Assembly (NCBI RefSeq): GCF_022538185.1
Contig: NZ_JAKYXC010000006.1
Coordinates: 124,001 to 188,000, forward strand
Source of the DNA: Microbacterium sp. CFH 31415
GTDB lineage: Bacteria > Actinomycetota > Actinomycetes > Actinomycetales > Microbacteriaceae
Direction of reading: 5' to 3'
DNA: 64,000 nt
Positions 1 to 64,000 of the stretch are shown here, piece after piece. Position numbers and translations under genes: made by a program. The notes below the pieces were generated by a model. It was not told the origin of the DNA and did not search any database. It was given only the letters and a program-made list of their open reading frames with translations. Positions within the stretch are counted from its first letter, which is position 1. Each line of letters begins with the position of its first letter.

Positions 1-95
1 ATGCTGCTTCCTCCGGAGGCCGCGTCTCTCACCCCCCTCTCCACAGGGACGCCGTGAGCCGGTGTTGCACACGCGGCTGAAGGCACGCTCGTGAG
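1..95. other. Window edge, no gene assigned
   Basis: Reading from base 1 gives an 18-codon frame that stops at 55-57. It could be the tail of a gene cut by the window edge or chance. No ribosome binding site or recognisable protein is visible. Confidence 0.4.
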
Positions 96-1058
96 GTGAT
101 GCGACCACTTCCGACCGAGCTCGGACCCCGATTCTCCGTCCAGCAGGCCAAGGACGCCGGGGTCCCGAAGGGGAGACTCCGGCGAAAAGACATGCACAAG
201 CCCTTCCATGGTGTGCGAGTGGTGAGCGACGCGGTGCTGCCCGCAGATCTCGAGACCGATCGCTACGGCCGCGCTCTCGGGCCGGCCGAGCAAGCGCACC
301 TCGCACAGGCCCTTGCATACGCACCCCGGATGTCCGAGGACGAGTTCTTCAGTCATGTCACCGCGGCGGTCATCCACGGAATCCCCCTCCCGTACGCTGT
401 CGTCGCGCGGTCGCTGTTGCACGTGTCGGTGCTCCGGCCACGGCGGCTTCCTCGCAGTGCGGGTGTCCGCGGACATGAGGCGAAGCCCTCGCTCGTGACC
501 ACCAGACGCGATGATCGCACCGGTCTGCTCATCGCGTCGCCGGCGTCGGTGTGGGTGAGCCTTGGACGGCAGCTGACCGACCCGTATGACCTTGTCGCCG
601 CCGGGGATGCTGTCGTGCGGACGTGGCGCGTCGACTCGCCGCTCGCGACACTCGCCGAGCTCGAGTCGGCGGTCGCTGCGGGACGACGAGTCGGCGTGGC
701 GGCTGCCCGGCTCGCGCTCCCTCGAGTGCGAACCGATTCCGCATCTCGCACTGAGTCCTGGCTTCGCCTGACACTCGTCGATCATGGGCTCCCTGAGCCT
801 GCGCGGAACCACGAGGTCTTCGAGAGAGGCGTCTACCTCGGGTGTGTGGATCTCGCGTATCCCACCGTCAAGATCGCGATCGAGTACGAGGGGGAGCACC
901 ACCTCCTCGATCCCGAGCAGTGGTCCCGTGATATCGCTCGGTACGAGGCGCTTCGCGCGGCCGGATGGATCGTCGTCCAGATCACCAAGTCGGAACTGTT
1001 CAACACCCCCACGGTCGCGGTCCAGCGGGTGCGAGCGGCGATCCGCCGTCGCGGCTGA
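96..1058 (+). CDS. AbiEi-like / DUF559-domain protein
   Basis: This protein of about 320 residues has two parts. The N-terminal 40 residues (FSVQQAKDAGVPKGRLRRKD and on) resemble the winged-helix region of AbiEi-type antitoxin-like proteins. The C-terminal part (about residues 245-310), with a CVDLAYPTVKIAIEYEGEHH core and a later WIVVQITKSELF strand, resembles the Vsr/DUF559 restriction-endonuclease-like fold, where acidic residues before EGEHH would bind metal. Proteins of this build are common solitary genes in Microbacteriaceae and their role is not established. No toxin partner lies next to it. Translation may start at GTG 96 or ATG 99; no clear Shine-Dalgarno separates them. The tandem palindromic repeat block begins 12 bases after the stop. 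Confidence 0.72.
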   Translation: MMRPLPTELGPRFSVQQAKDAGVPKGRLRRKDMHKPFHGVRVVSDAVLPADLETDRYGRALGPAEQAHLAQALAYAPRMSEDEFFSHVTAAVIHGIPLPYAVVARSLLHVSVLRPRRLPRSAGVRGHEAKPSLVTTRRDDRTGLLIASPASVWVSLGRQLTDPYDLVAAGDAVVRTWRVDSPLATLAELESAVAAGRRVGVAAARLALPRVRTDSASRTESWLRLTLVDHGLPEPARNHEVFERGVYLGCVDLAYPTVKIAIEYEGEHHLLDPEQWSRDIARYEALRAAGWIVVQITKSELFNTPTVAVQRVRAAIRRRG

Positions 1059-1070
1059 GCCGAGCGTGGG

Positions 1071-1344
1071 CCTGCTCGCCTGTCACGAAGTGCAGGGATC
1101 CGCGGCATTCTGCGGCAGGTGAGCGGCTCGAGCCGGGCGCGCCTGCTCGCCTGTCACGAAGTGCTGGGATCCGCGGCATTCTGCGGCAGGTGAGCGGCTC
1201 GAGCCGAGCGCGTGCCTGCTCGCCTGTCACGAAGTGCTGAGACCCGCGGCATTCTGCGGCAGGTGAGCGGCTCGAGCCGAGCGCGCGCCTGCTCGGCTGT
1301 CACGAAGTGCTGGGACCCACGGCATTCTGCGGCAGGTGAGCGGG
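1071..1344. repeat. Tandem palindromic repeat block A (4 units)
   Basis: Four units of 71-74 bp start at about 1071, 1142, 1214 and 1288. Each runs CCTGCTCGCCTGTCACGAAG ... GCATTCTGCGGCAGGTGAGC, so its ends can pair as an imperfect hairpin. Read on the minus strand, the units match the block at 15194-15470: CTCACCTG(C/T)CGCA at one end and CACTTCGTGACAG at the other. The block lies between the stop of the gene at 96-1058 and the stop of the facing regulator gene. Confidence 0.85.
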
Positions 1345-1381
1345 GTTAGGGTGCGGGGACAGCAACGAGCGGATGCCGCGG

Positions 1382-1615
1382 CTACGCGTCGGCACGGACG
1401 AGCAGGTCGCCGATCTCGCAGTCGAGGGCCTGGCAGATGGCCGACAGCGTCGAGTAACGGATCGCCCGGGCCCGGTCGTTCTTCAGGATCGACAGATTCA
1501 CGACCGAAACCCCCACCAGTTCGGACAGGCGCGTGAGGGTCATGCCGCGCTCCTCGAGCAGCTCGTCGAGCCGGCAGTGGACCCCGCTCGGGCCCTCGTC
1601 TTCGGCCGGAGTCAT
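1382..1615 (-). CDS. Small XRE-family regulator (HTH_26 type)
   Basis: This 77-residue protein is almost entirely one Cro/C1-type helix-turn-helix. Residues about 10-70 read LDELLEERGMTLTRLSELVG, then VSVVNLSILKNDRARAIRYS and TLSAICQALDCEIGDLLV. The family is that of YozG-like regulators, which bind DNA as dimers and usually sit beside DUF2975 membrane proteins, as here. It is the third gene of a minus-strand operon, 46 bp after the second DUF2975-like gene. I chose the ATG at 1615 because the frame upstream of it has no HTH sequence and overlaps the neighbouring gene. The palindrome TTATCG-AAAAA-CGATAA ahead of the operon is a plausible autoregulatory operator (inference). Confidence 0.85.
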   Translation of the reverse strand: MTPAEDEGPSGVHCRLDELLEERGMTLTRLSELVGVSVVNLSILKNDRARAIRYSTLSAICQALDCEIGDLLVRADA

Positions 1616-1661
1616 ACGTGCCCCCGGGGCTGGCGCCGCATCCGGCCGGTGTCGCCGGCCA

Positions 1662-2396
1662 TCACACCAGCGCCTCGGTGTCGTGCTGCAGGCGGGCGCC
1701 ATGACGGAAGATCGCAGCCAGCGCGCCGAGTGCGGCTGCTCCGCAGATCGGCCACCATGACACCGAGACACGATAGATGCCCGTCGACACCACGTCGGCA
1801 CCGTGCGCGGGGAAGATCTCGTTCGCGAGGACGGTGCGTCCCAGGCTGCCGAGAAGCTCGCCGCCGAGCCCGGCGACGAGCACCGTGACGGCGCCGATGA
1901 GCAGCCAGCGGCCCACCACGCGCGAGAAAGGCGCGCCCTTCAGCGCTTGGCCGCACGCGATGGTGAGCACGACGCCGGGAACCGCGATCGCGATGAGCGT
2001 GAGTACGTCGCCTGCGGCGAGCAGCATCCGCAGACCGGCGCCGACCCCGGCGACCGTGACGTCGACCCCCGACACGGTTCCGCACACGAGCGTCGGCGTG
2101 GTGGCCACGACCGGCTCGTCGATGCCGCCGCACGACAGGCCCGGTACGCTCGCCGCTACCAGCAGATCCGCGATCCAGACATCGCCGCCGAACCAGCGCC
2201 AGGCCGACAACAGCATCCCGACGCCGGTGAACGCGACCCAGATCCGCGCCAGCGCGCCGGCGACCTCGATCACGACGGAGGAGCTGCGCCGTCGCCGGGC
2301 ATCCCATGCGATGAAGCCGATGAACCCGGCGACGAGCAGCAGGCCGCCGGTGATCCAGAGAAGTGCGCCGGGCAGATCCGGCCAGCCGATGTTCAC
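1662..2396 (-). CDS. DUF2975-like membrane protein
   Basis: This 244-residue integral membrane protein has about four hydrophobic segments: residues 10-30 (ALLWITGGLLLVAGFIGFIA), 45-65, 125-150 and 165-190. The loop between the first two pairs carries two Cys residues (SCGGID and LVCGTVSG) that may form an exported disulfide. Segment layout and the adjacent small XRE gene fit the DUF2975 family (YoaS-like). The start is GTG 2396, preceded by GGAGA. It ends RLQHDTEALV, nearly the same as the MQKDTEALV tail of the preceding gene, so the two are tandem paralogues. Its molecular function is unknown. Confidence 0.7.
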   Translation of the reverse strand: MNIGWPDLPGALLWITGGLLLVAGFIGFIAWDARRRRSSSVVIEVAGALARIWVAFTGVGMLLSAWRWFGGDVWIADLLVAASVPGLSCGGIDEPVVATTPTLVCGTVSGVDVTVAGVGAGLRMLLAAGDVLTLIAIAVPGVVLTIACGQALKGAPFSRVVGRWLLIGAVTVLVAGLGGELLGSLGRTVLANEIFPAHGADVVSTGIYRVSVSWWPICGAAALGALAAIFRHGARLQHDTEALV

Positions 2397-2436
2397 GAGG
2401 TCTCCTTCGCCGTGCCCGTCATCGAAGAGCGCGCCA

Positions 2437-3174
2437 TCAGACCAGCGCCTCCGTGTCCTTCTGCATGCGGGTGCCGATCTGGAACGCGGCGGCGACCAGC
2501 GCCAGCCCGAGCGCCCAGCCGATCGGTCCGAGGTCGAGCGTCAGCACCCACCCCGTCAGACCTTCGTACGGACCGTCGCCCATGTCGCCGGCGGTGATGG
2601 TCCGCTCGCCGAGGAATCCGACCACCGACGCCCGTGCGAAGCTGCCGAACACCTGCGATCCGAGTCCGCCGACGAGCACCGCGATCGCGGTGACACCGAT
2701 CACGTGCGGCAGCGAGCGCACGAATGGGCGTCCGCGCAGCAGGCCGATCGCGAGCCACGCCACGGCCACGCCGATCGCGAGGGCGGCGAGGAGCGGCAGC
2801 GCGGCCTCGAGGTAGAGCAGCCAGCGCGTCTCGCCGGGGAGCCCGGTGACCTCCAGCCAGACCGACTCGTACCCCGCGCCGACGATCGCATCCGACTTGT
2901 CCGCGAACGACGGCACGGCGGCGTTCGCGAGCGGGAAGCCGTCGATGCGCAGAGGGTCGACGGTGAAGACCTGGATGCCCGCGAGCACGAGCATGATCGC
3001 GCTCCCGGCCGCGACGAGCATCGCGCCGGTTCCGACGACGGCGACCACCCACTCCTCGAGCCTCGAGAGTCCGCCGGGCTCGGCGGCGCGCCGGGCGCGC
3101 ACCAGCAGGATCACGAAGATCGTGCCGACGACGATCGGCAGTCCGACCCACAGCGCAAGGAATCCCGACCCCAT
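2437..3174 (-). CDS. DUF2975-like membrane protein, first gene of operon
   Basis: This 245-residue membrane protein is a paralogue of the next gene, with the same layout of about four hydrophobic segments and the same tail (MQKDTEALV). The first segment begins at residue 4 (FLALWVGLPIVVGTIFVILL). The ATG at 3174 has a strong GGAGGT 8 bases upstream; the longer frame reaching 3273 would run through the promoter palindrome and is less likely. The next gene follows after 40 bp and the XRE gene after that, so all three should be co-transcribed. I infer a membrane/regulator module but cannot say what it senses. Confidence 0.7.
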   Translation of the reverse strand: MGSGFLALWVGLPIVVGTIFVILLVRARRAAEPGGLSRLEEWVVAVVGTGAMLVAAGSAIMLVLAGIQVFTVDPLRIDGFPLANAAVPSFADKSDAIVGAGYESVWLEVTGLPGETRWLLYLEAALPLLAALAIGVAVAWLAIGLLRGRPFVRSLPHVIGVTAIAVLVGGLGSQVFGSFARASVVGFLGERTITAGDMGDGPYEGLTGWVLTLDLGPIGWALGLALVAAAFQIGTRMQKDTEALV

Positions 3175-3202
3175 GCCGGCACCTCCATATCGATTGTCGT
3201 TG

Positions 3203-3219
3203 TTATCGAAAAACGATAA
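3203..3219. promoter_or_regulatory. Palindromic operator candidate before DUF2975/XRE operon
   Basis: A perfect 6-bp inverted repeat, TTATCG-AAAAA-CGATAA, lies about 30 bp upstream of the first ATG of the minus-strand operon, with further ATCGAT bases beside it (3189-3194). AT-rich sequence is rare in this genome, so a promoter/operator is likely. Binding by the XRE product is inference. Confidence 0.5.
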
Positions 3220-3358
3220 ACCGAACGGATGCCGCGGCGCAAGCATCCGGTGCACTATGCCCCTGGCGAACACGGGCTCACCCGATCCCCCCTCTCGTTA
3301 CCCTCGATGTAAGGCGCCGAGGGCTCGACAGACCCTCTCTGCCCCGAAGGAGTGAACG

Positions 3359-5881
<2,523 letters not shown>

Positions 5882-5893
5882 GGGCCGGAACGA

Positions 5894-5929
5894 ACGAAGA
5901 GCGGATGCCTCCCGGCATCCGCTCTTCGT
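5894..5929 (+). terminator. clpC terminator hairpin
   Basis: ACGAAGAGCGGATGCC pairs perfectly over 16 bp with GGCATCCGCTCTTCGT around the loop TCCC. The left arm contains the genome-wide GCGGATGCC word. It lies 13 bp after the clpC stop and before the next gene's promoter. Confidence 0.85.
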
Positions 5930-5961
5930 CGTCTCGGCGGTCCGCGCTCTACGCTGGAGGG

Positions 5962-6465
5962 GTGAGGGCGATAAAGGTGCGGGCCGCGCGCACGCGCGAT
6001 GTGCGTGGCATCCAGGCGATGCTTGAGCCCTTCGTTCAGCGCCGCATCCTCCTCGGCAAGGACCTGGTCGTGCTCTACGAGGCGACGCAGCAGTTCCTGG
6101 TCGCCGAGGACGGCGAGGGCAACCTCATCGGCTGCGGCGCGCTGCACGTGATGTGGGAGGACCTCGGCGAGATCCGCACGCTCATCGTCGTGGACGAGTG
6201 GCTCCACCACGGCGTCGGCCGAGCGCTCGTCGAAGGGCTCGAGGGGCAGGCCCGCACGCTCGGGCTCACGCGCCTGTTCTGCCTCACCTTCGAGGTGGAC
6301 TTCTTCACGCGGCGCGGCTTCTCGCCGATCGGCGAGCAGATCGTCGACCCCGACGTCTACTCGCAGCTCATCCGCTCTCCGGATGAGGGCGTCGCCGAGT
6401 TCCTCGACCTCGCGCACGTGAAGCCCAACACGCTCGGCAACACGCGGATGATCAAGAACCTCTGA
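5962..6465 (+). CDS. argA: GNAT acetyltransferase, ArgA-like
   Basis: This 167-residue GNAT protein matches the short actinobacterial amino-acid N-acetyltransferase family (Rv2747-like), which acetylates glutamate or glutamine at the start of arginine synthesis. The acetyl-CoA loop is GVGRALVEGLEGQARTLGL near residues 88-107, and FFTRRGFSPIGEQI is the typical C-terminal GNAT stretch. The tail LGNTRMIKNL is also family-like. I chose GTG 5962 because TACGCT lies exactly six bases upstream, the same leaderless spacing seen before other genes here; the longer frame from 5905 would start inside the clpC terminator. The substrate is known for the family, not shown here. Confidence 0.8.
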   Translation: MRAIKVRAARTRDVRGIQAMLEPFVQRRILLGKDLVVLYEATQQFLVAEDGEGNLIGCGALHVMWEDLGEIRTLIVVDEWLHHGVGRALVEGLEGQARTLGLTRLFCLTFEVDFFTRRGFSPIGEQIVDPDVYSQLIRSPDEGVAEFLDLAHVKPNTLGNTRMIKNL

Positions 6466-6570
6466 GCGGATGCCGCGACCTGCGGCCGCGCGAGCGTGAC
6501 GCGGGCAGTGAACCCGGGGCGGCGGGCGTGCCGACGCGGGTAGCCGGACGCCTCCGCCTACCCTGGTCTC

Positions 6571-7269
6571 ATGACCGGCGAGACTCCCCGCAGACGGCAC
6601 TCCCCGGCGGTGTACCGCCGCCGTCGGATCGTCCTGCTCATCGGGCTGCTGCTGGTCGCCGTCCTCATCTGGCTGCTCGTCGCCCAGCCGTGGCGGAGCA
6701 CCGCGTCGGAAGGCGCCGAGCCCCAGACCGAGAAGACCCAGGATGCGGCGGGATCGCTGCCCGTGCCGACCGCGGGGGCGACGCCGGGCGTCACCCCGAC
6801 GGGAGACGCCGCCGCCGGCGACGCGACGCCGAAGCCGACACCGTCGGGAACGCCCGCCGCCCAACCGTGCGTCGGGAGCGACATCACCGTCGAGGCGGTG
6901 ACGAGCCAGGAGTCGTACTCGAACGACCAGGTGCCGTCGTTCTCGATCCGGCTCACCAACGACGGCGACTCCGACTGCACGCTCAACGTCGGCACGAGCG
7001 GCCAGGTCTTCACCGTGACCAGCGGCAGCGACACCTGGTGGCGGTCGACCGACTGCCAGAGCGAGCCCAGCGACATGGTCGTGCTGCTGACGGCAGGGCA
7101 GACCGTCTCGAGCGCCTCGCCACTCACGTGGGACCGCACGCGCTCAGCTGTCGGCACCTGCGACGACGAGACGCGGCCGCGGGCTCCCGGCGGCGGCGCG
7201 TCGTACCACCTCGCGGTCGAGATCGGCGGGGTCGCCTCGACCGAGACGACCCAGTTCCTGCTGTACTGA
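6571..7269 (+). CDS. Membrane-anchored extracytoplasmic protein, unknown function
   Basis: This 232-residue protein has a basic N-terminus (RRRHSPAVYRRRR) and one membrane segment (about 20-40, IVLLIGLLLVAVLIWLLVAQ). A Thr/Pro/Ala/Gly-rich linker follows (about 45-100), then a domain of about 130 residues with four Cys (PCVGSD, DSDCTL, STDCQS, VGTCDD) that could form two disulfides. The layout fits a protein anchored by its N-terminus with a folded domain outside the membrane. The domain looks beta-rich, like many small actinobacterial secreted Ig-like domains, but I do not recognise a family. TACCCT sits six bases before ATG 6571, consistent with a leaderless transcript. Confidence 0.75.
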   Translation: MTGETPRRRHSPAVYRRRRIVLLIGLLLVAVLIWLLVAQPWRSTASEGAEPQTEKTQDAAGSLPVPTAGATPGVTPTGDAAAGDATPKPTPSGTPAAQPCVGSDITVEAVTSQESYSNDQVPSFSIRLTNDGDSDCTLNVGTSGQVFTVTSGSDTWWRSTDCQSEPSDMVVLLTAGQTVSSASPLTWDRTRSAVGTCDDETRPRAPGGGASYHLAVEIGGVASTETTQFLLY

Positions 7270-7459
7270 CGGCATCCCCGGGAACCGGTGACCGCAGCTC
7301 CTGCGGGGGCACCGTGGGCGGTCGATACATACATTCGCATGAAAGGGTGTAGACGCGGCGCTCTCGACGCTCTACATTTTGATCACTGGCACCCATCACG
7401 GCTGTCCCCACAGTCCGCGAATCGCGTTCCCCAGGCGCACATCGCACAGGTGGTCAGTT

Positions 7460-7527
7460 GAGGAGACGCCCCCCTCGAGGTGGATAGGCAGAGCCTGTGG
7501 ATCTGCACCTCGAGGGAGGCGTCTCTC
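7460..7527. repeat. Long inverted repeat (about 22-bp stem)
   Basis: The left arm 7460-7482 (ending CCCCTCGAGGTG) pairs with 7506-7527 (starting CACCTCGAGGGAGG), with one bulged base and one mismatch, around a 23-base loop. The stem is longer than a usual terminator. It could be a small palindromic element or a structured RNA; no gene overlaps it. Confidence 0.6.
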
Positions 7528-7752
7528 TGCGTCCGAACTCCCCAGTTCTGGAACGCCCCAGCGCACGATGACCAGGCTCGCGAGCGAGGGAGTCGAGACA
7601 TCGGCGTGCTAAATGTAAACCCAGCAGACGACACTCACAACCTGTTTCGTGAGCACGTCCGCGCGGTTCACAGCCGACGCTCAGGCTGAGACCCGCCCCT
7701 GCGGCGCGGCGGCATCCGTGTGAGGCGTCCGGTCCGGCCGGAGGGCAGGAAA

Positions 7753-7784
7753 AGGCCCCCGGGGTTGGGGACTCCCGGGGGCCT
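7753..7784 (-). terminator. Orphan terminator facing the minus strand
   Basis: AGGCCCCCGGG and CCCGGGGGCCT form a perfect 11-bp stem. Read on the minus strand the hairpin is followed by TTTTCC, as for an intrinsic terminator. No minus-strand gene is visible upstream of it. Confidence 0.55.
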
Positions 7785-7845
7785 GCCATCGTCCTGCGGT
7801 TCGGGCACACCCCAAGGCGCGCGATGCTCGACGATGGAAGAGAAA

Positions 7846-8066
7846 GTGCTGGGGACACTGTTCTCGGAGGTGCTGGGGACACCTCGTGTACAAGGTTATG
7901 CGGATTGGCACTACCTTGTATGTCCCCATTTCGGTGGACAAATGTGAGATTCTCATGAGAGTTTCATCCGACTTGTCCCCCAGATGGGGGACATCGCGGA
8001 ATTTCGAGGACTACCCTTGGCGTCAGCTCCCGTATTCCGGCTCGACGCTGTCCCCCACAGCGAACT
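7846..8066. promoter_or_regulatory. TGGGGACA box array with 20-bp palindrome
   Basis: GTGCTGGGGACAC occurs at 7846-7858 and 7870-7882, 24 bp apart. TACAAGGT (7889-7896) faces ACCTTGTA (7913-7920). TGTCCCCATT starts at 7921. The palindrome TGTCCCCCAGATGGGGGACA spans 7974-7993, and CTGTCCCCCACAG lies near 8049. A nearly identical palindrome with more boxes lies at 48558. The protein that binds is unknown. Confidence 0.5.
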
Positions 8067-8106
8067 CGTAACCCCAGCGAGGAGATCGAACGGCCGGTGA
8101 GCAGTG

Positions 8107-8145
8107 GGCCCTCTCGAGCCGCCGTGGGAACGGCGCGAGAGGGCC
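8107..8145. terminator. Hairpin downstream of permease gene
   Basis: GGCCCTCTCG (8107-8116) pairs with CGAGAGGGCC (8136-8145), with an inner GCCG/CGGC pairing. It lies just past the predicted end of the minus-strand permease frame and is placed to terminate it. Confidence 0.6.
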
Positions 8146-8147
8146 GC

Positions 8148-9872
<1,725 letters not shown>

Positions 9873-9920
9873 CGATCCTCCGTGCTCTCGGGTGGGACGC
9901 GGCGGCGTCTTTGCGCATGA

Positions 9921-9952
9921 TTGTGATACCTATTGGCGGGTTGTGTCTACCT
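9921..9952. promoter_or_regulatory. Candidate FadR/GntR operator, two direct repeats
   Basis: TTGTGATACC (9921-9930) and TTGTGTCTACC (9941-9951) start exactly 20 bp apart, two helical turns, between the divergent permease and ligase genes. FadR-type GntR regulators often bind TNGTNNNACNA-like sites, and such a regulator ends this module. Binding is inference. Confidence 0.35.
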
Positions 9953-10035
9953 TTGGAGCGAGATTCGTCGTTACAGTGGACCGGATCCGACACGGCTCGT
10001 ACGTTCCCAATGGTCGGATCCGGAAGGATGGACGT

Positions 10036-11391
10036 ATGCCGGGCAACCTCAGCGTCGACGAACTGGACGCCGCCATCGCGGCCGGTGAGATCGACACGGT
10101 GATCGTCGCCTTCGCCGATGCGCAAGGCCGCCTGGTCGGCAAACGCGTCTCGGCGCGCCTCTTCCAGGAGGAGGTGCTCCTTCATGGTGCCGAGGCCTGC
10201 AACTACCTGCTGTCGGTCGATGTCGACATGAACACCGTCGACGGGTACGCGATGTCGAGCTGGGAGACGGGCTACGGCGACATGATGCTGCTCAGCGACA
10301 CCGACACGCTTCGTCGCGTGCCGTGGGTGCCGGGGAGCGCGCTCGTCATCGCCGATCTCGGCTGGGAGAACGGCGACCCCGTCGTGCAGTCGCCCCGGGC
10401 GATCCTCAGGCGGCAGCGCGAGCGGCTCGCCGACCGGGGCCTCGTCGCCTACTCGGGCACCGAGCTCGAGTTCATCGTGTTCGACGATTCGTATCGGGAT
10501 GCCTGGGCCAAGGGCTACCGCGACCTCACCCCCTCGACCGACTACAACGTCGACTACGACCTGCTCGCATCGGGGCGTCTCGAGCCGCTGCTGCGCGACA
10601 TCCGCCTCAGCATGGACGGCGCCGGGCTGTACACCGAGGGCGTGAAGGGCGAGTGCAACCTCGGCCAGCAGGAGATCGCGTTCCGCTACGCCGAGGTGCT
10701 CGAGACGGCCGACCAGCACACGATCTACAAGAACGGCGCGAAGTCGATCGCCGACGCGCATGGCAAGTCGATCACGTTCATGGCCAAGTTCAACGAGCGC
10801 GAGGGCAGCAGCTGCCACGTCCACCTGTCGCTGCGCTCCGAAGACGGCACTCCGGTGATGGCGGGCGACCGCCCCCACGGCTTCAGCCCGCTGATGGAGC
10901 ACTGGATCGCCGGCATCCTCGCCACGCTCCGCGAGTTCACGTTCCTGTACGCGCCGACGATCAACTCGTACAAGCGGTTCGCCCCGGGCTCGTTCGCTCC
11001 GACCGGCATCGCGTGGGGCGTCGACAACCGCACGTGCGCGCTGCGCGTGGTCGGCCACGGCTCGTCGCTCCGGGTGGAGAACCGCGTGCCGGGCGGCGAC
11101 GTGAATCCGTACCTGGCGATCTCGGCGATCATCGCCGGCGGGCTGCACGGCGTGGAGCACGAGCTGCCGCTGCCCCACCCGCTCACCGGCAACGCCTACG
11201 CCGCAGGCGTCGAACACCTGCCGACCACGCTGCGCGAGGCCGCGCGGCTCTTCGACGAGTCCGCGATCGCCCGAGCCGCCTTCGGTGACGACGTGGTCGA
11301 CCACTACCTGAACCAGGCGCGCATCGAGGTCGAGGCCTACGACGCCGCCGTGACCGATTGGGAGAGGGTGCGTGGATTTGAGCGCCTCTGA
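10036..11391 (+). CDS. Glutamine synthetase-like gamma-glutamyl-amine ligase
   Basis: This 451-residue protein of the glutamine synthetase fold is of the GlnA3/GlnA4/PuuA type, which joins glutamate to polyamines, ethanolamine or other amines at the cost of ATP. It keeps the metal-binding SGTELEFIVF segment, the CHVHLSL and FMAKF stretches around NGAKS, and LRVENRVPGGDVNPYLA near the C-terminus. It has no adenylylation-loop Tyr motif that I can see. I chose ATG 10036 because GGAAGG lies just upstream and the longer frame from 9892 would use promoter DNA. It overlaps the PuuD-like gene by 20 bp, forming an operon with it, the aldehyde dehydrogenase and the SDR. The amine substrate cannot be read from sequence. 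Confidence 0.88.
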   Translation: MPGNLSVDELDAAIAAGEIDTVIVAFADAQGRLVGKRVSARLFQEEVLLHGAEACNYLLSVDVDMNTVDGYAMSSWETGYGDMMLLSDTDTLRRVPWVPGSALVIADLGWENGDPVVQSPRAILRRQRERLADRGLVAYSGTELEFIVFDDSYRDAWAKGYRDLTPSTDYNVDYDLLASGRLEPLLRDIRLSMDGAGLYTEGVKGECNLGQQEIAFRYAEVLETADQHTIYKNGAKSIADAHGKSITFMAKFNEREGSSCHVHLSLRSEDGTPVMAGDRPHGFSPLMEHWIAGILATLREFTFLYAPTINSYKRFAPGSFAPTGIAWGVDNRTCALRVVGHGSSLRVENRVPGGDVNPYLAISAIIAGGLHGVEHELPLPHPLTGNAYAAGVEHLPTTLREAARLFDESAIARAAFGDDVVDHYLNQARIEVEAYDAAVTDWERVRGFERL

Positions 11392-12145
11392 CGCTGCGGC
11401 GGTCGTGCGGAGGCCGGTCATCGGCCTCACGACCTACCTCGAGCGTGCGAAGCAGGGGGTGTGGGATGTGCGCGCCGCGTTCCTGCCGCAGCAGTACTTC
11501 GACGCGGTCACCGCGTCGGGCGGCATCGCGGTTCTGCTTCCTCCTCAGCCGGGTCCGGATGCCGCCGCCGCCGCAGTTCTCGACGGACTCGACGGCCTCA
11601 TCCTGACCGGCGGCTTGGACGTGCAGCCCGAGCTGTACGGCGCGGAGCGGCATCCGCTCACGGATCCCGGGCGACCCGACCGTGACGAGTGGGAGCTCGC
11701 GCTGTTCCGCGGGGCCGAGGAGCGGCGCATGCCGGTGCTCGCGATCTGCCGCGGGCTGCAGCTCGTCAACGTGGCCCGCGGCGGCACGCTGCACCAGCAC
11801 CTGCCGGACGCGCTCGGCACCGAGCGCTACCGCATCGGCGGCGGCGTGTTCGCGACGAACGAGGTGATGGTCGACGACGGGTCCCGGCTGGCCGCGCTGG
11901 TCGGTGCGGGCACGGTCGACGTGCACAGCTACCACCATCAGGGCGTCGATCGGGTCGGTGCGGGGCTGGTCGTCACGGCGCGCACGGACGACGGACTGGT
12001 TCAGGCCGTCGAGTCGGACGACGACCAGTACCTCGTGGGAGTGCAGTGGCATCCCGAGGAGAATCTCGAGGACCGCCGCCTCTTCGCTGGGCTCGTGGCC
12101 GAGGCATCCGCCTACCGCGCCGCTTCTCAGGGGGTCTCCGCATGA
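11372..12145 (+). CDS. puuD: Gamma-glutamyl hydrolase, PuuD-like (peptidase C26)
   Basis: This 257-residue class I glutamine-amidotransferase-like hydrolase removes glutamate from gamma-glutamyl amino acids such as gamma-glutamyl-GABA. The nucleophile Cys lies in LAICRGLQLVNV (near residue 126). The His/Glu pair is in GVQWHPEENLED near 225, and GLILTGGLDVQPELYG is the family's oxyanion-side motif. It starts at GTG 11372 inside the end of the ligase gene and overlaps the next gene by ATGA, so translation is coupled. With the ligase and dehydrogenase it completes a gamma-glutamyl cycle for an amine. Gene symbol is by family. Confidence 0.85.
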   Translation: MDLSASDAAAVVRRPVIGLTTYLERAKQGVWDVRAAFLPQQYFDAVTASGGIAVLLPPQPGPDAAAAAVLDGLDGLILTGGLDVQPELYGAERHPLTDPGRPDRDEWELALFRGAEERRMPVLAICRGLQLVNVARGGTLHQHLPDALGTERYRIGGGVFATNEVMVDDGSRLAALVGAGTVDVHSYHHQGVDRVGAGLVVTARTDDGLVQAVESDDDQYLVGVQWHPEENLEDRRLFAGLVAEASAYRAASQGVSA

Positions 12146-13506
12146 GCGCCACGTTCACGGTCATCAACCCGGCGACGGCGCAGCCGATCCGCGAGATCGG
12201 GCGTGCGAGCCTCGATGAGGTCGACGACGCCATCGCCCGGGCCGTCCGCGCGCAGCGGGCATGGGCTGGTAGTGCGCCTGTCGCCCGGGCCGACGCGCTG
12301 CGCGCGTTCGCCCGTGCGGTCGAGGACCACGTCGAAGAGCTCGCGCAGCTCGAGGTGCTCAACTCGGGCCATCCGATCGGATCCGCCCGCTGGGAGGCGG
12401 CGCACGTCGCCCAGGTGCTCAACTTCTACGCGGGCGCGCCCGAGCGGCTGAGCGGTCAGCAGATCCCGGTCGCCGGGGGACTCGACGTGACCTTCCACGA
12501 GCCGTACGGCGTGGTCGGCATCATCGTGCCGTGGAACTTCCCGATGACGATCGCGTCGTGGGGCTTCGCACCGGCGCTCGCCGCGGGCAACGCCGTCGTG
12601 CTCAAGCCCGCCGAGCTCACGCCGCTCACCGCGCTGCGGCTGGGTGAGCTTGCACTCGAGGCAGGGATGCCCGAGGGGCTTTTCACGGTTGTGACGGGCT
12701 CGGGCTCGGTCGTCGGTCAGCGGTTCGTGTCGCACCCCGACGTGCGCAAGGTGGTGTTCACCGGCTCGACGGGGGTGGGGACCGATGTCGCGGCCGGCTG
12801 CGCCCGCAACCTCAAGCCCGTCACCCTCGAACTCGGCGGCAAGAGCGCCAACATCGTGTTCGACGACGCCGATCTCGAGCTCGCGGCGGCGTCGGCTCCC
12901 GGTGCGGTGTTCGACAACGCCGGACAGGACTGCTGCGCGCGCAGCCGCATCCTGGTCCAGCGCTCGGTGTACGACCGGTTCCTCGAACTTCTCGAGCCGG
13001 CGGTGCGCGACTGGCAGGTCGGGGATCCGGCGCTCGAGTCGACCCAGATGGGGCCGCTGATCTCGGCCTCGCACCGGTCGACGGTCGCGTCGTTCCTGGA
13101 CGGGGCAGACGTCGCGTTCCGCGGCTCGGCTCCGGAGGGCGACGGGTTCTGGTTCGCGCCGCACGTCGTGCTGGCCTCCCCGCAGGATCGCCTCGCACAG
13201 GAGGAGGTGTTCGGGCCGGTGGTCGCCGTGCTGCCGTTCGACGACGAGGCCGACGGCATCCGTCTCGCCAACGACACGATCTACGGGCTCGCGGGCTCGA
13301 TCTGGACCGAGAACCTCGGCCGCGCTGTGCGTGTCTCGCGCGCCGTGAAGAGCGGCGTGCTCTCGGTCAACTCGCATTCCTCGGTGCGCTACTGGACCCC
13401 GTTCGGCGGCATGAAGGCCTCGGGACTGGGCGGTGAGCTCGGTCCCGACGCCGCCGAGCACTTCACCGAGACCAAAAACGTCTTCTTCGCGACGGATGCC
13501 CCGTGA
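12142..13506 (+). CDS. NAD(P)-dependent aldehyde dehydrogenase
   Basis: This 454-residue aldehyde dehydrogenase oxidises an aldehyde to its acid. The catalytic Glu is in LELGGKSANIVFDDADLE and the catalytic Cys in FDNAGQDCCARSRILVQ. The cofactor-site PWNFPMTIASWGFAPALAAG and late EEVFGPVVAVLPF are intact. It overlaps the PuuD-like gene by four bases (ATGA) and the SDR gene follows after 61 bp. In this operon it most likely oxidises a gamma-glutamyl-aminoaldehyde or a related semialdehyde (inference). Length is slightly short but the fold looks complete. Confidence 0.9.
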   Translation: MSATFTVINPATAQPIREIGRASLDEVDDAIARAVRAQRAWAGSAPVARADALRAFARAVEDHVEELAQLEVLNSGHPIGSARWEAAHVAQVLNFYAGAPERLSGQQIPVAGGLDVTFHEPYGVVGIIVPWNFPMTIASWGFAPALAAGNAVVLKPAELTPLTALRLGELALEAGMPEGLFTVVTGSGSVVGQRFVSHPDVRKVVFTGSTGVGTDVAAGCARNLKPVTLELGGKSANIVFDDADLELAAASAPGAVFDNAGQDCCARSRILVQRSVYDRFLELLEPAVRDWQVGDPALESTQMGPLISASHRSTVASFLDGADVAFRGSAPEGDGFWFAPHVVLASPQDRLAQEEVFGPVVAVLPFDDEADGIRLANDTIYGLAGSIWTENLGRAVRVSRAVKSGVLSVNSHSSVRYWTPFGGMKASGLGGELGPDAAEHFTETKNVFFATDAP

Positions 13507-13515
13507 CCGGCCTCC

Positions 13516-13547
13516 GGTCGCTGAGCGAGCGAAGCGAGACCGAACGC
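13516..13547. repeat. Dispersed GGTCGCTGAGCGAGCG-type repeat
   Basis: GGTCGCTGAGCGAGCG followed by AAGCGAGACCGAACGC lies in the 61-bp gap between two operon genes. From general knowledge this quasi-palindromic word recurs between genes in Microbacteriaceae and related actinobacteria. I see only one full copy in this window. Confidence 0.6.
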
Positions 13548-13567
13548 CCCGGACGAACGGAGAACCC

Positions 13568-14347
13568 ATGACCATCGACCTCACCCAGCGCCTCAAGGAC
13601 CGGGTCGCGATCATCACCGGCGGCGCGTCCGGGATCGGGCTCGCGACGGCGCGCCGCTTCGCCGCCGAGGGTGCGAAGGTCGTCATCGCCGACCTCGACC
13701 CGGCGTCGGGCCAGGCCGCGGCTGCCGAGGTCGGAGGCGTGTACCGGCACGTGAACGTGGCGGACGAGGCATCCGTCAACGACCTCTTCGACGGAGTCGC
13801 CGCCGATTTCGGCCGGCTCGACATCGCGTTCAACAACGCCGGGATCTCGCCCGCCGACGACGACTCGATCGAGACGACCGAGCTGCCGGCGTGGGACCGC
13901 GTGCAGGACGTCAACCTCAAGAGCGTCTACCTGTGCTCGCGCGCAGCGCTGCGGCACATGGTCCCGGCGGGCAAGGGCTCGATCATCAACACGGCGTCAT
14001 TCGTCGCCCTGCTCGGCTCGGCGACCTCGCAGATCTCCTACACGGCTTCGAAGGGCGGCGTGCTCGCGATGACCCGCGAGCTCGGCGTGCAGTTCGCGCG
14101 CCAGGGCGTGCGCGTGAACGCGCTGTGCCCCGGCCCCGTGAACACGCCGCTGCTGCAAGAGCTCTTCGCGAAGGATCCTGAGCGCGCGCAGCGCCGGCTC
14201 GTGCACGTGCCCATGGGCCGCTTCGCCGAGCCCGAGGAGCTCGCGGCCTCGGTCGCGTTCCTCGCCTCGGACGACGCGTCGTTCATCACGGCCACGGCCT
14301 TCGTCGTCGACGGCGGCATCACCAACGCGTACGTCACGCCGCTCTGA
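13568..14347 (+). CDS. SDR-family oxidoreductase
   Basis: This 259-residue classical short-chain dehydrogenase has the nucleotide motif TGGASGIGLA (about 17-26), NNAGIS near 90, catalytic Ser in INTASFVALLG and the active-site pair YTASKGG. It ends with the usual FVVDGGITNAYVTPL. I chose ATG 13568; the frame from 13433 overlaps the aldehyde dehydrogenase. It probably oxidises an alcohol or amine-derived intermediate of the same operon, but the substrate is unknown. The family is often annotated 3-oxoacyl-ACP reductase without evidence. Confidence 0.88.
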   Translation: MTIDLTQRLKDRVAIITGGASGIGLATARRFAAEGAKVVIADLDPASGQAAAAEVGGVYRHVNVADEASVNDLFDGVAADFGRLDIAFNNAGISPADDDSIETTELPAWDRVQDVNLKSVYLCSRAALRHMVPAGKGSIINTASFVALLGSATSQISYTASKGGVLAMTRELGVQFARQGVRVNALCPGPVNTPLLQELFAKDPERAQRRLVHVPMGRFAEPEELAASVAFLASDDASFITATAFVVDGGITNAYVTPL

Positions 14348-14459
14348 CGATGAGCGTGTGCACAGTGTCGGCAACTCGGTCCGCATCCCGCGCTGACACA
14401 GACCTATCGGGCGGTTCGAGCCGGGATCGCCGACGTTGTGCTGGCTGCGAGGAGGCGCC

Positions 14460-15176
14460 ATGACCGAGACGCCGATGCGCGAGGTGCGCCGTGCCGTGTA
14501 CCGGCCGGTGCGCGAGGGGAATGCCCTCGAAGACACCGTCGCGCGCCTGGTGCAGACGATCCGGCTCGGGGTCGTGGCGCCGGGAGAGTCCCTGCCGGCC
14601 GAGCGCGAGCTGGCGACGCTGTACGCGGTGAGCCGTGACACCGTGCGCGAGGCCATCCGAGAGCTTGCCGACACCGGCTACCTCGTGCGCCGGCGCGGCC
14701 GGTACGGCGGCACGTTCGTCGCCGATCCGCTGCCTCAGCCGCCGCATCCCGGACAGGTCGATTCCGCCCAGCTCGACGATGTCCTCGGGCTGCGGCGCGT
14801 GCTCGAAGCCGGAGCGGCTCGGGCGGCGGCATCCCGTTCCCTCAGTCCCGAGCAGCGGGACGAGCTGTGGGCGCGCTACGAGGCGGTGTCGGCGGCGTCC
14901 GCCACCGATTACCGCCGGCTCGACACCCTCCTGCACCTCGTGATCGCCGAGGTCGCCGGAATCCCGTCGCTCGTCGCACTCGCCGCCGAGAACCGGGCGC
15001 AGGTGAACGCGTGGCTCGACACGTTCCCACTGCTGCCGCGCAACATCGAGCACGCGAACGCCCAGCACGAGCACATCGTGACCGCGGTCCTGGCCGGGCG
15101 AGCGGATGCCGCGGAGGCCGCGGTGCTCGACCACCTGGCCGGCACGGAGGCCCTGCTTCGCGGCTTCCTCGCCTGA
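14460..15176 (+). CDS. FadR-type GntR regulator (FCD domain)
   Basis: This 238-residue regulator has an N-terminal winged helix (about 25-95: LPAERELATLYAVSRDTVRE, then RELADTGYLVRRRGRYGGTF) and an all-helical FCD ligand domain. In the FCD, the metal-site residues appear as Asp/His in LDTLLHLVIAEV and the later HANAQHEHIV. The ATG at 14460 has GAGGAGG 5-6 bases upstream. It stands at the end of the gamma-glutamyl-amine module in the same direction, separated by 112 bp, and is the likely local regulator. Candidate sites lie at 9921-9951. Confidence 0.87.
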   Translation: MTETPMREVRRAVYRPVREGNALEDTVARLVQTIRLGVVAPGESLPAERELATLYAVSRDTVREAIRELADTGYLVRRRGRYGGTFVADPLPQPPHPGQVDSAQLDDVLGLRRVLEAGAARAAASRSLSPEQRDELWARYEAVSAASATDYRRLDTLLHLVIAEVAGIPSLVALAAENRAQVNAWLDTFPLLPRNIEHANAQHEHIVTAVLAGRADAAEAAVLDHLAGTEALLRGFLA

Positions 15177-15193
15177 CCGGGTGAGCGCGGGGA

Positions 15194-15470
15194 GGCTCAC
15201 CTGTCGCATTGTGCTGGTGGCCCCGACACTTCGTGACAGGTGAGCGGGGTGGGGGTGGAGGGTGCGGGGTTCGCCTGTCGCATTGTGCTGGTCGCCCCGA
15301 CGCTTCGTGACAGGTGAGCGGGGTGGGGGCGGAAGGTGCGGGGTTCGCCTGTCGCATTGTGCTGGTCGCCTCGACGTTTCGTGACAGGTGAGCGGGGTGG
15401 GGGTGGAGGGTGTGGGTTCGCCTGTCGCATTGTGCTGGTCGCCCCGACGTCTCGTGACAGGTGAGCGAGG
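15194..15470. repeat. Tandem palindromic repeat block B (4 units)
   Basis: Four units of about 74 bp have CCTGTCGCATTGTGCTGGT starting at 15200, 15274, 15348 and 15421. In each, CTCACCTGTC or a close variant pairs with GACAGGTGAG about 50 bases on. The units match block A (1071-1344) in opposite orientation. The block starts 17 bp after the stop of the GntR gene. Confidence 0.87.
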
Positions 15471-15535
15471 GTGGGGTGGGGTGGGAGGCGCGAGGGCGCG
15501 GCTACCTCGCCTGACCGGGCGTCTACGCTGGACGG

Positions 15536-15943
15536 GTGGCCGGCAAGAAGCGCGCGAAGAAGAAGGAACCCCTCGAGTTCCGCAACACGCAGCTGAGCGA
15601 CGCGCTGCAGACCCAGGACATGGCGGCCGTCGCGTTCGCGCTGCGGCACGGGCCGACCGTCGTGCCGCTGATGCGCCCCGGTCAGCGTGACAACCCGCTC
15701 GACGTCGGCGAGGTCTGGACCTACCGCGACCCCCGCACCGGCGACATCGCCCTGCTGCTCTTCAGCGACGTGGCGCACAAGCCCGAGACCCTCCCGCCGG
15801 GGGTCGCGCTGCAGTCTCCGGCGTGGCTGCGAGCCTTCCTCGGCACGCACGAGGAGGAGATCACCACGGTCTTCTTCGACATCGCCGGCCCCCACCCGCT
15901 GCAGGCGACGCCGGCCGATCTGATCGCCGCGCTCGACGCCTGA
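15536..15943 (+). CDS. Conserved hypothetical protein, SseB-like
   Basis: This 135-residue soluble protein has a basic N-terminus (GKKRAKKKE) and a compact alpha/beta body with AVAFALRHGPTVVPLMRPGQ and WTYRDPRTGDIALLLFSDVA. The pattern of a value followed by a reported quantity recalls the SseB N-terminal domain, but the match is weak and I do not assign a function. GTG 15536 is preceded by TACGCT exactly six bases upstream, the leaderless arrangement seen before several neighbours. It is not in an operon with its neighbours. Confidence 0.7.
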   Translation: MAGKKRAKKKEPLEFRNTQLSDALQTQDMAAVAFALRHGPTVVPLMRPGQRDNPLDVGEVWTYRDPRTGDIALLLFSDVAHKPETLPPGVALQSPAWLRAFLGTHEEEITTVFFDIAGPHPLQATPADLIAALDA

Positions 15944-16021
15944 TCGCCTCGGCCCGGCACTGCGGGCTCTCTTCGCCTCGCGCGCCCGAGCACGCGCGGA
16001 TCGCGATGCTAGCCTCGGGCC

Positions 16022-16414
16022 ATGTTCCGAGTGGTGGGATGCCTCGTGCTCGCGGTCGTCAGCGCCGCAGTGCTCAGCGCGTGCACGTCCGCCGCGGACA
16101 TCCCCGATTCCGGGCCCCTCGCCGTGCACCCACGACCGGAAGCCGGCATGGACGCCCTCCTCGAGGGCGTCCTCCGCGCCGACGACGGCTGCGTGCGCGT
16201 CGAGCACGAGGGGGGCACCGCGGTGCCGACGTTCCCTGCGGGCGACGCCTCATGGTCGGGCGACACGCTGACCTGGCGCGGCGACGAATACACCGACGGC
16301 GATGCGATCGCCCTCGGCGGTGGCTTCATGGGCACAGCGTCGGCTCCGTCGTCGGACGGCTACATGCCGGAGGCCTGCGTCGGGCTCGAGGTCTTCGTCG
16401 TGTCTCCGTACTGA
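16022..16414 (+). CDS. Small lipoprotein, unknown function
   Basis: This 130-residue protein begins with a lipoprotein signal: MFRVVGCLVLAVVSAAVLSAC, with the lipobox LSAC placing the lipidated Cys at residue 21. The mature part has two Cys (DDGCVR and EACVGL), which may pair, and the stretch WSGDTLTWRGDEYTDGD typical of small secreted beta domains. TAGCCT sits six bases before the ATG, so the mRNA is probably leaderless. No family is recognised. It faces radA, whose stop lies 21 bp away. Confidence 0.75.
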   Translation: MFRVVGCLVLAVVSAAVLSACTSAADIPDSGPLAVHPRPEAGMDALLEGVLRADDGCVRVEHEGGTAVPTFPAGDASWSGDTLTWRGDEYTDGDAIALGGGFMGTASAPSSDGYMPEACVGLEVFVVSPY

Positions 16415-16435
16415 CCGCGCGGAAGAACCGACGGC

Positions 16436-17806
16436 TCAGAACTCGGGAACGTCGCCTCCGCGCACCGGCCGCACGCGCGCCCGGACGTCGTTGAGTGCCC
16501 CGCGGAGCGTGCCCGACCGGTTGTCGATCACGTCGGTGTAGCCGAGCCGCCCGGCCTCGGACCGCCGCTGCACCGCCTGGGTCACCGGGCGCACCTCGCC
16601 GGCGAGACTGAGCTCGCCCACTGCGGCGAGCGTCTTGGGCGACGACTCGTTGTTCACGGCGCCCGCGACGGCGATCGCGATCGCGAGGTCGGCCGCCGGC
16701 TCGGTGAACCGCACGCCGCCGACGGTCGAGACGTAGACGTCCTTGTCGCTGGTCTTGATGCCGCCCCGCTTCTCGAGCACCGCCAGGACCAACGCCACGC
16801 GGGCGGCGTCGACGCCGTTCACGATGCGGCGGGGGTTGGGGCTCGTCGCTGTGATCGTGAGGGCCTGCACCTCGACGGGCATGGCGCGCTTGCCTTCGAG
16901 CGCGATAGCCACGCACGTGCCGGGCTCGGGAGAGCCGTGGCCGAGGAACAGTGCGCTCGGGTCGGGGACCTCGGCGATGCCGGCGCCGGTCATGTCGAAG
17001 CATCCGACCTCGTCTGTCGGCCCGAAGCGGTTCTTGAGCGCCCGCACGAACCTCAGCGATGTCTGCCGGTCGCCCTCGAAGTGGCACACCACATCGACCA
17101 GGTGCTCGAGGATGCGCGGGCCCGCGATCGTGCCGTCCTTGGTCACGTGCCCGACGATGATCACGGGCAGCCCGCGCTCCTTCGCGACCCGGATGAGAGT
17201 GGAGGCCACCTCTCGCACCTGCGACGGGTGCCCGGCCATGCCCTCGGACAGCGACGACGCGACGGTCTGCACGGAGTCGACGATCAGCAGCTCGGGCCGC
17301 ACCTCGTCGACGTGCCCGAGGATCGTCGCGAGGTCGGTCTCGCTCGCGAGATAGAGCTCGTCGTGCAGCGCGCCGGTGCGCTCGGCGCGCAGGCGCACCT
17401 GGGCGGTGGACTCCTCGGCAGAGGCGTACAGCACCCGCCGCCCCGCCTTGGCCGACTGCGCCGCCACCTCGAGCAGCAGCGTCGACTTGCCGACGCCCGG
17501 TTCGCCCGACAGCAGGATCGCCGCGCCCGGCACGACTCCACCGCCGAGCACGCGGTCGAACTCGCCGACGCCGCTCGTGCGCCGGGGCGCGTCGGTCGTG
17601 TCGATCCGCGTGATGGGCTGCGCCGCCCGGCCGGCGCCGGGGGCGATCGGCGTCATCGATCGCAGGAGCCCCGTGGGCTCGGATGCCTCGACCACGGTGC
17701 CCCACTGCTGGCACTCGCCGCAGCGGCCGACCCACTTGATCGTCGTCCACCCGCACTCGGTGCAGCGAAACGGCGCGGTCTGCGTGGGTCGTCGGGTGGC
17801 GGCCAT
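16436..17806 (-). CDS. radA: DNA repair protein RadA
   Basis: RadA (Sms) is a hexameric helicase-like ATPase that helps branch migration in recombinational repair. The 456-residue protein has the N-terminal zinc finger CTECGWTTIKWVGRCGEC, Walker A GEPGVGKST near residue 100, the RadA signature KNRFGPTDEVG near 255 and a C-terminal Lon-protease-like domain (GGVRFTEPAADLAIAIAVAG, GELSLAGEVRPV). I chose ATG 17806, immediately before RPTQTAPFRCTECG, because TACGCT lies exactly six bases upstream; the longer frame would overlap the divergent gene. Confidence 0.97.
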   Translation of the reverse strand: MAATRRPTQTAPFRCTECGWTTIKWVGRCGECQQWGTVVEASEPTGLLRSMTPIAPGAGRAAQPITRIDTTDAPRRTSGVGEFDRVLGGGVVPGAAILLSGEPGVGKSTLLLEVAAQSAKAGRRVLYASAEESTAQVRLRAERTGALHDELYLASETDLATILGHVDEVRPELLIVDSVQTVASSLSEGMAGHPSQVREVASTLIRVAKERGLPVIIVGHVTKDGTIAGPRILEHLVDVVCHFEGDRQTSLRFVRALKNRFGPTDEVGCFDMTGAGIAEVPDPSALFLGHGSPEPGTCVAIALEGKRAMPVEVQALTITATSPNPRRIVNGVDAARVALVLAVLEKRGGIKTSDKDVYVSTVGGVRFTEPAADLAIAIAVAGAVNNESSPKTLAAVGELSLAGEVRPVTQAVQRRSEAGRLGYTDVIDNRSGTLRGALNDVRARVRPVRGGDVPEF

Positions 17807-17864
17807 GGCCTCAGCGTACGTCGAGGTCGCGACATCGCTCCCAGGCGCGGCGTAGGGTGACCGC

Positions 17865-18332
17865 ATGCGGGTGGATGCGGCATCCCGATTCATCGCGGCG
17901 GAGCCCGACGACGTCTTCCGCGCGTTCGTCGACCCGGTCGCGGTGGTCGCCTGGCTGCCGCCCGACGGCATGACCGCGCGGTTGGAGCGCTTCGATGCCG
18001 CGGCCGGCTACCGCATGGTGCTGACCTACGACGAACCGCCGGCGCAGGGCGGGAAGGCGACGGCGGAGTCGGATGTCGCGGACGTGCGCCGCATCGCCGT
18101 CGAGGTCGGCGAGCGCATCGTCGAGGAGGTCGACTTCCCGTCCGACGATCCGGCGTTCGCCGGCACCATGACGATGACGTGGACGTTCACCGAGGGCGAC
18201 GGCGGGACGTACGTCGACGTCGTGGCGACCGGGGTGCCGCCCGGGATCGACCCCGACGACCACGCCGCCGGGCTGGCGTCGTCGCTGAGCAACCTGGCAC
18301 GGTTCGTCGAGGGCGGCTCCGGCATCCGCTGA
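17865..18332 (+). CDS. SRPBCC / AHSA1-type lipid-binding-fold protein
   Basis: This 155-residue protein starts RVDAASRFIAAEPDDVFRAF, the usual opening of the SRPBCC (START-like) fold, and continues with WLPPDGMTARLERFDAAAGY and the C-terminal helix SSLSNLARFVEGG. These match the AHSA1/polyketide-cyclase-like group, which binds small hydrophobic ligands or acts as a cochaperone domain. TAGGGT stands six bases before the ATG. It diverges from radA with 58 bp between the starts. No ligand can be named. Confidence 0.8.
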   Translation: MRVDAASRFIAAEPDDVFRAFVDPVAVVAWLPPDGMTARLERFDAAAGYRMVLTYDEPPAQGGKATAESDVADVRRIAVEVGERIVEEVDFPSDDPAFAGTMTMTWTFTEGDGGTYVDVVATGVPPGIDPDDHAAGLASSLSNLARFVEGGSGIR

Positions 18333-18354
18333 TCTTCGCGAAGCCCCACGCGAC

Positions 18355-19128
18355 TCACGCGTCCGGCGTCACGTACGCGGCACCGAGCGCGGCCACCGCC
18401 TGCCGTCGCTCCTCGAGCCGGCGATGCAGTTCGCGCTGCGCGTGCTCGATGGTCGCCGCGTCGAGCGGCACGCTGTCGACGCGGGCGACGCCGTGGTGCT
18501 CGCGGATGTAGGCCGCGAGCTCGGGGCCCGACTCCCACGACGTGATCAGGCCGTAGCGCGGGCGGTCGCCGCGGTGCCACACAGCGTGCCAGAAGCGCTG
18601 GGTGTCGACGATCACGCGGGAGCCGGCGGGCAACGGGATGCGCAGCTCTGTCGACGGGTCGAACCGGTCCCGGCGAAGGAGCAGCAGCGAGTCGGGGTCG
18701 TCGGTCAGGTTGAAGAACGCGCGTACGACCCAGCCGGTGCCCTCAGGGTTGAGGCGGTTGTTGTCATCCTGGTGCAGGTTGTAGACCGCGTCGTCGTACG
18801 TGTTCGGCTGCAGCTCGATCACCCGGCAGCGCCCGACTCCCGCCCCGGCCTCCTGCGCACGACGCGTCAGGTTCGGGGCGCGGGCGACCTGCGACGGTAT
18901 CCACACCCCGTCCTTGTCGGCGCGCGGCGGCGTGTGGTTCCAGAAGCCGTTGCACTCGATCTCGCCGGCGTAGCTGGTGAGCGGGGCGAAGCGCGTCACG
19001 CCCGACGACCGCCAGCCGGTGTACTCGAGGTCGTGCCACTCGACCGGGTCGCGAGCCTGGTCGTAGCGGTCGAGAACGACGTAGCCCGTCTCGGCGAGTG
19101 CCGGAACGGTGATGTGGCCGGGCGTCAC
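18355..19128 (-). CDS. Putative Fe(II)/2-oxoglutarate dioxygenase-like protein
   Basis: This 257-residue protein has no family I recognise with certainty. Residues about 118-195 read NLHQDDNNRLNPEGTGWVVR, then a strand pair with PLPAGSRVIVDTQRFWHAVW and RYGLITSWES. A HxD pair, a distal His and a following Arg in this order fit the double-stranded beta-helix of iron/2-oxoglutarate oxygenases. This is inference from motif spacing. It starts at GTG 19128, three bases after the stop of the dehydrogenase gene, so the two form one transcript. Substrate unknown. Confidence 0.55.
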   Translation of the reverse strand: MTPGHITVPALAETGYVVLDRYDQARDPVEWHDLEYTGWRSSGVTRFAPLTSYAGEIECNGFWNHTPPRADKDGVWIPSQVARAPNLTRRAQEAGAGVGRCRVIELQPNTYDDAVYNLHQDDNNRLNPEGTGWVVRAFFNLTDDPDSLLLLRRDRFDPSTELRIPLPAGSRVIVDTQRFWHAVWHRGDRPRYGLITSWESGPELAAYIREHHGVARVDSVPLDAATIEHAQRELHRRLEERRQAVAALGAAYVTPDA

Positions 19129-19131
19129 GGG

Positions 19132-20085
19132 TCAGCTCCGCAGCGAGTCGGCCACCTCGCGCAGCGCTTCGGCGGACCGGTGGAAGAGGTCGAGCTCGTG
19201 CGAGGCGAACTGGGTCTCGCGCACCGGATGTGCGCCGGTCGCGCTCACGACCGACGGCACCGAGAGGGCGACGCCGTCGACGCCGTGGAAGTCGCGCAGC
19301 ACGGCCGACACGGGCATCACAGCGTGCTCGTCGTGGAGGATGGCCTCGATGATGCGCGCGCTCGACAGTCCGATCGCGTAGTTCGTCGCACCCTTGCCCT
19401 GGATGACCTTGTAGGCGGCGTCGCGCACGTCGACGGCGATCTGATCGAGCTCGGCCGCGCTCATGCGGTCGCCCGCCGGCGTGACCCAGTCGAGGATCGG
19501 CACCGTGCCGATGGTCGCACGCGACCACAGCGGGAACTCGGTGTCGCCGTGCTCACCCACGATGTACGCGTGCACGCTTCCGGTCGAGACGCCCGCGCGC
19601 TCGGCGAGCTTCCAGCGCAGGCGCGACGTGTCGAGCACCGTGCCCGACGCGAAGATGCGCTCGGGCGGCAGTCCGGTCGCCTCCTGCGCGAGCACCGTGA
19701 GCACGTCGCACGGGTTCGTGACGATGACGTAGATCGCCTCGGGCGCCGCCTCGAGCAGCTGCGGCATCATCTTCTTCATGATCCCGGCGTTGACGCCCGC
19801 GAGCTCGATCCGGGTCTGGCCGGGGTTCTGCTTCGCGCCCGCCGTGATGACGACGACGTGGGAGCCCTCGACCACCGAGACGTCGCTGCCGCCGATGATG
19901 TCGCTCGAACCCGTGAACTGCGTGCCGTGGGCCAGATCGAGCACCTCGGCCTCGACCTTCTCGGTCGCGATGTCGTAGAGCGCCACGTGCCGCGCCGACC
20001 CGCGGATCAGCGCGGCGTACGCCGTGCTCGATCCGACGCTTCCGGCGCCGACGATGGTGACTTTCGAATTCTCGATGACGGCCAT
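19132..20085 (-). CDS. ldh: L-lactate/malate-type dehydrogenase
   Basis: This 317-residue NAD-dependent 2-hydroxyacid dehydrogenase has the Rossmann motif KVTIVGAGSVGSSTAYA, a cofactor Asp in VALYDIATEK, TAGAKQNPGQTRIELAGVNA with the loop Arg, substrate Arg in DTSRLRWKLAE and the catalytic His in IVGEHGDTEFPLWS. The QNPGQTR loop (Gln before the loop Arg) marks lactate rather than malate dehydrogenase. It interconverts pyruvate and L-lactate in the cytoplasm. ATG 20085 has AAGACT six bases upstream, a weak version of the local leaderless -10. Confidence 0.93.
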   Translation of the reverse strand: MAVIENSKVTIVGAGSVGSSTAYAALIRGSARHVALYDIATEKVEAEVLDLAHGTQFTGSSDIIGGSDVSVVEGSHVVVITAGAKQNPGQTRIELAGVNAGIMKKMMPQLLEAAPEAIYVIVTNPCDVLTVLAQEATGLPPERIFASGTVLDTSRLRWKLAERAGVSTGSVHAYIVGEHGDTEFPLWSRATIGTVPILDWVTPAGDRMSAAELDQIAVDVRDAAYKVIQGKGATNYAIGLSSARIIEAILHDEHAVMPVSAVLRDFHGVDGVALSVPSVVSATGAHPVRETQFASHELDLFHRSAEALREVADSLRS

Positions 20086-20233
20086 GCCGCCAGTCTTGCA
20101 GTGAGCGGATGCCGCGGGCCAGGCGTGCGCCGTGACAATCACCCTGTTCGGGGTAGGCGCGGTCGCTGTGCCCGGTCGTACGATGACTCGCACCGGGCCG
20201 AACGGCCCGTTCCGTCGCGGGTTCGGAGGCAGG

Positions 20234-21070
20234 ATGTGCCGCTGGCTGGCCTACACCGGAGAGCCGCTGCAGCCCTCCACGCTCGTCCTCGACGCGCAGC
20301 ACTCGGTCGTGGCGATGGCGCTCAACTCGCCCCTTGGCGCGGAGACCGTGAACGGCGACGGGTTCGGGTTGGGCTGGTATCCGGCGGATGCCGCTTCCCC
20401 GAGGCATCCCGCTGTCTTCCGCAGCATCGAGCCGGCGTGGCATGACCAGAACCTGCGTGAGATCAGCCAGGCGGTGCGCAGCCCGCTGTTCTTCACGCAC
20501 GTGCGCGCGGCCGCCGGACCGCCCATCCAGCAGACGAACTGCCATCCGTTCCGGTACGACCGGTGGCTGTTCATGCACAACGGCGGGATCGCGCAGTTCG
20601 GACTGATCAAGCGCGACCTGATGCTGGCGGTCGACCCGTCGCTGTACCCGCACATCCAGGGCACGACCGACTCGGAGGTGCTGTTCCACCTCGCTTTGAC
20701 GTACGGGCTCGCCGACGATCCGGTCGCCGCAGTCGGTACGGCGATCCGTCGCGTCGAGGAGGTGGGGCACGCGGCCGGCGTGCAGTTCCCCATGCAGGGC
20801 ACACTCGCGGTGTCGGACGGCGAGACGCTGTGGGCGTTCCGGTACTCGTCGCAGGGCCGGTCGCGCACGCTGTTCCACTCCGCGGACGTGCCCGCCCTGC
20901 GGACGATGTATCCCGACGCCTCGCGCCTGGAGGCCTTCGGCGATCACGCGCAGGTCGTGGTTTCGGAGCCGCTCAACGACCTGCCCGGCGTGTTCCTCGA
21001 GGTGCCCGAGTCTTCCGTCGCCGTGCTCGACCGGGACGGCTTTCGTCACGCGGCGTTCTTGGACGCCTGA
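20234..21070 (+). CDS. Class II glutamine amidotransferase (YafJ/EgtC-like)
   Basis: This 278-residue protein begins MCRWLAYTGEPL, so Cys2 becomes the N-terminal nucleophile after Met removal, as in class II (Ntn) amidotransferases. Other family motifs are NGDGFGLGWYP, FFTHVRAAAGPPIQQTNCHP and FMHNGGIAQF. These proteins hydrolyse glutamine or gamma-glutamyl compounds; EgtC acts on an ergothioneine intermediate, but no egt genes are nearby. ATG 20234 is set by Cys2 and has GGAGG upstream; the frame from 20132 cannot be right. Its 3' end overlaps the facing MFS gene by 25 bp. Confidence 0.88.
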   Translation: MCRWLAYTGEPLQPSTLVLDAQHSVVAMALNSPLGAETVNGDGFGLGWYPADAASPRHPAVFRSIEPAWHDQNLREISQAVRSPLFFTHVRAAAGPPIQQTNCHPFRYDRWLFMHNGGIAQFGLIKRDLMLAVDPSLYPHIQGTTDSEVLFHLALTYGLADDPVAAVGTAIRRVEEVGHAAGVQFPMQGTLAVSDGETLWAFRYSSQGRSRTLFHSADVPALRTMYPDASRLEAFGDHAQVVVSEPLNDLPGVFLEVPESSVAVLDRDGFRHAAFLDA

Positions 21071-22440
21071 TCGTCCCCGACCGGGGCCTCGGGATTGCGG
21101 ATGCCCGCCCACGACACCAGCCCGCCGGCGACCATCATGGCCGCCGTCACGATGGCCGCGCGGTGGAAGCCCTCGAGATCGAGCTGCCCGCCCACGATCG
21201 TGGCGAGCATGGCGATCGTGACGAGGCCGGCGACGCGGGCGACCGCGTTGTTCACCGCGGACGCGATGCCGGAGCGCTCGGTGTCGATCGCGCCGAGGAT
21301 GGCCGAGGTCAGCGGTGCGACGGTGAGCGCGAGCCCCAGCCCCATGAGGATCATGCTCGGCAGCACCTGCCACCAGTAGTCGAAGGCCTCCGACACCGTG
21401 AGCAGCAGCAGCGCGCCCGCGCCCATGGTGATCGGGCCGACCGTCATGAACAGCCGCGGACCCCACTTGCCGGCGAGCGCCCCGACCCGCGAGCTGAGCA
21501 GGATGAGCAGGATCGTCACGGGAAGGCTCGCCAGCCCGGCGAGCGTGGCAGGGAGTCCGGGCCCCTGCTGCAGGTAGACCACGACGACGAAGCCGTTCAG
21601 CGCGAGCGCTCCGTAGATGAACGTGGTCGCGACATTGCCGGTCCAGAAGTTGCGCACCCGGAAGAGATCGAGAGGGAGGATCGGATGCCGCGCGAAGCGC
21701 TGGCGGATGATGAACGTCGCGAACAGCCCTGCGCCGACGAGGAGCGGCAGCCAGATCGCCGGTGACGTCCACCCCAGCCGCGGCTGCTCGATGAGCGCGA
21801 ACACCATCAGGCCGAGGCCGAGGGTGCACAGGGCGGCGCTGAGCCAGTCGATCGCGGCATCCGCTCGTCTGGCGTCTTTCACTCCTGCGCGGGACAGCAG
21901 CCACAGCGTGATCGCGATGGGGACCACGTTGATGAGGAAGACGAGGCGCCACGACAGGAAGTCGACGAAGAGGCCGCCGAGGATGGGGCCGGCGATCATC
22001 GCCGTGGTGGTCATGGCTGTCCAGATGCCGATCGCCCGGCCCTGCGCGGCTCCGCGGAAGGTCGACGTGATGAGCGCGAGCGAGCTCGGCACGAGGAACG
22101 CGCCGGCAGCGCCCTGCAGCGCCCGCGAGACGATGAGGAACTCGGCGGTCGGTGCGAGGGCGATCGCGACGCTGGTGATGCCGAAGCCGATCAGGCCGAT
22201 GCGCATGACGAACGCCCGGCCGTAGGCGTCTGCGACCGAGCCCGCGACCAGAATGAGGGCGCCGAGGGTGATCAGGTAGGCATCCACCACCCACTGCTGC
22301 GTCGTGAGGCCGCCGCCGAGCTCGTCGCTGATCGCGGGGAGGGCGACGTTGACCACCGTGCCGTCGAGGAACGCGACGAACGACGCCAGCACCGCGATGG
22401 CGAGGATCGTGCGTTCGCGGCCGGTCATGGTCTGGGGCAT
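21046..22440 (-). CDS. MFS drug exporter, DHA2 (EmrB/QacA) family
   Basis: This 464-residue integral membrane protein has the DHA2 family layout of 14 membrane segments. Early motifs are FVAFLDGTVVNVALPAISDE in helix 1, QWVVDAYLITLGALILVAGS, and RALQGAAGAFLVPSSLALIT with the family's motif-C region. Members export hydrophobic drugs or dyes by proton antiport. The substrate here is unknown. ATG 22440 is preceded by TAGGTT exactly six bases upstream, so the mRNA is probably leaderless. No TetR or MarR regulator sits next to it. Confidence 0.92.
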   Translation of the reverse strand: MPQTMTGRERTILAIAVLASFVAFLDGTVVNVALPAISDELGGGLTTQQWVVDAYLITLGALILVAGSVADAYGRAFVMRIGLIGFGITSVAIALAPTAEFLIVSRALQGAAGAFLVPSSLALITSTFRGAAQGRAIGIWTAMTTTAMIAGPILGGLFVDFLSWRLVFLINVVPIAITLWLLSRAGVKDARRADAAIDWLSAALCTLGLGLMVFALIEQPRLGWTSPAIWLPLLVGAGLFATFIIRQRFARHPILPLDLFRVRNFWTGNVATTFIYGALALNGFVVVVYLQQGPGLPATLAGLASLPVTILLILLSSRVGALAGKWGPRLFMTVGPITMGAGALLLLTVSEAFDYWWQVLPSMILMGLGLALTVAPLTSAILGAIDTERSGIASAVNNAVARVAGLVTIAMLATIVGGQLDLEGFHRAAIVTAAMMVAGGLVSWAGIRNPEAPVGDDQASKNAA

Positions 22441-22676
22441 GCCGCCAACCTATCCCCGGGGGCGGACGGTGCGGGCCGCTGTGCCCGACGCGTGCCTCTT
22501 GCGCACCTCGCGTGCTGGGAGGAAGATGTGGCTCGCCGCAATGGGGGCCCTGTGGACGCGCCGAGTGGGAGTCGACGCGCCGGCATCGGAGTTGCGACCG
22601 TTCCACGGAAGTTCCACACAACGAGTGCGCCTTCGGGTGTCGCTCTTTCGGTGATCCATCCTGCGGAAAGGGCGCC

Positions 22677-25600
22677 ATGAGCCTTTGGGACACGCTGTCC
22701 GGCGCGGGCGGCGGCGCGGATCGGCTGCGCCCCCTGCTCGAGCAGATGACCGACTCGGTCACCACCTCGACCGACACCGACGAGTTCGGCACGTGGGACG
22801 TCACCTCGGTGACGCAGAGCGTGACGAGCATTCCCGGCCTCGATCTCGCGACCGGCGGCATCGGCGGGAGCGGGTCGCTGCTGCAGCTGCGAGATCCGAA
22901 CCTCACCGTCGCGGTGGGCGAGCTGCGGGCTCCCGCGTCGGGCTGGCGCGTCATCGTCACCGCGCCGCTCGCGGCCATCAGGGTGCCGGGACTCGTCGGC
23001 GCCAAGCTCGACGCGCAGGGGCAGCTGATCCCCGACCCGGCCTTCCCCGACGTCTCGTTCGTCGTGCCCCAGCTGCGCGTGCGGGTCATGCAGTTCGCCG
23101 GGCAGTCGGTCGCGGTCAAGCTGCTGTCGTCGGCGACGAGCTCTGGCGGCGGCACCGAAGACATCTACGAGTTCGTGCGCATGGAGCCGCCGTACGCGCT
23201 CATCGGCCCCGGCTCCACCGTCGGGTTCGCCTACCGCACGGCCGTGCTCGACCTATCGGGCGAGGCGGCGCCGTCGGGCGTGCCACCCGAGGCACGGGTG
23301 CAGCCCGCCGCGTGGCAGGGGCTCTTCCTCCCCGAGGTTCGGCTGTTCGTCTCGCCCCAGGGGCTCGAGGGCGTCGCCGTCAGTGCCGGCGTGCGCAACC
23401 TCTGGATCGGCGTCGGCGAGCATCAGGGCGTCACCGGCATCTTCGAGGCCGAAGTCGTCAACCGCGGCGGCGCGCCGCGGATCCACGCCAGCTTCCGCGG
23501 CCCGGGCGGCCGCTACATCGCCGACCCCGGCATGGGCACCGCGAGGCTGCCTGAGAACTCCGAGATCGTGGTCGACACCGAGGGCGGGATCGCCCCCGTC
23601 GCGATCACGATCACCGTCGGGTCGGGGAGTCCGGTGACCGACGATCGGGCGCCCGTCGTCACGCCTGCCACGGGAACCATGACCATCACCGTGACGGCCG
23701 ACGACGCCGGCCCCGCGTCCGCCGTCGTACGCACCATCACGGTCGCCCGCGACACGACGGGCACCGGCGGGTCGGGCCCCGGCGGCTCCACGACCGAGGT
23801 GCGGCCGACGCAGCGCGGCACCCACGTGATCGTCAAGGACAGCGAGACCGCGACGCACGTCACTGTGCGGCTGGAGCCTCGCCGCAGCGTCGCGTGGACG
23901 TGGAGCGGCGGCAGCTCGACCGGTGAGACCCTCACGGTGCCGGTCGCCGCCGGCGCGCCGGTGACGGTCACCGCGACCATCCCCGCAGGCATCGCGCAGA
24001 CGGCCGGATGCTGGTTCCACTACGATCGCCCGACCGCCGGCCAGCTCCCCCCGGCGCCGGTCCCGGCTCCTGTGCCGCCGCTGTCGCCCGAGGAGCAGAC
24101 GCGCGAGGACGCCCGCCTGGCGTGGGCCGACAGCAACGCCGACATGAGGGACCGCCCCGCGTCCGGGCGCACGACCAGCGCGACCGGGGGCTCCGCGTTC
24201 GAGACCGCGATGGCCGCGCGGGTCGCGCAGGTGGGCGCCGGGCAGCAGATCACCGTCGACGGCTACGCCTCGCACGAGGACCCGGGGTCGACCGCTCAGG
24301 ACAGCCACAACCTGCTGCTCTCGCGACGCCGCATGGAGGCCGCGATGCGCGCCCTCCGCAACGCGGGCTTCACCAACGTGCAGGCGGGGACGCCGCACGG
24401 CTCGGCGTTCGCGAACTCGACCGCGACGATCCCCGGGCTGATGGACGGGGTGACTCCCCGGCCCGCCCGGGGTGCGTCGTACTGGTGGCTCGCCGTCGCG
24501 CGCTGGCAGCCGATGCCCGCGGTCGAGGAGATCTGCCGCGCCGACGTCACCCGCACGGTGCTGCCGCCCGCCCCGCGCACCGACCCCCGCCCGCCGCAGG
24601 CGCAACGGCCGGACTGCTTCCGCAAGATCGGTGTGCGCGTCGAGATCGTGCGCGACACGCTCGTGCGGGCGGAGATCTACGGCGAGTTCGACATCGAGAC
24701 CGCAGCGGAGTCGTCGCTCGCCCGCCGCGGCGAGAGCCCGCTGCGTTCGGGCGCGCGCAACGCGTCGGACGGCATCTGCCTGTTCCTCGTGCGCCTGCGA
24801 CTCAGCGAGGACCGGGCGGCCTGGGATGTGACGGCGGAGTTCCGCGCGGCCGAGCAGGACCTCGACGGGCTCGCGATCATGACCGAGGGCGAGGCGAACC
24901 CCGACACCCTCAACGTGCTCGGCGCGCTCGCCGTGATGGCGCCCCTCACCGCCAGTGCCGTCGAGCTCTCGCCCGCGGCCGGCGCGATCGTCGCGCTCGG
25001 CAGCGTCGCGCTCGGCGCCAGCGACGTGCTGCACACGCACGAGCTGATGCTGCGCGGCGGGGAACTCGTGGTGTCGAGCGGCGTGCTCGGACCGGACGGC
25101 ATCACCGCGGCATCCGATCGGGGTGTGCAGATCAGCATCCTGCTGGATCTCGAGATCGCGTTCAGCTTCGACATCGAACTGGTGCGCGTCGACCCGGCCA
25201 AGCCGATCAAGGCACGCTACAAGGCGATCGGCGTGCGGTCGGAGTGGGGCACCGGCTCGACTCCCCTCGAGTACGTGCCGCTGCCGGTGTTCGACCCGAG
25301 CCGCGGCTACTCGCTCGACGTTCCGGCCGGGGCGCTCACGGCCACGCCCCCACTCGACGAGATCCTGCGGATCCTCGGCTTCCGCGTGAGCCGCGACAAC
25401 CCGACCTATCTCGAGGTCGAGGTGGGCCTCGGCGTCGACCTCGGCATCGTCAGCGTCGACGCCGTGCGCGTGCGCGTGCGGCTCGACGGGCCGCCTCTCG
25501 ACCTGCAGATCACGAAGCTGCGGGCGAGCATCGAGATCCCCGGCACCCTCCACGGGTCAGGATCGCTCGAGTTCACCGAGTTCGGCTTCCGCGGCGCGTT

Positions 25601-28600
25601 CGACCTCACGGTGACGCCCGTGAACATCCGCGTCGCCGCTGTGCTCGCGGTCGAGCGCGACCCGGCGCGCGGCGTGACGGGCGTGCTCGTCGGCGGGCGC
25701 GTCGAGTTCCCGGTGCCGATCCTGCTCGGCAACTCGGGGCTCGGCATCTACGGCTTCATGGGCGGCGTCGGCGTCAACTACCGCCGTGACGAGTCGCCCT
25801 TCGCCGGGTCGCTCACGCCGGCGCTGGACTGGGTCATGGCCCAGTACCCGCGAACGGGGCAGGTGATGGCGCCGGAGGGCTGGACGCTCGAGCCCGGCGC
25901 GTTCGCGTTCGCGGCCGGCATCGCGGTCGGGACCGTCGACGGCGGGTTCACCGTGCACCTCGACGGCATCGTGCTCATCGAGCTGCCAGGCCCGCGACTG
26001 CTGCTCATCATGAAGGCCGACGTGCTGAGTCTTCCTCCGATGTTCGGCAGCAACCAGACGGCGACGTTCCTCGCCGTGCTCGACATCGACTTCGCCGCGG
26101 GCAAGATCCTGATCGGCATCGTCGCCGCCTACGAGATCGAGAGCATCCTCAAAGTACGCGTGCCCGTCACCGCGAGCTTCGAGACGGCGAACCCCGAGAA
26201 CTGGTTCGTCGACCTCGGCCGGTTCCCCGAGGCGGAGCGCGTCACCGTCTCGGTGCTCGACGTGATCCGCGGCAGCGGCTACCTGATGGTGCACGGCAAC
26301 GGCATCACCCTCGCCACCGAGCCGGTGCTCTCGGTGCCCTCCGGCTTCGCGGTCGCGACCGGCTTCCATCTGCAGGCCGTGCTGATGGGGAGCAAATCGG
26401 TCGGCCTGTACCTCGAGGTCGCCGCCGGCTTCGACGCGATCCTCGGGCTCGACCCGTTCTACCTGGCCGGCATCATCTACGTGCGCGGCGAGCTGCGCCT
26501 GTGGATCGTGGGCATCTCGGCCAGCGCGAAGCTCGAGGTGCAGGTCGGCACGCGGGAGAACCCCGACGGCACCATCACCCAGGAGCCGTACGTGCATGGC
26601 GAGGTGTGCGGCAGCGTCGACTTCTTCTTCTTCTCCGTCAAGGGATGCGTGAGCCTCACGATCGGCGCACCCCCGACGCCCACGCCGAAGCCGCGCGACC
26701 TGGTCGCGGGCGTCTCGCTCATCTCGAGGACCCCCGCGAAGGTCGAGGGCACCGGAGCCGGCGACGTCATCGACGGCAAGCTCGGCGACGCGGCGCGCTC
26801 GGGCACCGCCGAGCCGGTGCCCGTGGTGCCCATCGACGCGATCCCGCTGATCGCGTTCCACACCGCGCCGCAGATGAACGGCGGCCCGGGCGGGACCGAC
26901 GTCGAGATCCTCGGCGAACCGCCGGTCAACCTGCCCGCGGGCGGTCCGAACTTCTGGACCCGTGTCGGCGACCGCTGGTGGCGCTACCGCGTCAACGCGG
27001 TCACGCTCACCGGAGGCGTCGGCCCCGGCGATGCGCCGAGCACGTGGATCAAGCCGCTCGCCGCCACCGGACCGCACGCCGGCCCGACGCTGGCTCTGCT
27101 CGACTGGCTGCCGACGGCCACGCCGACCGCGGTGCCGTACGGCGAGAACCTCGTCGAGACGGTCCGCCACCAGTGGGGCAACGTGTGCTCGCAGGGCGCG
27201 CCGCCTGCCCGCGTGCTGTGGACATTCCACGACAGCCCCGACGGCCCGAGCGACGACGGGTGGCGTCTCACCGGTGTCGCGTGGCCGGATCCGCCCGACA
27301 CCGTGCGCACGCAGGCCGCCGACCTGCGGGTGCGGGTCATCGAGCTGTGGCGCGTCGCCCCGCGCATCGACCTCGTGCAGGGCACGGCGCCGGCGATCGT
27401 GATCGGCGACCAAGTGGTGTGCTTCGACCCGGCTGCCGATCCCGTCGACCCGCGTGACCCCTTCGGCCGCTGGGACGGACTGCTGCCCGCCACGTTCAGC
27501 GCCGGCGCGTTCGCGAGCGCGGCGTCGCTCGCCGAGGCGACCGCGTTCCTGAGCGACGGCGGATCCCTGCACGATCTCGCGGCGGTGGCCCAGCGGACCG
27601 GCTGGGAGGCGCAGGCGGCGGTCCCGATCGAGGACGGCGTGCGTGAGCGCGAGCCCGTGCGTCGGCAGCGGAGAGGGAAGAGCGGATGCCGCGGCGCCGT
27701 GCTCCGCTCGCCGTACCGCGACCTCGATCAGCCGGCGCCGTGGGGCACCGAGGAGGACCAGGTGCTTGTCAAGAAAGCGTGGGACGAGACCGGATTCCGG
27801 CCCCACGAGCTCGCAGACGCCGTCGCGTTCGTCCGCGACGACGACACGTTCGTCGCCTTCTCGGTACTGCTCCTCGTCGACGAGCGCGGCCTGAACGACG
27901 GTGTCGTGATCCGCTGCGAGGCCGCCGACGGCACCGCGCTCGACGAGCGCCCCGTCAGCGGCTCCGACATGCTCGGCGGCGTTCACCGGCTTCCCGACGA
28001 GTGGGTCGAGCCCGGCGGGCCGTGGGCCGATCCGGTGTGGCGCGCCGGCGTGATCGCCGGACGGCTGCACCACGGCGGACCGCTGCTGCTGCCGGTCTTC
28101 GTGCCGCTCAAGTGGGTGCCCGACGGCACGTCGCGCATCGTCATCGGCCGCCGCCGCGACGACGGGCGGAAGCAGCTCAGCGACCCGTTCGTCGTGGTCG
28201 CGGCGACCGGCTCGTTCGCCAGCGAGCGCGAGCGCCACGAGTGGGACGAGCTGACGATCGACCGTGACCGCACGGCGCTCTCGAACGCCTTGTCGAAGGG
28301 CGCGGACGACGTCGCGCTGCTCCATCCCGGCACCGACTACAGCATCGCGGTGACGTGGGAGGCGACCAGCAAAGAGGGCGAGGCGCAGCCCGGCATGGGC
28401 GACGACGGCGACGGCTGGAACCCCGTCGGCGCGCCGCAGACCTTCGCGTTCCGCACGGCAGACACCGCCCCGATCGATCTCGATCCGTGGATCACGAGCA
28501 CGTCGCCGAGCATGGACGAGGTCGGCGTGTTCACGCGCGAGAAGGTGAAGATCGTCTTCGCGACCCAGCGGGTCACCGGCCTCTTCAATGCGTACGGCCG

Positions 28601-29531
28601 CGAACTGCGGGTGACCGTGCGCGCGGCATCCGGAGATCACCCCTCCCCTCCGGGAGGCGGCTCGCCGGCCGACGGCGTGGTGCTTCCGCTCGATCCCGAC
28701 GGCGTGATCGCGACCCTCGAGAGCGCGGACGGCGTGCTCAAGCCGTGGCACACCGCGGTGCTCGAGGTGATCGGCGAGGACGGCCTCGACTGCGTGAACG
28801 TCGACGAAGACGCGACGAACGTCTACACGACGACGCTCGAGTACGACTTCGAGCCGCTGACCGACTACCTCGTCGACGTGCACAGCGTGGTGAAGGGGAC
28901 GGGTGCCGATCCGATCCTGGTGCACCGCGTCGGGTTCACGACGTCGCGGTTCCGCGACACCGCCGACCTCGCCGCCCTCACCTCGGGTGCGGTCGTCGAG
29001 CACCGCGCGGTCGCCGACTTCTCGGCGATCACGGCGCTCGCCGATCAGCCGACCGGCGCCGCCGTCGACGATGCGCTGCAACGCGCCGGACTCGACGTGG
29101 AGCCGGTGCCCGACTGGCCGCGCACGCGAGTGCTGTGGAGCGCGGATGCCACGCCGCAGCCTCTCGCCGTGATCGTCGAGGGCAGCGAGCCGCTGTGGCG
29201 CACCCGCACGGTTCCGACCTGGGTGTCCGCTCCGCCGGACGCGCCCGATCCGAGCCACGGCTACTGGGCCGGGCGGCCCGGCGAGTGGCTCGTGCTGCGC
29301 GCCGACGCCACGGCCGCGGTCGCCGGCGACCTGCCGCGTGCGACGATCCAGCGCATCGTCCGCGGGCCGGGCGGCACGCGGGCCATCGCGATCCTCGGGC
29401 CGTCGTCGCGCGGGCGCGAGGCGCGATTCGCCCTGGTGCACCGCGACGTGATGCCCACGACGACGACCGAGACCGCGACGACCGCCGTGCGCGTCGATCT
29501 GCAGCGGGCGCCCTGGGAGGTGGAGGACTGA
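22677..29531 (+). CDS. Giant protein 1 (2,284 aa), DUF6603-like core with OmpA-like segment
   Basis: I do not recognise an overall function. No signal peptide or membrane helix is visible. Residues 1-320 are beta-rich. About 505-600 hold an OmpA-like segment (ITVDGYASHED, then LSRRRMEAAMRALRNAGF). About 820-1330 are long beta repeats (SGSLEFTEFGFRGAFDLTVT, FLAVLDIDFAAGKILIGIVA, PFYLAGIIYVRGELRLWIVG) that recall the DUF6603 family of giant proteins. A Pro/Thr linker (TIGAPPTPTPKPRD) leads to a second half rich in Ig/Fn3-like strands. The ATG at 22677 has GGAAAGG upstream. The stop overlaps the next start by one base (TGATG). Codon use is like the neighbours, so recent acquisition is not obvious. 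Antisense frames over it are shadows. Confidence 0.85.
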   Translation: MSLWDTLSGAGGGADRLRPLLEQMTDSVTTSTDTDEFGTWDVTSVTQSVTSIPGLDLATGGIGGSGSLLQLRDPNLTVAVGELRAPASGWRVIVTAPLAAIRVPGLVGAKLDAQGQLIPDPAFPDVSFVVPQLRVRVMQFAGQSVAVKLLSSATSSGGGTEDIYEFVRMEPPYALIGPGSTVGFAYRTAVLDLSGEAAPSGVPPEARVQPAAWQGLFLPEVRLFVSPQGLEGVAVSAGVRNLWIGVGEHQGVTGIFEAEVVNRGGAPRIHASFRGPGGRYIADPGMGTARLPENSEIVVDTEGGIAPVAITITVGSGSPVTDDRAPVVTPATGTMTITVTADDAGPASAVVRTITVARDTTGTGGSGPGGSTTEVRPTQRGTHVIVKDSETATHVTVRLEPRRSVAWTWSGGSSTGETLTVPVAAGAPVTVTATIPAGIAQTAGCWFHYDRPTAGQLPPAPVPAPVPPLSPEEQTREDARLAWADSNADMRDRPASGRTTSATGGSAFETAMAARVAQVGAGQQITVDGYASHEDPGSTAQDSHNLLLSRRRMEAAMRALRNAGFTNVQAGTPHGSAFANSTATIPGLMDGVTPRPARGASYWWLAVARWQPMPAVEEICRADVTRTVLPPAPRTDPRPPQAQRPDCFRKIGVRVEIVRDTLVRAEIYGEFDIETAAESSLARRGESPLRSGARNASDGICLFLVRLRLSEDRAAWDVTAEFRAAEQDLDGLAIMTEGEANPDTLNVLGALAVMAPLTASAVELSPAAGAIVALGSVALGASDVLHTHELMLRGGELVVSSGVLGPDGITAASDRGVQISILLDLEIAFSFDIELVRVDPAKPIKARYKAIGVRSEWGTGSTPLEYVPLPVFDPSRGYSLDVPAGALTATPPLDEILRILGFRVSRDNPTYLEVEVGLGVDLGIVSVDAVRVRVRLDGPPLDLQITKLRASIEIPGTLHGSGSLEFTEFGFRGAFDLTVTPVNIRVAAVLAVERDPARGVTGVLVGGRVEFPVPILLGNSGLGIYGFMGGVGVNYRRDESPFAGSLTPALDWVMAQYPRTGQVMAPEGWTLEPGAFAFAAGIAVGTVDGGFTVHLDGIVLIELPGPRLLLIMKADVLSLPPMFGSNQTATFLAVLDIDFAAGKILIGIVAAYEIESILKVRVPVTASFETANPENWFVDLGRFPEAERVTVSVLDVIRGSGYLMVHGNGITLATEPVLSVPSGFAVATGFHLQAVLMGSKSVGLYLEVAAGFDAILGLDPFYLAGIIYVRGELRLWIVGISASAKLEVQVGTRENPDGTITQEPYVHGEVCGSVDFFFFSVKGCVSLTIGAPPTPTPKPRDLVAGVSLISRTPAKVEGTGAGDVIDGKLGDAARSGTAEPVPVVPIDAIPLIAFHTAPQMNGGPGGTDVEILGEPPVNLPAGGPNFWTRVGDRWWRYRVNAVTLTGGVGPGDAPSTWIKPLAATGPHAGPTLALLDWLPTATPTAVPYGENLVETVRHQWGNVCSQGAPPARVLWTFHDSPDGPSDDGWRLTGVAWPDPPDTVRTQAADLRVRVIELWRVAPRIDLVQGTAPAIVIGDQVVCFDPAADPVDPRDPFGRWDGLLPATFSAGAFASAASLAEATAFLSDGGSLHDLAAVAQRTGWEAQAAVPIEDGVREREPVRRQRRGKSGCRGAVLRSPYRDLDQPAPWGTEEDQVLVKKAWDETGFRPHELADAVAFVRDDDTFVAFSVLLLVDERGLNDGVVIRCEAADGTALDERPVSGSDMLGGVHRLPDEWVEPGGPWADPVWRAGVIAGRLHHGGPLLLPVFVPLKWVPDGTSRIVIGRRRDDGRKQLSDPFVVVAATGSFASERERHEWDELTIDRDRTALSNALSKGADDVALLHPGTDYSIAVTWEATSKEGEAQPGMGDDGDGWNPVGAPQTFAFRTADTAPIDLDPWITSTSPSMDEVGVFTREKVKIVFATQRVTGLFNAYGRELRVTVRAASGDHPSPPGGGSPADGVVLPLDPDGVIATLESADGVLKPWHTAVLEVIGEDGLDCVNVDEDATNVYTTTLEYDFEPLTDYLVDVHSVVKGTGADPILVHRVGFTTSRFRDTADLAALTSGAVVEHRAVADFSAITALADQPTGAAVDDALQRAGLDVEPVPDWPRTRVLWSADATPQPLAVIVEGSEPLWRTRTVPTWVSAPPDAPDPSHGYWAGRPGEWLVLRADATAAVAGDLPRATIQRIVRGPGGTRAIAILGPSSRGREARFALVHRDVMPTTTTETATTAVRVDLQRAPWEVED

Positions 29532-32500
29532 TGGCACGCATCGCCGATCCGTTCCGCATGCGGGCGCAGGCAGTCGAAATCGACTGGACCCGGGTCGCCC
29601 GCGAGCGCGAGCAGCTGCTGGGCGAGAAGGTCGACTGGGAGCGCATCAAGCGCCGGTTCGGCGACGTCCGCGTCGTGTGGGCGTGCTCCGCCGAGCTCGG
29701 CGTGCCGCACGGGCCGTTCACGGTGTGGCGGCGCCCCGTGTCGCAGCGGCGCAAGCCCGAGCCGATCGACGCCGAGGTCATCGGCACCGCCGACGGGTTG
29801 CGGCTGAGCTGGGGAGGAGTGGATGCCGGCCGGGTCGTCGTGCACTGCGCACCCTCCGACCCGGCCCAGCCGGTCGGGCTGTTCCTGTACCGGGTGGGCC
29901 GCGACGGCCTGGCCGGCACGGTCGGTGCGGCCGCGGTGCGCGTCGCGGCGGGGGCGACAGCCCACTTCGACGTGCGCACCGGCGGCGCGACCTGGGCCGT
30001 ACTCGTCAACGGCCACACCCCGTCGGTCGCGATCACGACGCTGCACGACATCGTCAACGCCGACGACTGGGAGCCGCTCGAGCTCGTCGGGCTCCCCGTC
30101 GACGGCCCCCTGGGTGACTATGACACGAGCGACCAGGGTTGGGTGCACGCGCTGGAGCGTCCGTTCGACGCCGCGGTCCGTCGCCTCAGGCGGGGCGCAC
30201 CGCCCCTCGGCTGGGACGGGCTGACGCCCTCGGGCGTGCAGGCGCCGCCATGGGAGGAGCCCGACCCGCCCTCGCTCGTCGAGGAGGTGCGGAAGTTCGT
30301 CTTCCCCGCCGTCGAGGCGCTGTACGACCCGGGACTCCCCGAGTTCGGCCAGATGCAGACCGAGGCGTGGACGCCGACCACGGCGCCGCACGTCGATGAG
30401 GCCTCGACGTCGTCGCTCGACGCGAACGCCGATGTGCGCCCGTGGGCGGTGCTCGGGCTGACGGCGCACGTGGACCCGTTCCTCAATCTCGCGACCGGGT
30501 TCGGCTCGGTCTATGTCGTCGAGCCGATCGGCGACGACGACCAGATCCCCATCGGCGGCGACGAGCTGCTCATCACCGCGAAGTACGCGAACGTGCTCGC
30601 CCCCGGCGAGCAGGTCATCGAGGGCCAGCCGCTGCCTGGCGGCATGGGATCCGCCGAGTTCGCCGCCTACGCTCCGCGCGGGGCCCGTCTCACGCAGGTG
30701 CCCTCACCCGTGCAGCTGACCGCGACACGGGCCGGACTGGTCGAACCGAGACAGCCCGACGAGGCGTGGGGTGAGAGCATCCGACTCTCCTACAAGCGCG
30801 CACTTGCGTCGGCCATGCTCGGAACACCCACGCAGCAGGCGGCGATCGTCTCCGACGCGGGCGCTCCGGCCGCCGACGCGATCATCGAGCGACGCAGCCC
30901 GCAGGGGTGGCGCACCGTCGCGATCTCGCCGGATGCACCCCAGGGTCAGCCCGGGTTCGATCGTGCGTCACTCATGCACGCGCCCGCCGTCATCCCGCTC
31001 GGCAGCGGCGGCCGCTCGGTGCGGTACGGCGTCGCGGTCGCCGACGTGTTCGGTGTGTGGTCGCCGTGGCGCGATGCGGCGTACACCGGGAACGAGCCTG
31101 CTCCCGAGCTGTCGGCCATCGTGACCGCGAAGCTCGACACGCGCTATGCCGGATCGACCGCCGCGCCGACGACGCTCGAGGTCGACGTCGCGACGGAGTG
31201 GACCCAGCGACGGCCGTCGCGCATCGATGTGCGGGTCGTCTTCCATCCAGTCTCTCCGCCACCCTCCTCGGCGCCGGTGTTATCGCCCACCGGTCCGGTG
31301 CCCGCGGGCGGCTTCGCCCGCGACCTCACGGTGACGTTCGCCGGTGACACTCCGACGGGCGTCGGGTGCACGGTCCTGGAGCTGAACGAGGAGGGCACGG
31401 CTCCGCTCGGCGGTGGCCCGCGCGGTTCCGGCGCCCGGCGCTACCGGCTGACGACGACGATCCCGACGCTCGACTTCGCGACGGTGCGGCGGTGGGGTGC
31501 GGCGCTGTGGACACGTCGCCACCTGCTCGCCGGGCCGACGCCCACCCCGTTCGGCGCGCAGACCGACATTCAGGCGGCGAGCCCCGTGCCGGTGCATCCG
31601 CTGCCCCCGCCCCTGCTTCCGGACGTGCCGCTGGCGAGCCTGCCCGACGCCGCGGGCTGTTCGCACGCGTCGGTGTCGTGGAGCCTGCCCGCGGGCGCCG
31701 ACGCCCGCACTGCCGTCGTGTGGGAGTGCGCCGAGACCGCTCTGCGCCAGACGGCTGGGCTGTCGCCGCAGGCCGACCCGGCGCTCAGTCCGTCCGAGCG
31801 GCTGGTCGCGCTGCGTGAGGCGTACGACGCGCTCACGCCCGACCGCCAGCGCGGTGCCTTCCGCCGACTGGTCGAGGTGGACGCCGCCGCGGGTAAGACC
31901 GACGTCACGCTGCCGCGCGGATCCACCGACATCCACCTCTTCGCCGTCACGATCGTCTCGTCGACCGCGATCGAGTCGCCCTGGCCGCAGGGCACCGGTG
32001 GGACCCAGCCGCACGAGCACCTGCGCGTCGTCATCGCCCCGCGCCTGAGTCGTCCCGAACCGCCCGTGGTGCGGTCGTCGCCGGTCGCCGTGACGACGGG
32101 GACTGAAGTGCTCCTCCGGCTCCAGGCCGCGAGCGCGCTGCCCGTCGAGACGTTCCGCCTGCTGCGCACCCGCAGCGACCGGGCCGCCCTGCGTGCCGAC
32201 ACGATGGGACCGGCGTTCGCCGAAGCGGTCGCGCAGGTGAAGCTCGACGGCACGACGCCCGTGCGCGACGCGGTCACGGGCCAGCTCGTCTACGAGGCGC
32301 AGTGGCAGGGCACGCTGCCGCCGGCGTGGACGCCGTGGCTGGTGCGGGCGATCGCCGTGCCGCAGGCGATCGAGCCCCAGCGCGCGGTCCGCGGGCTCCA
32401 CTCGCCCGCGTCGGACGTCGTCACGGTGCTCGCCGCGCCCGACACCCCGCCGGTGCTCGAAGACCTCGTGTCGGCCGAGACCGACGCCGCCCACACCGGC

Positions 32501-33283
32501 CTGGTCGTCCGCTCTGCCACGACGGCCCCCATCGCCGCGGTCGATCTCGGCGAGCACACGCTGCGCGCCGTGATCACCGGGGCAGGTCCGGCGCCGATCG
32601 AGGTCGGGCCGGTGTCGCTGGCGTCGCTCGACGAGACTCCGCTCACCACGCCTCCCGGCGGGCCGGCGGTGATTCAGCGGGGGGTGCGGTCGGCGGGCCG
32701 GTCGCCGCTTGCGCTGTGGTTCGAGAGAGCGGATGCCGCGGCATCCGTCACCGTGGATCTCACGATCACCGACCCCCGCGGCCGGAGCACCACCCGCTCG
32801 ATCGCGATCGAAGGGTGGACGCCTCCGCCACCTCCGCCGGCCGCAACGCTGGATCTGATCGGGATCACGCCGCGCGCGCTCGCCGGGGTCGTGGTCGTGG
32901 TCGCGACGGATGCCTCGCTCGACCAGCCGTACCGGCTGCGGGTGAGCGCTGCGCGCGGGCGCGGGCGTGATCCGTTCGGGCGTGATCCGTTCGGGCGTGA
33001 TCCGTTCGAGCGTGACCCGTTCCGGCGCCCGCAGCCGTTCCCGCCGGGGCCGTTCTTCCCGCCGCTGCGCGGGCTGCGGGCCGAGGTGGAGCTGGCCTCC
33101 GTTCCGCTCACGCCGAGGCCGCCGCTCGTCGACGGGACGATCTCGTTCCGGCGTGTGCGGCGCATCGGCCGGTTCATCGGATCGACCGTCGAGATCGGCG
33201 TGCCGCTGGGGGCGCCGGTGTCGGTCGTGGTCACGCTGATCGCGCCCGACGGCGCCGAGGTGTCGGTCACCGCGGAGGCGTGA
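29531..33283 (+). CDS. Giant protein 2 (1,250 aa), Ig/Fn3-like, partner of giant protein 1
   Basis: This cytosolic-looking protein has no signal peptide or membrane segment. Its N-terminus (VDWERIKRRFGDVRVVWACS) is charged and helical. The rest is beta-rich with Fn3-like stretches such as YGVAVADVFGVWSPWRDAAY near 505 and LWFERADAAASVTVDLTITD near 1070. Near the C-terminus (about 1145-1165) four RDPF(G/E/R) repeats precede a Pro/Phe-rich segment (QPFPPGPFFPPLRG). It overlaps giant gene 1 by one base, so the two proteins are made from one mRNA and may work in fixed ratio. No enzymatic motif is visible. A structural, surface or effector role is possible but unproved. Confidence 0.83.
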   Translation: MARIADPFRMRAQAVEIDWTRVAREREQLLGEKVDWERIKRRFGDVRVVWACSAELGVPHGPFTVWRRPVSQRRKPEPIDAEVIGTADGLRLSWGGVDAGRVVVHCAPSDPAQPVGLFLYRVGRDGLAGTVGAAAVRVAAGATAHFDVRTGGATWAVLVNGHTPSVAITTLHDIVNADDWEPLELVGLPVDGPLGDYDTSDQGWVHALERPFDAAVRRLRRGAPPLGWDGLTPSGVQAPPWEEPDPPSLVEEVRKFVFPAVEALYDPGLPEFGQMQTEAWTPTTAPHVDEASTSSLDANADVRPWAVLGLTAHVDPFLNLATGFGSVYVVEPIGDDDQIPIGGDELLITAKYANVLAPGEQVIEGQPLPGGMGSAEFAAYAPRGARLTQVPSPVQLTATRAGLVEPRQPDEAWGESIRLSYKRALASAMLGTPTQQAAIVSDAGAPAADAIIERRSPQGWRTVAISPDAPQGQPGFDRASLMHAPAVIPLGSGGRSVRYGVAVADVFGVWSPWRDAAYTGNEPAPELSAIVTAKLDTRYAGSTAAPTTLEVDVATEWTQRRPSRIDVRVVFHPVSPPPSSAPVLSPTGPVPAGGFARDLTVTFAGDTPTGVGCTVLELNEEGTAPLGGGPRGSGARRYRLTTTIPTLDFATVRRWGAALWTRRHLLAGPTPTPFGAQTDIQAASPVPVHPLPPPLLPDVPLASLPDAAGCSHASVSWSLPAGADARTAVVWECAETALRQTAGLSPQADPALSPSERLVALREAYDALTPDRQRGAFRRLVEVDAAAGKTDVTLPRGSTDIHLFAVTIVSSTAIESPWPQGTGGTQPHEHLRVVIAPRLSRPEPPVVRSSPVAVTTGTEVLLRLQAASALPVETFRLLRTRSDRAALRADTMGPAFAEAVAQVKLDGTTPVRDAVTGQLVYEAQWQGTLPPAWTPWLVRAIAVPQAIEPQRAVRGLHSPASDVVTVLAAPDTPPVLEDLVSAETDAAHTGLVVRSATTAPIAAVDLGEHTLRAVITGAGPAPIEVGPVSLASLDETPLTTPPGGPAVIQRGVRSAGRSPLALWFERADAAASVTVDLTITDPRGRSTTRSIAIEGWTPPPPPPAATLDLIGITPRALAGVVVVVATDASLDQPYRLRVSAARGRGRDPFGRDPFGRDPFERDPFRRPQPFPPGPFFPPLRGLRAEVELASVPLTPRPPLVDGTISFRRVRRIGRFIGSTVEIGVPLGAPVSVVVTLIAPDGAEVSVTAEA
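32966..33025 (+). repeat. 15-bp tandem repeat encoding RDPFG
   Basis: Four in-frame copies of CGTGATCCGTTCGGG (the third ends GAG; the fourth differs at two sites) encode RDPF repeats in giant protein 2. Copy number could vary by slippage. Confidence 0.9.
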
Positions 33284-33339
33284 GGCAGGCTCGGCGGCTC
33301 GATTGGCGGGTTCGCGCGGCGTGACGTAAACTTTTCCGC

Positions 33340-33430
33340 GGTGACGTGTCCGAGCGGCCGAAGGTGCAACTCTCGAAAAGTTGTGTAGGGTAACCCCCTA
33401 CCGTGGGTTCAAATCCCACCGTCACCGCCA
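33340..33430 (+). tRNA. serX: tRNA-Ser (CGA anticodon)
   Basis: The 91-base gene folds as a class II tRNA. The acceptor GGTGACG pairs with CGTCACC, followed by G and an encoded CCA. The anticodon arm CAACT-CTCGAAA-AGTTG gives anticodon CGA, reading UCG serine. The long variable arm is GTAGGGTAACCCCCTAC, and the T arm is GTGGG-TTCAAAT-CCCAC. Its 3' end is the attachment site of the island that follows: bases 33404-33431 recur at 49337-49364. The gene symbol is a family guess. Confidence 0.95.
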
Positions 33431-33431
33431 C
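33404..33431. other. attL: 28-bp att core in tRNA-Ser 3' end
   Basis: This 28-bp segment, TGGGTTCAAATCCCACCG and the CCA end, is identical to 49337-49364. The sequences diverge on both sides. It marks the left junction of an integrated island. Confidence 0.9.
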
Positions 33432-33437
33432 TTCGAA

Positions 33438-33474
33438 GCCCCGCGAACCAGTGGAAACACTGGGATCGCGGGGC
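33438..33474 (+). terminator. Terminator downstream of tRNA-Ser
   Basis: GCCCCGCGA (33438-33446) pairs with TCGCGGGGC (33466-33474), with an inner CCAGTG/CACTGG stem and GAAA loop, followed by TCTTCTATT. It lies just inside the island and would end the tRNA transcript. Confidence 0.8.
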
Positions 33475-33537
33475 TCTTCTATTCCCACGTTTCGCCCCGT
33501 GAGAACAGATTGAGAACAATCGTTGCTGATCTCGTTC

Positions 33538-33939
33538 TTAGAGGCCGATGCCTGGCGCCGTCGGTGGCAGCGGGAACGGCGCCTGTACGGCGGCGTGGAT
33601 CGATCGGTCTCGCGCCTGGCTGAGGGCGGTTGCGCCGGCATCTAGGTCGTCGTCGAACAGGTCGGCGTAGGTATCGAGGGTCATCGCGGCCGAGGCGTGG
33701 CCGAGCATGCGTTGGACGGCCTTGACGTTTGCGCCGGCGCTGATCGCGAGGCTTGCTGCTGTGTGGCGGAGGTCGTGGGGCGTGACGCGTGGGAAGGTCG
33801 GGTCGTCTCGTTGAGCACGTTTCACTGCCTTGGCGAACCAGCCGTCCTGCGAGTTGGGAAGGCGGAGGTGATCTGTCCCGTCGCCAAAGAGGAGGTTCGT
33901 TGAGTCCTTGCCGGCGAGCAGCGGTCGGATGACGGGGTC
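33538..33939 (-). pseudogene. int: Tyrosine integrase, C-terminal fragment
   Basis: These 133 codons encode the catalytic half of a phage-type tyrosine recombinase: TPHDLRHTAASLAISAGANV with the Arg/His motif, VQRMLGHASAAMTLDTYADL with the second His and the nucleophile Tyr, and a typical tail. The N-terminal arm-binding and core domains are gone: the frame runs straight into the left inverted repeat of the IS3 element at 33940. The missing half is not found on the far side of the IS, so insertion was accompanied by a deletion. The gene's C-terminus faces the tRNA, as expected for the integrase of this island. Confidence 0.88.
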
Positions 33940-33990
33940 TGACTCACCCCGGCATGTCCGGAGACATGATTCCTTGGAAGGATCTGTCTC

Positions 33991-34314
33991 ATGGGACGTC
34001 CCAGCAAGTATCCGCGCGAGCTTCGTGAGCGCGCTGTCCGCATGGTCGCCGAGTTGCGGCCCGACTATCCGAGTGAGTACGCCGCGATGACGGCGACCGC
34101 GCAGATGCTCGGCATCGGCTCGCCGGAAACCATCCGGACCTGGATCCGCCGCAACCAGGTCGACACCGGGCAACGGCCGGGGGTCACGACCGAGGCGGCG
34201 GAGGAGATCAAGCGGCTCAAGCGGGAGAATGCCGAGTTGCGTCGCGCGAACGAGATCTTGAAGGCGGCATCGGCTTTCTTCGCGGCCGAGCTCGACCGGC
34301 CACAGAAGCGATAG
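33991..34314 (+). CDS. IS3-family transposase OrfA
   Basis: This 107-residue protein has an N-terminal helix-turn-helix that binds the IS ends (KYPRELRERAVRMVAELRPD to IRTWIRRNQVD). A C-terminal leucine-zipper-like coiled coil follows (IKRLKRENAELRRANEILKA) and ends FFAAELDRPQKR. OrfA alone regulates transposition; an OrfAB fusion made by -1 frameshifting near its end is the transposase in the family. The reading frame is intact. Confidence 0.92.
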   Translation: MGRPSKYPRELRERAVRMVAELRPDYPSEYAAMTATAQMLGIGSPETIRTWIRRNQVDTGQRPGVTTEAAEEIKRLKRENAELRRANEILKAASAFFAAELDRPQKR

Positions 34315-34385
34315 TCGCGTTCATCAGCGACCACAAGGACCGCCGTGATGGCGGGCTGCGATGGGGTGTCGAGTCGATCTGCGCC

Positions 34386-35243
34386 GTGCTCACCCAGCAC
34401 GGCTGCAAGGTGGCCCCATCGACCTACTACGATGCTCGCGGGCGCGGGTCGTCGTCGCGGAAACTGTTGGATGAGCGGTGGAAGCCGATCATCCTGCAGA
34501 CGTGGATCGACCATCGAAAGGTTCTCGGCGCCCGCAAGCTCTGGCTGCGGCTCCGCCGTGATGGGCACGACATCGCGCGTTGCACGGTCGAACGCCTCAT
34601 GCGAGAACTCGGGATCGCTGGCGTCGTCCGCGGGAAGCGCAAGCGCCCGGTCGACACGGATCTGCGGGAGACCAGGCCAGCCGACCTCGTCGACCGGCAC
34701 TTCGCGAGGTTCCGCACGAACCAGTTCTGGGTCGCCGACTTCACCTACGTCTGGATGTGGTCGGGGTGGGTCTATGTCGCGTTCGTGTTCGATGCGCACT
34801 CCCGCCGCATCCTCGGCTGGCGCGCCGCCACGAGCATGACCACGCCGCTCGTGCTGGACTGCCTCGACATGGCTCTGTGGACCCGCCGTCGTGAAGGCGT
34901 CGCTGGGTTCGGCGGGCTCACGCATCACACCGATGCGGGCAGCGTCTACACGTCGATCGCCTTCACCGACCGGCTCTTCGACGAGGGCATCGATCCGTCC
35001 GTCGGCAGCGTCGGCGACGCCTACGAGAACTCTCTCGCAGAGTCGCAGATCGGGCTCTACAAGTCCGAACTCATCCACCACGACGGCCCGTGGCGGGACG
35101 TCGACCAGGTCGAGGCGGCGACTGCGTCCTGGGTGCTGTGGTTCAACACCGAACGCACCCACGGCTCGATCGACGACCTCACCCCACTCGAGGTCGAGCA
35201 GCTCGACTACGCTCGCATCGAACCGGTCGAGAGAGCCGGCTGA
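34386..35243 (+). CDS. IS3-family transposase OrfB (DDE integrase core)
   Basis: This is the catalytic part of the IS3 transposase, with the rve integrase core. The DDE residues appear in FWVADFTYVW (first Asp), LTHHTDAGSVYTSIAF (second Asp) and DAYENSLAESQIGLYKSELI (Glu), followed by WFNTERTHGSIDDLTP. The frame is open from about 34311, lying -1 to OrfA, so the natural product is an OrfAB frameshift fusion; GTG 34386 is just the first start codon. Nothing in it is visibly broken, so the IS may be active. Confidence 0.9.
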   Translation: MLTQHGCKVAPSTYYDARGRGSSSRKLLDERWKPIILQTWIDHRKVLGARKLWLRLRRDGHDIARCTVERLMRELGIAGVVRGKRKRPVDTDLRETRPADLVDRHFARFRTNQFWVADFTYVWMWSGWVYVAFVFDAHSRRILGWRAATSMTTPLVLDCLDMALWTRRREGVAGFGGLTHHTDAGSVYTSIAFTDRLFDEGIDPSVGSVGDAYENSLAESQIGLYKSELIHHDGPWRDVDQVEAATASWVLWFNTERTHGSIDDLTPLEVEQLDYARIEPVERAG

Positions 35244-35282
35244 CACCAACAACAACTCTCCGGACATGCCGGGGTGAGTCAA

Positions 35283-35673
35283 ACCCAAGATCAGGCAGAC
35301 TGACCGAACGACAACGAGGTGGCCTCGTTTTCACACGTCGCAATGGCCTAATTTTCGAGCGTCGTCGACAGCACTGCCGGAGGGTGCAATCGGGCGCGTG
35401 CGCCCGCCCTCCCGGGACCGGAAGCGACGCTCTTCGTGCGATCCAGCCTGACCCGCTCGGCCCCGCGAGGCGTCGGCGGGAGGCCAAGCTCCGCGACGCG
35501 GTAGAGAGTCGCTCTCCGTGGATCCCGACGAGTTCGGCCGTTCCTAGATGCGCGGCGATCCCGTTCGCCCTGATGGCGCGAGAGATGCGACGTTTACAAA
35601 GGCGCAACAAAAGAGGTCTGTACGCAATTCGATATAGCGAGTAGCGTGTGGTGCACATCGAAAGGAGCAGTGA
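35283..35673. other. Gene-free stretch, promoter region of island operon
   Basis: These 391 bp lie between the IS and the first cargo gene. No credible protein is seen. The right part is less GC-rich (GTTTACAAAGG, ATTCGATATAGC) and probably holds the promoter. AAAGGAG before 35674 is the ribosome binding site of the transporter gene. Confidence 0.55.
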
Positions 35674-36588
35674 ATGAACAACGAACGAAAGCACCGTCCT
35701 TACTCACTGATCGGCGCTGCAGCAGCGCTGATCCTCACGCTGTCGGCCTGTGCTTCCACGCCGAACGCAGGCGAACCCACAGGCGGTTCCTCTGCCGATC
35801 CGGGCGCGGTGGACCAAGAGCTCGTCGCGCTGCTCCCCGACGACATCCGGGAGCGCGGAACGCTCGTCATTGGCGCCTCTCTGGACTATCCGCCCGACAA
35901 CTTCATGGAGGATGACGGCACCACGCCCACCGGGTACATGGTCGACATCCTCCAGGCCGTCGCAGACCGCGTCGGAGTCGAGATCGACTATCAGCGCGTC
36001 GATTTCGCCAGCGTGCTCACCGGCATCGAAGCCGGCCGGTACGACGGCGGCATCAGCTTCCTCGACTCCAAGGAGCGACAGGAGGTCGTCAACGTGGTTG
36101 GCGTCTACGGTGCAGCGCAGTCCTTCCTCGTCATGGACGGCAACGACATCGACGTCCCCCCGTGCGGGCTGAAGGTCGGTGTGGGCGCCGGATCCATCGA
36201 GGAGACGTACCTCGGCCGGATGTCGGACGACGAGTGTGTCGCCGAGGGCGAAGAGCCCATCGAGATCCTCACCTCGCCGAGCAACCCGCAAGCGCAGACG
36301 GCGATGTCGTCCGGCCGGGTCGAGGCTGTCTTCGGCTCCACCGCCGCTGCGGCGTGGGCAGTCGAAGAGTCGGACGGTGCGTTCGCCATCGCGGGCGAGC
36401 CCTTCAAGCTGACCGACAGCCCTCTGACTGGAATCGCCGTCAACAAGGAGCGCATGGACATCGCCGAAGCGCTCCAGGCCGTCGTGCAGGCGCTGATCGA
36501 CGACGGCACCTATCAGAGCATTCTCGACGAGTGGGGTGTGGCGGGCATCGCCGTCGACACGGCGACCGTGAACGGGGCGACGGAGTGA
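35674..36588 (+). CDS. Polar amino acid ABC transporter, substrate-binding lipoprotein
   Basis: This 304-residue family-3 solute-binding protein has a lipoprotein signal ending LTLSAC (Cys near 26), so it is tethered outside the membrane. The mature body begins with ERGTLVIGASLDYPPDNFME and contains GYMVDILQAVADRVGVEIDY and ALIDDGTYQSILDEWGV, all typical of the PAAT group. Two Cys (PCGLKVG and DDECVAEG) probably form a disulfide; the paralogue at 51677 has the same pair. AAAGGAG precedes the ATG. The stop overlaps the next gene (GTGA). Ligand unknown, most likely an amino acid derivative handled by the cluster. Confidence 0.9.
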   Translation: MNNERKHRPYSLIGAAAALILTLSACASTPNAGEPTGGSSADPGAVDQELVALLPDDIRERGTLVIGASLDYPPDNFMEDDGTTPTGYMVDILQAVADRVGVEIDYQRVDFASVLTGIEAGRYDGGISFLDSKERQEVVNVVGVYGAAQSFLVMDGNDIDVPPCGLKVGVGAGSIEETYLGRMSDDECVAEGEEPIEILTSPSNPQAQTAMSSGRVEAVFGSTAAAAWAVEESDGAFAIAGEPFKLTDSPLTGIAVNKERMDIAEALQAVVQALIDDGTYQSILDEWGVAGIAVDTATVNGATE

Positions 36589-37994
36589 CCGACGCCGAGG
36601 TCCGCCCCCTCATCGCGGTCATCACCGGACCCACCGCGACGGTCGTGAACACGACACCGATCGCCGCAGGTTCTGGCGCGCTCGCTCCGCAGCGGATCGC
36701 GCGATCGATCGAGGTGGAGGTGGACCTCGGCAGCGCCCACCCGCAGATCCGCGGCCTGAAGGGTTCGACGACCCTCACCCTTCCGGCCGGCAGTCTCATC
36801 CCTCTGCCGGTGGGAACCGACGTCGAACCCGAGCAAACCTTCTTCGCCGACGCATCCCGCCTCTACGAGGAGATCGACGCGCTCGAACTCGACGACGACG
36901 GTGTTCCGTTCGCGCTGGCCAGGCAAGCGGACTTCACGCATCACCGGGCTGGCGCCCCCGGCGGTCTCCCCGGAGAGACGCCCGGTGTGGACTACTTCGC
37001 CTACGGCGACGGACCGCATCGTTCTGAGCCCGACTTCTCCGCGCTGCTAAGGATCACGAACGCCGTGCAGGTGGTCGCAGATGGGCCCTGCACTGGTATC
37101 CAGTGGCTCGAGGGCACGCCGGTCATCGAGGAGACGCTGTACTGGCTCGGTCTGCTGATCGATACGCGCAAGCCGATCGTCGGCCAGGTCGCGCAGCGAC
37201 TGCATCGGAGCATCAGCCACGACGGACCCAGGAACATCGCGGACGGAGTTCGATTCATCGCCTCGGGAGCGTGGGATGCTTCCGAGCCGATCGGCCCCGT
37301 CCTGGTTGCCGACGGGCTCGTGTTCTCGGGGCGGGATGTCGTCAAGACGGCCGCCCGGCCCGGCGGCTACAGCGGCGGCCTATACGGGCCGCTCGCGACG
37401 ATCGATGCGATCGAGCGGCTCGGCATGCACTATCTGCCGACGCGGCGCACGCTGGCCTCGTCGGAGCTGAATGTCTCTGCGCTTCCGCGTCGGGTCAGGG
37501 GCCTCCGCGGCGACGTGGAGATCACGACGACCGGCGACCGGCCGAGGCTCGTCGAGTCGGTTCAGGTGGCGGTCGACATCGTGAAGTACGGCCGGTACGA
37601 GCTCTCGGGATCCGCGGACCCGAGCGGGATCGAACGACGAGTCGAACAGCTCGCGCAGGTGGCCGACCTCGGTGGATTCGTCCTCGAGGGCCTCACGCAG
37701 AACGGCTGGGCGACCATCGGGATCGAACGCGCCCTGCGAGCCGCGCACTTCTCGGGCATGCCGGTGGTGTGGACAGGTCGCGGTCAGCCGGCCGGCCCCG
37801 GCGGTCTGCCGCCGGCGCCCTTCATCTCGGCGGCGGGGCTCCCCGCGCAGAAGGCCCGCATCCTCCTGATGGCCGCCCTGCTCCGCTTCGGAGCCGCACC
37901 CTCGGCCGCCGACCCCATCCATCCGACCGACGCCGAGCGTGCCGCGATCGACGAGCACACCTCGATGATCCAGCGCGTCTTCGACTCGCACTGA
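36585..37994 (+). CDS. Asparaginase-like protein with altered active site
   Basis: This 469-residue protein resembles the asparaginase/glutaminase fold in its middle: GIQWLEGTPVIEETLYWLGL and then a long helix into SISHDGPRNIADGVRFIAS line up with the family's HGTDTLEET and ADGPLNL segments. The catalytic Thr of the TGGTI motif is not recognisable (TGPTATVVNT), and HGTDT reads LEGTP. It may therefore hydrolyse a different amide or have lost catalysis. The C-terminal domain is longer than in asparaginases. It overlaps the substrate-binding gene (GTGA), so it belongs to the uptake operon. A role on an amide-containing substrate is inference. Confidence 0.65.
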   Translation: MTDAEVRPLIAVITGPTATVVNTTPIAAGSGALAPQRIARSIEVEVDLGSAHPQIRGLKGSTTLTLPAGSLIPLPVGTDVEPEQTFFADASRLYEEIDALELDDDGVPFALARQADFTHHRAGAPGGLPGETPGVDYFAYGDGPHRSEPDFSALLRITNAVQVVADGPCTGIQWLEGTPVIEETLYWLGLLIDTRKPIVGQVAQRLHRSISHDGPRNIADGVRFIASGAWDASEPIGPVLVADGLVFSGRDVVKTAARPGGYSGGLYGPLATIDAIERLGMHYLPTRRTLASSELNVSALPRRVRGLRGDVEITTTGDRPRLVESVQVAVDIVKYGRYELSGSADPSGIERRVEQLAQVADLGGFVLEGLTQNGWATIGIERALRAAHFSGMPVVWTGRGQPAGPGGLPPAPFISAAGLPAQKARILLMAALLRFGAAPSAADPIHPTDAERAAIDEHTSMIQRVFDSH

Positions 37995-38069
37995 CAGCAA
38001 GGGAGATGCTGTGAAAACTGCAATGTCGCGTATCACGCCGAACCCGATCACCCGAGACGTGAGCCTGCC

Positions 38070-38972
38070 ATGAGGGCGACCGCACGGGAGGCCATCCAGG
38101 CCTCGATCGAGGCGCCGCCACAGGTGCATCCCGCCCGACACCGGTGGAGGTGGGTCGCGGTCGTCATCGCCGCACTGATCATCGCCCAGGTCCTCCTGTC
38201 GATGATGACCAACGAGGCATTCCGGTGGGGCACGTTCCTCGAGTATCTGTTCAGCGCGCAGATCCTCGACGGGCTGGCCGTGACGCTCATGCTGACCGCC
38301 ATCAGCATGACTCTGGGCATCGTCCTCGGCACGGTCGTCGCTGTCTGGCGCATGTCGTCGAACCGGGTCCTGAGCGGCTTCGCATGGTTCTTCGCCTGGC
38401 TCTTCCGAGGTGTCCCCACCCTCGTGCAGCTCGTCTTCTTCTACAACTTCGCCGCGCTGTACCCCACGATCTCGATCGGTGTGCCATTCCTCGAGCCGTG
38501 GGTCTCGTGGGACACCAACACGCTGATCACGCCGATGCTCGCAGCCATCCTCGGCCTCGGGCTGAACGAGGCGGCCTACATGAGCGAGATCATCCGCGGC
38601 GGGCTCATGTCGGTGCCGCGCGGACAGGTCGAGGCGGCACGGGGGCTCGGGATGACGCCTTGGCAGGCGTTCAGCCGCATCGTGATGCCGCAGGCGACGC
38701 GAGTGATCACTCCGGCGACGTTCGGTCAGATGATCGGGATGCTCAAGTACACATCGCTGGTCAGCGTGCTGTCGATCGGCGACCTGCTCTACAACGCCGA
38801 GCAAATCTTCTCGCGCAACTTCCAACCCATCCCGCTCCTCATGGTCGCCTCCGTCTGGTACCTGTTCTGCACGTCGGTCCTCATGCTGGCGCAGTACTTC
38901 ATCGAGCGGCGGATCAACCGCGGGCATCGCCCCGTCGTCGTCACCCGCAGCCGAGTGGAGGAGAAGCCATGA
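38070..38972 (+). CDS. Polar amino acid ABC transporter permease
   Basis: This 300-residue HisM/GlnP-type permease has about five membrane helices, starting near residue 28 (WVAVVIAALIIAQVLLSMMT). The EAA loop that contacts the ATPase reads EAARGLGMTPWQAFSRIVMP near 190. A second typical stretch is [18 protein letters not shown]. It is clearly paralogous to the permease at 53413. Its stop overlaps the ATPase start (ATGA). Only one permease gene is present, so it probably works as a homodimer. ATG 38070 follows a 75-bp gap after the asparaginase-like gene. Confidence 0.93.
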   Translation: MRATAREAIQASIEAPPQVHPARHRWRWVAVVIAALIIAQVLLSMMTNEAFRWGTFLEYLFSAQILDGLAVTLMLTAISMTLGIVLGTVVAVWRMSSNRVLSGFAWFFAWLFRGVPTLVQLVFFYNFAALYPTISIGVPFLEPWVSWDTNTLITPMLAAILGLGLNEAAYMSEIIRGGLMSVPRGQVEAARGLGMTPWQAFSRIVMPQATRVITPATFGQMIGMLKYTSLVSVLSIGDLLYNAEQIFSRNFQPIPLLMVASVWYLFCTSVLMLAQYFIERRINRGHRPVVVTRSRVEEKP

Positions 38973-39736
38973 GCCTCGTCGAGATCACGAAGGTCCACAA
39001 GAGCTTCGGCGACGTGGAAGTCCTCAAGGGCGTGTCGCTGCAGGTCGAAGAAGGAGAGGTCGTCTCGCTCATCGGGCGATCGGGGTCGGGCAAGACCACC
39101 CTCCTGCGGTGCATCAACCACCTCGAGACGGTGGATGCCGGATCGATCAAGGTGGGCGGCACGGCCGTCGGGTATCGCGAGCAGCGCGACGGGTTCCACG
39201 AGCTTCCTGAGCGCCTGGTCGCCAAGAACCGGCGCCGCATCGGGATCGTCTTCCAGCATTTCAACCTGTTCCCCCACATGTCAGTACTCGAGAACGTCAC
39301 CGAGGCGCCCATCCGGGTTCTCCAGACGCCGAAGCGCGAAGCGCGCGAGCGCGGCATGGCGCTGCTGGACCGCGTGGGACTCGCCGACAAGGCGGGTCAG
39401 TACCCCGCCTCGCTCAGCGGCGGCCAGCAGCAGCGGGTCGCTATCGCGCGGGCGCTCGCCATGAAGCCGCAGCTGATGCTGTTCGACGAGCCGACCTCCG
39501 CTCTGGACCCCGAGCTCGTCGCCGAGGTCCTGGATGTGGTGCGCGACCTGGCCAACGACGGCATGACGATGATCATCGTCACCCACGAGCTCCGCTTCGC
39601 CAGCGAGGTGAGCGATCGCATCGTATTCATGCACGAGGGGTCGATCGCCGCCAGCGGAGCGCCCCGAGAACTCTTCACGAACCCGACCTGCGAGCCCCTG
39701 CGCGCCTTCCTGGCGCGGTCGGCGTTCGCGAACTGA
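38969..39736 (+). CDS. Polar amino acid ABC transporter ATPase
   Basis: This 255-residue ATPase has Walker A GRSGSGKTT near 35-43, the Q loop in GIVFQHFNLFPHMSV, signature LSGGQQQR, Walker [13 protein letters not shown] and the switch His in IIVTHELRF. It energises uptake by the permease just upstream, whose stop overlaps its ATG. All motifs are intact and length is normal for PAAT ATPases. The same module recurs at 54417. Confidence 0.95.
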   Translation: MSLVEITKVHKSFGDVEVLKGVSLQVEEGEVVSLIGRSGSGKTTLLRCINHLETVDAGSIKVGGTAVGYREQRDGFHELPERLVAKNRRRIGIVFQHFNLFPHMSVLENVTEAPIRVLQTPKREARERGMALLDRVGLADKAGQYPASLSGGQQQRVAIARALAMKPQLMLFDEPTSALDPELVAEVLDVVRDLANDGMTMIIVTHELRFASEVSDRIVFMHEGSIAASGAPRELFTNPTCEPLRAFLARSAFAN

Positions 39737-39750
39737 TGGGAGAACGCGGC

Positions 39751-41379
39751 ATGCAACCCCGAGCCTCGAGATATGACGCCCTGATCGTCGGCGGAGGCCA
39801 CAACGGTCTCGTCGCATCCTTCTACCTCGCCCGCGCGGGGCTCAAGGTCCTGGTCGTCGAGCAACGCGACCGAGTCGGAGGTCTCGTCGCCCCCATCGAG
39901 TTCTTCCCGGGATTCCGCGGCGCGATGACGAACACCCCGAGTGCGCTCGAGCCGCTCGTCGCCGCGGACATGCGACTGGAGGACTTCGGCCTCACCTACG
40001 AGCGACCCGATCCGACCATGGTCTTCCCGCTTCCCGACGGCGACGCTCTGCTCGCGTGGCGCGACCGGGGGAAGGTGCGCGACGAGATCGCCCGGATCGC
40101 GCCGGACGATGTCGACGCGTACTTCGACGTCCTGGCGTTCTTCGACGACTTCGCGCAGACGATCGGAGTCTCGGTCCGGGAGGCGCCGCCGACCCTGGCG
40201 GAAGTGACCGCAAAGCTGAACACGCCGGAGCTGGAGCACGCATTCAACCAGATCTTCTTCGGGTCGATCGAGGACCTCCTCTCGCAGAGAATCTCGAGCC
40301 CTCATCTCCTCGCGCTGCTCTCGAGCCTGGCGATGTCGGCGGGAAACGTCGCGCCCTCGACTCCCGGCTCTCCCCTGGGGCTGCTGAGGCGCCCGCTGTC
40401 CTCCGTGGGCGCCGGCCAGATCGCCCAGGACCCGCGACGAGCGCCGCTGCGTGGCTCGACCGGGCTCCCGCGAGGCGGGATGGGCTCCATCGTGGAGGCG
40501 ATGGAGCGGTCGATCCGGGAGCTGGGCGTGGAGATCATCACGGGTACGAGGGTCGATCGCATCGTCACGGACGGCGACGCGGTGAGGGGCATCGTGACGA
40601 CGGAGGGTGTCGAGATCGACGCGTCCCTCGTCCTCTCGAACCTCCACCCACGAACGACCCTGCTGGACCTCGTCGACGAGGCTGCGATCCCCGGCACCGT
40701 ACGCGACCAGTTGGGGGCGACGAGCACCGCGGGCGGGGCCTACAAGCTCATCCTCGCCATGGACGGCATCCCGACGCACCGCTCGGCGACGAGCAAGGAC
40801 GATGCGGTGCGCCGCGCCTCCTGCCAATTCCGGTACTCGCCGACCGTCGGCTACCTCGAGGACGCCTACCAGGACTTCGCTGCGGGGCGCGTGTCCGCAC
40901 GGCCGAAGATGCTCGGCCTCGTCCCCTCCATCTCCGACGACTCCCTCGCCCCGGCCGGCCGGCACATCATGACCGTAAGCGTGTGGTTCGCGCCGTACGA
41001 GCTGGCGGAGGGGGCATGGGGTCAGCCGATGAAGGACCGGTTTGACGAGATCTGCCTGGACACCATCGAAGAGTTCATGCCCGACATCCGCGACGTCGTC
41101 ACCGACCGGGTGAGCTTCAGCCCCCTCGATCTCGAGAACGAGTACGGGCTCGTCGGCGGCAATCAGCAGCACGGCGACATGACACCCCTGGGATTCTTCG
41201 CTCGGCCGACGCCCTCCCTGCGGAAGTACCGCACCCCGGTGCGGGGTCTGTACCTGTGCGGCTCGGGTGCGTGGCCGGGCGGCACGGTCACGGGCCTTCC
41301 CGGGCACAACAGCGCACATGCGGTCCTGAGCGACATCGCAGGCCCGCGCGCTGACGACCCCGAGACGGTGCCCTCGTGA
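39751..41379 (+). CDS. FAD-dependent oxidoreductase, phytoene-desaturase-like
   Basis: This protein of about 542 residues begins with the dinucleotide motif DALIVGGGHNGLVASFYLAR and has the family's second motif GGLVAPIEFFPGFRG. The C-terminal FAD motif is GLYLCGSGAWPGGTVTGLPG. It belongs to the amine-oxidase/phytoene-desaturase group. Carotenoid genes are absent, so oxidation of an amino acid derivative is more likely than carotenoid desaturation. The first ATG is 39736, but GGGAGA lies inside it and 7 bases before ATG 39751, so I take 39751. It ends in a GTGA overlap with the aminotransferase, placing both in one operon with the transporter. Confidence 0.82.
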   Translation: MQPRASRYDALIVGGGHNGLVASFYLARAGLKVLVVEQRDRVGGLVAPIEFFPGFRGAMTNTPSALEPLVAADMRLEDFGLTYERPDPTMVFPLPDGDALLAWRDRGKVRDEIARIAPDDVDAYFDVLAFFDDFAQTIGVSVREAPPTLAEVTAKLNTPELEHAFNQIFFGSIEDLLSQRISSPHLLALLSSLAMSAGNVAPSTPGSPLGLLRRPLSSVGAGQIAQDPRRAPLRGSTGLPRGGMGSIVEAMERSIRELGVEIITGTRVDRIVTDGDAVRGIVTTEGVEIDASLVLSNLHPRTTLLDLVDEAAIPGTVRDQLGATSTAGGAYKLILAMDGIPTHRSATSKDDAVRRASCQFRYSPTVGYLEDAYQDFAAGRVSARPKMLGLVPSISDDSLAPAGRHIMTVSVWFAPYELAEGAWGQPMKDRFDEICLDTIEEFMPDIRDVVTDRVSFSPLDLENEYGLVGGNQQHGDMTPLGFFARPTPSLRKYRTPVRGLYLCGSGAWPGGTVTGLPGHNSAHAVLSDIAGPRADDPETVPS

Positions 41380-42473
41380 TCGCCACGGCCACGGACATCA
41401 TCGACCTCGGTGTCGGCGCACCCGACATCCCCACCCCGGCCGTGGCGGCACGGGCCGCGAGGGAAGCGATCGACTCGGGGCGCACGAAGTACGCCGGGGC
41501 GCGGGGGATCCTTCCCCTCCGCGAGCGGATCGCCGAGCGCTTCTCGGTGGATAAGGGCTTCGAGGCCGCCCCGGACGACATCGTCGTCTCCGCGGGGGCG
41601 AAGCTCACGCTGTTCTGCGTGCTCGCGGCGGCCGGCGCGACCGGCGGAAACGTCGTCTACACGACACCGCACTACGGCGGCTATCCCCACCTCATCCGCC
41701 GCGCTGGGCTCGAGGGCCGCCCCGTGCAGACGAGCGCCGTGGACGGATACGCCCTCGACACCGACCGGCTGCGAGCGGCGATCGACGACGACACGGTGGC
41801 GGTCATCCTCAATTCGCCGTCGAACCCGACCGGAGCCATGTACGACGCCGCGTCGCTGGATGCGATCGTCGAAGTCGTCACCTCCTGCAGCAGCGCCCTG
41901 ATCATCAGCGACGAGATCTACTCCGCTTTTGCCTACGACGAGGACGCGATCTCCGTCGGGCGCATCGCGCCGCGCGAGCGCATGGTCGTCATCGACGGCG
42001 TCTCGAAGGCGTACGGGATGTCGGGATGGCGGGTGGGCTACGCGGCGGGCCCGCGGGCGCTGATCGCGGCAGCGGGAGCGGTCAACAGTCAACTGACGAA
42101 CTGCGCCAGCTCGATCAGCCAGCACGCCGCGGCCGCGGCGCTCACGCTGCGACCGTCCGAGTGCGCCGATGTCGACCGTCACCGGAATCTCAGGGACGAA
42201 GTGCACGCCCGGGCGAGTTCACTGTCTGGTGCGGTGTCCGTGAAGCCCAAGGGCGGCATCTACCAGAGCATCCAGCTCAACCCGGCTCAGATCGATGCGC
42301 TGACGTCGACGGGAGAGTCCGTCGCGGATGCGCTGCTGCGCCGCGGCGGCGTGCGCCTGCCCCAGGACTCCACCTTCGGAACCCCTGGTCTGCTGCGCGT
42401 GACCTTCTCGGTCCCGCGTCCGACTCTGCAGGACGGGATGTCGCGCCTTGCCCGCGTCCTCGAAGAACTCTGA
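41376..42473 (+). CDS. Class I/II PLP aminotransferase
   Basis: This 365-residue fold-type I aminotransferase has the N-terminal DLGVGAPDIPTPAVA, PSNPTG near 145, the cofactor-pairing Asp in IISDEIYSAFAYD, and the Schiff-base Lys in VIDGVSKAYGMSGWRVGYA. The C-terminal arginine stretch is GLLRVTFSVPRP. It should transfer an amino group between an amino acid of the pathway and a 2-oxo acid. The GTG start overlaps the FAD oxidoreductase stop. The M24-type gene follows after 31 bp. Substrate not identifiable from sequence. Confidence 0.88.
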   Translation: MIATATDIIDLGVGAPDIPTPAVAARAAREAIDSGRTKYAGARGILPLRERIAERFSVDKGFEAAPDDIVVSAGAKLTLFCVLAAAGATGGNVVYTTPHYGGYPHLIRRAGLEGRPVQTSAVDGYALDTDRLRAAIDDDTVAVILNSPSNPTGAMYDAASLDAIVEVVTSCSSALIISDEIYSAFAYDEDAISVGRIAPRERMVVIDGVSKAYGMSGWRVGYAAGPRALIAAAGAVNSQLTNCASSISQHAAAAALTLRPSECADVDRHRNLRDEVHARASSLSGAVSVKPKGGIYQSIQLNPAQIDALTSTGESVADALLRRGGVRLPQDSTFGTPGLLRVTFSVPRPTLQDGMSRLARVLEEL

Positions 42474-42504
42474 ATCACCGCGCCACGAAAGGGCTGACAC
42501 AAAG

Positions 42505-43683
42505 ATGTATTTCACTGAAGACGAGTATGCCGAGCGGCTCACAAAGGTCCGGGCATCGATGTCCGCTTCCGACCTCGATGTCCTCCTGGTCACTGGGCCG
42601 GAGAACATCACCTACCTGACCGGGTACACGACCCCCGGGTACCACATCTTCCAGTGCGTGATCGTTCCGATCGACGCGCCGCTGACCTTCGTCGTCCGCA
42701 ACACGGAGCGCACGAACGTACCCGACCTTCCCTGGATCGGGGAGAGCGTGCCGATCGGCGTGGCAAACCTCTCCGACCCGGCCCCCATCCTTCTCGGCGC
42801 GATCAAGGCAACCGTGGGCGGTGCGAGGCGCATCGGATTTGATTCGGCCGCGCTGTTCCTCCCCCCGAAGGTCTACCTCGCACTCGCCGCGGAGCTGGGC
42901 GACAAGCTCGTCGAAGCGCCGGGGCTGGTCGAGCAGGCGCGCAGGCTCAAGTCCCCCGATGAGATCGCGCTCATCGAGCGGGCAACGCTCCTCGCCGAAG
43001 CCGGGATCGTCTCGGGCCTCGACGCATTCGGCCACACGACGACCGACAGCGACGTCGCGTCCGCGGCACTCGCCCGCGTCGCCGAACTCGGCGGCGAGTA
43101 CACCGGTTCCCCGGCGTATATCGTTCCCGGTGTCTCTTCCCTGATCTCGCACACGACTCATGCGCAACGACCCGTGCGCGACGACGAGCCACTGCGCCTC
43201 GAGGTGTGCGCGTCGATCGGCCGCTACCACGGCGTGCTCACGCGGACGGTGACGCGCTTCGAGCCGACGGACGAGCTTCGACGCTACTTCGATCTGTCCG
43301 CCGCCGCCGGGGAGGCGATGCGCCAGGCCGCGCGCCCAGGCGCGACGATCGGCGAGGTCGACTTCGCCGGACGCTCGCTGGTCGAAGCCGAGGTGCCCGC
43401 CGAGTACTGGCCGAACCGTGGCGGCTACAGCATGGGCATCGCCTACCCGCCCGGCCTGGGTGAGGGCGACGTGCTCGACATCCGGGCCGGTGACGAAAGG
43501 CCGATCGAAGTGGGGATGGTCTTCCACATCCTTCCCACACTTCGCGTCCCGGGGCTTGCCGCTGTGGGCTGCACGGATACTTTTGCCGTGGAGGAACATG
43601 ACACACGCTTCCTCAGCACCCTGCCCCGACGCGTCCTCACATCGGCCGATGCCGCGGCACTCGATGTGACTGCAACCGTTTAG
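42505..43683 (+). CDS. M24-family creatinase/ectoine-hydrolase-like protein
   Basis: This 392-residue protein has the pita-bread fold of M24 peptidases but lacks their metal ligands. Where metal peptidases have two Asp, it reads RLEVCASIGRYHGVLTRTVT; the His and Glu ligand regions read GYSMGIAYPPGLGEGD and MVFHILPTL. This pattern is that of metal-independent relatives such as creatinase and ectoine hydrolase (DoeA/EutD), which open C-N bonds of cyclic or guanidino compounds. ATG 42505 fits the conserved start MYFTEDEYAERL. With the aminotransferase, aldehyde dehydrogenase and M20 amidohydrolase it suggests stepwise breakdown of an acylated or cyclic amino acid. Confidence 0.75.
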   Translation: MYFTEDEYAERLTKVRASMSASDLDVLLVTGPENITYLTGYTTPGYHIFQCVIVPIDAPLTFVVRNTERTNVPDLPWIGESVPIGVANLSDPAPILLGAIKATVGGARRIGFDSAALFLPPKVYLALAAELGDKLVEAPGLVEQARRLKSPDEIALIERATLLAEAGIVSGLDAFGHTTTDSDVASAALARVAELGGEYTGSPAYIVPGVSSLISHTTHAQRPVRDDEPLRLEVCASIGRYHGVLTRTVTRFEPTDELRRYFDLSAAAGEAMRQAARPGATIGEVDFAGRSLVEAEVPAEYWPNRGGYSMGIAYPPGLGEGDVLDIRAGDERPIEVGMVFHILPTLRVPGLAAVGCTDTFAVEEHDTRFLSTLPRRVLTSADAAALDVTATV

Positions 43684-43706
43684 CCCTACCACCAGCGAGG
43701 TCAATG

Positions 43707-44399
43707 ATGCTCAATGACGGCTTGATCGACATCCAGCCACTCGGGCGGGTGGAGAGCCTGGCATCCCGCGCGGCGACCACACTGCGCGAGGCGATCGTCA
43801 GCGGGGCCATCCCGACGGGCACCGACATCTCGGTGCCGCGACTCGCGCGGCTGTGCGGGGTGAGCGTCACCCCGGTCCGCGAGGCGGTCATCCATCTCGC
43901 GGAGGCCGGACTGGTAACCGTCCACGACCGCGGGGTGCGTATCACGGCCCCCACGCGTGACGCGCTCATCGCCGCGTTCGAGGTGCGCGAGGCCGTCGAG
44001 GGGATGACGGCGAGGCTCGCGGCGCAGCGGACGACGGGGCCGCTCGCCGACGACGTGCGAGAGCTCGCCCGCCGGAGCGTCGATGCCGCGCAGGGCGACG
44101 ACGTGGGCGAGTTCCGCCTGCTTGACTCGCAGTTCCACGAGGCGGTCATACGACTCGCCGCGTCACCCCAGCTCGCCCGGTATGCCCGCAACGCGCTCGA
44201 TCTGTCGCAGACGCTGCGCAACATCCGGCCCGCCCAGCAGGTCTTCCAAGCGGACTCCGCCCACCGGCACATCGAGGTCGCCGATGCCATTGCGCGCGGC
44301 GACGCGGACGCCGCGGAGGAGTTCATGCGCCTGCACGTCCGCGAGGTGCTCGCTCACATGCTCGACACGATGACGGGCGAGGACGGTGAAAGCCGGTGA
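43707..44399 (+). CDS. GntR-family regulator (FCD domain)
   Basis: This regulator of about 230 residues has an N-terminal winged helix (ISVPRLARLCGVSVTPVREA to AGLVTVHDRGVRI) and an FCD domain with FRLLDSQFHEAVIRLAA and SAHRHIEVADAIARGD, where Asp and His residues usually bind metal and effector. GAGG precedes it; spacing favours ATG 43707 over the adjacent ATG 43704. Its stop overlaps the aldehyde dehydrogenase start (GTGA). As the only regulator in the island it probably controls the cluster in response to the substrate or a product. Confidence 0.87.
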   Translation: MLNDGLIDIQPLGRVESLASRAATTLREAIVSGAIPTGTDISVPRLARLCGVSVTPVREAVIHLAEAGLVTVHDRGVRITAPTRDALIAAFEVREAVEGMTARLAAQRTTGPLADDVRELARRSVDAAQGDDVGEFRLLDSQFHEAVIRLAASPQLARYARNALDLSQTLRNIRPAQQVFQADSAHRHIEVADAIARGDADAAEEFMRLHVREVLAHMLDTMTGEDGESR

Positions 44400-45844
44400 G
44401 CGTCAGCGAGATGACGCAGGTGCGGGACGTGCGGCACTTCGTCGGCGGCGCGTGGATCGATCGCGAGTCGACGGAGTCCCGGACCAACCCGGCGGATCCG
44501 ACCGACCTCGTCTCGCGCGCGCCCGACGCCGACCGCGGAGTGGTGGCGGAGGCGGTCGAGGCCGCGCAGGAGGCCACGCACCCGTGGGGCGCGCTGTCTG
44601 CGCAGGAACGAGGAGCTGTCGTCGCCGAGGCTGCCAGGATCCTGGACGGCAGAGCGGCCGAGATCGCGCAGCTGCTGACGCGGGAGGAGGGCAAGACACT
44701 CGCCGAGGCTGCGGGGGAAGTCGACCGCGCCGTGCGGATGCTGACGTTCTACGCCGCCCAGGCGTGGCATCCGCTCGGTGCCACCCTGCCGTCTGCCGAC
44801 GGGCGCACTCACCTGTACACCACGCGGGTGCCGGTCGGAGTGGTCGGCCTGATCACGCCGTGGAACTTCCCCGTTGCGATCCCGGTGTGGAAGCTGGCAC
44901 CTGCGCTCGTCGCGGGTAACTCCGTGGTCCTCAAGCCGTCGTCGTATGTCCCGGCCACCACCCAGGCGCTCCTGGAGTGCTTCGTCGAGGCGGGCATTCC
45001 CGCCGGAGTCCTGAACGTCGTCTACGGATCGGGATCCCGAGCAGGACAGGCGCTGGTCGACGACGAGCGCGTCGCCGCACTCAGCTTCACCGGCTCCAGT
45101 GGGGTGGGGCGCGGCATCAATCTGGCCGCCGCCGCCCGCATGGCCCGAGTGCAGCTGGAGATGGGGGGGAAGAACGCGATGGTCGTGCTGCCCGACGCCG
45201 ACCCCGCTGCGGCCGCGGACCTCTGCGTGCGGGGCGCCTTCGGTCTGACCGGACAGGCGTGCACGGCCACCAGCCGCGTGATCGTTCTACGCGGGGACGA
45301 GCACCGTCTCCTGGACGCACTGGTCGCCCGCACGGCTGAGATCGTCACAGGCGACCCGCTCGATCCCCGAACCACGATGGGACCCGTCGTCACCGATCGG
45401 CAGCTCGCCACCGACGTCGGCTACGTGGACCAGGCGCTCGCTGCGGGCGCGGAGCTCGTGGCCGGCGGAACGGCCGAGGGGCTCTTCCTCGAGCCGACGA
45501 TCCTCCGTAACGTCCATCGCGACAGCGCCATCGCCAACGAGGAGGTCTTCGGTCCCGTGCTCAGCGTCCTCGTCGCCGATTCGCGCGAGGATGCGGTGAA
45601 CCTGCTCAACAGCACAGAGTACGGGCTCACGGCCGGCGTGGTGACGAACGACGTCGAGAGCGCGATGTCGTTCGCGCGGGACGCCGACGCCGGCGTGATC
45701 AAGATCAACCGGCAGACCCCGGGCACCGACGTCAACGCGCCGTTCGGTGGCAACAGATCATCTTCCAACGGGCTCTTCCGTGAGCAGGGCCTGACCGCGA
45801 CCGAGTTCTTCACCCGAGTGAAGACCGTCTACCTCGGGTACTGA
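44396..45844 (+). CDS. Aldehyde dehydrogenase, semialdehyde type
   Basis: This 482-residue aldehyde dehydrogenase has the catalytic Glu in LEMGGKNAMVVLPDAD and the Cys in TGQACTATSRVIVLRG, the cofactor motif TPWNFPVAIPVWKLAPALVA and late EEVFGPVLSVLV. The Asn/Gly-rich end (PFGGNRSSSNGLFREQG) resembles 2-oxoglutarate-semialdehyde and succinate-semialdehyde dehydrogenases. It would oxidise a semialdehyde formed in the island pathway, for example the aminotransferase product. The GTG start overlaps the GntR stop, so they are co-translated. Confidence 0.9.
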   Translation: MSVSEMTQVRDVRHFVGGAWIDRESTESRTNPADPTDLVSRAPDADRGVVAEAVEAAQEATHPWGALSAQERGAVVAEAARILDGRAAEIAQLLTREEGKTLAEAAGEVDRAVRMLTFYAAQAWHPLGATLPSADGRTHLYTTRVPVGVVGLITPWNFPVAIPVWKLAPALVAGNSVVLKPSSYVPATTQALLECFVEAGIPAGVLNVVYGSGSRAGQALVDDERVAALSFTGSSGVGRGINLAAAARMARVQLEMGGKNAMVVLPDADPAAAADLCVRGAFGLTGQACTATSRVIVLRGDEHRLLDALVARTAEIVTGDPLDPRTTMGPVVTDRQLATDVGYVDQALAAGAELVAGGTAEGLFLEPTILRNVHRDSAIANEEVFGPVLSVLVADSREDAVNLLNSTEYGLTAGVVTNDVESAMSFARDADAGVIKINRQTPGTDVNAPFGGNRSSSNGLFREQGLTATEFFTRVKTVYLGY

Positions 45845-45877
45845 GAGACCCACCCCATTTAGAGGAGCAGTGAGCAC

Positions 45878-46483
45878 ATGATCGCCATCGATGAATACGC
45901 GGAGGGCCTCGCCAGCGTGCGGGCGCGGAGGTTCGTGGTCCACGTGGACGAGGTCCTCGAGGAGGGCGGGGTTGCCGCGCCGCAGCCTCTTCGGCGCGCC
46001 GTCGCTGCCGCCGTGATCCGGAACCCCTGGGCGGGCCAGGGATACGTCGACGACCTCTGGGACGAGATGAACCGGGTGGGCCGCGTCTTGAGCGAGATCC
46101 TCGCCGGCCGCCTGATCGACGTCTTCGGTGGTGAGGAGGGGATCCACGGATTCGGCAAGGGCGCGATCGTCGGGATCAATGGCGAGATCGAGCACGCGTC
46201 GGGCATCCTGCACGGCCCCGCCTTCGGGCCGAACTTCCGCCGCCTGGTCGACGGCACCGCGGGGATCAGCGCCGCCGAGCGACGGGGCGCTGCGGGGACG
46301 AGCATCGCGATCCCGACGAATCACAAGACGGACCGGGCGATCCGCAACTACTACCAGTCCGTCGAGTTCGTGGTTCCCGACGCGCCTCACGCCGACGAGA
46401 TGGTCATCGCCTTCGCCGCCACGGGCGGTCCGCGCGTGCATGCTCGCGTCGGTGATCTGACGACGGATCACCTCCGCGCGTAG
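45878..46483 (+). CDS. DUF1185 (amino acid synthesis family) protein
   Basis: This 201-residue protein matches the DUF1185/AA_synth family (PF06684): VHVDEVLEEGGVAAPQPLRR, NPWAGQGYVDDLWDEMNRVG, HGFGKGAIVGINGEIEHASG and the C-terminal DEMVIAFAATGGPRVHARVG. Members are often next to amidohydrolases and oxidoreductases of catabolic clusters; the biochemical role is not established to my knowledge. AGAGGAG precedes the ATG. The M20 hydrolase follows after 9 bp, so the two are co-transcribed. Confidence 0.85.
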   Translation: MIAIDEYAEGLASVRARRFVVHVDEVLEEGGVAAPQPLRRAVAAAVIRNPWAGQGYVDDLWDEMNRVGRVLSEILAGRLIDVFGGEEGIHGFGKGAIVGINGEIEHASGILHGPAFGPNFRRLVDGTAGISAAERRGAAGTSIAIPTNHKTDRAIRNYYQSVEFVVPDAPHADEMVIAFAATGGPRVHARVGDLTTDHLRA

Positions 46484-46492
46484 GGGCCCGGC

Positions 46493-47809
46493 GTGGAATC
46501 GCTGCACTCATCGGCACCGCCGTCGATGCTCCCGGTCTTCGAGCGCTTCGACGCGATGTGGGCTGGGCTGGAGCCGATCGGGCGGGACGACACGACCGGC
46601 GGGTACCGGCGTTACGCCTGGACCGAGGACGAGCTGCACTGCCGCGAATGGTTCCGAGCCCAGGCTCGGGTCCGCGGTCTGCGGATGGAGACGGACGGCA
46701 ACGGCAACATGTGGGCATGGTGGGGCGATACCGCGCGGGGCCGTGCCGTGGTCATGGGATCGCACCTCGACTCGGTGCCCGACGGGGGCGCCTTCGACGG
46801 GCCGCTGGGCGTCGTCTCGGCGTTCAGCGCCGTCGATGCGATGCGGGAACGAGGGATCGTGCCGCGCCGACCGGTGGCCATCGTCGCGTTCGCCGACGAG
46901 GAGGGTGCGCGGTTCGGAGTCGCCTGCGCGGGATCTCGCCTGCTCACAGGCGAACTCGGTCGCGACCGGGCGCTGGCGCTGACGGACAGGAGCGGGGTGA
47001 CGATGGAGGAAGCCATGCGGTCGGCCGGGCATGATCCCTCGCGGGTCGGTCCCGACCGGGCTCGGCTCAGCTCGATCGCCGCCTTCATCGAGTTGCACGT
47101 CGAACAGGGACGTGTGCCTGTCGTCACCGAGACCGGAGCCGTCGTGAACGGTCTTCACGGCTGCTCAGCGGCGGTCGGAACAGCATCCGCCATCCTGCCC
47201 CACGGACGCTGGCGGTTCGACCTGATCGGCAGAGCCGACCATGCGGGTACCACGGCGCTCGCCGATCGCGACGACCCCATGCTCCGACTGGCTCGTCTGA
47301 TCCAGGCTGCGCGCGAATCCGCCGAGCGGGTGGGTGCGGTGGCCACCGTTGGACGCGTCGACGTTCAGCCGAACGGGGTCAATGCGATCCCGTCGTTGGT
47401 GCGTGCCTGGCTCGACGTCCGCGGACCCGATGAAGCGCTGGTGCGCCGCGTGGTGTCAGAGGCGGAGGTCGCGACTGGGTCGGCAGCAGCCGAGGAATCG
47501 TGGACCCCCAGCGTCGTCTTCGACGAGGCGCTTCGCGACCGCGTCGAGCAGATCCTCGTCCGTCGATTCGGTGGGGGCCCGACGCTCTCGACTGCAGCGG
47601 GACATGACGCCGGCATCCTGTCGAACGCGGGCGTACCGACGGCAATGCTGTTCGTGCGGAACCACGACGGCACATCTCATTCGCCCCACGAGTTCGTCGA
47701 GCCGATGGATCGCCACAGCGGCGTTGCAGCACTGGCCGATGTGATCAGCGACCTGTCGACGTCCGAAGATGTCGGAAGCTCGATCGACAGGCCGCTGAGT
47801 ATCCGATGA
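46493..47809 (+). CDS. M20-family Zn amidohydrolase (AllC/HyuC/carbamoylase-like)
   Basis: This 438-residue protein belongs to the hydantoinase/carbamoylase branch of M20. Metal ligands lie in VMGSHLDSVPDGGAFDG (His, Asp), AFADEEGARFG (Glu), FIELHVEQG (His) and the C-terminal SHSPHEFVEP (His). TAAGHDAGIL is another family signature. Relatives split N-carbamoyl amino acids, allantoate or N-acyl amino acids. Here it could remove an acyl or carbamoyl group from a pathway intermediate. GTG 46493 follows the DUF1185 gene by 9 bp. It is the last recognisable gene of the island cluster. Confidence 0.88.
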   Translation: MESLHSSAPPSMLPVFERFDAMWAGLEPIGRDDTTGGYRRYAWTEDELHCREWFRAQARVRGLRMETDGNGNMWAWWGDTARGRAVVMGSHLDSVPDGGAFDGPLGVVSAFSAVDAMRERGIVPRRPVAIVAFADEEGARFGVACAGSRLLTGELGRDRALALTDRSGVTMEEAMRSAGHDPSRVGPDRARLSSIAAFIELHVEQGRVPVVTETGAVVNGLHGCSAAVGTASAILPHGRWRFDLIGRADHAGTTALADRDDPMLRLARLIQAARESAERVGAVATVGRVDVQPNGVNAIPSLVRAWLDVRGPDEALVRRVVSEAEVATGSAAAEESWTPSVVFDEALRDRVEQILVRRFGGGPTLSTAAGHDAGILSNAGVPTAMLFVRNHDGTSHSPHEFVEPMDRHSGVAALADVISDLSTSEDVGSSIDRPLSIR

Positions 47810-49336
47810 CTCGACTCAGCCGCGGTCCGCGCCGATCGGCGCGCCGTCGCTCGACACCGCCGCACGCTTCCCGTTCCGCCGACGCCGTCTGGTCCCCCAA
47901 CCGGTGCCGGCGGCTGGCCGTTGAGGCCAAGAGAGTAGAAACACGCAATGCCCGCGATCAGGCCGACCGCCTGCCCCACGAGCGCCTTCTTCGAGCGGGC
48001 TGATTCGTTCTCGGCGATTCGAAGGAGAACATGACCGTGGGGGCCCGGCGCTTGGTAGCAGCCAGGTTGCTTGAGCACAAGCCTGACGGTTCCAGCTAGG
48101 GCGAGCGCGACGACCCTACCCGGCCGCGCCGGCGGGTTTGCGGCAGCCGCGTGCCCGGGCGGGCGATCATCGTGCGACCAATAGTGCGCGGACGCGCAGC
48201 GACGACGCTCATCGGTGGACTCAGCCAATCGCGACGTGGACCTCACTCCTGAACATGAGCGCACCGGCGAGACCGGCTCCGGCAAGAAGCGAGGCGACCC
48301 CGGCGACGATCGCTGTGAGCCGCAGCCTCGGCGAGGCCGCTCGGTGCGCGCGCTCCTAAACGCTTCCGAAGGCTCCCATCGCGTGGCGTCCGTCGCAAAT
48401 TCCGAACTAACGGTTCGGATAGAACCGCCGCTCGCGGACTCGGAGTACATGAACGATATCGAAAGAGAGTGATGCCCATGGGAGGACTCGAAAACACTGC
48501 AGCGCTCAGGTGACCGCGTCTTGCGCATTCCTTGCGGAAACGTTCAGCGTCACAGTTTGTCCCCCGAATGGGGGACAGCTACCGTAGTCGATGGAGGCGC
48601 CGTGAGGGGCACTGGGGAGATCTGGGGATCTTCGCCCCCACCCGCGACCACACTGGGGAAACACCAATCCGACGGGCACGCTCGGGGCTGGGGGCAGCCC
48701 CTCGGGCCGGACTCAAACCAACCGAGCGGCCCGAGGGGACCGGACTGATTCGCGACGCCGGGCCTGTGGGGACAGGCCCGGCTCAGGCCCCGCTGGGGAC
48801 AGGGCTAACCATATGCGGCCGCTGGGGACGGCCATGGCGACGCGAACGTCAGTCTTACCCTACGGTTCACGCCCTGCCGATGGCATCAATGCAGTAGATG
48901 AACGATTAACCCTCTGATCAGCCCAAACGCGTTCACTTGTTGCAGATGGGCGTGAAGGCGCCCCCCTTGTGGCTGGGAAAGGTGCACCGACCAGCGCAAG
49001 GGGGCGGAACCTGCGCGTCGGGCCCCCAGGCTTGCAGGGCGGCAGGTCCGGCGGCGACGCGCGATCGCATGCCCGGGACTATACGTGCGCGACTTGTAGT
49101 ACTTCTTGGGCGGAGGAGACGGACCGGCTGATGGATCCAGCTGGCTCCCGAAGCCGCCACCCATCCACTCGACGGCGAGCCGCGTTGTGCGACGGGATTC
49201 GTTCCCGGTCGAGGTGAGAACACTCGTGGGAACAATCTGTCGGCATTTGATGAGCATTCTGGATGCCTCTGAGAACTCGGACGGCCGTATTTCCGCGGTT
49301 CCGTCACTCAAGGATGGTCCTGTGATCTCCGCTCGA
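47810..49336. other. Gene-free right arm of the island
   Basis: No credible gene is seen in these 1.5 kb. On the minus strand, short pieces such as LTAIVAGVASLLAGAGLAGA and KKALVGQAVGLIAGIACFYS look like membrane helices but are split by stops, so they may be relics of a membrane-protein gene. The middle holds a 20-bp palindrome with TGGGGA boxes. The right end leads into attR. Confidence 0.5.
48558..48835. promoter_or_regulatory. Second TGGGGA box array with palindrome
   Basis: TGTCCCCCGAATGGGGGACA (48558-48577) differs from the palindrome at 7974 only in the middle bases. Downstream lie ACTGGGGAGATCTGGGGATC, ACTGGGGAAACACC, GGCTGGGGGCAGCCCC, CTGTGGGGACAGG, GCTGGGGACAGGG and GCTGGGGACGG. 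No start codon with a convincing gene follows. Confidence 0.5.
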
Positions 49337-49364
49337 TGGGTTCAAATCCCACCGTCACCGCCAC
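49337..49364. other. attR: 28-bp copy of tRNA-Ser 3' end
   Basis: This segment repeats 33404-33431 exactly, from the T arm to the CCA and one further C. Only the tRNA 3' third is present here, so it is not a tRNA gene. It marks the right junction of the first island and probably the left junction of a second. Confidence 0.9.
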
Positions 49365-49369
49365 GAAAG

Positions 49370-49410
49370 GGACCTCGAGATCCGCAATTTTCTGCGGAGA
49401 ATCGAGGTCC
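49370..49410 (+). terminator. Terminator after attR
   Basis: GGACCTCGA (49370-49378) pairs with TCGAGGTCC (49402-49410), with an inner TCCGCA/TGCGGA stem, then TTCTCATTT. It sits where a tRNA terminator would lie before the first island entered, or was brought in by the second element. Confidence 0.75.
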
Positions 49411-49426
49411 TTCTCATTTGGCGGGG

Positions 49427-49640
49427 TCACGCTGCCAACGAGGTGCTGACACTCCGGGCTGCGCGAGCGTGATCGAGCGCCTCGGCAACGGCGTCTGGAT
49501 CGTCACCGAAGAGATCGCCGAAGACTCGAGCGTCATCGCGGCGGACGCATGCCCGAGTATCCGTTGGGCCGCCTTCGGTCATGAGTTCCCGTCGGCTCGA
49601 CGTCGCTGGCCTCGAGCGGAGTGAGTGAGCCGCGCCACCC
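49427..49640 (-). pseudogene. Second integrase remnant, frameshifted
   Basis: Minus-strand bases 49575-49528 encode KAAQRILGHASAAMTL, matching VQRMLGHASAAMTL of the integrase at 33538. The downstream part (VFGDLFGDDPDAVAEALDHA, ending at the TGA at 49427) is in another frame, so at least one frameshift lies near 49530, exactly where the nucleophile Tyr should be. A stop lies in frame just upstream. The left part of the gene is unrecognisable; my 49640 end is approximate. Position and direction relative to the att copy are the same as for the first integrase. Confidence 0.75.
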
Positions 49641-49760
49641 GGGCGAGCGGGCGGGGCCAGGACATCATCGTGCACCACGGAATCCGAATTGCGAACAATC
49701 GTGCGACATGCGAACCTGGCTGTGAGCGGGGCATCGGAAGCCCATGAACAGGAGGCCTGC
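49641..49760. other. Upstream region of second cargo cluster
   Basis: No gene is seen. The region leads from the integrase remnant to the DUF3225 gene and probably holds its promoter; AGGAGG at 49750-49755 is the ribosome binding site. Confidence 0.5.
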
Positions 49761-50216
49761 GTGGTCCAACCGGCGTTCCAGGTGATCGATGAATCGGACA
49801 CCTCATCCTTCGGCGCCGATCAGCGTGCCATTTGGCACGAGCAGAAGGCCATCTACACGGCCTTCCTCGCCGGCGACCGGGCGCGCATCGATCGTCACAT
49901 CCACCCCGACGCCACCATCTGGGACGCCGTCACCGAGCGCATCGCGCGAGGGCTCGGCGAACTCGATGCGATCCGCGCCACCCGCCCCGCCGGCGACGCG
50001 CAGCCGGTCACGACCCGAGTCGAGGTCGACGACCCGATCATCGACGTCTCGGGCGACCTCGCCGTCGGGCGGCATCTGCTGCGCGTCGAGGAGCACGGCC
50101 CCGAAGGCGGCGTGCGTCAGCTCATGCGCGTCAGCCAGGGCTGGCGCCGCATCGACGGCGTCTGGCACATCATCCACTCCCACGAAGACCTGTTCTCGGT
50201 CGAGCCGCTCGCCTGA
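49761..50216 (+). CDS. DUF3225 / AtzH-like NTF2-fold protein
   Basis: This 151-residue protein has the pattern of the DUF3225/AtzH family: YTAFLAGDRARIDRHIHPDA, TIWDAVTERIARGLGELDAI and a C-terminal WHIIHSHEDLF. The fold is NTF2/SnoaL-like. AtzH is reported to hydrolyse an amide intermediate of cyanuric acid breakdown; most relatives are uncharacterised and sit in amidase or oxidase clusters. I chose GTG 49761 because AGGAGG is five bases upstream; the frame from 49689 is longer but has no such site. The M24 gene follows after 30 bp. A paralogue is at 61226. Confidence 0.75.
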   Translation: MVQPAFQVIDESDTSSFGADQRAIWHEQKAIYTAFLAGDRARIDRHIHPDATIWDAVTERIARGLGELDAIRATRPAGDAQPVTTRVEVDDPIIDVSGDLAVGRHLLRVEEHGPEGGVRQLMRVSQGWRRIDGVWHIIHSHEDLFSVEPLA

Positions 50217-50246
50217 GCGGCCGGCCCCCTCTAGAAAGGACCCCCC

Positions 50247-51455
50247 TTGGCCATCGACTACGTCTCGCGCCGCGCTCGTCTCGATGAGCGGCTGGATGCC
50301 GCGGGCATCGACGTGCTGTTCCTCCCGGCATCCCAGACCGACCTCGAGTACTTCACCGGTCTCGAGCGCGGCGTGCCGTCCTTCGGCAACATCGGCTACA
50401 CGAACCACTGGATCTCGGGCGCGTTCTTCTCGCCCGGCAAGGAGCCGCTGTTCGTGCTCACCCGCCACCACCAGGAGTTCCACCTTCCGGGCGGTGTCGC
50501 GGGCGACATCGTCACGGCGACCGAGTCCGACGACGGCGCCGAGGTCTTCCGCCGCGCCTTCGACGCGTTCAAAGCCCGCCCGCGCCACGTCGCGGTCGCC
50601 GGTGCGCCGAGCGACGAGTCATGTGTGCACGAGTCGGGCGCGAAGGAGCGCATCGCGGTCAGCGGACGCACCTGGGCCGAGACGACCCTCCAGCTGCGTG
50701 AGCACCGCCCCGATGCCGAGTTCAGCGTGGCCGACGGTATCCTCAACGGCATCCGTCGCATCAAGGACGCCCACGAGATCGAGCTCATGACCGAGGCCTC
50801 GCGCATGGTCGACCAGGTGATGGCTGCGGTGAGCGACAAAGTGGTCGCGGGCATCACCGAACTCGAGCTGGCGTCCGAGATCGACCTGCGCATCCGTCAG
50901 CTGGGCTCGCCCTCCTCGTCGTTCGATACCGCGGTGTGGGCTATGGGCAAGGGGATCGAGCGCGACGCGAGCGAGCGGCTGTCGCGCAAGGCGCTGCCCG
51001 ATCGTGCGGGCGTGAACTTCGACTTCGGTGCGATCGTCGAGGGGTACTGCTCGGACTTCGGGCGCACCGTGCACATCGGGCAGCCTGATGAGGAGTACGA
51101 GCGCGTGTACGACATCGTCATGGCGGCGCAGGAGGCCGGTCGCAAGGCGGCCGTTCCGGGCGCGACCGGCGGAGACGTCCACCGCGCCACGCGCGCCGTG
51201 ATCGAGGAGGCGGGTTACGGGGACTGGTTCCGCCACCGCACGGGTCACAACATCGGCAAGGACGTGCACGAGCTGCCCTACATCTCAGAGGAGGACGAGA
51301 CGCCTCTCGAGCCGGGGATGATGTTCACGATCGAGCCGAGCGTGTTCTGGCCGGGTCGCGTCGGAGTTCGAGTCGAGGATGTCTTCCTGCTGACCGACAG
51401 CGGCGAGACGGTGAAGATCAACGAGCTCGACAACGACATGCGGGTGAACGACTGA
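50247..51455 (+). CDS. M24-family Xaa-Pro-type metallopeptidase
   Basis: This 402-residue protein has creatinase-like N-terminal and pita-bread C-terminal domains. Unlike the island's M24 protein it keeps the metal ligands: two Asp in NFDFGAIVEGYCSDFGRTVH, His in HRTGHNIGKDVHEL, Glu in MFTIEPSVFW and Glu in GVRVEDVFLL. Such enzymes cleave bonds next to proline or related imino acids. The start is TTG 50247 with AAAGGA upstream; no ATG or GTG fits better. Release of an imino acid for the oxidases further on is a reasonable inference. A strong terminator follows. Confidence 0.88.
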   Translation: MAIDYVSRRARLDERLDAAGIDVLFLPASQTDLEYFTGLERGVPSFGNIGYTNHWISGAFFSPGKEPLFVLTRHHQEFHLPGGVAGDIVTATESDDGAEVFRRAFDAFKARPRHVAVAGAPSDESCVHESGAKERIAVSGRTWAETTLQLREHRPDAEFSVADGILNGIRRIKDAHEIELMTEASRMVDQVMAAVSDKVVAGITELELASEIDLRIRQLGSPSSSFDTAVWAMGKGIERDASERLSRKALPDRAGVNFDFGAIVEGYCSDFGRTVHIGQPDEEYERVYDIVMAAQEAGRKAAVPGATGGDVHRATRAVIEEAGYGDWFRHRTGHNIGKDVHELPYISEEDETPLEPGMMFTIEPSVFWPGRVGVRVEDVFLLTDSGETVKINELDNDMRVND

Positions 51456-51476
51456 CCGCAGCATCCGGCTGTTCGG

Positions 51477-51509
51477 CCTGGCCCCCTTCGCACGAGCGAG
51501 GGGGCCAGG
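51477..51509 (+). terminator. Terminator after M24 peptidase gene
   Basis: CCTGGCCCCCTTCGC pairs with GCGAGGGGGCCAGG with one bulged T and an ACGA loop, followed by TCTCGTTT. It separates the DUF3225/M24 unit from the transporter operon. Confidence 0.85.
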
Positions 51510-51550
51510 TCTCGTTTGGGACTCGACTGGTGTTCGGGCGCGAGAAATGG

Positions 51551-51596
51551 TTGACAACGTTCGGACGCATAGTGAACACTCGTGCGTAGAACGAAC
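51551..51596. promoter_or_regulatory. Promoter and IclR-type operator candidate before transporter operon
   Basis: TTGACA (51551-51556) may be a -35 element. Overlapping it is a symmetric arrangement GTTCG-g-ACGCA ... TGCGT-AGAA-CGAAC. The central minus-strand bases 51578-51566 read TGTTCACTATGCG, close to motifs at 57152 and 60101. Binding by the IclR protein at 55401 is inference. Confidence 0.45.
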
Positions 51597-51676
51597 ACAG
51601 CAGGCGTGAAGAAGCGCGGGGGATGCCGCCCCCGAGGTCCCCTGATCACGCCCATCGACCCGAAGGAGCAGTCCCG

Positions 51677-52615
51677 ATGAAAACCACTGCATCGAGCCGG
51701 ATTCTCGTCGGCCTCGCGGCCTGCACTGCACTGGGCCTCGCGCTCGCCGGCTGCGCGGGCGACTCCGGAGGCGGCGACGACGCCGGCTCCGGTGGCAGCG
51801 TCGAAGTCGCCGGCGTCACCATCCAGAAGAACGACGAACTCGCCGCGATGGTTCCCGACGACGTCGCCGAGCGCGGCACGCTGACGGCCATCCAGTTCGA
51901 CAACGCCCCCGCCGACACCTTCGTGGGCGAGGACGACCAGATCACCGGGTGGGGCCCCGACCTCGGCCGCGCCGTCGCCGGCCTCCTCGGACTCGAGTAC
52001 ACCGCGGAGGTCTCGGGCGCATTCGACACGTTCATCCCCGGCATCGAGAACGGCCGCTTCGACAGCTCGTGGGCATCGATCATCGTCACGCAGGAGCGCC
52101 TCGACGTCGTCGACATCGTCGCGGTCCACGAGAGCACCACCGGCGTCATCACCAAGGAGGACGCGGGGCTCGACATCAGCACCCCCGAAGACCTCTGCGG
52201 CCTCCGGGTCGGAGCGCTCGCGGGCTCGGCGTTCCTCATCCAGCTCGACGAGATCATCGCCACCTGCGAAGACGCCGGTGAGGATGCCCCGACCGTCGAC
52301 TCGTTCCCCCAGCAGGGTGCTGCACTGCTCGCGGTGAGCTCCGACCGCATCGACGCCTTCATGACCGCGAAGGGTCAGCTCTCGTGGCTCGTCCGTGAGG
52401 ACAGCAGCGCCGAGGGGCTCGAGATCCAGCCGCTCGACTACCAGCCCAACCTCGAGGGCGTCGCCGTCGGCAAGGACTCGGGTCTGACCGAGGTGATCGC
52501 CGCCGCCATGAACCAGCTCATCGAAGACGGCTCATACGAGCAGATCATGGGCTACTGGGACATCGACTTCGGTCTGCTCGACGAAGCCGTCGTGAACCCC
52601 GACGTCGCCCAGTGA
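51677..52615 (+). CDS. Polar amino acid ABC transporter, substrate-binding lipoprotein
   Basis: This 312-residue family-3 binding protein has a lipoprotein signal ending LALAGC (Cys near 25) and a Gly/Ser/Asp-rich linker. The body starts DDVAERGTLTAIQFDNAPAD and has GWGPDLGRAVAGLLGLEYTA and MNQLIEDGSYEQIMGYWDID. Two Cys (LCGLRVG, ATCEDAG) match the disulfide pair of the island paralogue at 35674. GAAGGAG precedes the ATG. It heads a four-gene operon with the SDR-like gene, permease and ATPase. Ligand unknown. Confidence 0.92.
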   Translation: MKTTASSRILVGLAACTALGLALAGCAGDSGGGDDAGSGGSVEVAGVTIQKNDELAAMVPDDVAERGTLTAIQFDNAPADTFVGEDDQITGWGPDLGRAVAGLLGLEYTAEVSGAFDTFIPGIENGRFDSSWASIIVTQERLDVVDIVAVHESTTGVITKEDAGLDISTPEDLCGLRVGALAGSAFLIQLDEIIATCEDAGEDAPTVDSFPQQGAALLAVSSDRIDAFMTAKGQLSWLVREDSSAEGLEIQPLDYQPNLEGVAVGKDSGLTEVIAAAMNQLIEDGSYEQIMGYWDIDFGLLDEAVVNPDVAQ

Positions 52616-52637
52616 CCGTCCGATCCTGAACGGCGAC

Positions 52638-53432
52638 ATGCACACCGCACGCCCCGTACGGGCACGCAGCATCTGCCTCGACGGCCGCACCGCGCTCGTC
52701 CTGGGCGCGGTCGGGGAACTGGGCCGCGCCGCGGCGACGGCACTCGCGTCCCTCGGCGCCCGTGTGGTCGTCGCGGACGACGACCACACGGCGCTCGAGG
52801 GCGAATACGGCGGGGATGAGCGCTTCGATGTTCCCTCGGCGACCACCTCCTCCGCCGGGGGACTCGAAGCCCTCGCCGCCGAGCTCCCCGAGATCGACGT
52901 GCTTATCCATCGTCCGCTCGACGCTCACGGCGCATCGGAGACCGGGCAGGCGGAGTCCGGGTTGGAAGCGATCCGGCACTTCGTGCCCGCAATGACGAGG
53001 CGCCGGCGCGGATCGATCATCACCCTGACGTGCTCGACCACGACACGTCCGGCGGGTGCCCGCGGGCTCACGGCCTCGCCGGCGGGACGCGACCTCCACC
53101 AGGTGGTGCGCGGACTCGCGAGCGAGCTGCGGCCCTTCGGCGTGCGTGTGAACGCGGTCGAACCTCACGGGATCGAACCCACGGCGGCCGTCGCATTCCT
53201 GGCCTCGGACTCGTCCGCCCACGTCACCGGCGCGGTCCTGGCCGTGGAGAGCGGGTGGTCGGCGCTGAACAACCTCGACGAGCGGCGCGCCACCACCGCG
53301 TCGCTGCATCCGCTGGGCGCTCGGCTCGCCGTCGACGCGCGAGCACGGGGCGCGCGGCTGGCTGCTCTGCCGCTGCCGGAGTACGACACCGACACGATGA
53401 ATGAGGAAGCCTATGAGCGACGGCGCGCCTGA
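52638..53432 (+). CDS. Degenerate SDR-fold protein
   Basis: This 264-residue protein has the Rossmann fold of short-chain dehydrogenases (ALVLGAVGELGRAAATALAS; later HVTGAVLAVESGWSAL) but lacks the catalytic YxxxK: the position reads LTASPAGRDLHQVV. The usual NAG motif reads HRP. It is therefore unlikely to be a normal oxidoreductase and may bind a cofactor or have another role. It lies between the binding protein and the permease, overlapping the permease start, so it is translated with the transporter. It is distinct from the intact SDR at 56283. Confidence 0.7.
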   Translation: MHTARPVRARSICLDGRTALVLGAVGELGRAAATALASLGARVVVADDDHTALEGEYGGDERFDVPSATTSSAGGLEALAAELPEIDVLIHRPLDAHGASETGQAESGLEAIRHFVPAMTRRRRGSIITLTCSTTTRPAGARGLTASPAGRDLHQVVRGLASELRPFGVRVNAVEPHGIEPTAAVAFLASDSSAHVTGAVLAVESGWSALNNLDERRATTASLHPLGARLAVDARARGARLAALPLPEYDTDTMNEEAYERRRA

Positions 53433-54420
53433 GGATCGCCCGGGCCGCGGTCCGCTGACCACGACGCTGCAGATCGGCCGCGAACCAACGGGGCCGCGCG
53501 TGCGTCACAACAGCGGACGGCGTCTCGCGGCGAAGATCGGCGGCTGGGTCCTGCGGATCCTGGTCGTGCTTATCGTGCTCGAGATCGTCTCGAAGTTCCT
53601 CACCGCCGACGCGATGCGGTGGGATGTCGTCGCCGAGTACCTGTTCAGCCCCAAGGTGCTGCAGGGTGTCGGCCTGACGCTCATCCTCACCGTTGTCGCG
53701 ATGATCCTCGGCTGCCTGATCGGCCTGGTGCTCGCCCTGATGAAGATCTCGAACAGCCTGCTGTTCAACGTCGCCGCCGATGGCTACATCTGGATCTTCC
53801 GCGGCACCCCGCTGCTGGTCCAGCTGCTCTTCTGGTACAACCTCGCGAGCTTCCTTCCCAAGCTGACCCTCGGCATCCCGTTCGGCCCGCAGTGGCTCGA
53901 GTTCGACACCAACACGGTGATCACGTCGCTCGTCGCGGCACTGCTCGGACTGGGCCTCAACGAGGGCGCCTACATGTCCGAGATCATCCGTGCCGGCATC
54001 CAGTCGGTCGATCAGGGGCAGAGCGAAGCGGCCGCCGCGCTCGGGATGTCGCGCCGCCGCGCGATGCGCCGGATCGTGCTGCCGCAGGCCATGCGCGTCA
54101 TCGTGCCGCCGACCGGCAACCAGGTGATCTCGATGCTCAAGGGCACGAGCCTCGTCAGCATCGTCGCGATCAGCGAGCTCCTCTATACGGTGCAGGTGAT
54201 CTACGCGCGCACGTTCGAGACGATCCCGCTGCTCGTGGTCGCCTGCATCTGGTATCTCGTCCTCACCACCGTGCTGTCGATCGGCCAGCACTACATCGAG
54301 CGCTATTACGCACGCGGTGCGACCCGGAGCGCACCTGACACGTACGCCACGAAGCTGCGCAAGCTGATGGGGCGCACCACGCCGATCACCTTCGAGGCGA
54401 AAGAGCAGGATCGCGTATGA
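53413..54420 (+). CDS. Polar amino acid ABC transporter permease
   Basis: This 335-residue permease has a long N-terminal cytoplasmic tail (about 45 residues) and about five membrane helices, the first near [15 protein letters not shown] region. Conserved stretches are [36 protein letters not shown] and the EAA loop [20 protein letters not shown]. It is a paralogue of the permease at 38070. I chose ATG 53413 because GAGGA is 5-6 bases upstream; ATG 53401 is the alternative. It overlaps the upstream SDR-like gene and ends in ATGA with the ATPase. Confidence 0.92.
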
Positions 54421-55214
54421 CCACGCTTGCCGAGCCCATCGTCCGCATCCAGTCGGTGAGCAAGAACTTCGGCCCGCTGGAGGTGCTCCACGGTGTCGAC
54501 CTCGAGGTGTTCCGCGGCGAGGTCGTGTGCGTCATCGGCCCCTCGGGGTCGGGCAAGTCGACGCTCCTGCGCTGCATAAACCACCTCGAGGCCCCCAGTG
54601 CCGGCGTCGTCTGGCTGGACGGCGAGACCATCGGCGTGCGCGAGAGTCGTGGGCAGCTGGTCGAGGTGCCCCCGGCGGAACTCGCCCGGCAGCGCACCGA
54701 GATCGGGATGGTGTTCCAGAGCTTCAACCTGTTCGGTCACATGACGGTGCTGGAGAACATCATCGAGGCGCCCACCCAGGTGCTGGGCACGCCCAGGGCG
54801 GAGGCCGAGACCCACGCGAGGCAGCTGCTGGAGTGGGTGCGGCTCGAAGGCAAAGAGTCGACCTACCCCCGCCAGTTGTCGGGCGGTCAGCAGCAGCGAG
54901 CGGCGATCGCACGCGCGCTCGCGATGCGACCGCGGGTGATGCTGTTCGACGAGCCCACATCGGCCCTCGATCCCGAGACGGTGGGCGAGGTGCTCTCGGT
55001 CATGCGACGTCTCGCGTCCGAGGGGCTGACGATGATCGTCGTGACGCACGAGATCGAGTTCGCCCGCGAGGTCGCCGACCGTGTGGTGTTCATGGACGAC
55101 GGCCGCATCGTCGAGATGGGCACGCCGGAACAGGTTCTCGACTCGCCGCGCGAGGATCGCACGCAGAGATTCCTCTCGCGCATCCTCAACACACGCGCCG
55201 ACGTCGATGAGTGA
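54417..55214 (+). CDS. Polar amino acid ABC transporter ATPase
   Basis: This 265-residue ATPase has Walker [11 protein letters not shown] loop [15 protein letters not shown], signature LSGGQQQR, Walker [13 protein letters not shown] and switch His in IVVTHEIEF. It starts within the permease stop (ATGA). All motifs are intact. It ends the transporter operon, and an 11-bp-stem hairpin follows. It is paralogous to the ATPase at 38969. Confidence 0.95.
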
Positions 55215-55220
55215 CCGGGC

Positions 55221-55259
55221 CGCCGCTCTGACCAGTCCTGTGCTCTGATCAGAGCGGCG
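55221..55259 (+). terminator. Terminator after transporter operon
   Basis: CGCCGCTCTGA pairs perfectly over 11 bp with TCAGAGCGGCG around a 17-base loop, 6 bp after the ATPase stop. Confidence 0.8.
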
Positions 55260-55400
55260 CGCCCTTCTTCCGCCCACGCAGCGCGTCACGAGCGGAGAGC
55301 CGGTGCCGAGCGGAGGGCCAGAGCGGGCGAAAGGATCCTCCCCCCGCGAATCATCCTCCGCCCGTCACGCGGGGCGACGTCGGCAGACCCGTGCCGCGAG

Positions 55401-56198
55401 TCATCGCTGCGCGCTGAGAAGCGCGATGTCGGAGCTGATCTGCGCGGTGGTCTCGAGGAGCGGCGGCAGGCAGTTCTCGATGAGCTCCTCGACGCTGACT
55501 CGCGATGTCGAGACGGTGACGTTGACGGCGCTGATGTAGGCGCCGGTGCGGGTGTCGACGACAGGCGCGGCGATCGACCGGGCGCCGAGGTCGAGCTCCT
55601 GGTTGTTCAGCGCCCAACCCTGCTCGCGCACCTGAGCGATGCGTTCACGCAGCTCCTGCTCGTCGGTGACGGTCTGCGGGGTGAACTTCTCGCGCGGGTA
55701 CTTGGCGAAGAATGCGTCGAGCTCGTCGGGGCTCATCGCCGACAGCAGCACGCGGCCCGTCGAGGTGCAGAAGGCGGGGATGCGGCGGCCGATGCTCACC
55801 CGCAGGGGCATGACGGACTCGGCGGCGGCGCGGGCGACGTAGACGATGTCGCCGTCGTCGTACTCGCATGCCGAGCACGACTCGCCCAGGCGGGTGGACA
55901 GTCTGCGCAGGTGGTCCTGGGTGGTGTCGACGCTCGATGACGACGAGAGGAACGCGTAGCCGAGATCGAGCACGCGCGGCCGCAGGTAGAAGCGGTTCTG
56001 CTGCATGCCGACGTAGCCGAGAGCCTCGAGGGTCAGCAGCGACCGCCGCGCCGAGGCGCGGCTGAGCCCGGCGATGCGCGCGACGTCGGCGAGGGTGAGC
56101 ATGGTGCGCTCGTCGGAGAAAGCCCGGATGACCGCGAGTCCTCGCGAAAGCGACTGAACGAATTCGCCCGAGGGTTGCCGGGGTTCGTCGGCATTCAT
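55401..56198 (-). CDS. IclR-family regulator (PcaR-like)
   Basis: This 265-residue regulator has an N-terminal winged helix (FVQSLSRGLAVIRAFS, then LADVARIAGLSRASARRSLL) and an IclR effector domain (ARAAAESVMPLRVSIGRRIP, CTSTGRVLLSAMSPDE). It is most like the PcaR/PobR branch, which binds 15-bp sites of the GTTCG...CGAAC type. Such a site lies at 57172-57186. It follows the SDR gene on the same strand by 84 bp and sits between the transporter and oxidase units, so it probably controls both. The natural effector is unknown. Confidence 0.9.
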   Translation of the reverse strand: MNADEPRQPSGEFVQSLSRGLAVIRAFSDERTMLTLADVARIAGLSRASARRSLLTLEALGYVGMQQNRFYLRPRVLDLGYAFLSSSSSVDTTQDHLRRLSTRLGESCSACEYDDGDIVYVARAAAESVMPLRVSIGRRIPAFCTSTGRVLLSAMSPDELDAFFAKYPREKFTPQTVTDEQELRERIAQVREQGWALNNQELDLGARSIAAPVVDTRTGAYISAVNVTVSTSRVSVEELIENCLPPLLETTAQISSDIALLSAQR

Positions 56199-56282
56199 GT
56201 CGTGCTCCCTCGGCGAAGATGCGGCGTTGCGGGTCGTCTCACCTTACTGATGGGCGCGCGCAGGTCCACACATCGACACAGG

Positions 56283-57089
56283 TCAGCGGATGTAGGACGC
56301 CCCGTTCACGTCGATCGTCGCACCGGTGAGGTGCCGCGTCCGGCCGCTCGCGAGCAGGGCGACGAGCTCGGCGATCTCGCTCGGGGGAACCATCTCGCGC
56401 ATGGTGAGCGTGTCGAGGAATGCCTGGCGCCCGCCGCGGTCCTCGCCCGCCGACGCCGACATCTGGGTGTCGACGACGCCCGGGGCGATGAGGTAGGCGA
56501 GCACGCCCTGGGTCGCGAAGGACCGGGCGACGGTCTTGATCGCGGCCGCGGTGGCCGCCTTCGACGCCGAGTAGCCGACGAGGTTGGCGTTGCCGGCGCC
56601 GCGCTGTGCGGCCCAGCTGCTGAGCCCGACGATCGATCCGCCGCCGTGATCGACGAAGTGCGCGACCGCACGGCGGATGAGGGTGAGCTGACTGCGCGTG
56701 TTCACCTGCAGGGCGAGGTCGAGCGCGGCATCCCATTCCTCGTCGGACGCGTCGAAGTCGACCTTGGGCATGACCGCGGCATTGAGCACCGCGACATCGA
56801 TGCGCCCCGCCCAGGCCGTGGCGTCGGACCAGAGCGTCGATGCGCCGTCCGCCTGCGAGAGGTCGGCCCGCACAAGGTGGGCCGTGCCCTCGGGGTAGCT
56901 CGAGATCGCGGCGCGGGCGCCGTCGGCGTTCGAGTTGTGGTGAGCGACGACCCGTGCTCCCGTGTTCGCGAGGCGTTCGACGATGGCGCGGCCGATGCCG
57001 GCGGACGCTCCGGTCACGAGCACCGTCCGGCCCGAGAGCTCGCCTGACGAGGCAGCCGCTCCTGTGAGCGAGGCGGGTGCAGAATCCAT
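56283..57089 (-). CDS. SDR-family oxidoreductase
   Basis: This 268-residue short-chain dehydrogenase has TGASAGIGRA near 30, NAAVMP, the catalytic Ser in GLSSWAAQRGAG and the YSASKAA active site, and ends GATIDVNGASYIR. All catalytic residues are present. ATG 57089 has GGAGGT upstream; the longer frame to 57287 would overlap the divergent gene. It diverges from the fused dehydrogenase gene over 113 bp with a GTTCG palindrome, and precedes the IclR gene. It probably reduces or oxidises an intermediate of the same pathway. Confidence 0.88.
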   Translation of the reverse strand: MDSAPASLTGAAASSGELSGRTVLVTGASAGIGRAIVERLANTGARVVAHHNSNADGARAAISSYPEGTAHLVRADLSQADGASTLWSDATAWAGRIDVAVLNAAVMPKVDFDASDEEWDAALDLALQVNTRSQLTLIRRAVAHFVDHGGGSIVGLSSWAAQRGAGNANLVGYSASKAATAAAIKTVARSFATQGVLAYLIAPGVVDTQMSASAGEDRGGRQAFLDTLTMREMVPPSEIAELVALLASGRTRHLTGATIDVNGASYIR

Positions 57090-57171
57090 GTGAGACCTCC
57101 GTCGGTCGTGGCGCGACAAAGCTGCGCGACGGTGACCAGCATACGGGGTAGTGTTCGTCATGCGACAAAAA

Positions 57172-57186
57172 GTTCGTACCGCGAAC
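57172..57186. promoter_or_regulatory. PcaR-type palindrome GTTCG-N5-CGAAC
   Basis: GTTCGTACCGCGAAC is a perfect 15-bp palindrome about 16 bp before the start of the dehydrogenase gene and in the divergent gap with the SDR. TGTTCGTCATGCG (57152-57164) is next to it. The spacing and sequence type are those known for PcaR-like IclR regulators, and one is encoded nearby. Confidence 0.55.
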
Positions 57187-57202
57187 GCTTCGAGGAGTTT
57201 GC

Positions 57203-58915
57203 ATGAGGGTGTCGTCCCCGGGTGTCGGATCGCCCGAAGAGTCCGGATCGCTGAACTACGAGGGTCGGGAGGTGCCGGTCGCGGCATCCGACACCATCGC
57301 CTCGGCGATGGTCGCCGCCGGCGAGCTCGGCAACCGCCGCGACGACCGCGGAGACCTGCGCGGCGTCTGGTGCGGCATGGGCGTATGCCATGAGTGCGCA
57401 GTCACCGCCGACCACCACGAGGGCACCCTCGCGTGCGTGACGCCCGCGCGCGCGGGCCAGGTCATCGAGACCCAGTCGGCCAAGCGCCGTGTGCCCACGG
57501 CGGCCGCAGCACCCCGGTCGGAGTCCGAACTGGCGCCGGACGTCCTCGTCATCGGCGCAGGCCCCGCCGGCCTCGCCGCAGCCCGCGACCTCGCCGCCGC
57601 CGGACTCGAAGTGGTCGTCACCGACGAGCGCAAGAAGCTCGGCGGCCAGTTCTACAAGCAGCCCGACCCCGCCTTCCCGCTCGACGAGGACCGCCTCGAC
57701 GGCCAGTTCACGGACGGCCGCCGCCTCATCGAAGCGGTCCGGCGCTCGGGCGCCCGCCTGCTCCTCGGCGCGACCGTGTGGGCAGCCTTCGACGCCGACC
57801 GGCTGCTCGCGCGCTCCGATCACGAGCGCTGGATCATCACGCCCAAGCGGGTCGTCCTGGCCACCGGCGCCTACGAGCGGGGTGTGCCGATCCCGGGGTG
57901 GACCCTCCCCGGAGTCATGACGACCGGAGCGGGGCAGACGCTGCTGCGCTCGTACCAGGTGGCGCCGGGCCGGCGGGTCCTCATCGCCGGGAACGGCCCC
58001 CTCAACATTCAGCTGGCCGCCGAGCTCGCCAAGGCCGGAGTCGACGTCGTCGGTCTCGTCGAGGCCGCCGCGTTCCTGTCGCCCGCTCGCGGCGCCGCGG
58101 CGGTCCGGATGGGTCTCAATGCCCCGGGCCTCACCCGCGACGGGGTCTTCTACCTCGCCGCACTCGCCGCCCGCCGGGTGCCGATCATGGCCGGCTCGGT
58201 CGTGGAGTCGCTCGAGGGCGACCCGCAGCGGGGCGTCCGCCGCGCCACGGTCGCGCGCCTCGACCGCGAGGGCCGCGCCACCGGCAGGCGCCGGATGTTC
58301 GACGTCGACGCCGTGTGCCTCGGCTACGGCTTCCTCCCCAGCAACGACCTCGCCCGCAGCCTCGGTGCACGGCACGAGTTCGACCCGGCGCGCGGGGCGC
58401 TGCGCACGGTGACCGATGAGACCGGACGCACGTCCGTCGAGACGGTGTGGGCGATCGGGGACTCGGCCGGCGTGCGCGGAGCGAAGTACGCCCAGGCGCA
58501 GGGCGCAGTGGCAGCCGCGGCGATCATCGCCGATCTGAGCGGGCAGGCCATCGCACCGGACCCGCGCCTCGCGCGGACGGCGCGTCGGCATCTGTCGTTC
58601 CAGCAGGGGGTCAACGCCCTTTTCGCCGCCCCCATCCTCACCGATCAGCTCGCAGAGCCGACCACGGTCGTCTGCCGGTGCGAGGGCGTCACGCACGGCG
58701 ACCTCGTCGAGGCGATGACCGACGGGGTCTCGTCGCCCGGGGCCGTCAAGCGCGTCACGCGCGCCGGGATGGGCAAGTGCCAGGGGCGCTACTGCGGGCC
58801 CGTCCTCACCGACATGGAGGCGCGGCGACGGGGCGAGCCGGTGTCGGAGCGCTCGGGCTTCGCGCCGCAGGCGCCCGTCAAGCCGGTGCCGCTGGGCGAC
58901 GTCGCCGAGGGCTGA
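57203..58915 (+). CDS. Fused 2Fe-2S/FAD amino acid dehydrogenase (HcnA-HcnB type)
   Basis: This 570-residue protein joins two subunits that are separate in many bacteria. Residues about 15-95 are a ferredoxin-like 2Fe-2S domain (WCGMGVCHECAVT and a later LACVTP). From about 110 an FAD/NAD(P) oxidoreductase follows (VLVIGAGPAGLAAARDLAAA; GGQFYKQPDP), ending in a BFD-like 2Fe-2S domain (VVCRCEGVTHGDLV, GMGKCQGRYCGPVL). This is the alpha plus gamma arrangement of D-hydroxyproline dehydrogenase, opine oxidase or hydrogen cyanide synthase. The DAO-type partner is the facing gene. GAGGAG precedes ATG 57203. Substrate remains inference. Confidence 0.85.
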   Translation: MRVSSPGVGSPEESGSLNYEGREVPVAASDTIASAMVAAGELGNRRDDRGDLRGVWCGMGVCHECAVTADHHEGTLACVTPARAGQVIETQSAKRRVPTAAAAPRSESELAPDVLVIGAGPAGLAAARDLAAAGLEVVVTDERKKLGGQFYKQPDPAFPLDEDRLDGQFTDGRRLIEAVRRSGARLLLGATVWAAFDADRLLARSDHERWIITPKRVVLATGAYERGVPIPGWTLPGVMTTGAGQTLLRSYQVAPGRRVLIAGNGPLNIQLAAELAKAGVDVVGLVEAAAFLSPARGAAAVRMGLNAPGLTRDGVFYLAALAARRVPIMAGSVVESLEGDPQRGVRRATVARLDREGRATGRRRMFDVDAVCLGYGFLPSNDLARSLGARHEFDPARGALRTVTDETGRTSVETVWAIGDSAGVRGAKYAQAQGAVAAAAIIADLSGQAIAPDPRLARTARRHLSFQQGVNALFAAPILTDQLAEPTTVVCRCEGVTHGDLVEAMTDGVSSPGAVKRVTRAGMGKCQGRYCGPVLTDMEARRRGEPVSERSGFAPQAPVKPVPLGDVAEG

Positions 58916-58924
58916 CCGACCCGA

Positions 58925-60082
58925 TCAGAAGCGGTCGGGTGCGAAAGGCGCCAGGTCACGCCCCGGATCGCGGCCGAGTACGAGATCGCTGAGCACCTTG
59001 CCCATGAGCGGCGACGCGGTGAAGCCCATATAGGGATAGAAACCGAGCCACACACCCGGATGCTTCGGCACCGCGCCGATGATCGGGCTGTGGTCGGGTG
59101 TGCCGTTGCCGATGCCGACCCACGTGCGCAGCAGCGACAGCTCGGCGATCGACGGGGCGATGCGGATCGCCATCGCGAGGTTCTTGCGCAGCGACTCGGG
59201 GTTGACGACCCATTCGCCCGCGGCGTTGCGGCGGGCCGGCCAGCCGCCGCCGATGAGAAGCGTGCCCGACTGCGCCTGCTTGAAGGTCAGCTTGCCCCCG
59301 GCGTAGTACACGAGGTGGTTCACCATCGGGTCGATCCGCTCGGTGACGCTCACCTGGACGGCGCCGCTGGAGATGGGGAGGTCGATGCCGACGAGTCGGC
59401 CGAGCGCCGGCATCCCGTCGCCGCCCGCGAGCACGACCTGACGCGCGCGCACCTCGCCGCGCGGGGTCTTGAGGATGTGGATGCCTCGTTCCTCGCGCAG
59501 GTCCTCCACCGGGGTGCGGGGCATCACCACGGTCCCGCGCTCGACGGCGCGGCGGGCGAAGGCGGGAGCGACGAGCAGGGGGTTGGCCTTGCCCTCGATC
59601 GGGCAGAGCTCGCCTCCGACGACGTCGTCGCTGATCCACGGCGCGAGCCGACGTACGTCGTCGGCCGACAGCATCCGGCTCTCGATGCCGATGCTGTTCT
59701 CGAAGGCGACCTTGCGCTCGATCGCGGGGAGCTGGCTGACATCGTCGGCGATGAGCAGGCCGCCCTTCTTGCCGACCTGCAGATCGGCGCCCAGCTCGTC
59801 GCTCAGGCCGTCCCACAGCTCGAGCGAGTCGGCGAGGAACCGCAGCGCCGGGAGCCATGCGGCCGCCCAGCCGTCGCCTTCCTCGAGGAAGGGCTCATGC
59901 TGGATCTGGCCGTGCAGACTGCCGGCGTTGCGACCGGATGCCTCGGTGTTCATGTCGTGCCGCTCGAGGAGCGCGACCGAGAGCCCTTCGCCGCTGAGAT
60001 GGTACGCGGCGGCGGTGCCGCTGGCGCCACCGCCGACGATCGCGACGTCGAAGATTTCGACGTCGCCCTTTCGATCAGTCAT
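58925..60082 (-). CDS. DAO-family FAD oxidoreductase
   Basis: This 385-residue protein of the D-amino-acid oxidase/DadA family has the FAD motif DVAIVGGGASGTAAAYHLSG, then TEASGRNAGSLHGQIQHEP. The C-terminal WVGIGNGTPDHSPIIGAVP and GFTASPLMGKVLSDL are typical. It is the class of the catalytic beta subunit that pairs with HcnA/HcnB-like proteins in D-hydroxyproline and opine oxidases. It faces the fused dehydrogenase with only 9 bp between stops and diverges from the DapA-family gene over 56 bp. Gene order suits one pathway, but the two oxidoreductases are not co-transcribed. Confidence 0.85.
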   Translation of the reverse strand: MTDRKGDVEIFDVAIVGGGASGTAAAYHLSGEGLSVALLERHDMNTEASGRNAGSLHGQIQHEPFLEEGDGWAAAWLPALRFLADSLELWDGLSDELGADLQVGKKGGLLIADDVSQLPAIERKVAFENSIGIESRMLSADDVRRLAPWISDDVVGGELCPIEGKANPLLVAPAFARRAVERGTVVMPRTPVEDLREERGIHILKTPRGEVRARQVVLAGGDGMPALGRLVGIDLPISSGAVQVSVTERIDPMVNHLVYYAGGKLTFKQAQSGTLLIGGGWPARRNAAGEWVVNPESLRKNLAMAIRIAPSIAELSLLRTWVGIGNGTPDHSPIIGAVPKHPGVWLGFYPYMGFTASPLMGKVLSDLVLGRDPGRDLAPFAPDRF

Positions 60083-60100
60083 GGTTACACCGTATCCTGA

Positions 60101-60113
60101 TGTTCACAATACG
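60101..60113. promoter_or_regulatory. TGTTC(A/G)-type motif between divergent genes
   Basis: TGTTCACAATACG lies between the DAO-family and DapA-family genes. It matches the minus-strand motif at 51578-51566 (TGTTCACTATGCG) and TGTTCGTCATGCG at 57152. It is a candidate IclR half-site shared by three promoters. Confidence 0.4.
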
Positions 60114-60138
60114 TACATGTGTGCGCAGAGAGGTCATA

Positions 60139-61071
60139 ATGGCATCCCAGTTCTCCGGTTCCTACACCGTCGCCGTCACCCCGTTCACCGATGACCTGAG
60201 TGCCGTCGATGTCGACCGTCTGAAGGCGTTCCTGGACTGGCAGCTCGAAGAGAACGTCCCCGGAATCATCATGCTGGGTACGACGGGGGAGTTCCTCTCT
60301 GTGACCCCCGAGGAGCGTCGACTCATCATCGACGAGACGGTGAAGCACATCGACGGCCGGATCCCGGTGCTCATCGGAACCGCCGATGCCTCCACCGCGA
60401 AGGCGGTCGCCCAGAGCGTAGAGGCCAAGGATCTCGGCGCCGACGGACTCATGATCATCTCGCCGTACTACTACACGCCGACCGACGACGAGATCTACCG
60501 CTACTTCGAGGCCATCGTCGGTGCGCAGGATCTGCCGATCATGCTCTACAACAACCCGGTGACCTCGAACGTCGACCTCAGCGCCGAGCTCGTCGCCCGT
60601 CTGGCGAAGGACTTCGAGACGATCTCCTACATCAAGGAGTCCTCGCAGGACATCGCCCGGGTGCGCGACGTGATCGACCTGGCCGGCGACGACATCACCG
60701 TCTACGCGGGCGAGCGGGTCGTCGACTCGTTCCTGCTCGGAGCCAAGGGGTACGTGAACCCGTACGGCAACTACATCCCCCGCGCCTCGGCCGGGATCTG
60801 GCACCTGCTCGAGGCCGGCCGCATCGACGACGCACGCCGTATCGACGGACTCATCAAGCGCTTCGACGCGATCATCGCGGCGGGCCACCCCACCTACGGT
60901 CACCAGTGCTACTCGAAGCGCCTCGCTGCCCGCGCCGGCTACCCGATGGGCACGGTCCGCCCGCCTCTCACGAGCTTCGCGCAGCTGGGCGCCGAGGGTG
61001 AGGAGCGTCTGGCGCGCATCGGTGCCGTCATCGACGAGCTCGACGGCGTCACTCGCGACCTCGGTCTCTGA
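60139..61071 (+). CDS. DapA-family lyase/aldolase
   Basis: This 310-residue TIM-barrel protein belongs to the dihydrodipicolinate synthase family. The loop GTTGEFLSVTPEERR and the Schiff-base Lys in ISYIKESSQD are present, and MLYNNPV precedes it. In catabolic clusters this family includes 1-pyrroline-4-hydroxy-2-carboxylate deaminase (the third step of hydroxyproline breakdown), sugar-acid lyases and others. Beside HcnABC-type dehydrogenases, the hydroxyproline role is a good hypothesis, but the epimerase is not in the window. AGAGAGG precedes the ATG. Confidence 0.85.
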   Translation: MASQFSGSYTVAVTPFTDDLSAVDVDRLKAFLDWQLEENVPGIIMLGTTGEFLSVTPEERRLIIDETVKHIDGRIPVLIGTADASTAKAVAQSVEAKDLGADGLMIISPYYYTPTDDEIYRYFEAIVGAQDLPIMLYNNPVTSNVDLSAELVARLAKDFETISYIKESSQDIARVRDVIDLAGDDITVYAGERVVDSFLLGAKGYVNPYGNYIPRASAGIWHLLEAGRIDDARRIDGLIKRFDAIIAAGHPTYGHQCYSKRLAARAGYPMGTVRPPLTSFAQLGAEGEERLARIGAVIDELDGVTRDLGL

Positions 61072-61225
61072 TCGTCGGCGACTTCGAACGCAATCGCCAG
61101 GACACGTAGCTGAAACACGAGCGAATGTAAATTCGATAACGAGTTAAGCTTCCCCATAGCGATCCAGACCCGCACGGTACTTTTCATGTGACAATAGCCC
61201 GCACCACCCGAAAGAGGCCGCCCCC

Positions 61226-61633
61226 ATGCCCGAGGACGCCACCACCACGCAAGATGCCGAATGGCTCACGCGCGCCGTCTACGAGATGTACGACGCGTAC
61301 CTGACCTCGGATCGTGCCCGCGCCGACAGCTACATCGCCGACGACGTCACGATCTGGGACACCGAGCACGAACCCCTCGTGCACGGGCTGTCGGGGCTCA
61401 ACGAGCTGCGTGACTCGCGCCCCGCGGGCAGTGTCGCGGCGGTCGCGGGCATCGACGTGACCGACCCGGTCGTGGACGTGTGGGGGGACGTCGCGGTCGT
61501 GCGTCACACGTTCGTCGTGCGGTTCGTCGACCCGGCCGCGGCGCCCGAGCGCGTTCGCAACACGGCGGTGTGGCAGCGGCGCGACGGCCGCTGGCTCGTC
61601 GTCCACAACCACGAAGACGTCCTTCCCGCCTGA
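61226..61633 (+). CDS. DUF3225 / AtzH-like NTF2-fold protein (paralogue)
   Basis: This 135-residue NTF2-like protein resembles the protein at 49761: YDAYLTSDRARADSYIADDV, TIWDTEHEPLVHGLSGLNEL and WLVVHNHEDVLPA. Both keep the TIWD and HEDxL positions of the DUF3225 family. It has a GAAAGAGG ribosome binding site and stands 56 bp before the peptide transporter binding protein. Having one copy at each side of the oxidase region suggests a shared substrate class. No catalytic role is proved for this branch. Confidence 0.72.
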   Translation: MPEDATTTQDAEWLTRAVYEMYDAYLTSDRARADSYIADDVTIWDTEHEPLVHGLSGLNELRDSRPAGSVAAVAGIDVTDPVVDVWGDVAVVRHTFVVRFVDPAAAPERVRNTAVWQRRDGRWLVVHNHEDVLPA

Positions 61634-61689
61634 CCCGAAGCCCATCACCGCAATACCAGAAGTCCCATCACCGAGAAAGAGGAACCACA

Positions 61690-63276
61690 GTGAAGCGCTC
61701 TGTGAAACTGGTGGGCGCGGCAGCCCTCATCGCCGCATCCGCCCTGATCGTCAGTGCATGTTCCGCTCCCGCTCAGAACGAGTCGGAGGAACCCGCTGTC
61801 GAGTCGCTCGTCATCGACAAGTCGTTCGACCTCGTGACGGCCGACCCCGCTCGCATGTACGAGACGACCGGCGGCATCGTGCTGCACGCGGTCTACGACA
61901 GCCTGCTGACCTTCGCCGACGGCAACGCGGACGAGCCGCTGCCCAGCGTCGCGTCCGAGTGGTCGGTCAACGATGACGCGACCGAGTACACGTTCACCAT
62001 CCGTGACGACATCAGCTTCTCGGACGGCACCCCGCTGACCTCGGCCGACGTCGTCTTCTCGCTCAACCGCGTGAAGAACGTGCAGGGCAACGGCTCGTTC
62101 CTGATGGCGGGCCTGACCGTCGAGGCGCCCGACGAGACGACGGTCGTCATCACGTCGGAAGAGCCGAACACCGCCGTCCCGGCGATCGTGACGAGCCCCA
62201 CGCTCGGCATCGTGAACAGCGCCCTGGTCAAGGAGAACGGCGGAACCGACGCCGAGGGCGCCGCCGACGCCGACACGGCGGAGGAGTTCCTCAACGAGAC
62301 GTCGGCCGGCAGCGGTCCCTACACGATCGAGTCGTTCGACACGACGACCGAAACGGTGCTGGTCGCCAACCCCGAGTACTGGGGCGACGGACCGGTCTAC
62401 GACCGTGTCGTGCTGCGCAACGCCACCGCCGAGGCCCAGCTCATGGACGTCCAGAGCGGAACGGCGCACGTCGCCCTCGACCTGGGCTCCGACCAGATCG
62501 CCGGGCTCGGCTCGGACGTCGTCGTCAGCACCTCGCAGTCGCCGACGATCTTCTTCATGTTCCTCAACGCCAACCCCGCGGTGTCGGAGATCACGTCGAA
62601 CCCCGACTTCCGCGAGGCGGTCAAGTACGGGCTGGACTTCGACGGCATCCTCGAGCTCGCGGGCGAGGGAGCAGAGCGCGCATACGGCATCGTCCCGTCG
62701 TCGTACCTCGGCGCCATCGGCCCCGACGGCGCCGTGGAACGTGACGTGGATCGCGCCAAGGAGGCAGCCGCGCGCGTCGGCGGCGACCTGTCGGTCGACC
62801 TCGAGTACGCCAGCGACTTCTCGAGCAACGGCCTGTCGATGCAGCCCTTCGCCGAGCGCATCGCCTCGCAGTTGGCCGAGGTCGGCATCACGGTGAACCT
62901 GAAGCCCGGTCCCATCGCCACGACGCTCGAGAGCTACCGCGCGGGCAGCGAGCAGGTCGGCCTGTGGCTGTGGAACCCGGACTACCCGGACTCGGCCGAC
63001 TACCTGGCCTTCGGCCCGGGTGAGGTCGTCGGGCTCCGCGCCGGCTGGGAGGCAGGCGCCGCGCCCGAGCTCGAAGCCGTCATGGCCGAGGTCTCGACCG
63101 AGACCGACGTCGACGCCCGCGAGGCGCTCTACCAGGAGTTCCAGCAGCTCCACAACGAAGCGGGCGTGATCATCCCGCTGTTCCAGCCGGCGGCTTCGGT
63201 CGTCGCAGCTTCGGCGATCGGGGAAGTGAAGTACGACCCGGTATTCTCGCTGGACATCGCGGCCATCGGTCGCTGA
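61690..63276 (+). CDS. Peptide/nickel-type ABC transporter substrate-binding lipoprotein
   Basis: This 528-residue family-5 solute-binding protein has a lipoprotein signal ending LIVSAC (Cys near 24). Its body begins FDLVTADPARMYETTGGIVL, with YTFTIRDDISFSDGTPLTSA and the typical SGPYTIESFD. Members bind oligopeptides, opines or other large substrates outside the membrane. The start is GTG 61690 with GAGGAA upstream. A DppB-like permease gene follows after 94 bp with a strong hairpin between, so it heads a transporter operon that runs past the window. Confidence 0.92.
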   Translation: MKRSVKLVGAAALIAASALIVSACSAPAQNESEEPAVESLVIDKSFDLVTADPARMYETTGGIVLHAVYDSLLTFADGNADEPLPSVASEWSVNDDATEYTFTIRDDISFSDGTPLTSADVVFSLNRVKNVQGNGSFLMAGLTVEAPDETTVVITSEEPNTAVPAIVTSPTLGIVNSALVKENGGTDAEGAADADTAEEFLNETSAGSGPYTIESFDTTTETVLVANPEYWGDGPVYDRVVLRNATAEAQLMDVQSGTAHVALDLGSDQIAGLGSDVVVSTSQSPTIFFMFLNANPAVSEITSNPDFREAVKYGLDFDGILELAGEGAERAYGIVPSSYLGAIGPDGAVERDVDRAKEAAARVGGDLSVDLEYASDFSSNGLSMQPFAERIASQLAEVGITVNLKPGPIATTLESYRAGSEQVGLWLWNPDYPDSADYLAFGPGEVVGLRAGWEAGAAPELEAVMAEVSTETDVDAREALYQEFQQLHNEAGVIIPLFQPAASVVAASAIGEVKYDPVFSLDIAAIGR

Positions 63277-63288
63277 TCCGACGCACAC

Positions 63289-63323
63289 GCTCCGAGGGGG
63301 GAGTTCGTCTCCCTCCTCGGAGC
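63289..63323 (+). terminator. Hairpin between binding protein and permease genes
   Basis: GCTCCGAGGGGGGAG pairs with CTCCCTCCTCGGAGC (one mismatch) around TTCGT. In ABC operons such a hairpin lets the binding protein be made in excess by stabilising the upstream mRNA or partly terminating transcription. Confidence 0.75.
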
Positions 63324-63370
63324 TCGTGCCGCCTCACCCGTCCCCCCACTGCAGAAATCCGAGGTGACCC

Positions 63371-64000
63371 GTGGCGTTGTTCATCGCCAAGCGGTTGGGC
63401 GCCGCCGTGCTCCTGGTCATCGGCACGATCCTCGTCGCGTTCCTCCTCACCGCCGTGCTCCCCGGCGACGCCGCGACTGCGCGGCTCGGCGAGCGCGCCG
63501 CTGCCGACCCCGAGCTCGTCGCCGCCATGCGCGAGCGCCTGGGCCTGGACCGCCCCCTCTACGAGCAGTTCTTCCTCTACGTCGCAGGCGTCACGCGCGG
63601 CGACCTGGGCGACTCTGTCCAGACGGCTCGCCCGGTGCTCACCGATCTGCAGCTCTTCGGCCCCGCATCAGCCGAGCTGGCTCTGGCCGCGACCCTCATC
63701 GCCGTCATCGTCGGCGGCGGGCTGGGCATCGTCGCCGCCCTGCGTGCGAACGGCCACCTCGACAACGCGCTGCGGGCCCTCAGCCTCGGCGGCGTCTCGA
63801 TCCCGATCTTCTGGTTCGCCCTCATCGCGACCGCAATCTTCTCCACCCAGCTGGGCTGGTTCCCCTCGTCGGGCCGGCTCGACGCGGGGGTGATCCCGCC
63901 CCCGCGGGTGACGGGCTTCTACACGATCGACTCGCTCCTCGCGGGCGACGTCCCGCTGTTCTTCCAGGCCGTCGAGCACCTGATCCTTCCCGCGATCGTG
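63371..64000 (+). CDS. Peptide-type ABC transporter permease, DppB-like (partial)
   Basis: The first 210 codons of a DppB/OppB-type permease are present; the gene runs off the window. The start is GTG 63371 with GAGGTG upstream. It begins LFIAKRLGAAVLLVIGTILV, the first helix of this family, with the conserved RLGLDRPLYEQFFLYVAGVT and GDLGDSVQT, then further helices (AATLIAVIVGGGLGIVAALR). No stop occurs before 64000. Further permease and ATPase genes are expected beyond. Confidence 0.92.
   Translation, partial: MALFIAKRLGAAVLLVIGTILVAFLLTAVLPGDAATARLGERAAADPELVAAMRERLGLDRPLYEQFFLYVAGVTRGDLGDSVQTARPVLTDLQLFGPASAELALAATLIAVIVGGGLGIVAALRANGHLDNALRALSLGGVSIPIFWFALIATAIFSTQLGWFPSSGRLDAGVIPPPRVTGFYTIDSLLAGDVPLFFQAVEHLILPAIV

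Follow-up and report, generated by a model that had tools for sequence, protein, structure and literature searches.

A decayed integrase remnant at the junction of two att-bounded islands, very probably in tandem at tRNA-Ser(CGA), in Microbacterium sp. CFH 31415

Two att-bounded islands very probably stand in tandem at the 3' end of the tRNA-Ser(CGA) gene of Microbacterium sp. CFH 31415, an older one at 49.4–118.9 kb and a younger one next to the tRNA. Observed at the site are three att copies, the remnant of an integrase, a state without the younger island in M. gallinarum, and a common right end. The window is the whole stretch of 64,000 bases that was analyzed (C11:124001–188000), from a genome of 3.46 Mb in 21 contigs; positions above 64000 carry the window numbering along the rest of contig C11 (296,777 bases). 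On this reading the features are as follows.

33340–33430, plus strand: tRNA-Ser (CGA), the integration target (ARAGORN)
33404–33431, plus strand: att copy 1, the tRNA 3' end and left end of the younger island (exact 28-bp core)
33432–49336, no strand assigned: younger island, transport and catabolic genes (without counterpart here in M. gallinarum; Pfam)
33437–33475, plus strand: terminator-like hairpin behind att copy 1 (fold −33 kcal/mol, z −6.5)
33538–33939, minus strand: tyrosine integrase of the younger island, C-terminal portion, truncated by an IS (PF00589, 47.8 bits)
33940–35281, plus strand: IS3-like element with HTH_Tnp_1 and rve transposase ORFs and 25-bp inverted ends (Pfam; ends by eye)
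49337–49364, plus strand: att copy 2, the boundary common to both islands (exact 28-bp core)
49365–49415, plus strand: terminator-like hairpin behind att copy 2 (fold −32.1 kcal/mol, z −5.7)
49433–49576, minus strand: decayed integrase 3' end, frameshifted, with a Phe codon at the presumed catalytic Tyr and cut off upstream (translation, alignments, blastn)
49577–49715, no strand assigned: junction sequence between the integrase scar and the older-island body (blastn)
49716–64000, no strand assigned: older-island body, continuing past the window to the third att copy at 118948–118965 (M. gallinarum homology; third att copy)

The 28-bp att core, TGGGTTCAAATCCCACCGTCACCGCCAC, is found exactly at 33404–33431 and 49337–49364, and no further match to it was found in the genome with up to three mismatches allowed; a 26-base version gave one additional match, on C15 with two mismatches, which is probably the end of another tRNA. 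The tRNA-Ser(CGA) gene was matched in all 38 genomes searched, this one included. The earlier note had set a third att copy beyond 64 kb as a test, and a probe of 18 bases from the right end of the core located one on the plus strand (C11:242948–242965), 69.6 kb right of att copy 2. It is identical at 17 of the last 18 core bases (one mismatch) and, counting the start of the hairpin, at 35 of 37 bases to the first copy, an identity reached in none of 200 shuffles of the 20-kb locus. Att repeats, all on the plus strand, hence mark both outer ends and the junction (33404, 49337 and 118948), as tandem islands require. The cluster at 49.4–64 kb, which the earlier note took for a probable older island, keeps that standing through the third copy and through M. 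gallinarum, but its extent had to be revised, as it runs beyond the window to 118.9 kb. Genes for M24 peptidases and for solute-uptake ABC transporters occur in both islands (33432–49336 and 49716–64000); the older one has, in addition, genes for sarcosine-oxidase-like subunits and, to the right of the window, GcvP-like genes of glycine cleavage.

M. gallinarum Sa1CUA4 (L083) matches the left side to 22476 and then the tRNA-Ser (33300–33430, 96% over 131 bp), which is followed by 482 bp and then by homology from 49780. The older block is present at this site and 33.4–49.3 kb is not, the arrangement of a relative with one island. From this layout, the older block probably predates the split from M. 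gallinarum, and the 33.4–49.3 kb island stands at the site only here; the proposal that the first island arrived later, at the regenerated tRNA end, is supported by a genome that shows the state without it. Homology extends over 49780–114191 at 88–93% identity with gaps, the largest of about 1.9 kb at 102.6–104.6 kb. An att copy matching at 18 of 18 bases lies at C6:1473295, in the place homologous to the third copy here, and the permease gene past it matches at 96% over the remaining 323 bp of the contig, which stops 485 bp past that copy. From the tRNA to the right att copy, the block measures 67.8 kb in M. gallinarum and 69.6 kb here. Adjoining the third att copy, a 4.7-kb segment (114109–118788; L068) is inverted relative to M. 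gallinarum, with 80% identity. On the other side, a stretch of about 10.8 kb left of the tRNA (22477–33299), which holds a 2339-aa frame matching DUF6603, is absent from M. gallinarum, in which 22476 joins the tRNA within 18 bp.

Right behind the second exact core copy stands the integrase remnant. When 49365–49700 is translated on the minus strand, one frame reads KAAQRILGHASAAMTL and a second one VFGDLFGDDPDAVAEALDHARAA, and alignment with the first integrase (KAVQRMLGHASAAMTLDTYADLFDDDLDAGATALSQAR) reveals 80 of 114 columns identical, with a single frame break. Tyrosine recombinases (PF00589) carry the C-terminal motif LGH(A/S)S..T...Y; the stub contains LGHASAAMTL, its frame is interrupted, it lacks the catalytic boxes further upstream, and the codon at what is presumably the catalytic Tyr is TTC (Phe), where the first integrase has TAC. 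A chance origin of the stub was ruled out by alignment scores far above those of base shuffles (a local alignment scored 45, the best of 200 shuffles 18; a second alignment scored 111, the best of 100 shuffles 51) and by blastn, which among the fetched loci matched 15 distinct places outside the stub with E values as low as 4e-22; of these, 14 are integrase genes and the fifteenth is in G047. All 15 matches stop at remnant position 202–213 (49566–49577), a sharp edge such as a deletion would leave, so that about 144 integrase bases survive. The alignment, the shuffles and the blastn matches uphold the frameshifted remnant that the earlier note described past the second att copy, in the same place and direction relative to its copy as the first integrase; of the extent given there (49365–49640), 49433–49576 stood, whereas 49577–49640 is not recognisably integrase. 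Among the fetched loci, 49577–49780 matches only copies of this same place.

Over 180 aligned bases, the stub and a truncated integrase behind the tRNA-Ser of G338 are 75% identical; the figure is 73% over 141 bases for the first integrase and 73–75% for the integrases of several other species. As the first integrase is no closer to the stub than those of other species are, the stub was not copied from it recently. We lean, by a little, towards the stub having once been part of the older island. It lies at the left edge of the block, and the earlier note had implied the same attribution, which is weakened by M. gallinarum, where an unrelated 482 bp occupies this place. Compared with 49365–49780, this flank scored 45 against a shuffle maximum of 49, which is no signal; with the comparison extended to 49830, the score was 54 against 44, a weak likeness starting at about 49716. 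No integrase stub was found at the left edge in M. gallinarum, and the hairpin there differs from that behind att copy 2. Since its flank is without detectable likeness to 49365–49780, M. gallinarum is not a simple pre-insertion ancestor: either it would have lost the stub, or the stub would derive from a third element.

The stub might instead be the last trace of a third element, inserted into the tRNA after the first event and before the second and since lost; this is a tentative possibility that we take to be the smaller chance. The deletion would have started inside the integrase of that element, removed its right end and taken some of the older island's left edge with it. The stubless left edge and different hairpin of M. 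gallinarum agree with such a history, as do the identities of 73% to the first integrase and 73–75% to several of other species; against it, one extra insertion is required, and stub loss in M. gallinarum would also account for the difference. A 31-bp motif bears on the same question. In M. gallinarum it occurs at L083:9354–9384 and 11319–11349, upstream of two older-island genes; here it is found as a single copy, at 51566–51596. In both genomes the motif (30/31) lies upstream of a solute-binding-protein gene, and the copy that M. gallinarum has upstream of the first gene of the block is missing from the junction here. Its absence points to a probable deletion on this lineage, which fits the loss of a third element. 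The motif is perhaps the operator of the island's IclR-type regulator (55401–56198).

The older island, by whichever route its left edge arose, is not a general possession of the genus. Its first 2 kb were matched in 10 of 366 genus genomes (E ≤ 1e-20, this one included), in five of which the match was limited to the peptidase gene, and the block is patchy on that account. M. rhizomatis (G174) has much of it 14 kb right of its tRNA-Ser, with different genes at the block ends; one core copy was found in that genome and no right core copy, and the sequence upstream of its block gave no signal against 49577–49780 (score 26, shuffle maximum 32). The older gene block may therefore not always move as a single att-bounded unit. 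That 49.8–118.9 kb is ordinary chromosome with an accidental att match at its right end is very unlikely in our view: large parts of the block do occur in order in M. rhizomatis with no right core copy, and parts also occur in G302, but the third att copy, on the same strand and with an identity beyond all shuffles, recurs at 18 of 18 bases at the matching place in M. gallinarum, and the block, judged by its first 2 kb, is patchy in the genus. Weakest of all, and scarcely credible, is an origin of the stub as a duplicate of the end of the first integrase made together with the att copy, for which family, orientation and place would speak, but which is disfavored by an identity of only 70–73%, as with other species' integrases, and by the different hairpins behind att copies 1 and 2.

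The flanks of the site in other genomes were also compared. An ABC permease gene ends 35 bp past the third att copy; in Pfam it gave weak matches to the MacB, LolCE and ADOP models, all below cut-offs, and it was matched in 112 of 366 genomes. In G122 the gene lies 8.2 kb right of the tRNA-Ser, in the orientation seen here, with no core-like sequence (up to four mismatches) between the two. It was tried as a genus-wide right neighbor and rejected, being near the core in just one (G122) of the 10 genomes in which both were located; in four they are at least 45 kb apart on the same contig and in five on separate contigs. The native chromosomal right flank is uncertain for this reason. The right flanks of the tRNA in 22 same-genus relatives, tried as empty sites, proved to be occupied differently in each, and their similarity to this genome was restricted to tRNA-proximal, integrase and scattered transporter-gene sequence. 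G012, whose left flank marks it as another close relative, has two att copies enclosing 15.7 kb of different sequence, and at the DNA level the 29.6 kb right of its tRNA resemble the older block just in short transporter stretches.

The integrase of the younger island is dead too. Its open frame covers PF00589 positions 111–169 and runs into the IS3-like element that truncates it; a target duplication around this element was not obvious, and the 392 bp beyond it match only themselves among the fetched loci. That an integrase drove the crossover at the core, the succession in which the events took place and the ownership of the stub are what we infer. A first element, now at 49.4–118.9 kb, would have entered the tRNA gene, giving att copies at both ends, and would then have lost its integrase, with 49433–49576 as the integrase 3' stub at the left edge of the older block. 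A second element (33.4–49.3 kb) would next have entered the regenerated tRNA end and displaced the first, and a later IS3-like insertion would have broken its integrase.

Both core copies in the window are followed by a terminator-like hairpin, and folding was compared over 75 att flanks from 40 genomes, a hand-picked, non-random set. The 60 bases behind the core folded unusually well (z < −3, 40 shuffles each) in 63 of the 75 flanks and in 2 of 216 controls taken further along; the flanks that passed comprise 34 of 39 labeled tRNA and 29 of 34 labeled non-tRNA, one of the latter (G022) being a tRNA truncated at the end of its contig. The flanks of the third att copy here and of the right copy in M. 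gallinarum fail this threshold. Several distinct sequences make up the hairpins, which may act for the tRNA as well as for the convergent integrase, the ending of transcripts being predicted from their folds. Elements entering tRNA-Ser might generally bring their own hairpin, placed right after the core, renewing the stop signal with each insertion, so that stacking would be unlimited and tRNA transcription kept out of the islands; we give this idea an even chance. The portions of the literature consulted held nothing direct on terminators behind att sites.

Across the genus, a 25-bp core (up to one mismatch) was matched in 354 of 366 congeneric genomes, this one included. Same-strand copies number at least two in 98 of the 366 and at least three in 21, with a maximum of six (G111), although a few copies may be ends of other tRNA genes; G111, G104, G040 and G216 are examples of repeated copies, on the same contig among the matches listed. 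A tblastn search with the integrase C-terminus matched 16 of the 75 att flanks (E ≤ 0.01), one of them (G019) on the opposite strand and probably spurious. Five matches stand behind non-tRNA copies: the stub here, one each in G061 and G047, and two in G111. The arrangement recurs, since secondary att copies in those three other genomes are followed by four same-family integrase matches in the orientation seen here, one of them, in G111, 35 aa long at 51% identity.

The processes proposed here have precedents. The text of PMC5704250, as far as consulted, describes how an element integrates, how it decays until an att-bounded remainder lacking the integrase is left, and how a newcomer then enters at whichever att site holds the end of the target gene; it cites Pavlovic 2004 for the CIME or tandem accretion model. 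The same succession is proposed for tRNA-Ser, and the older block displays the integrase loss of a CIME: none of the seven PF00589 matches in the genome (E ≤ 0.001) falls within 49.4–118.9 kb, and the stub is frameshifted and without the Tyr codon. The elements treated in that part of the paper are ICEs and IMEs. In the part of PMC3146451 consulted, the Dehalococcoides ssrA islands lie in tandem behind one RNA gene, bounded by short repeats of its 3' end and, as here, carrying reverse-strand integration genes at their left edge; they use a serine recombinase and a 20-bp tmRNA repeat, in contrast to the tyrosine recombinase and tRNA-Ser of Microbacterium. Also actinobacterial, and also in tandem at one tRNA gene, are the AICEs at Frankia tRNA-Lys and Streptomyces avermitilis tRNA-Arg described in the sections consulted of PMC3218068; these are conjugative, and excision has been demonstrated for the pair in Frankia, whereas both integrases are broken here. 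Our literature search turned up a paper on Propionibacterium and no report of Microbacterium tRNA-Ser islands. Integration, decay and accretion are already known, and the case is an ordinary but well documented one, with no new mechanism.

What the site records is the addition of about 86 kb beside a single tRNA gene in at least two steps, the genes sampled being mostly for transport and metabolism, with the state without the younger island preserved in M. gallinarum. With multiple same-strand cores in more than a quarter of the congeneric genomes searched, the genus offers a natural series in which the accumulation of islands, their decay and their loss of mobility can be followed.
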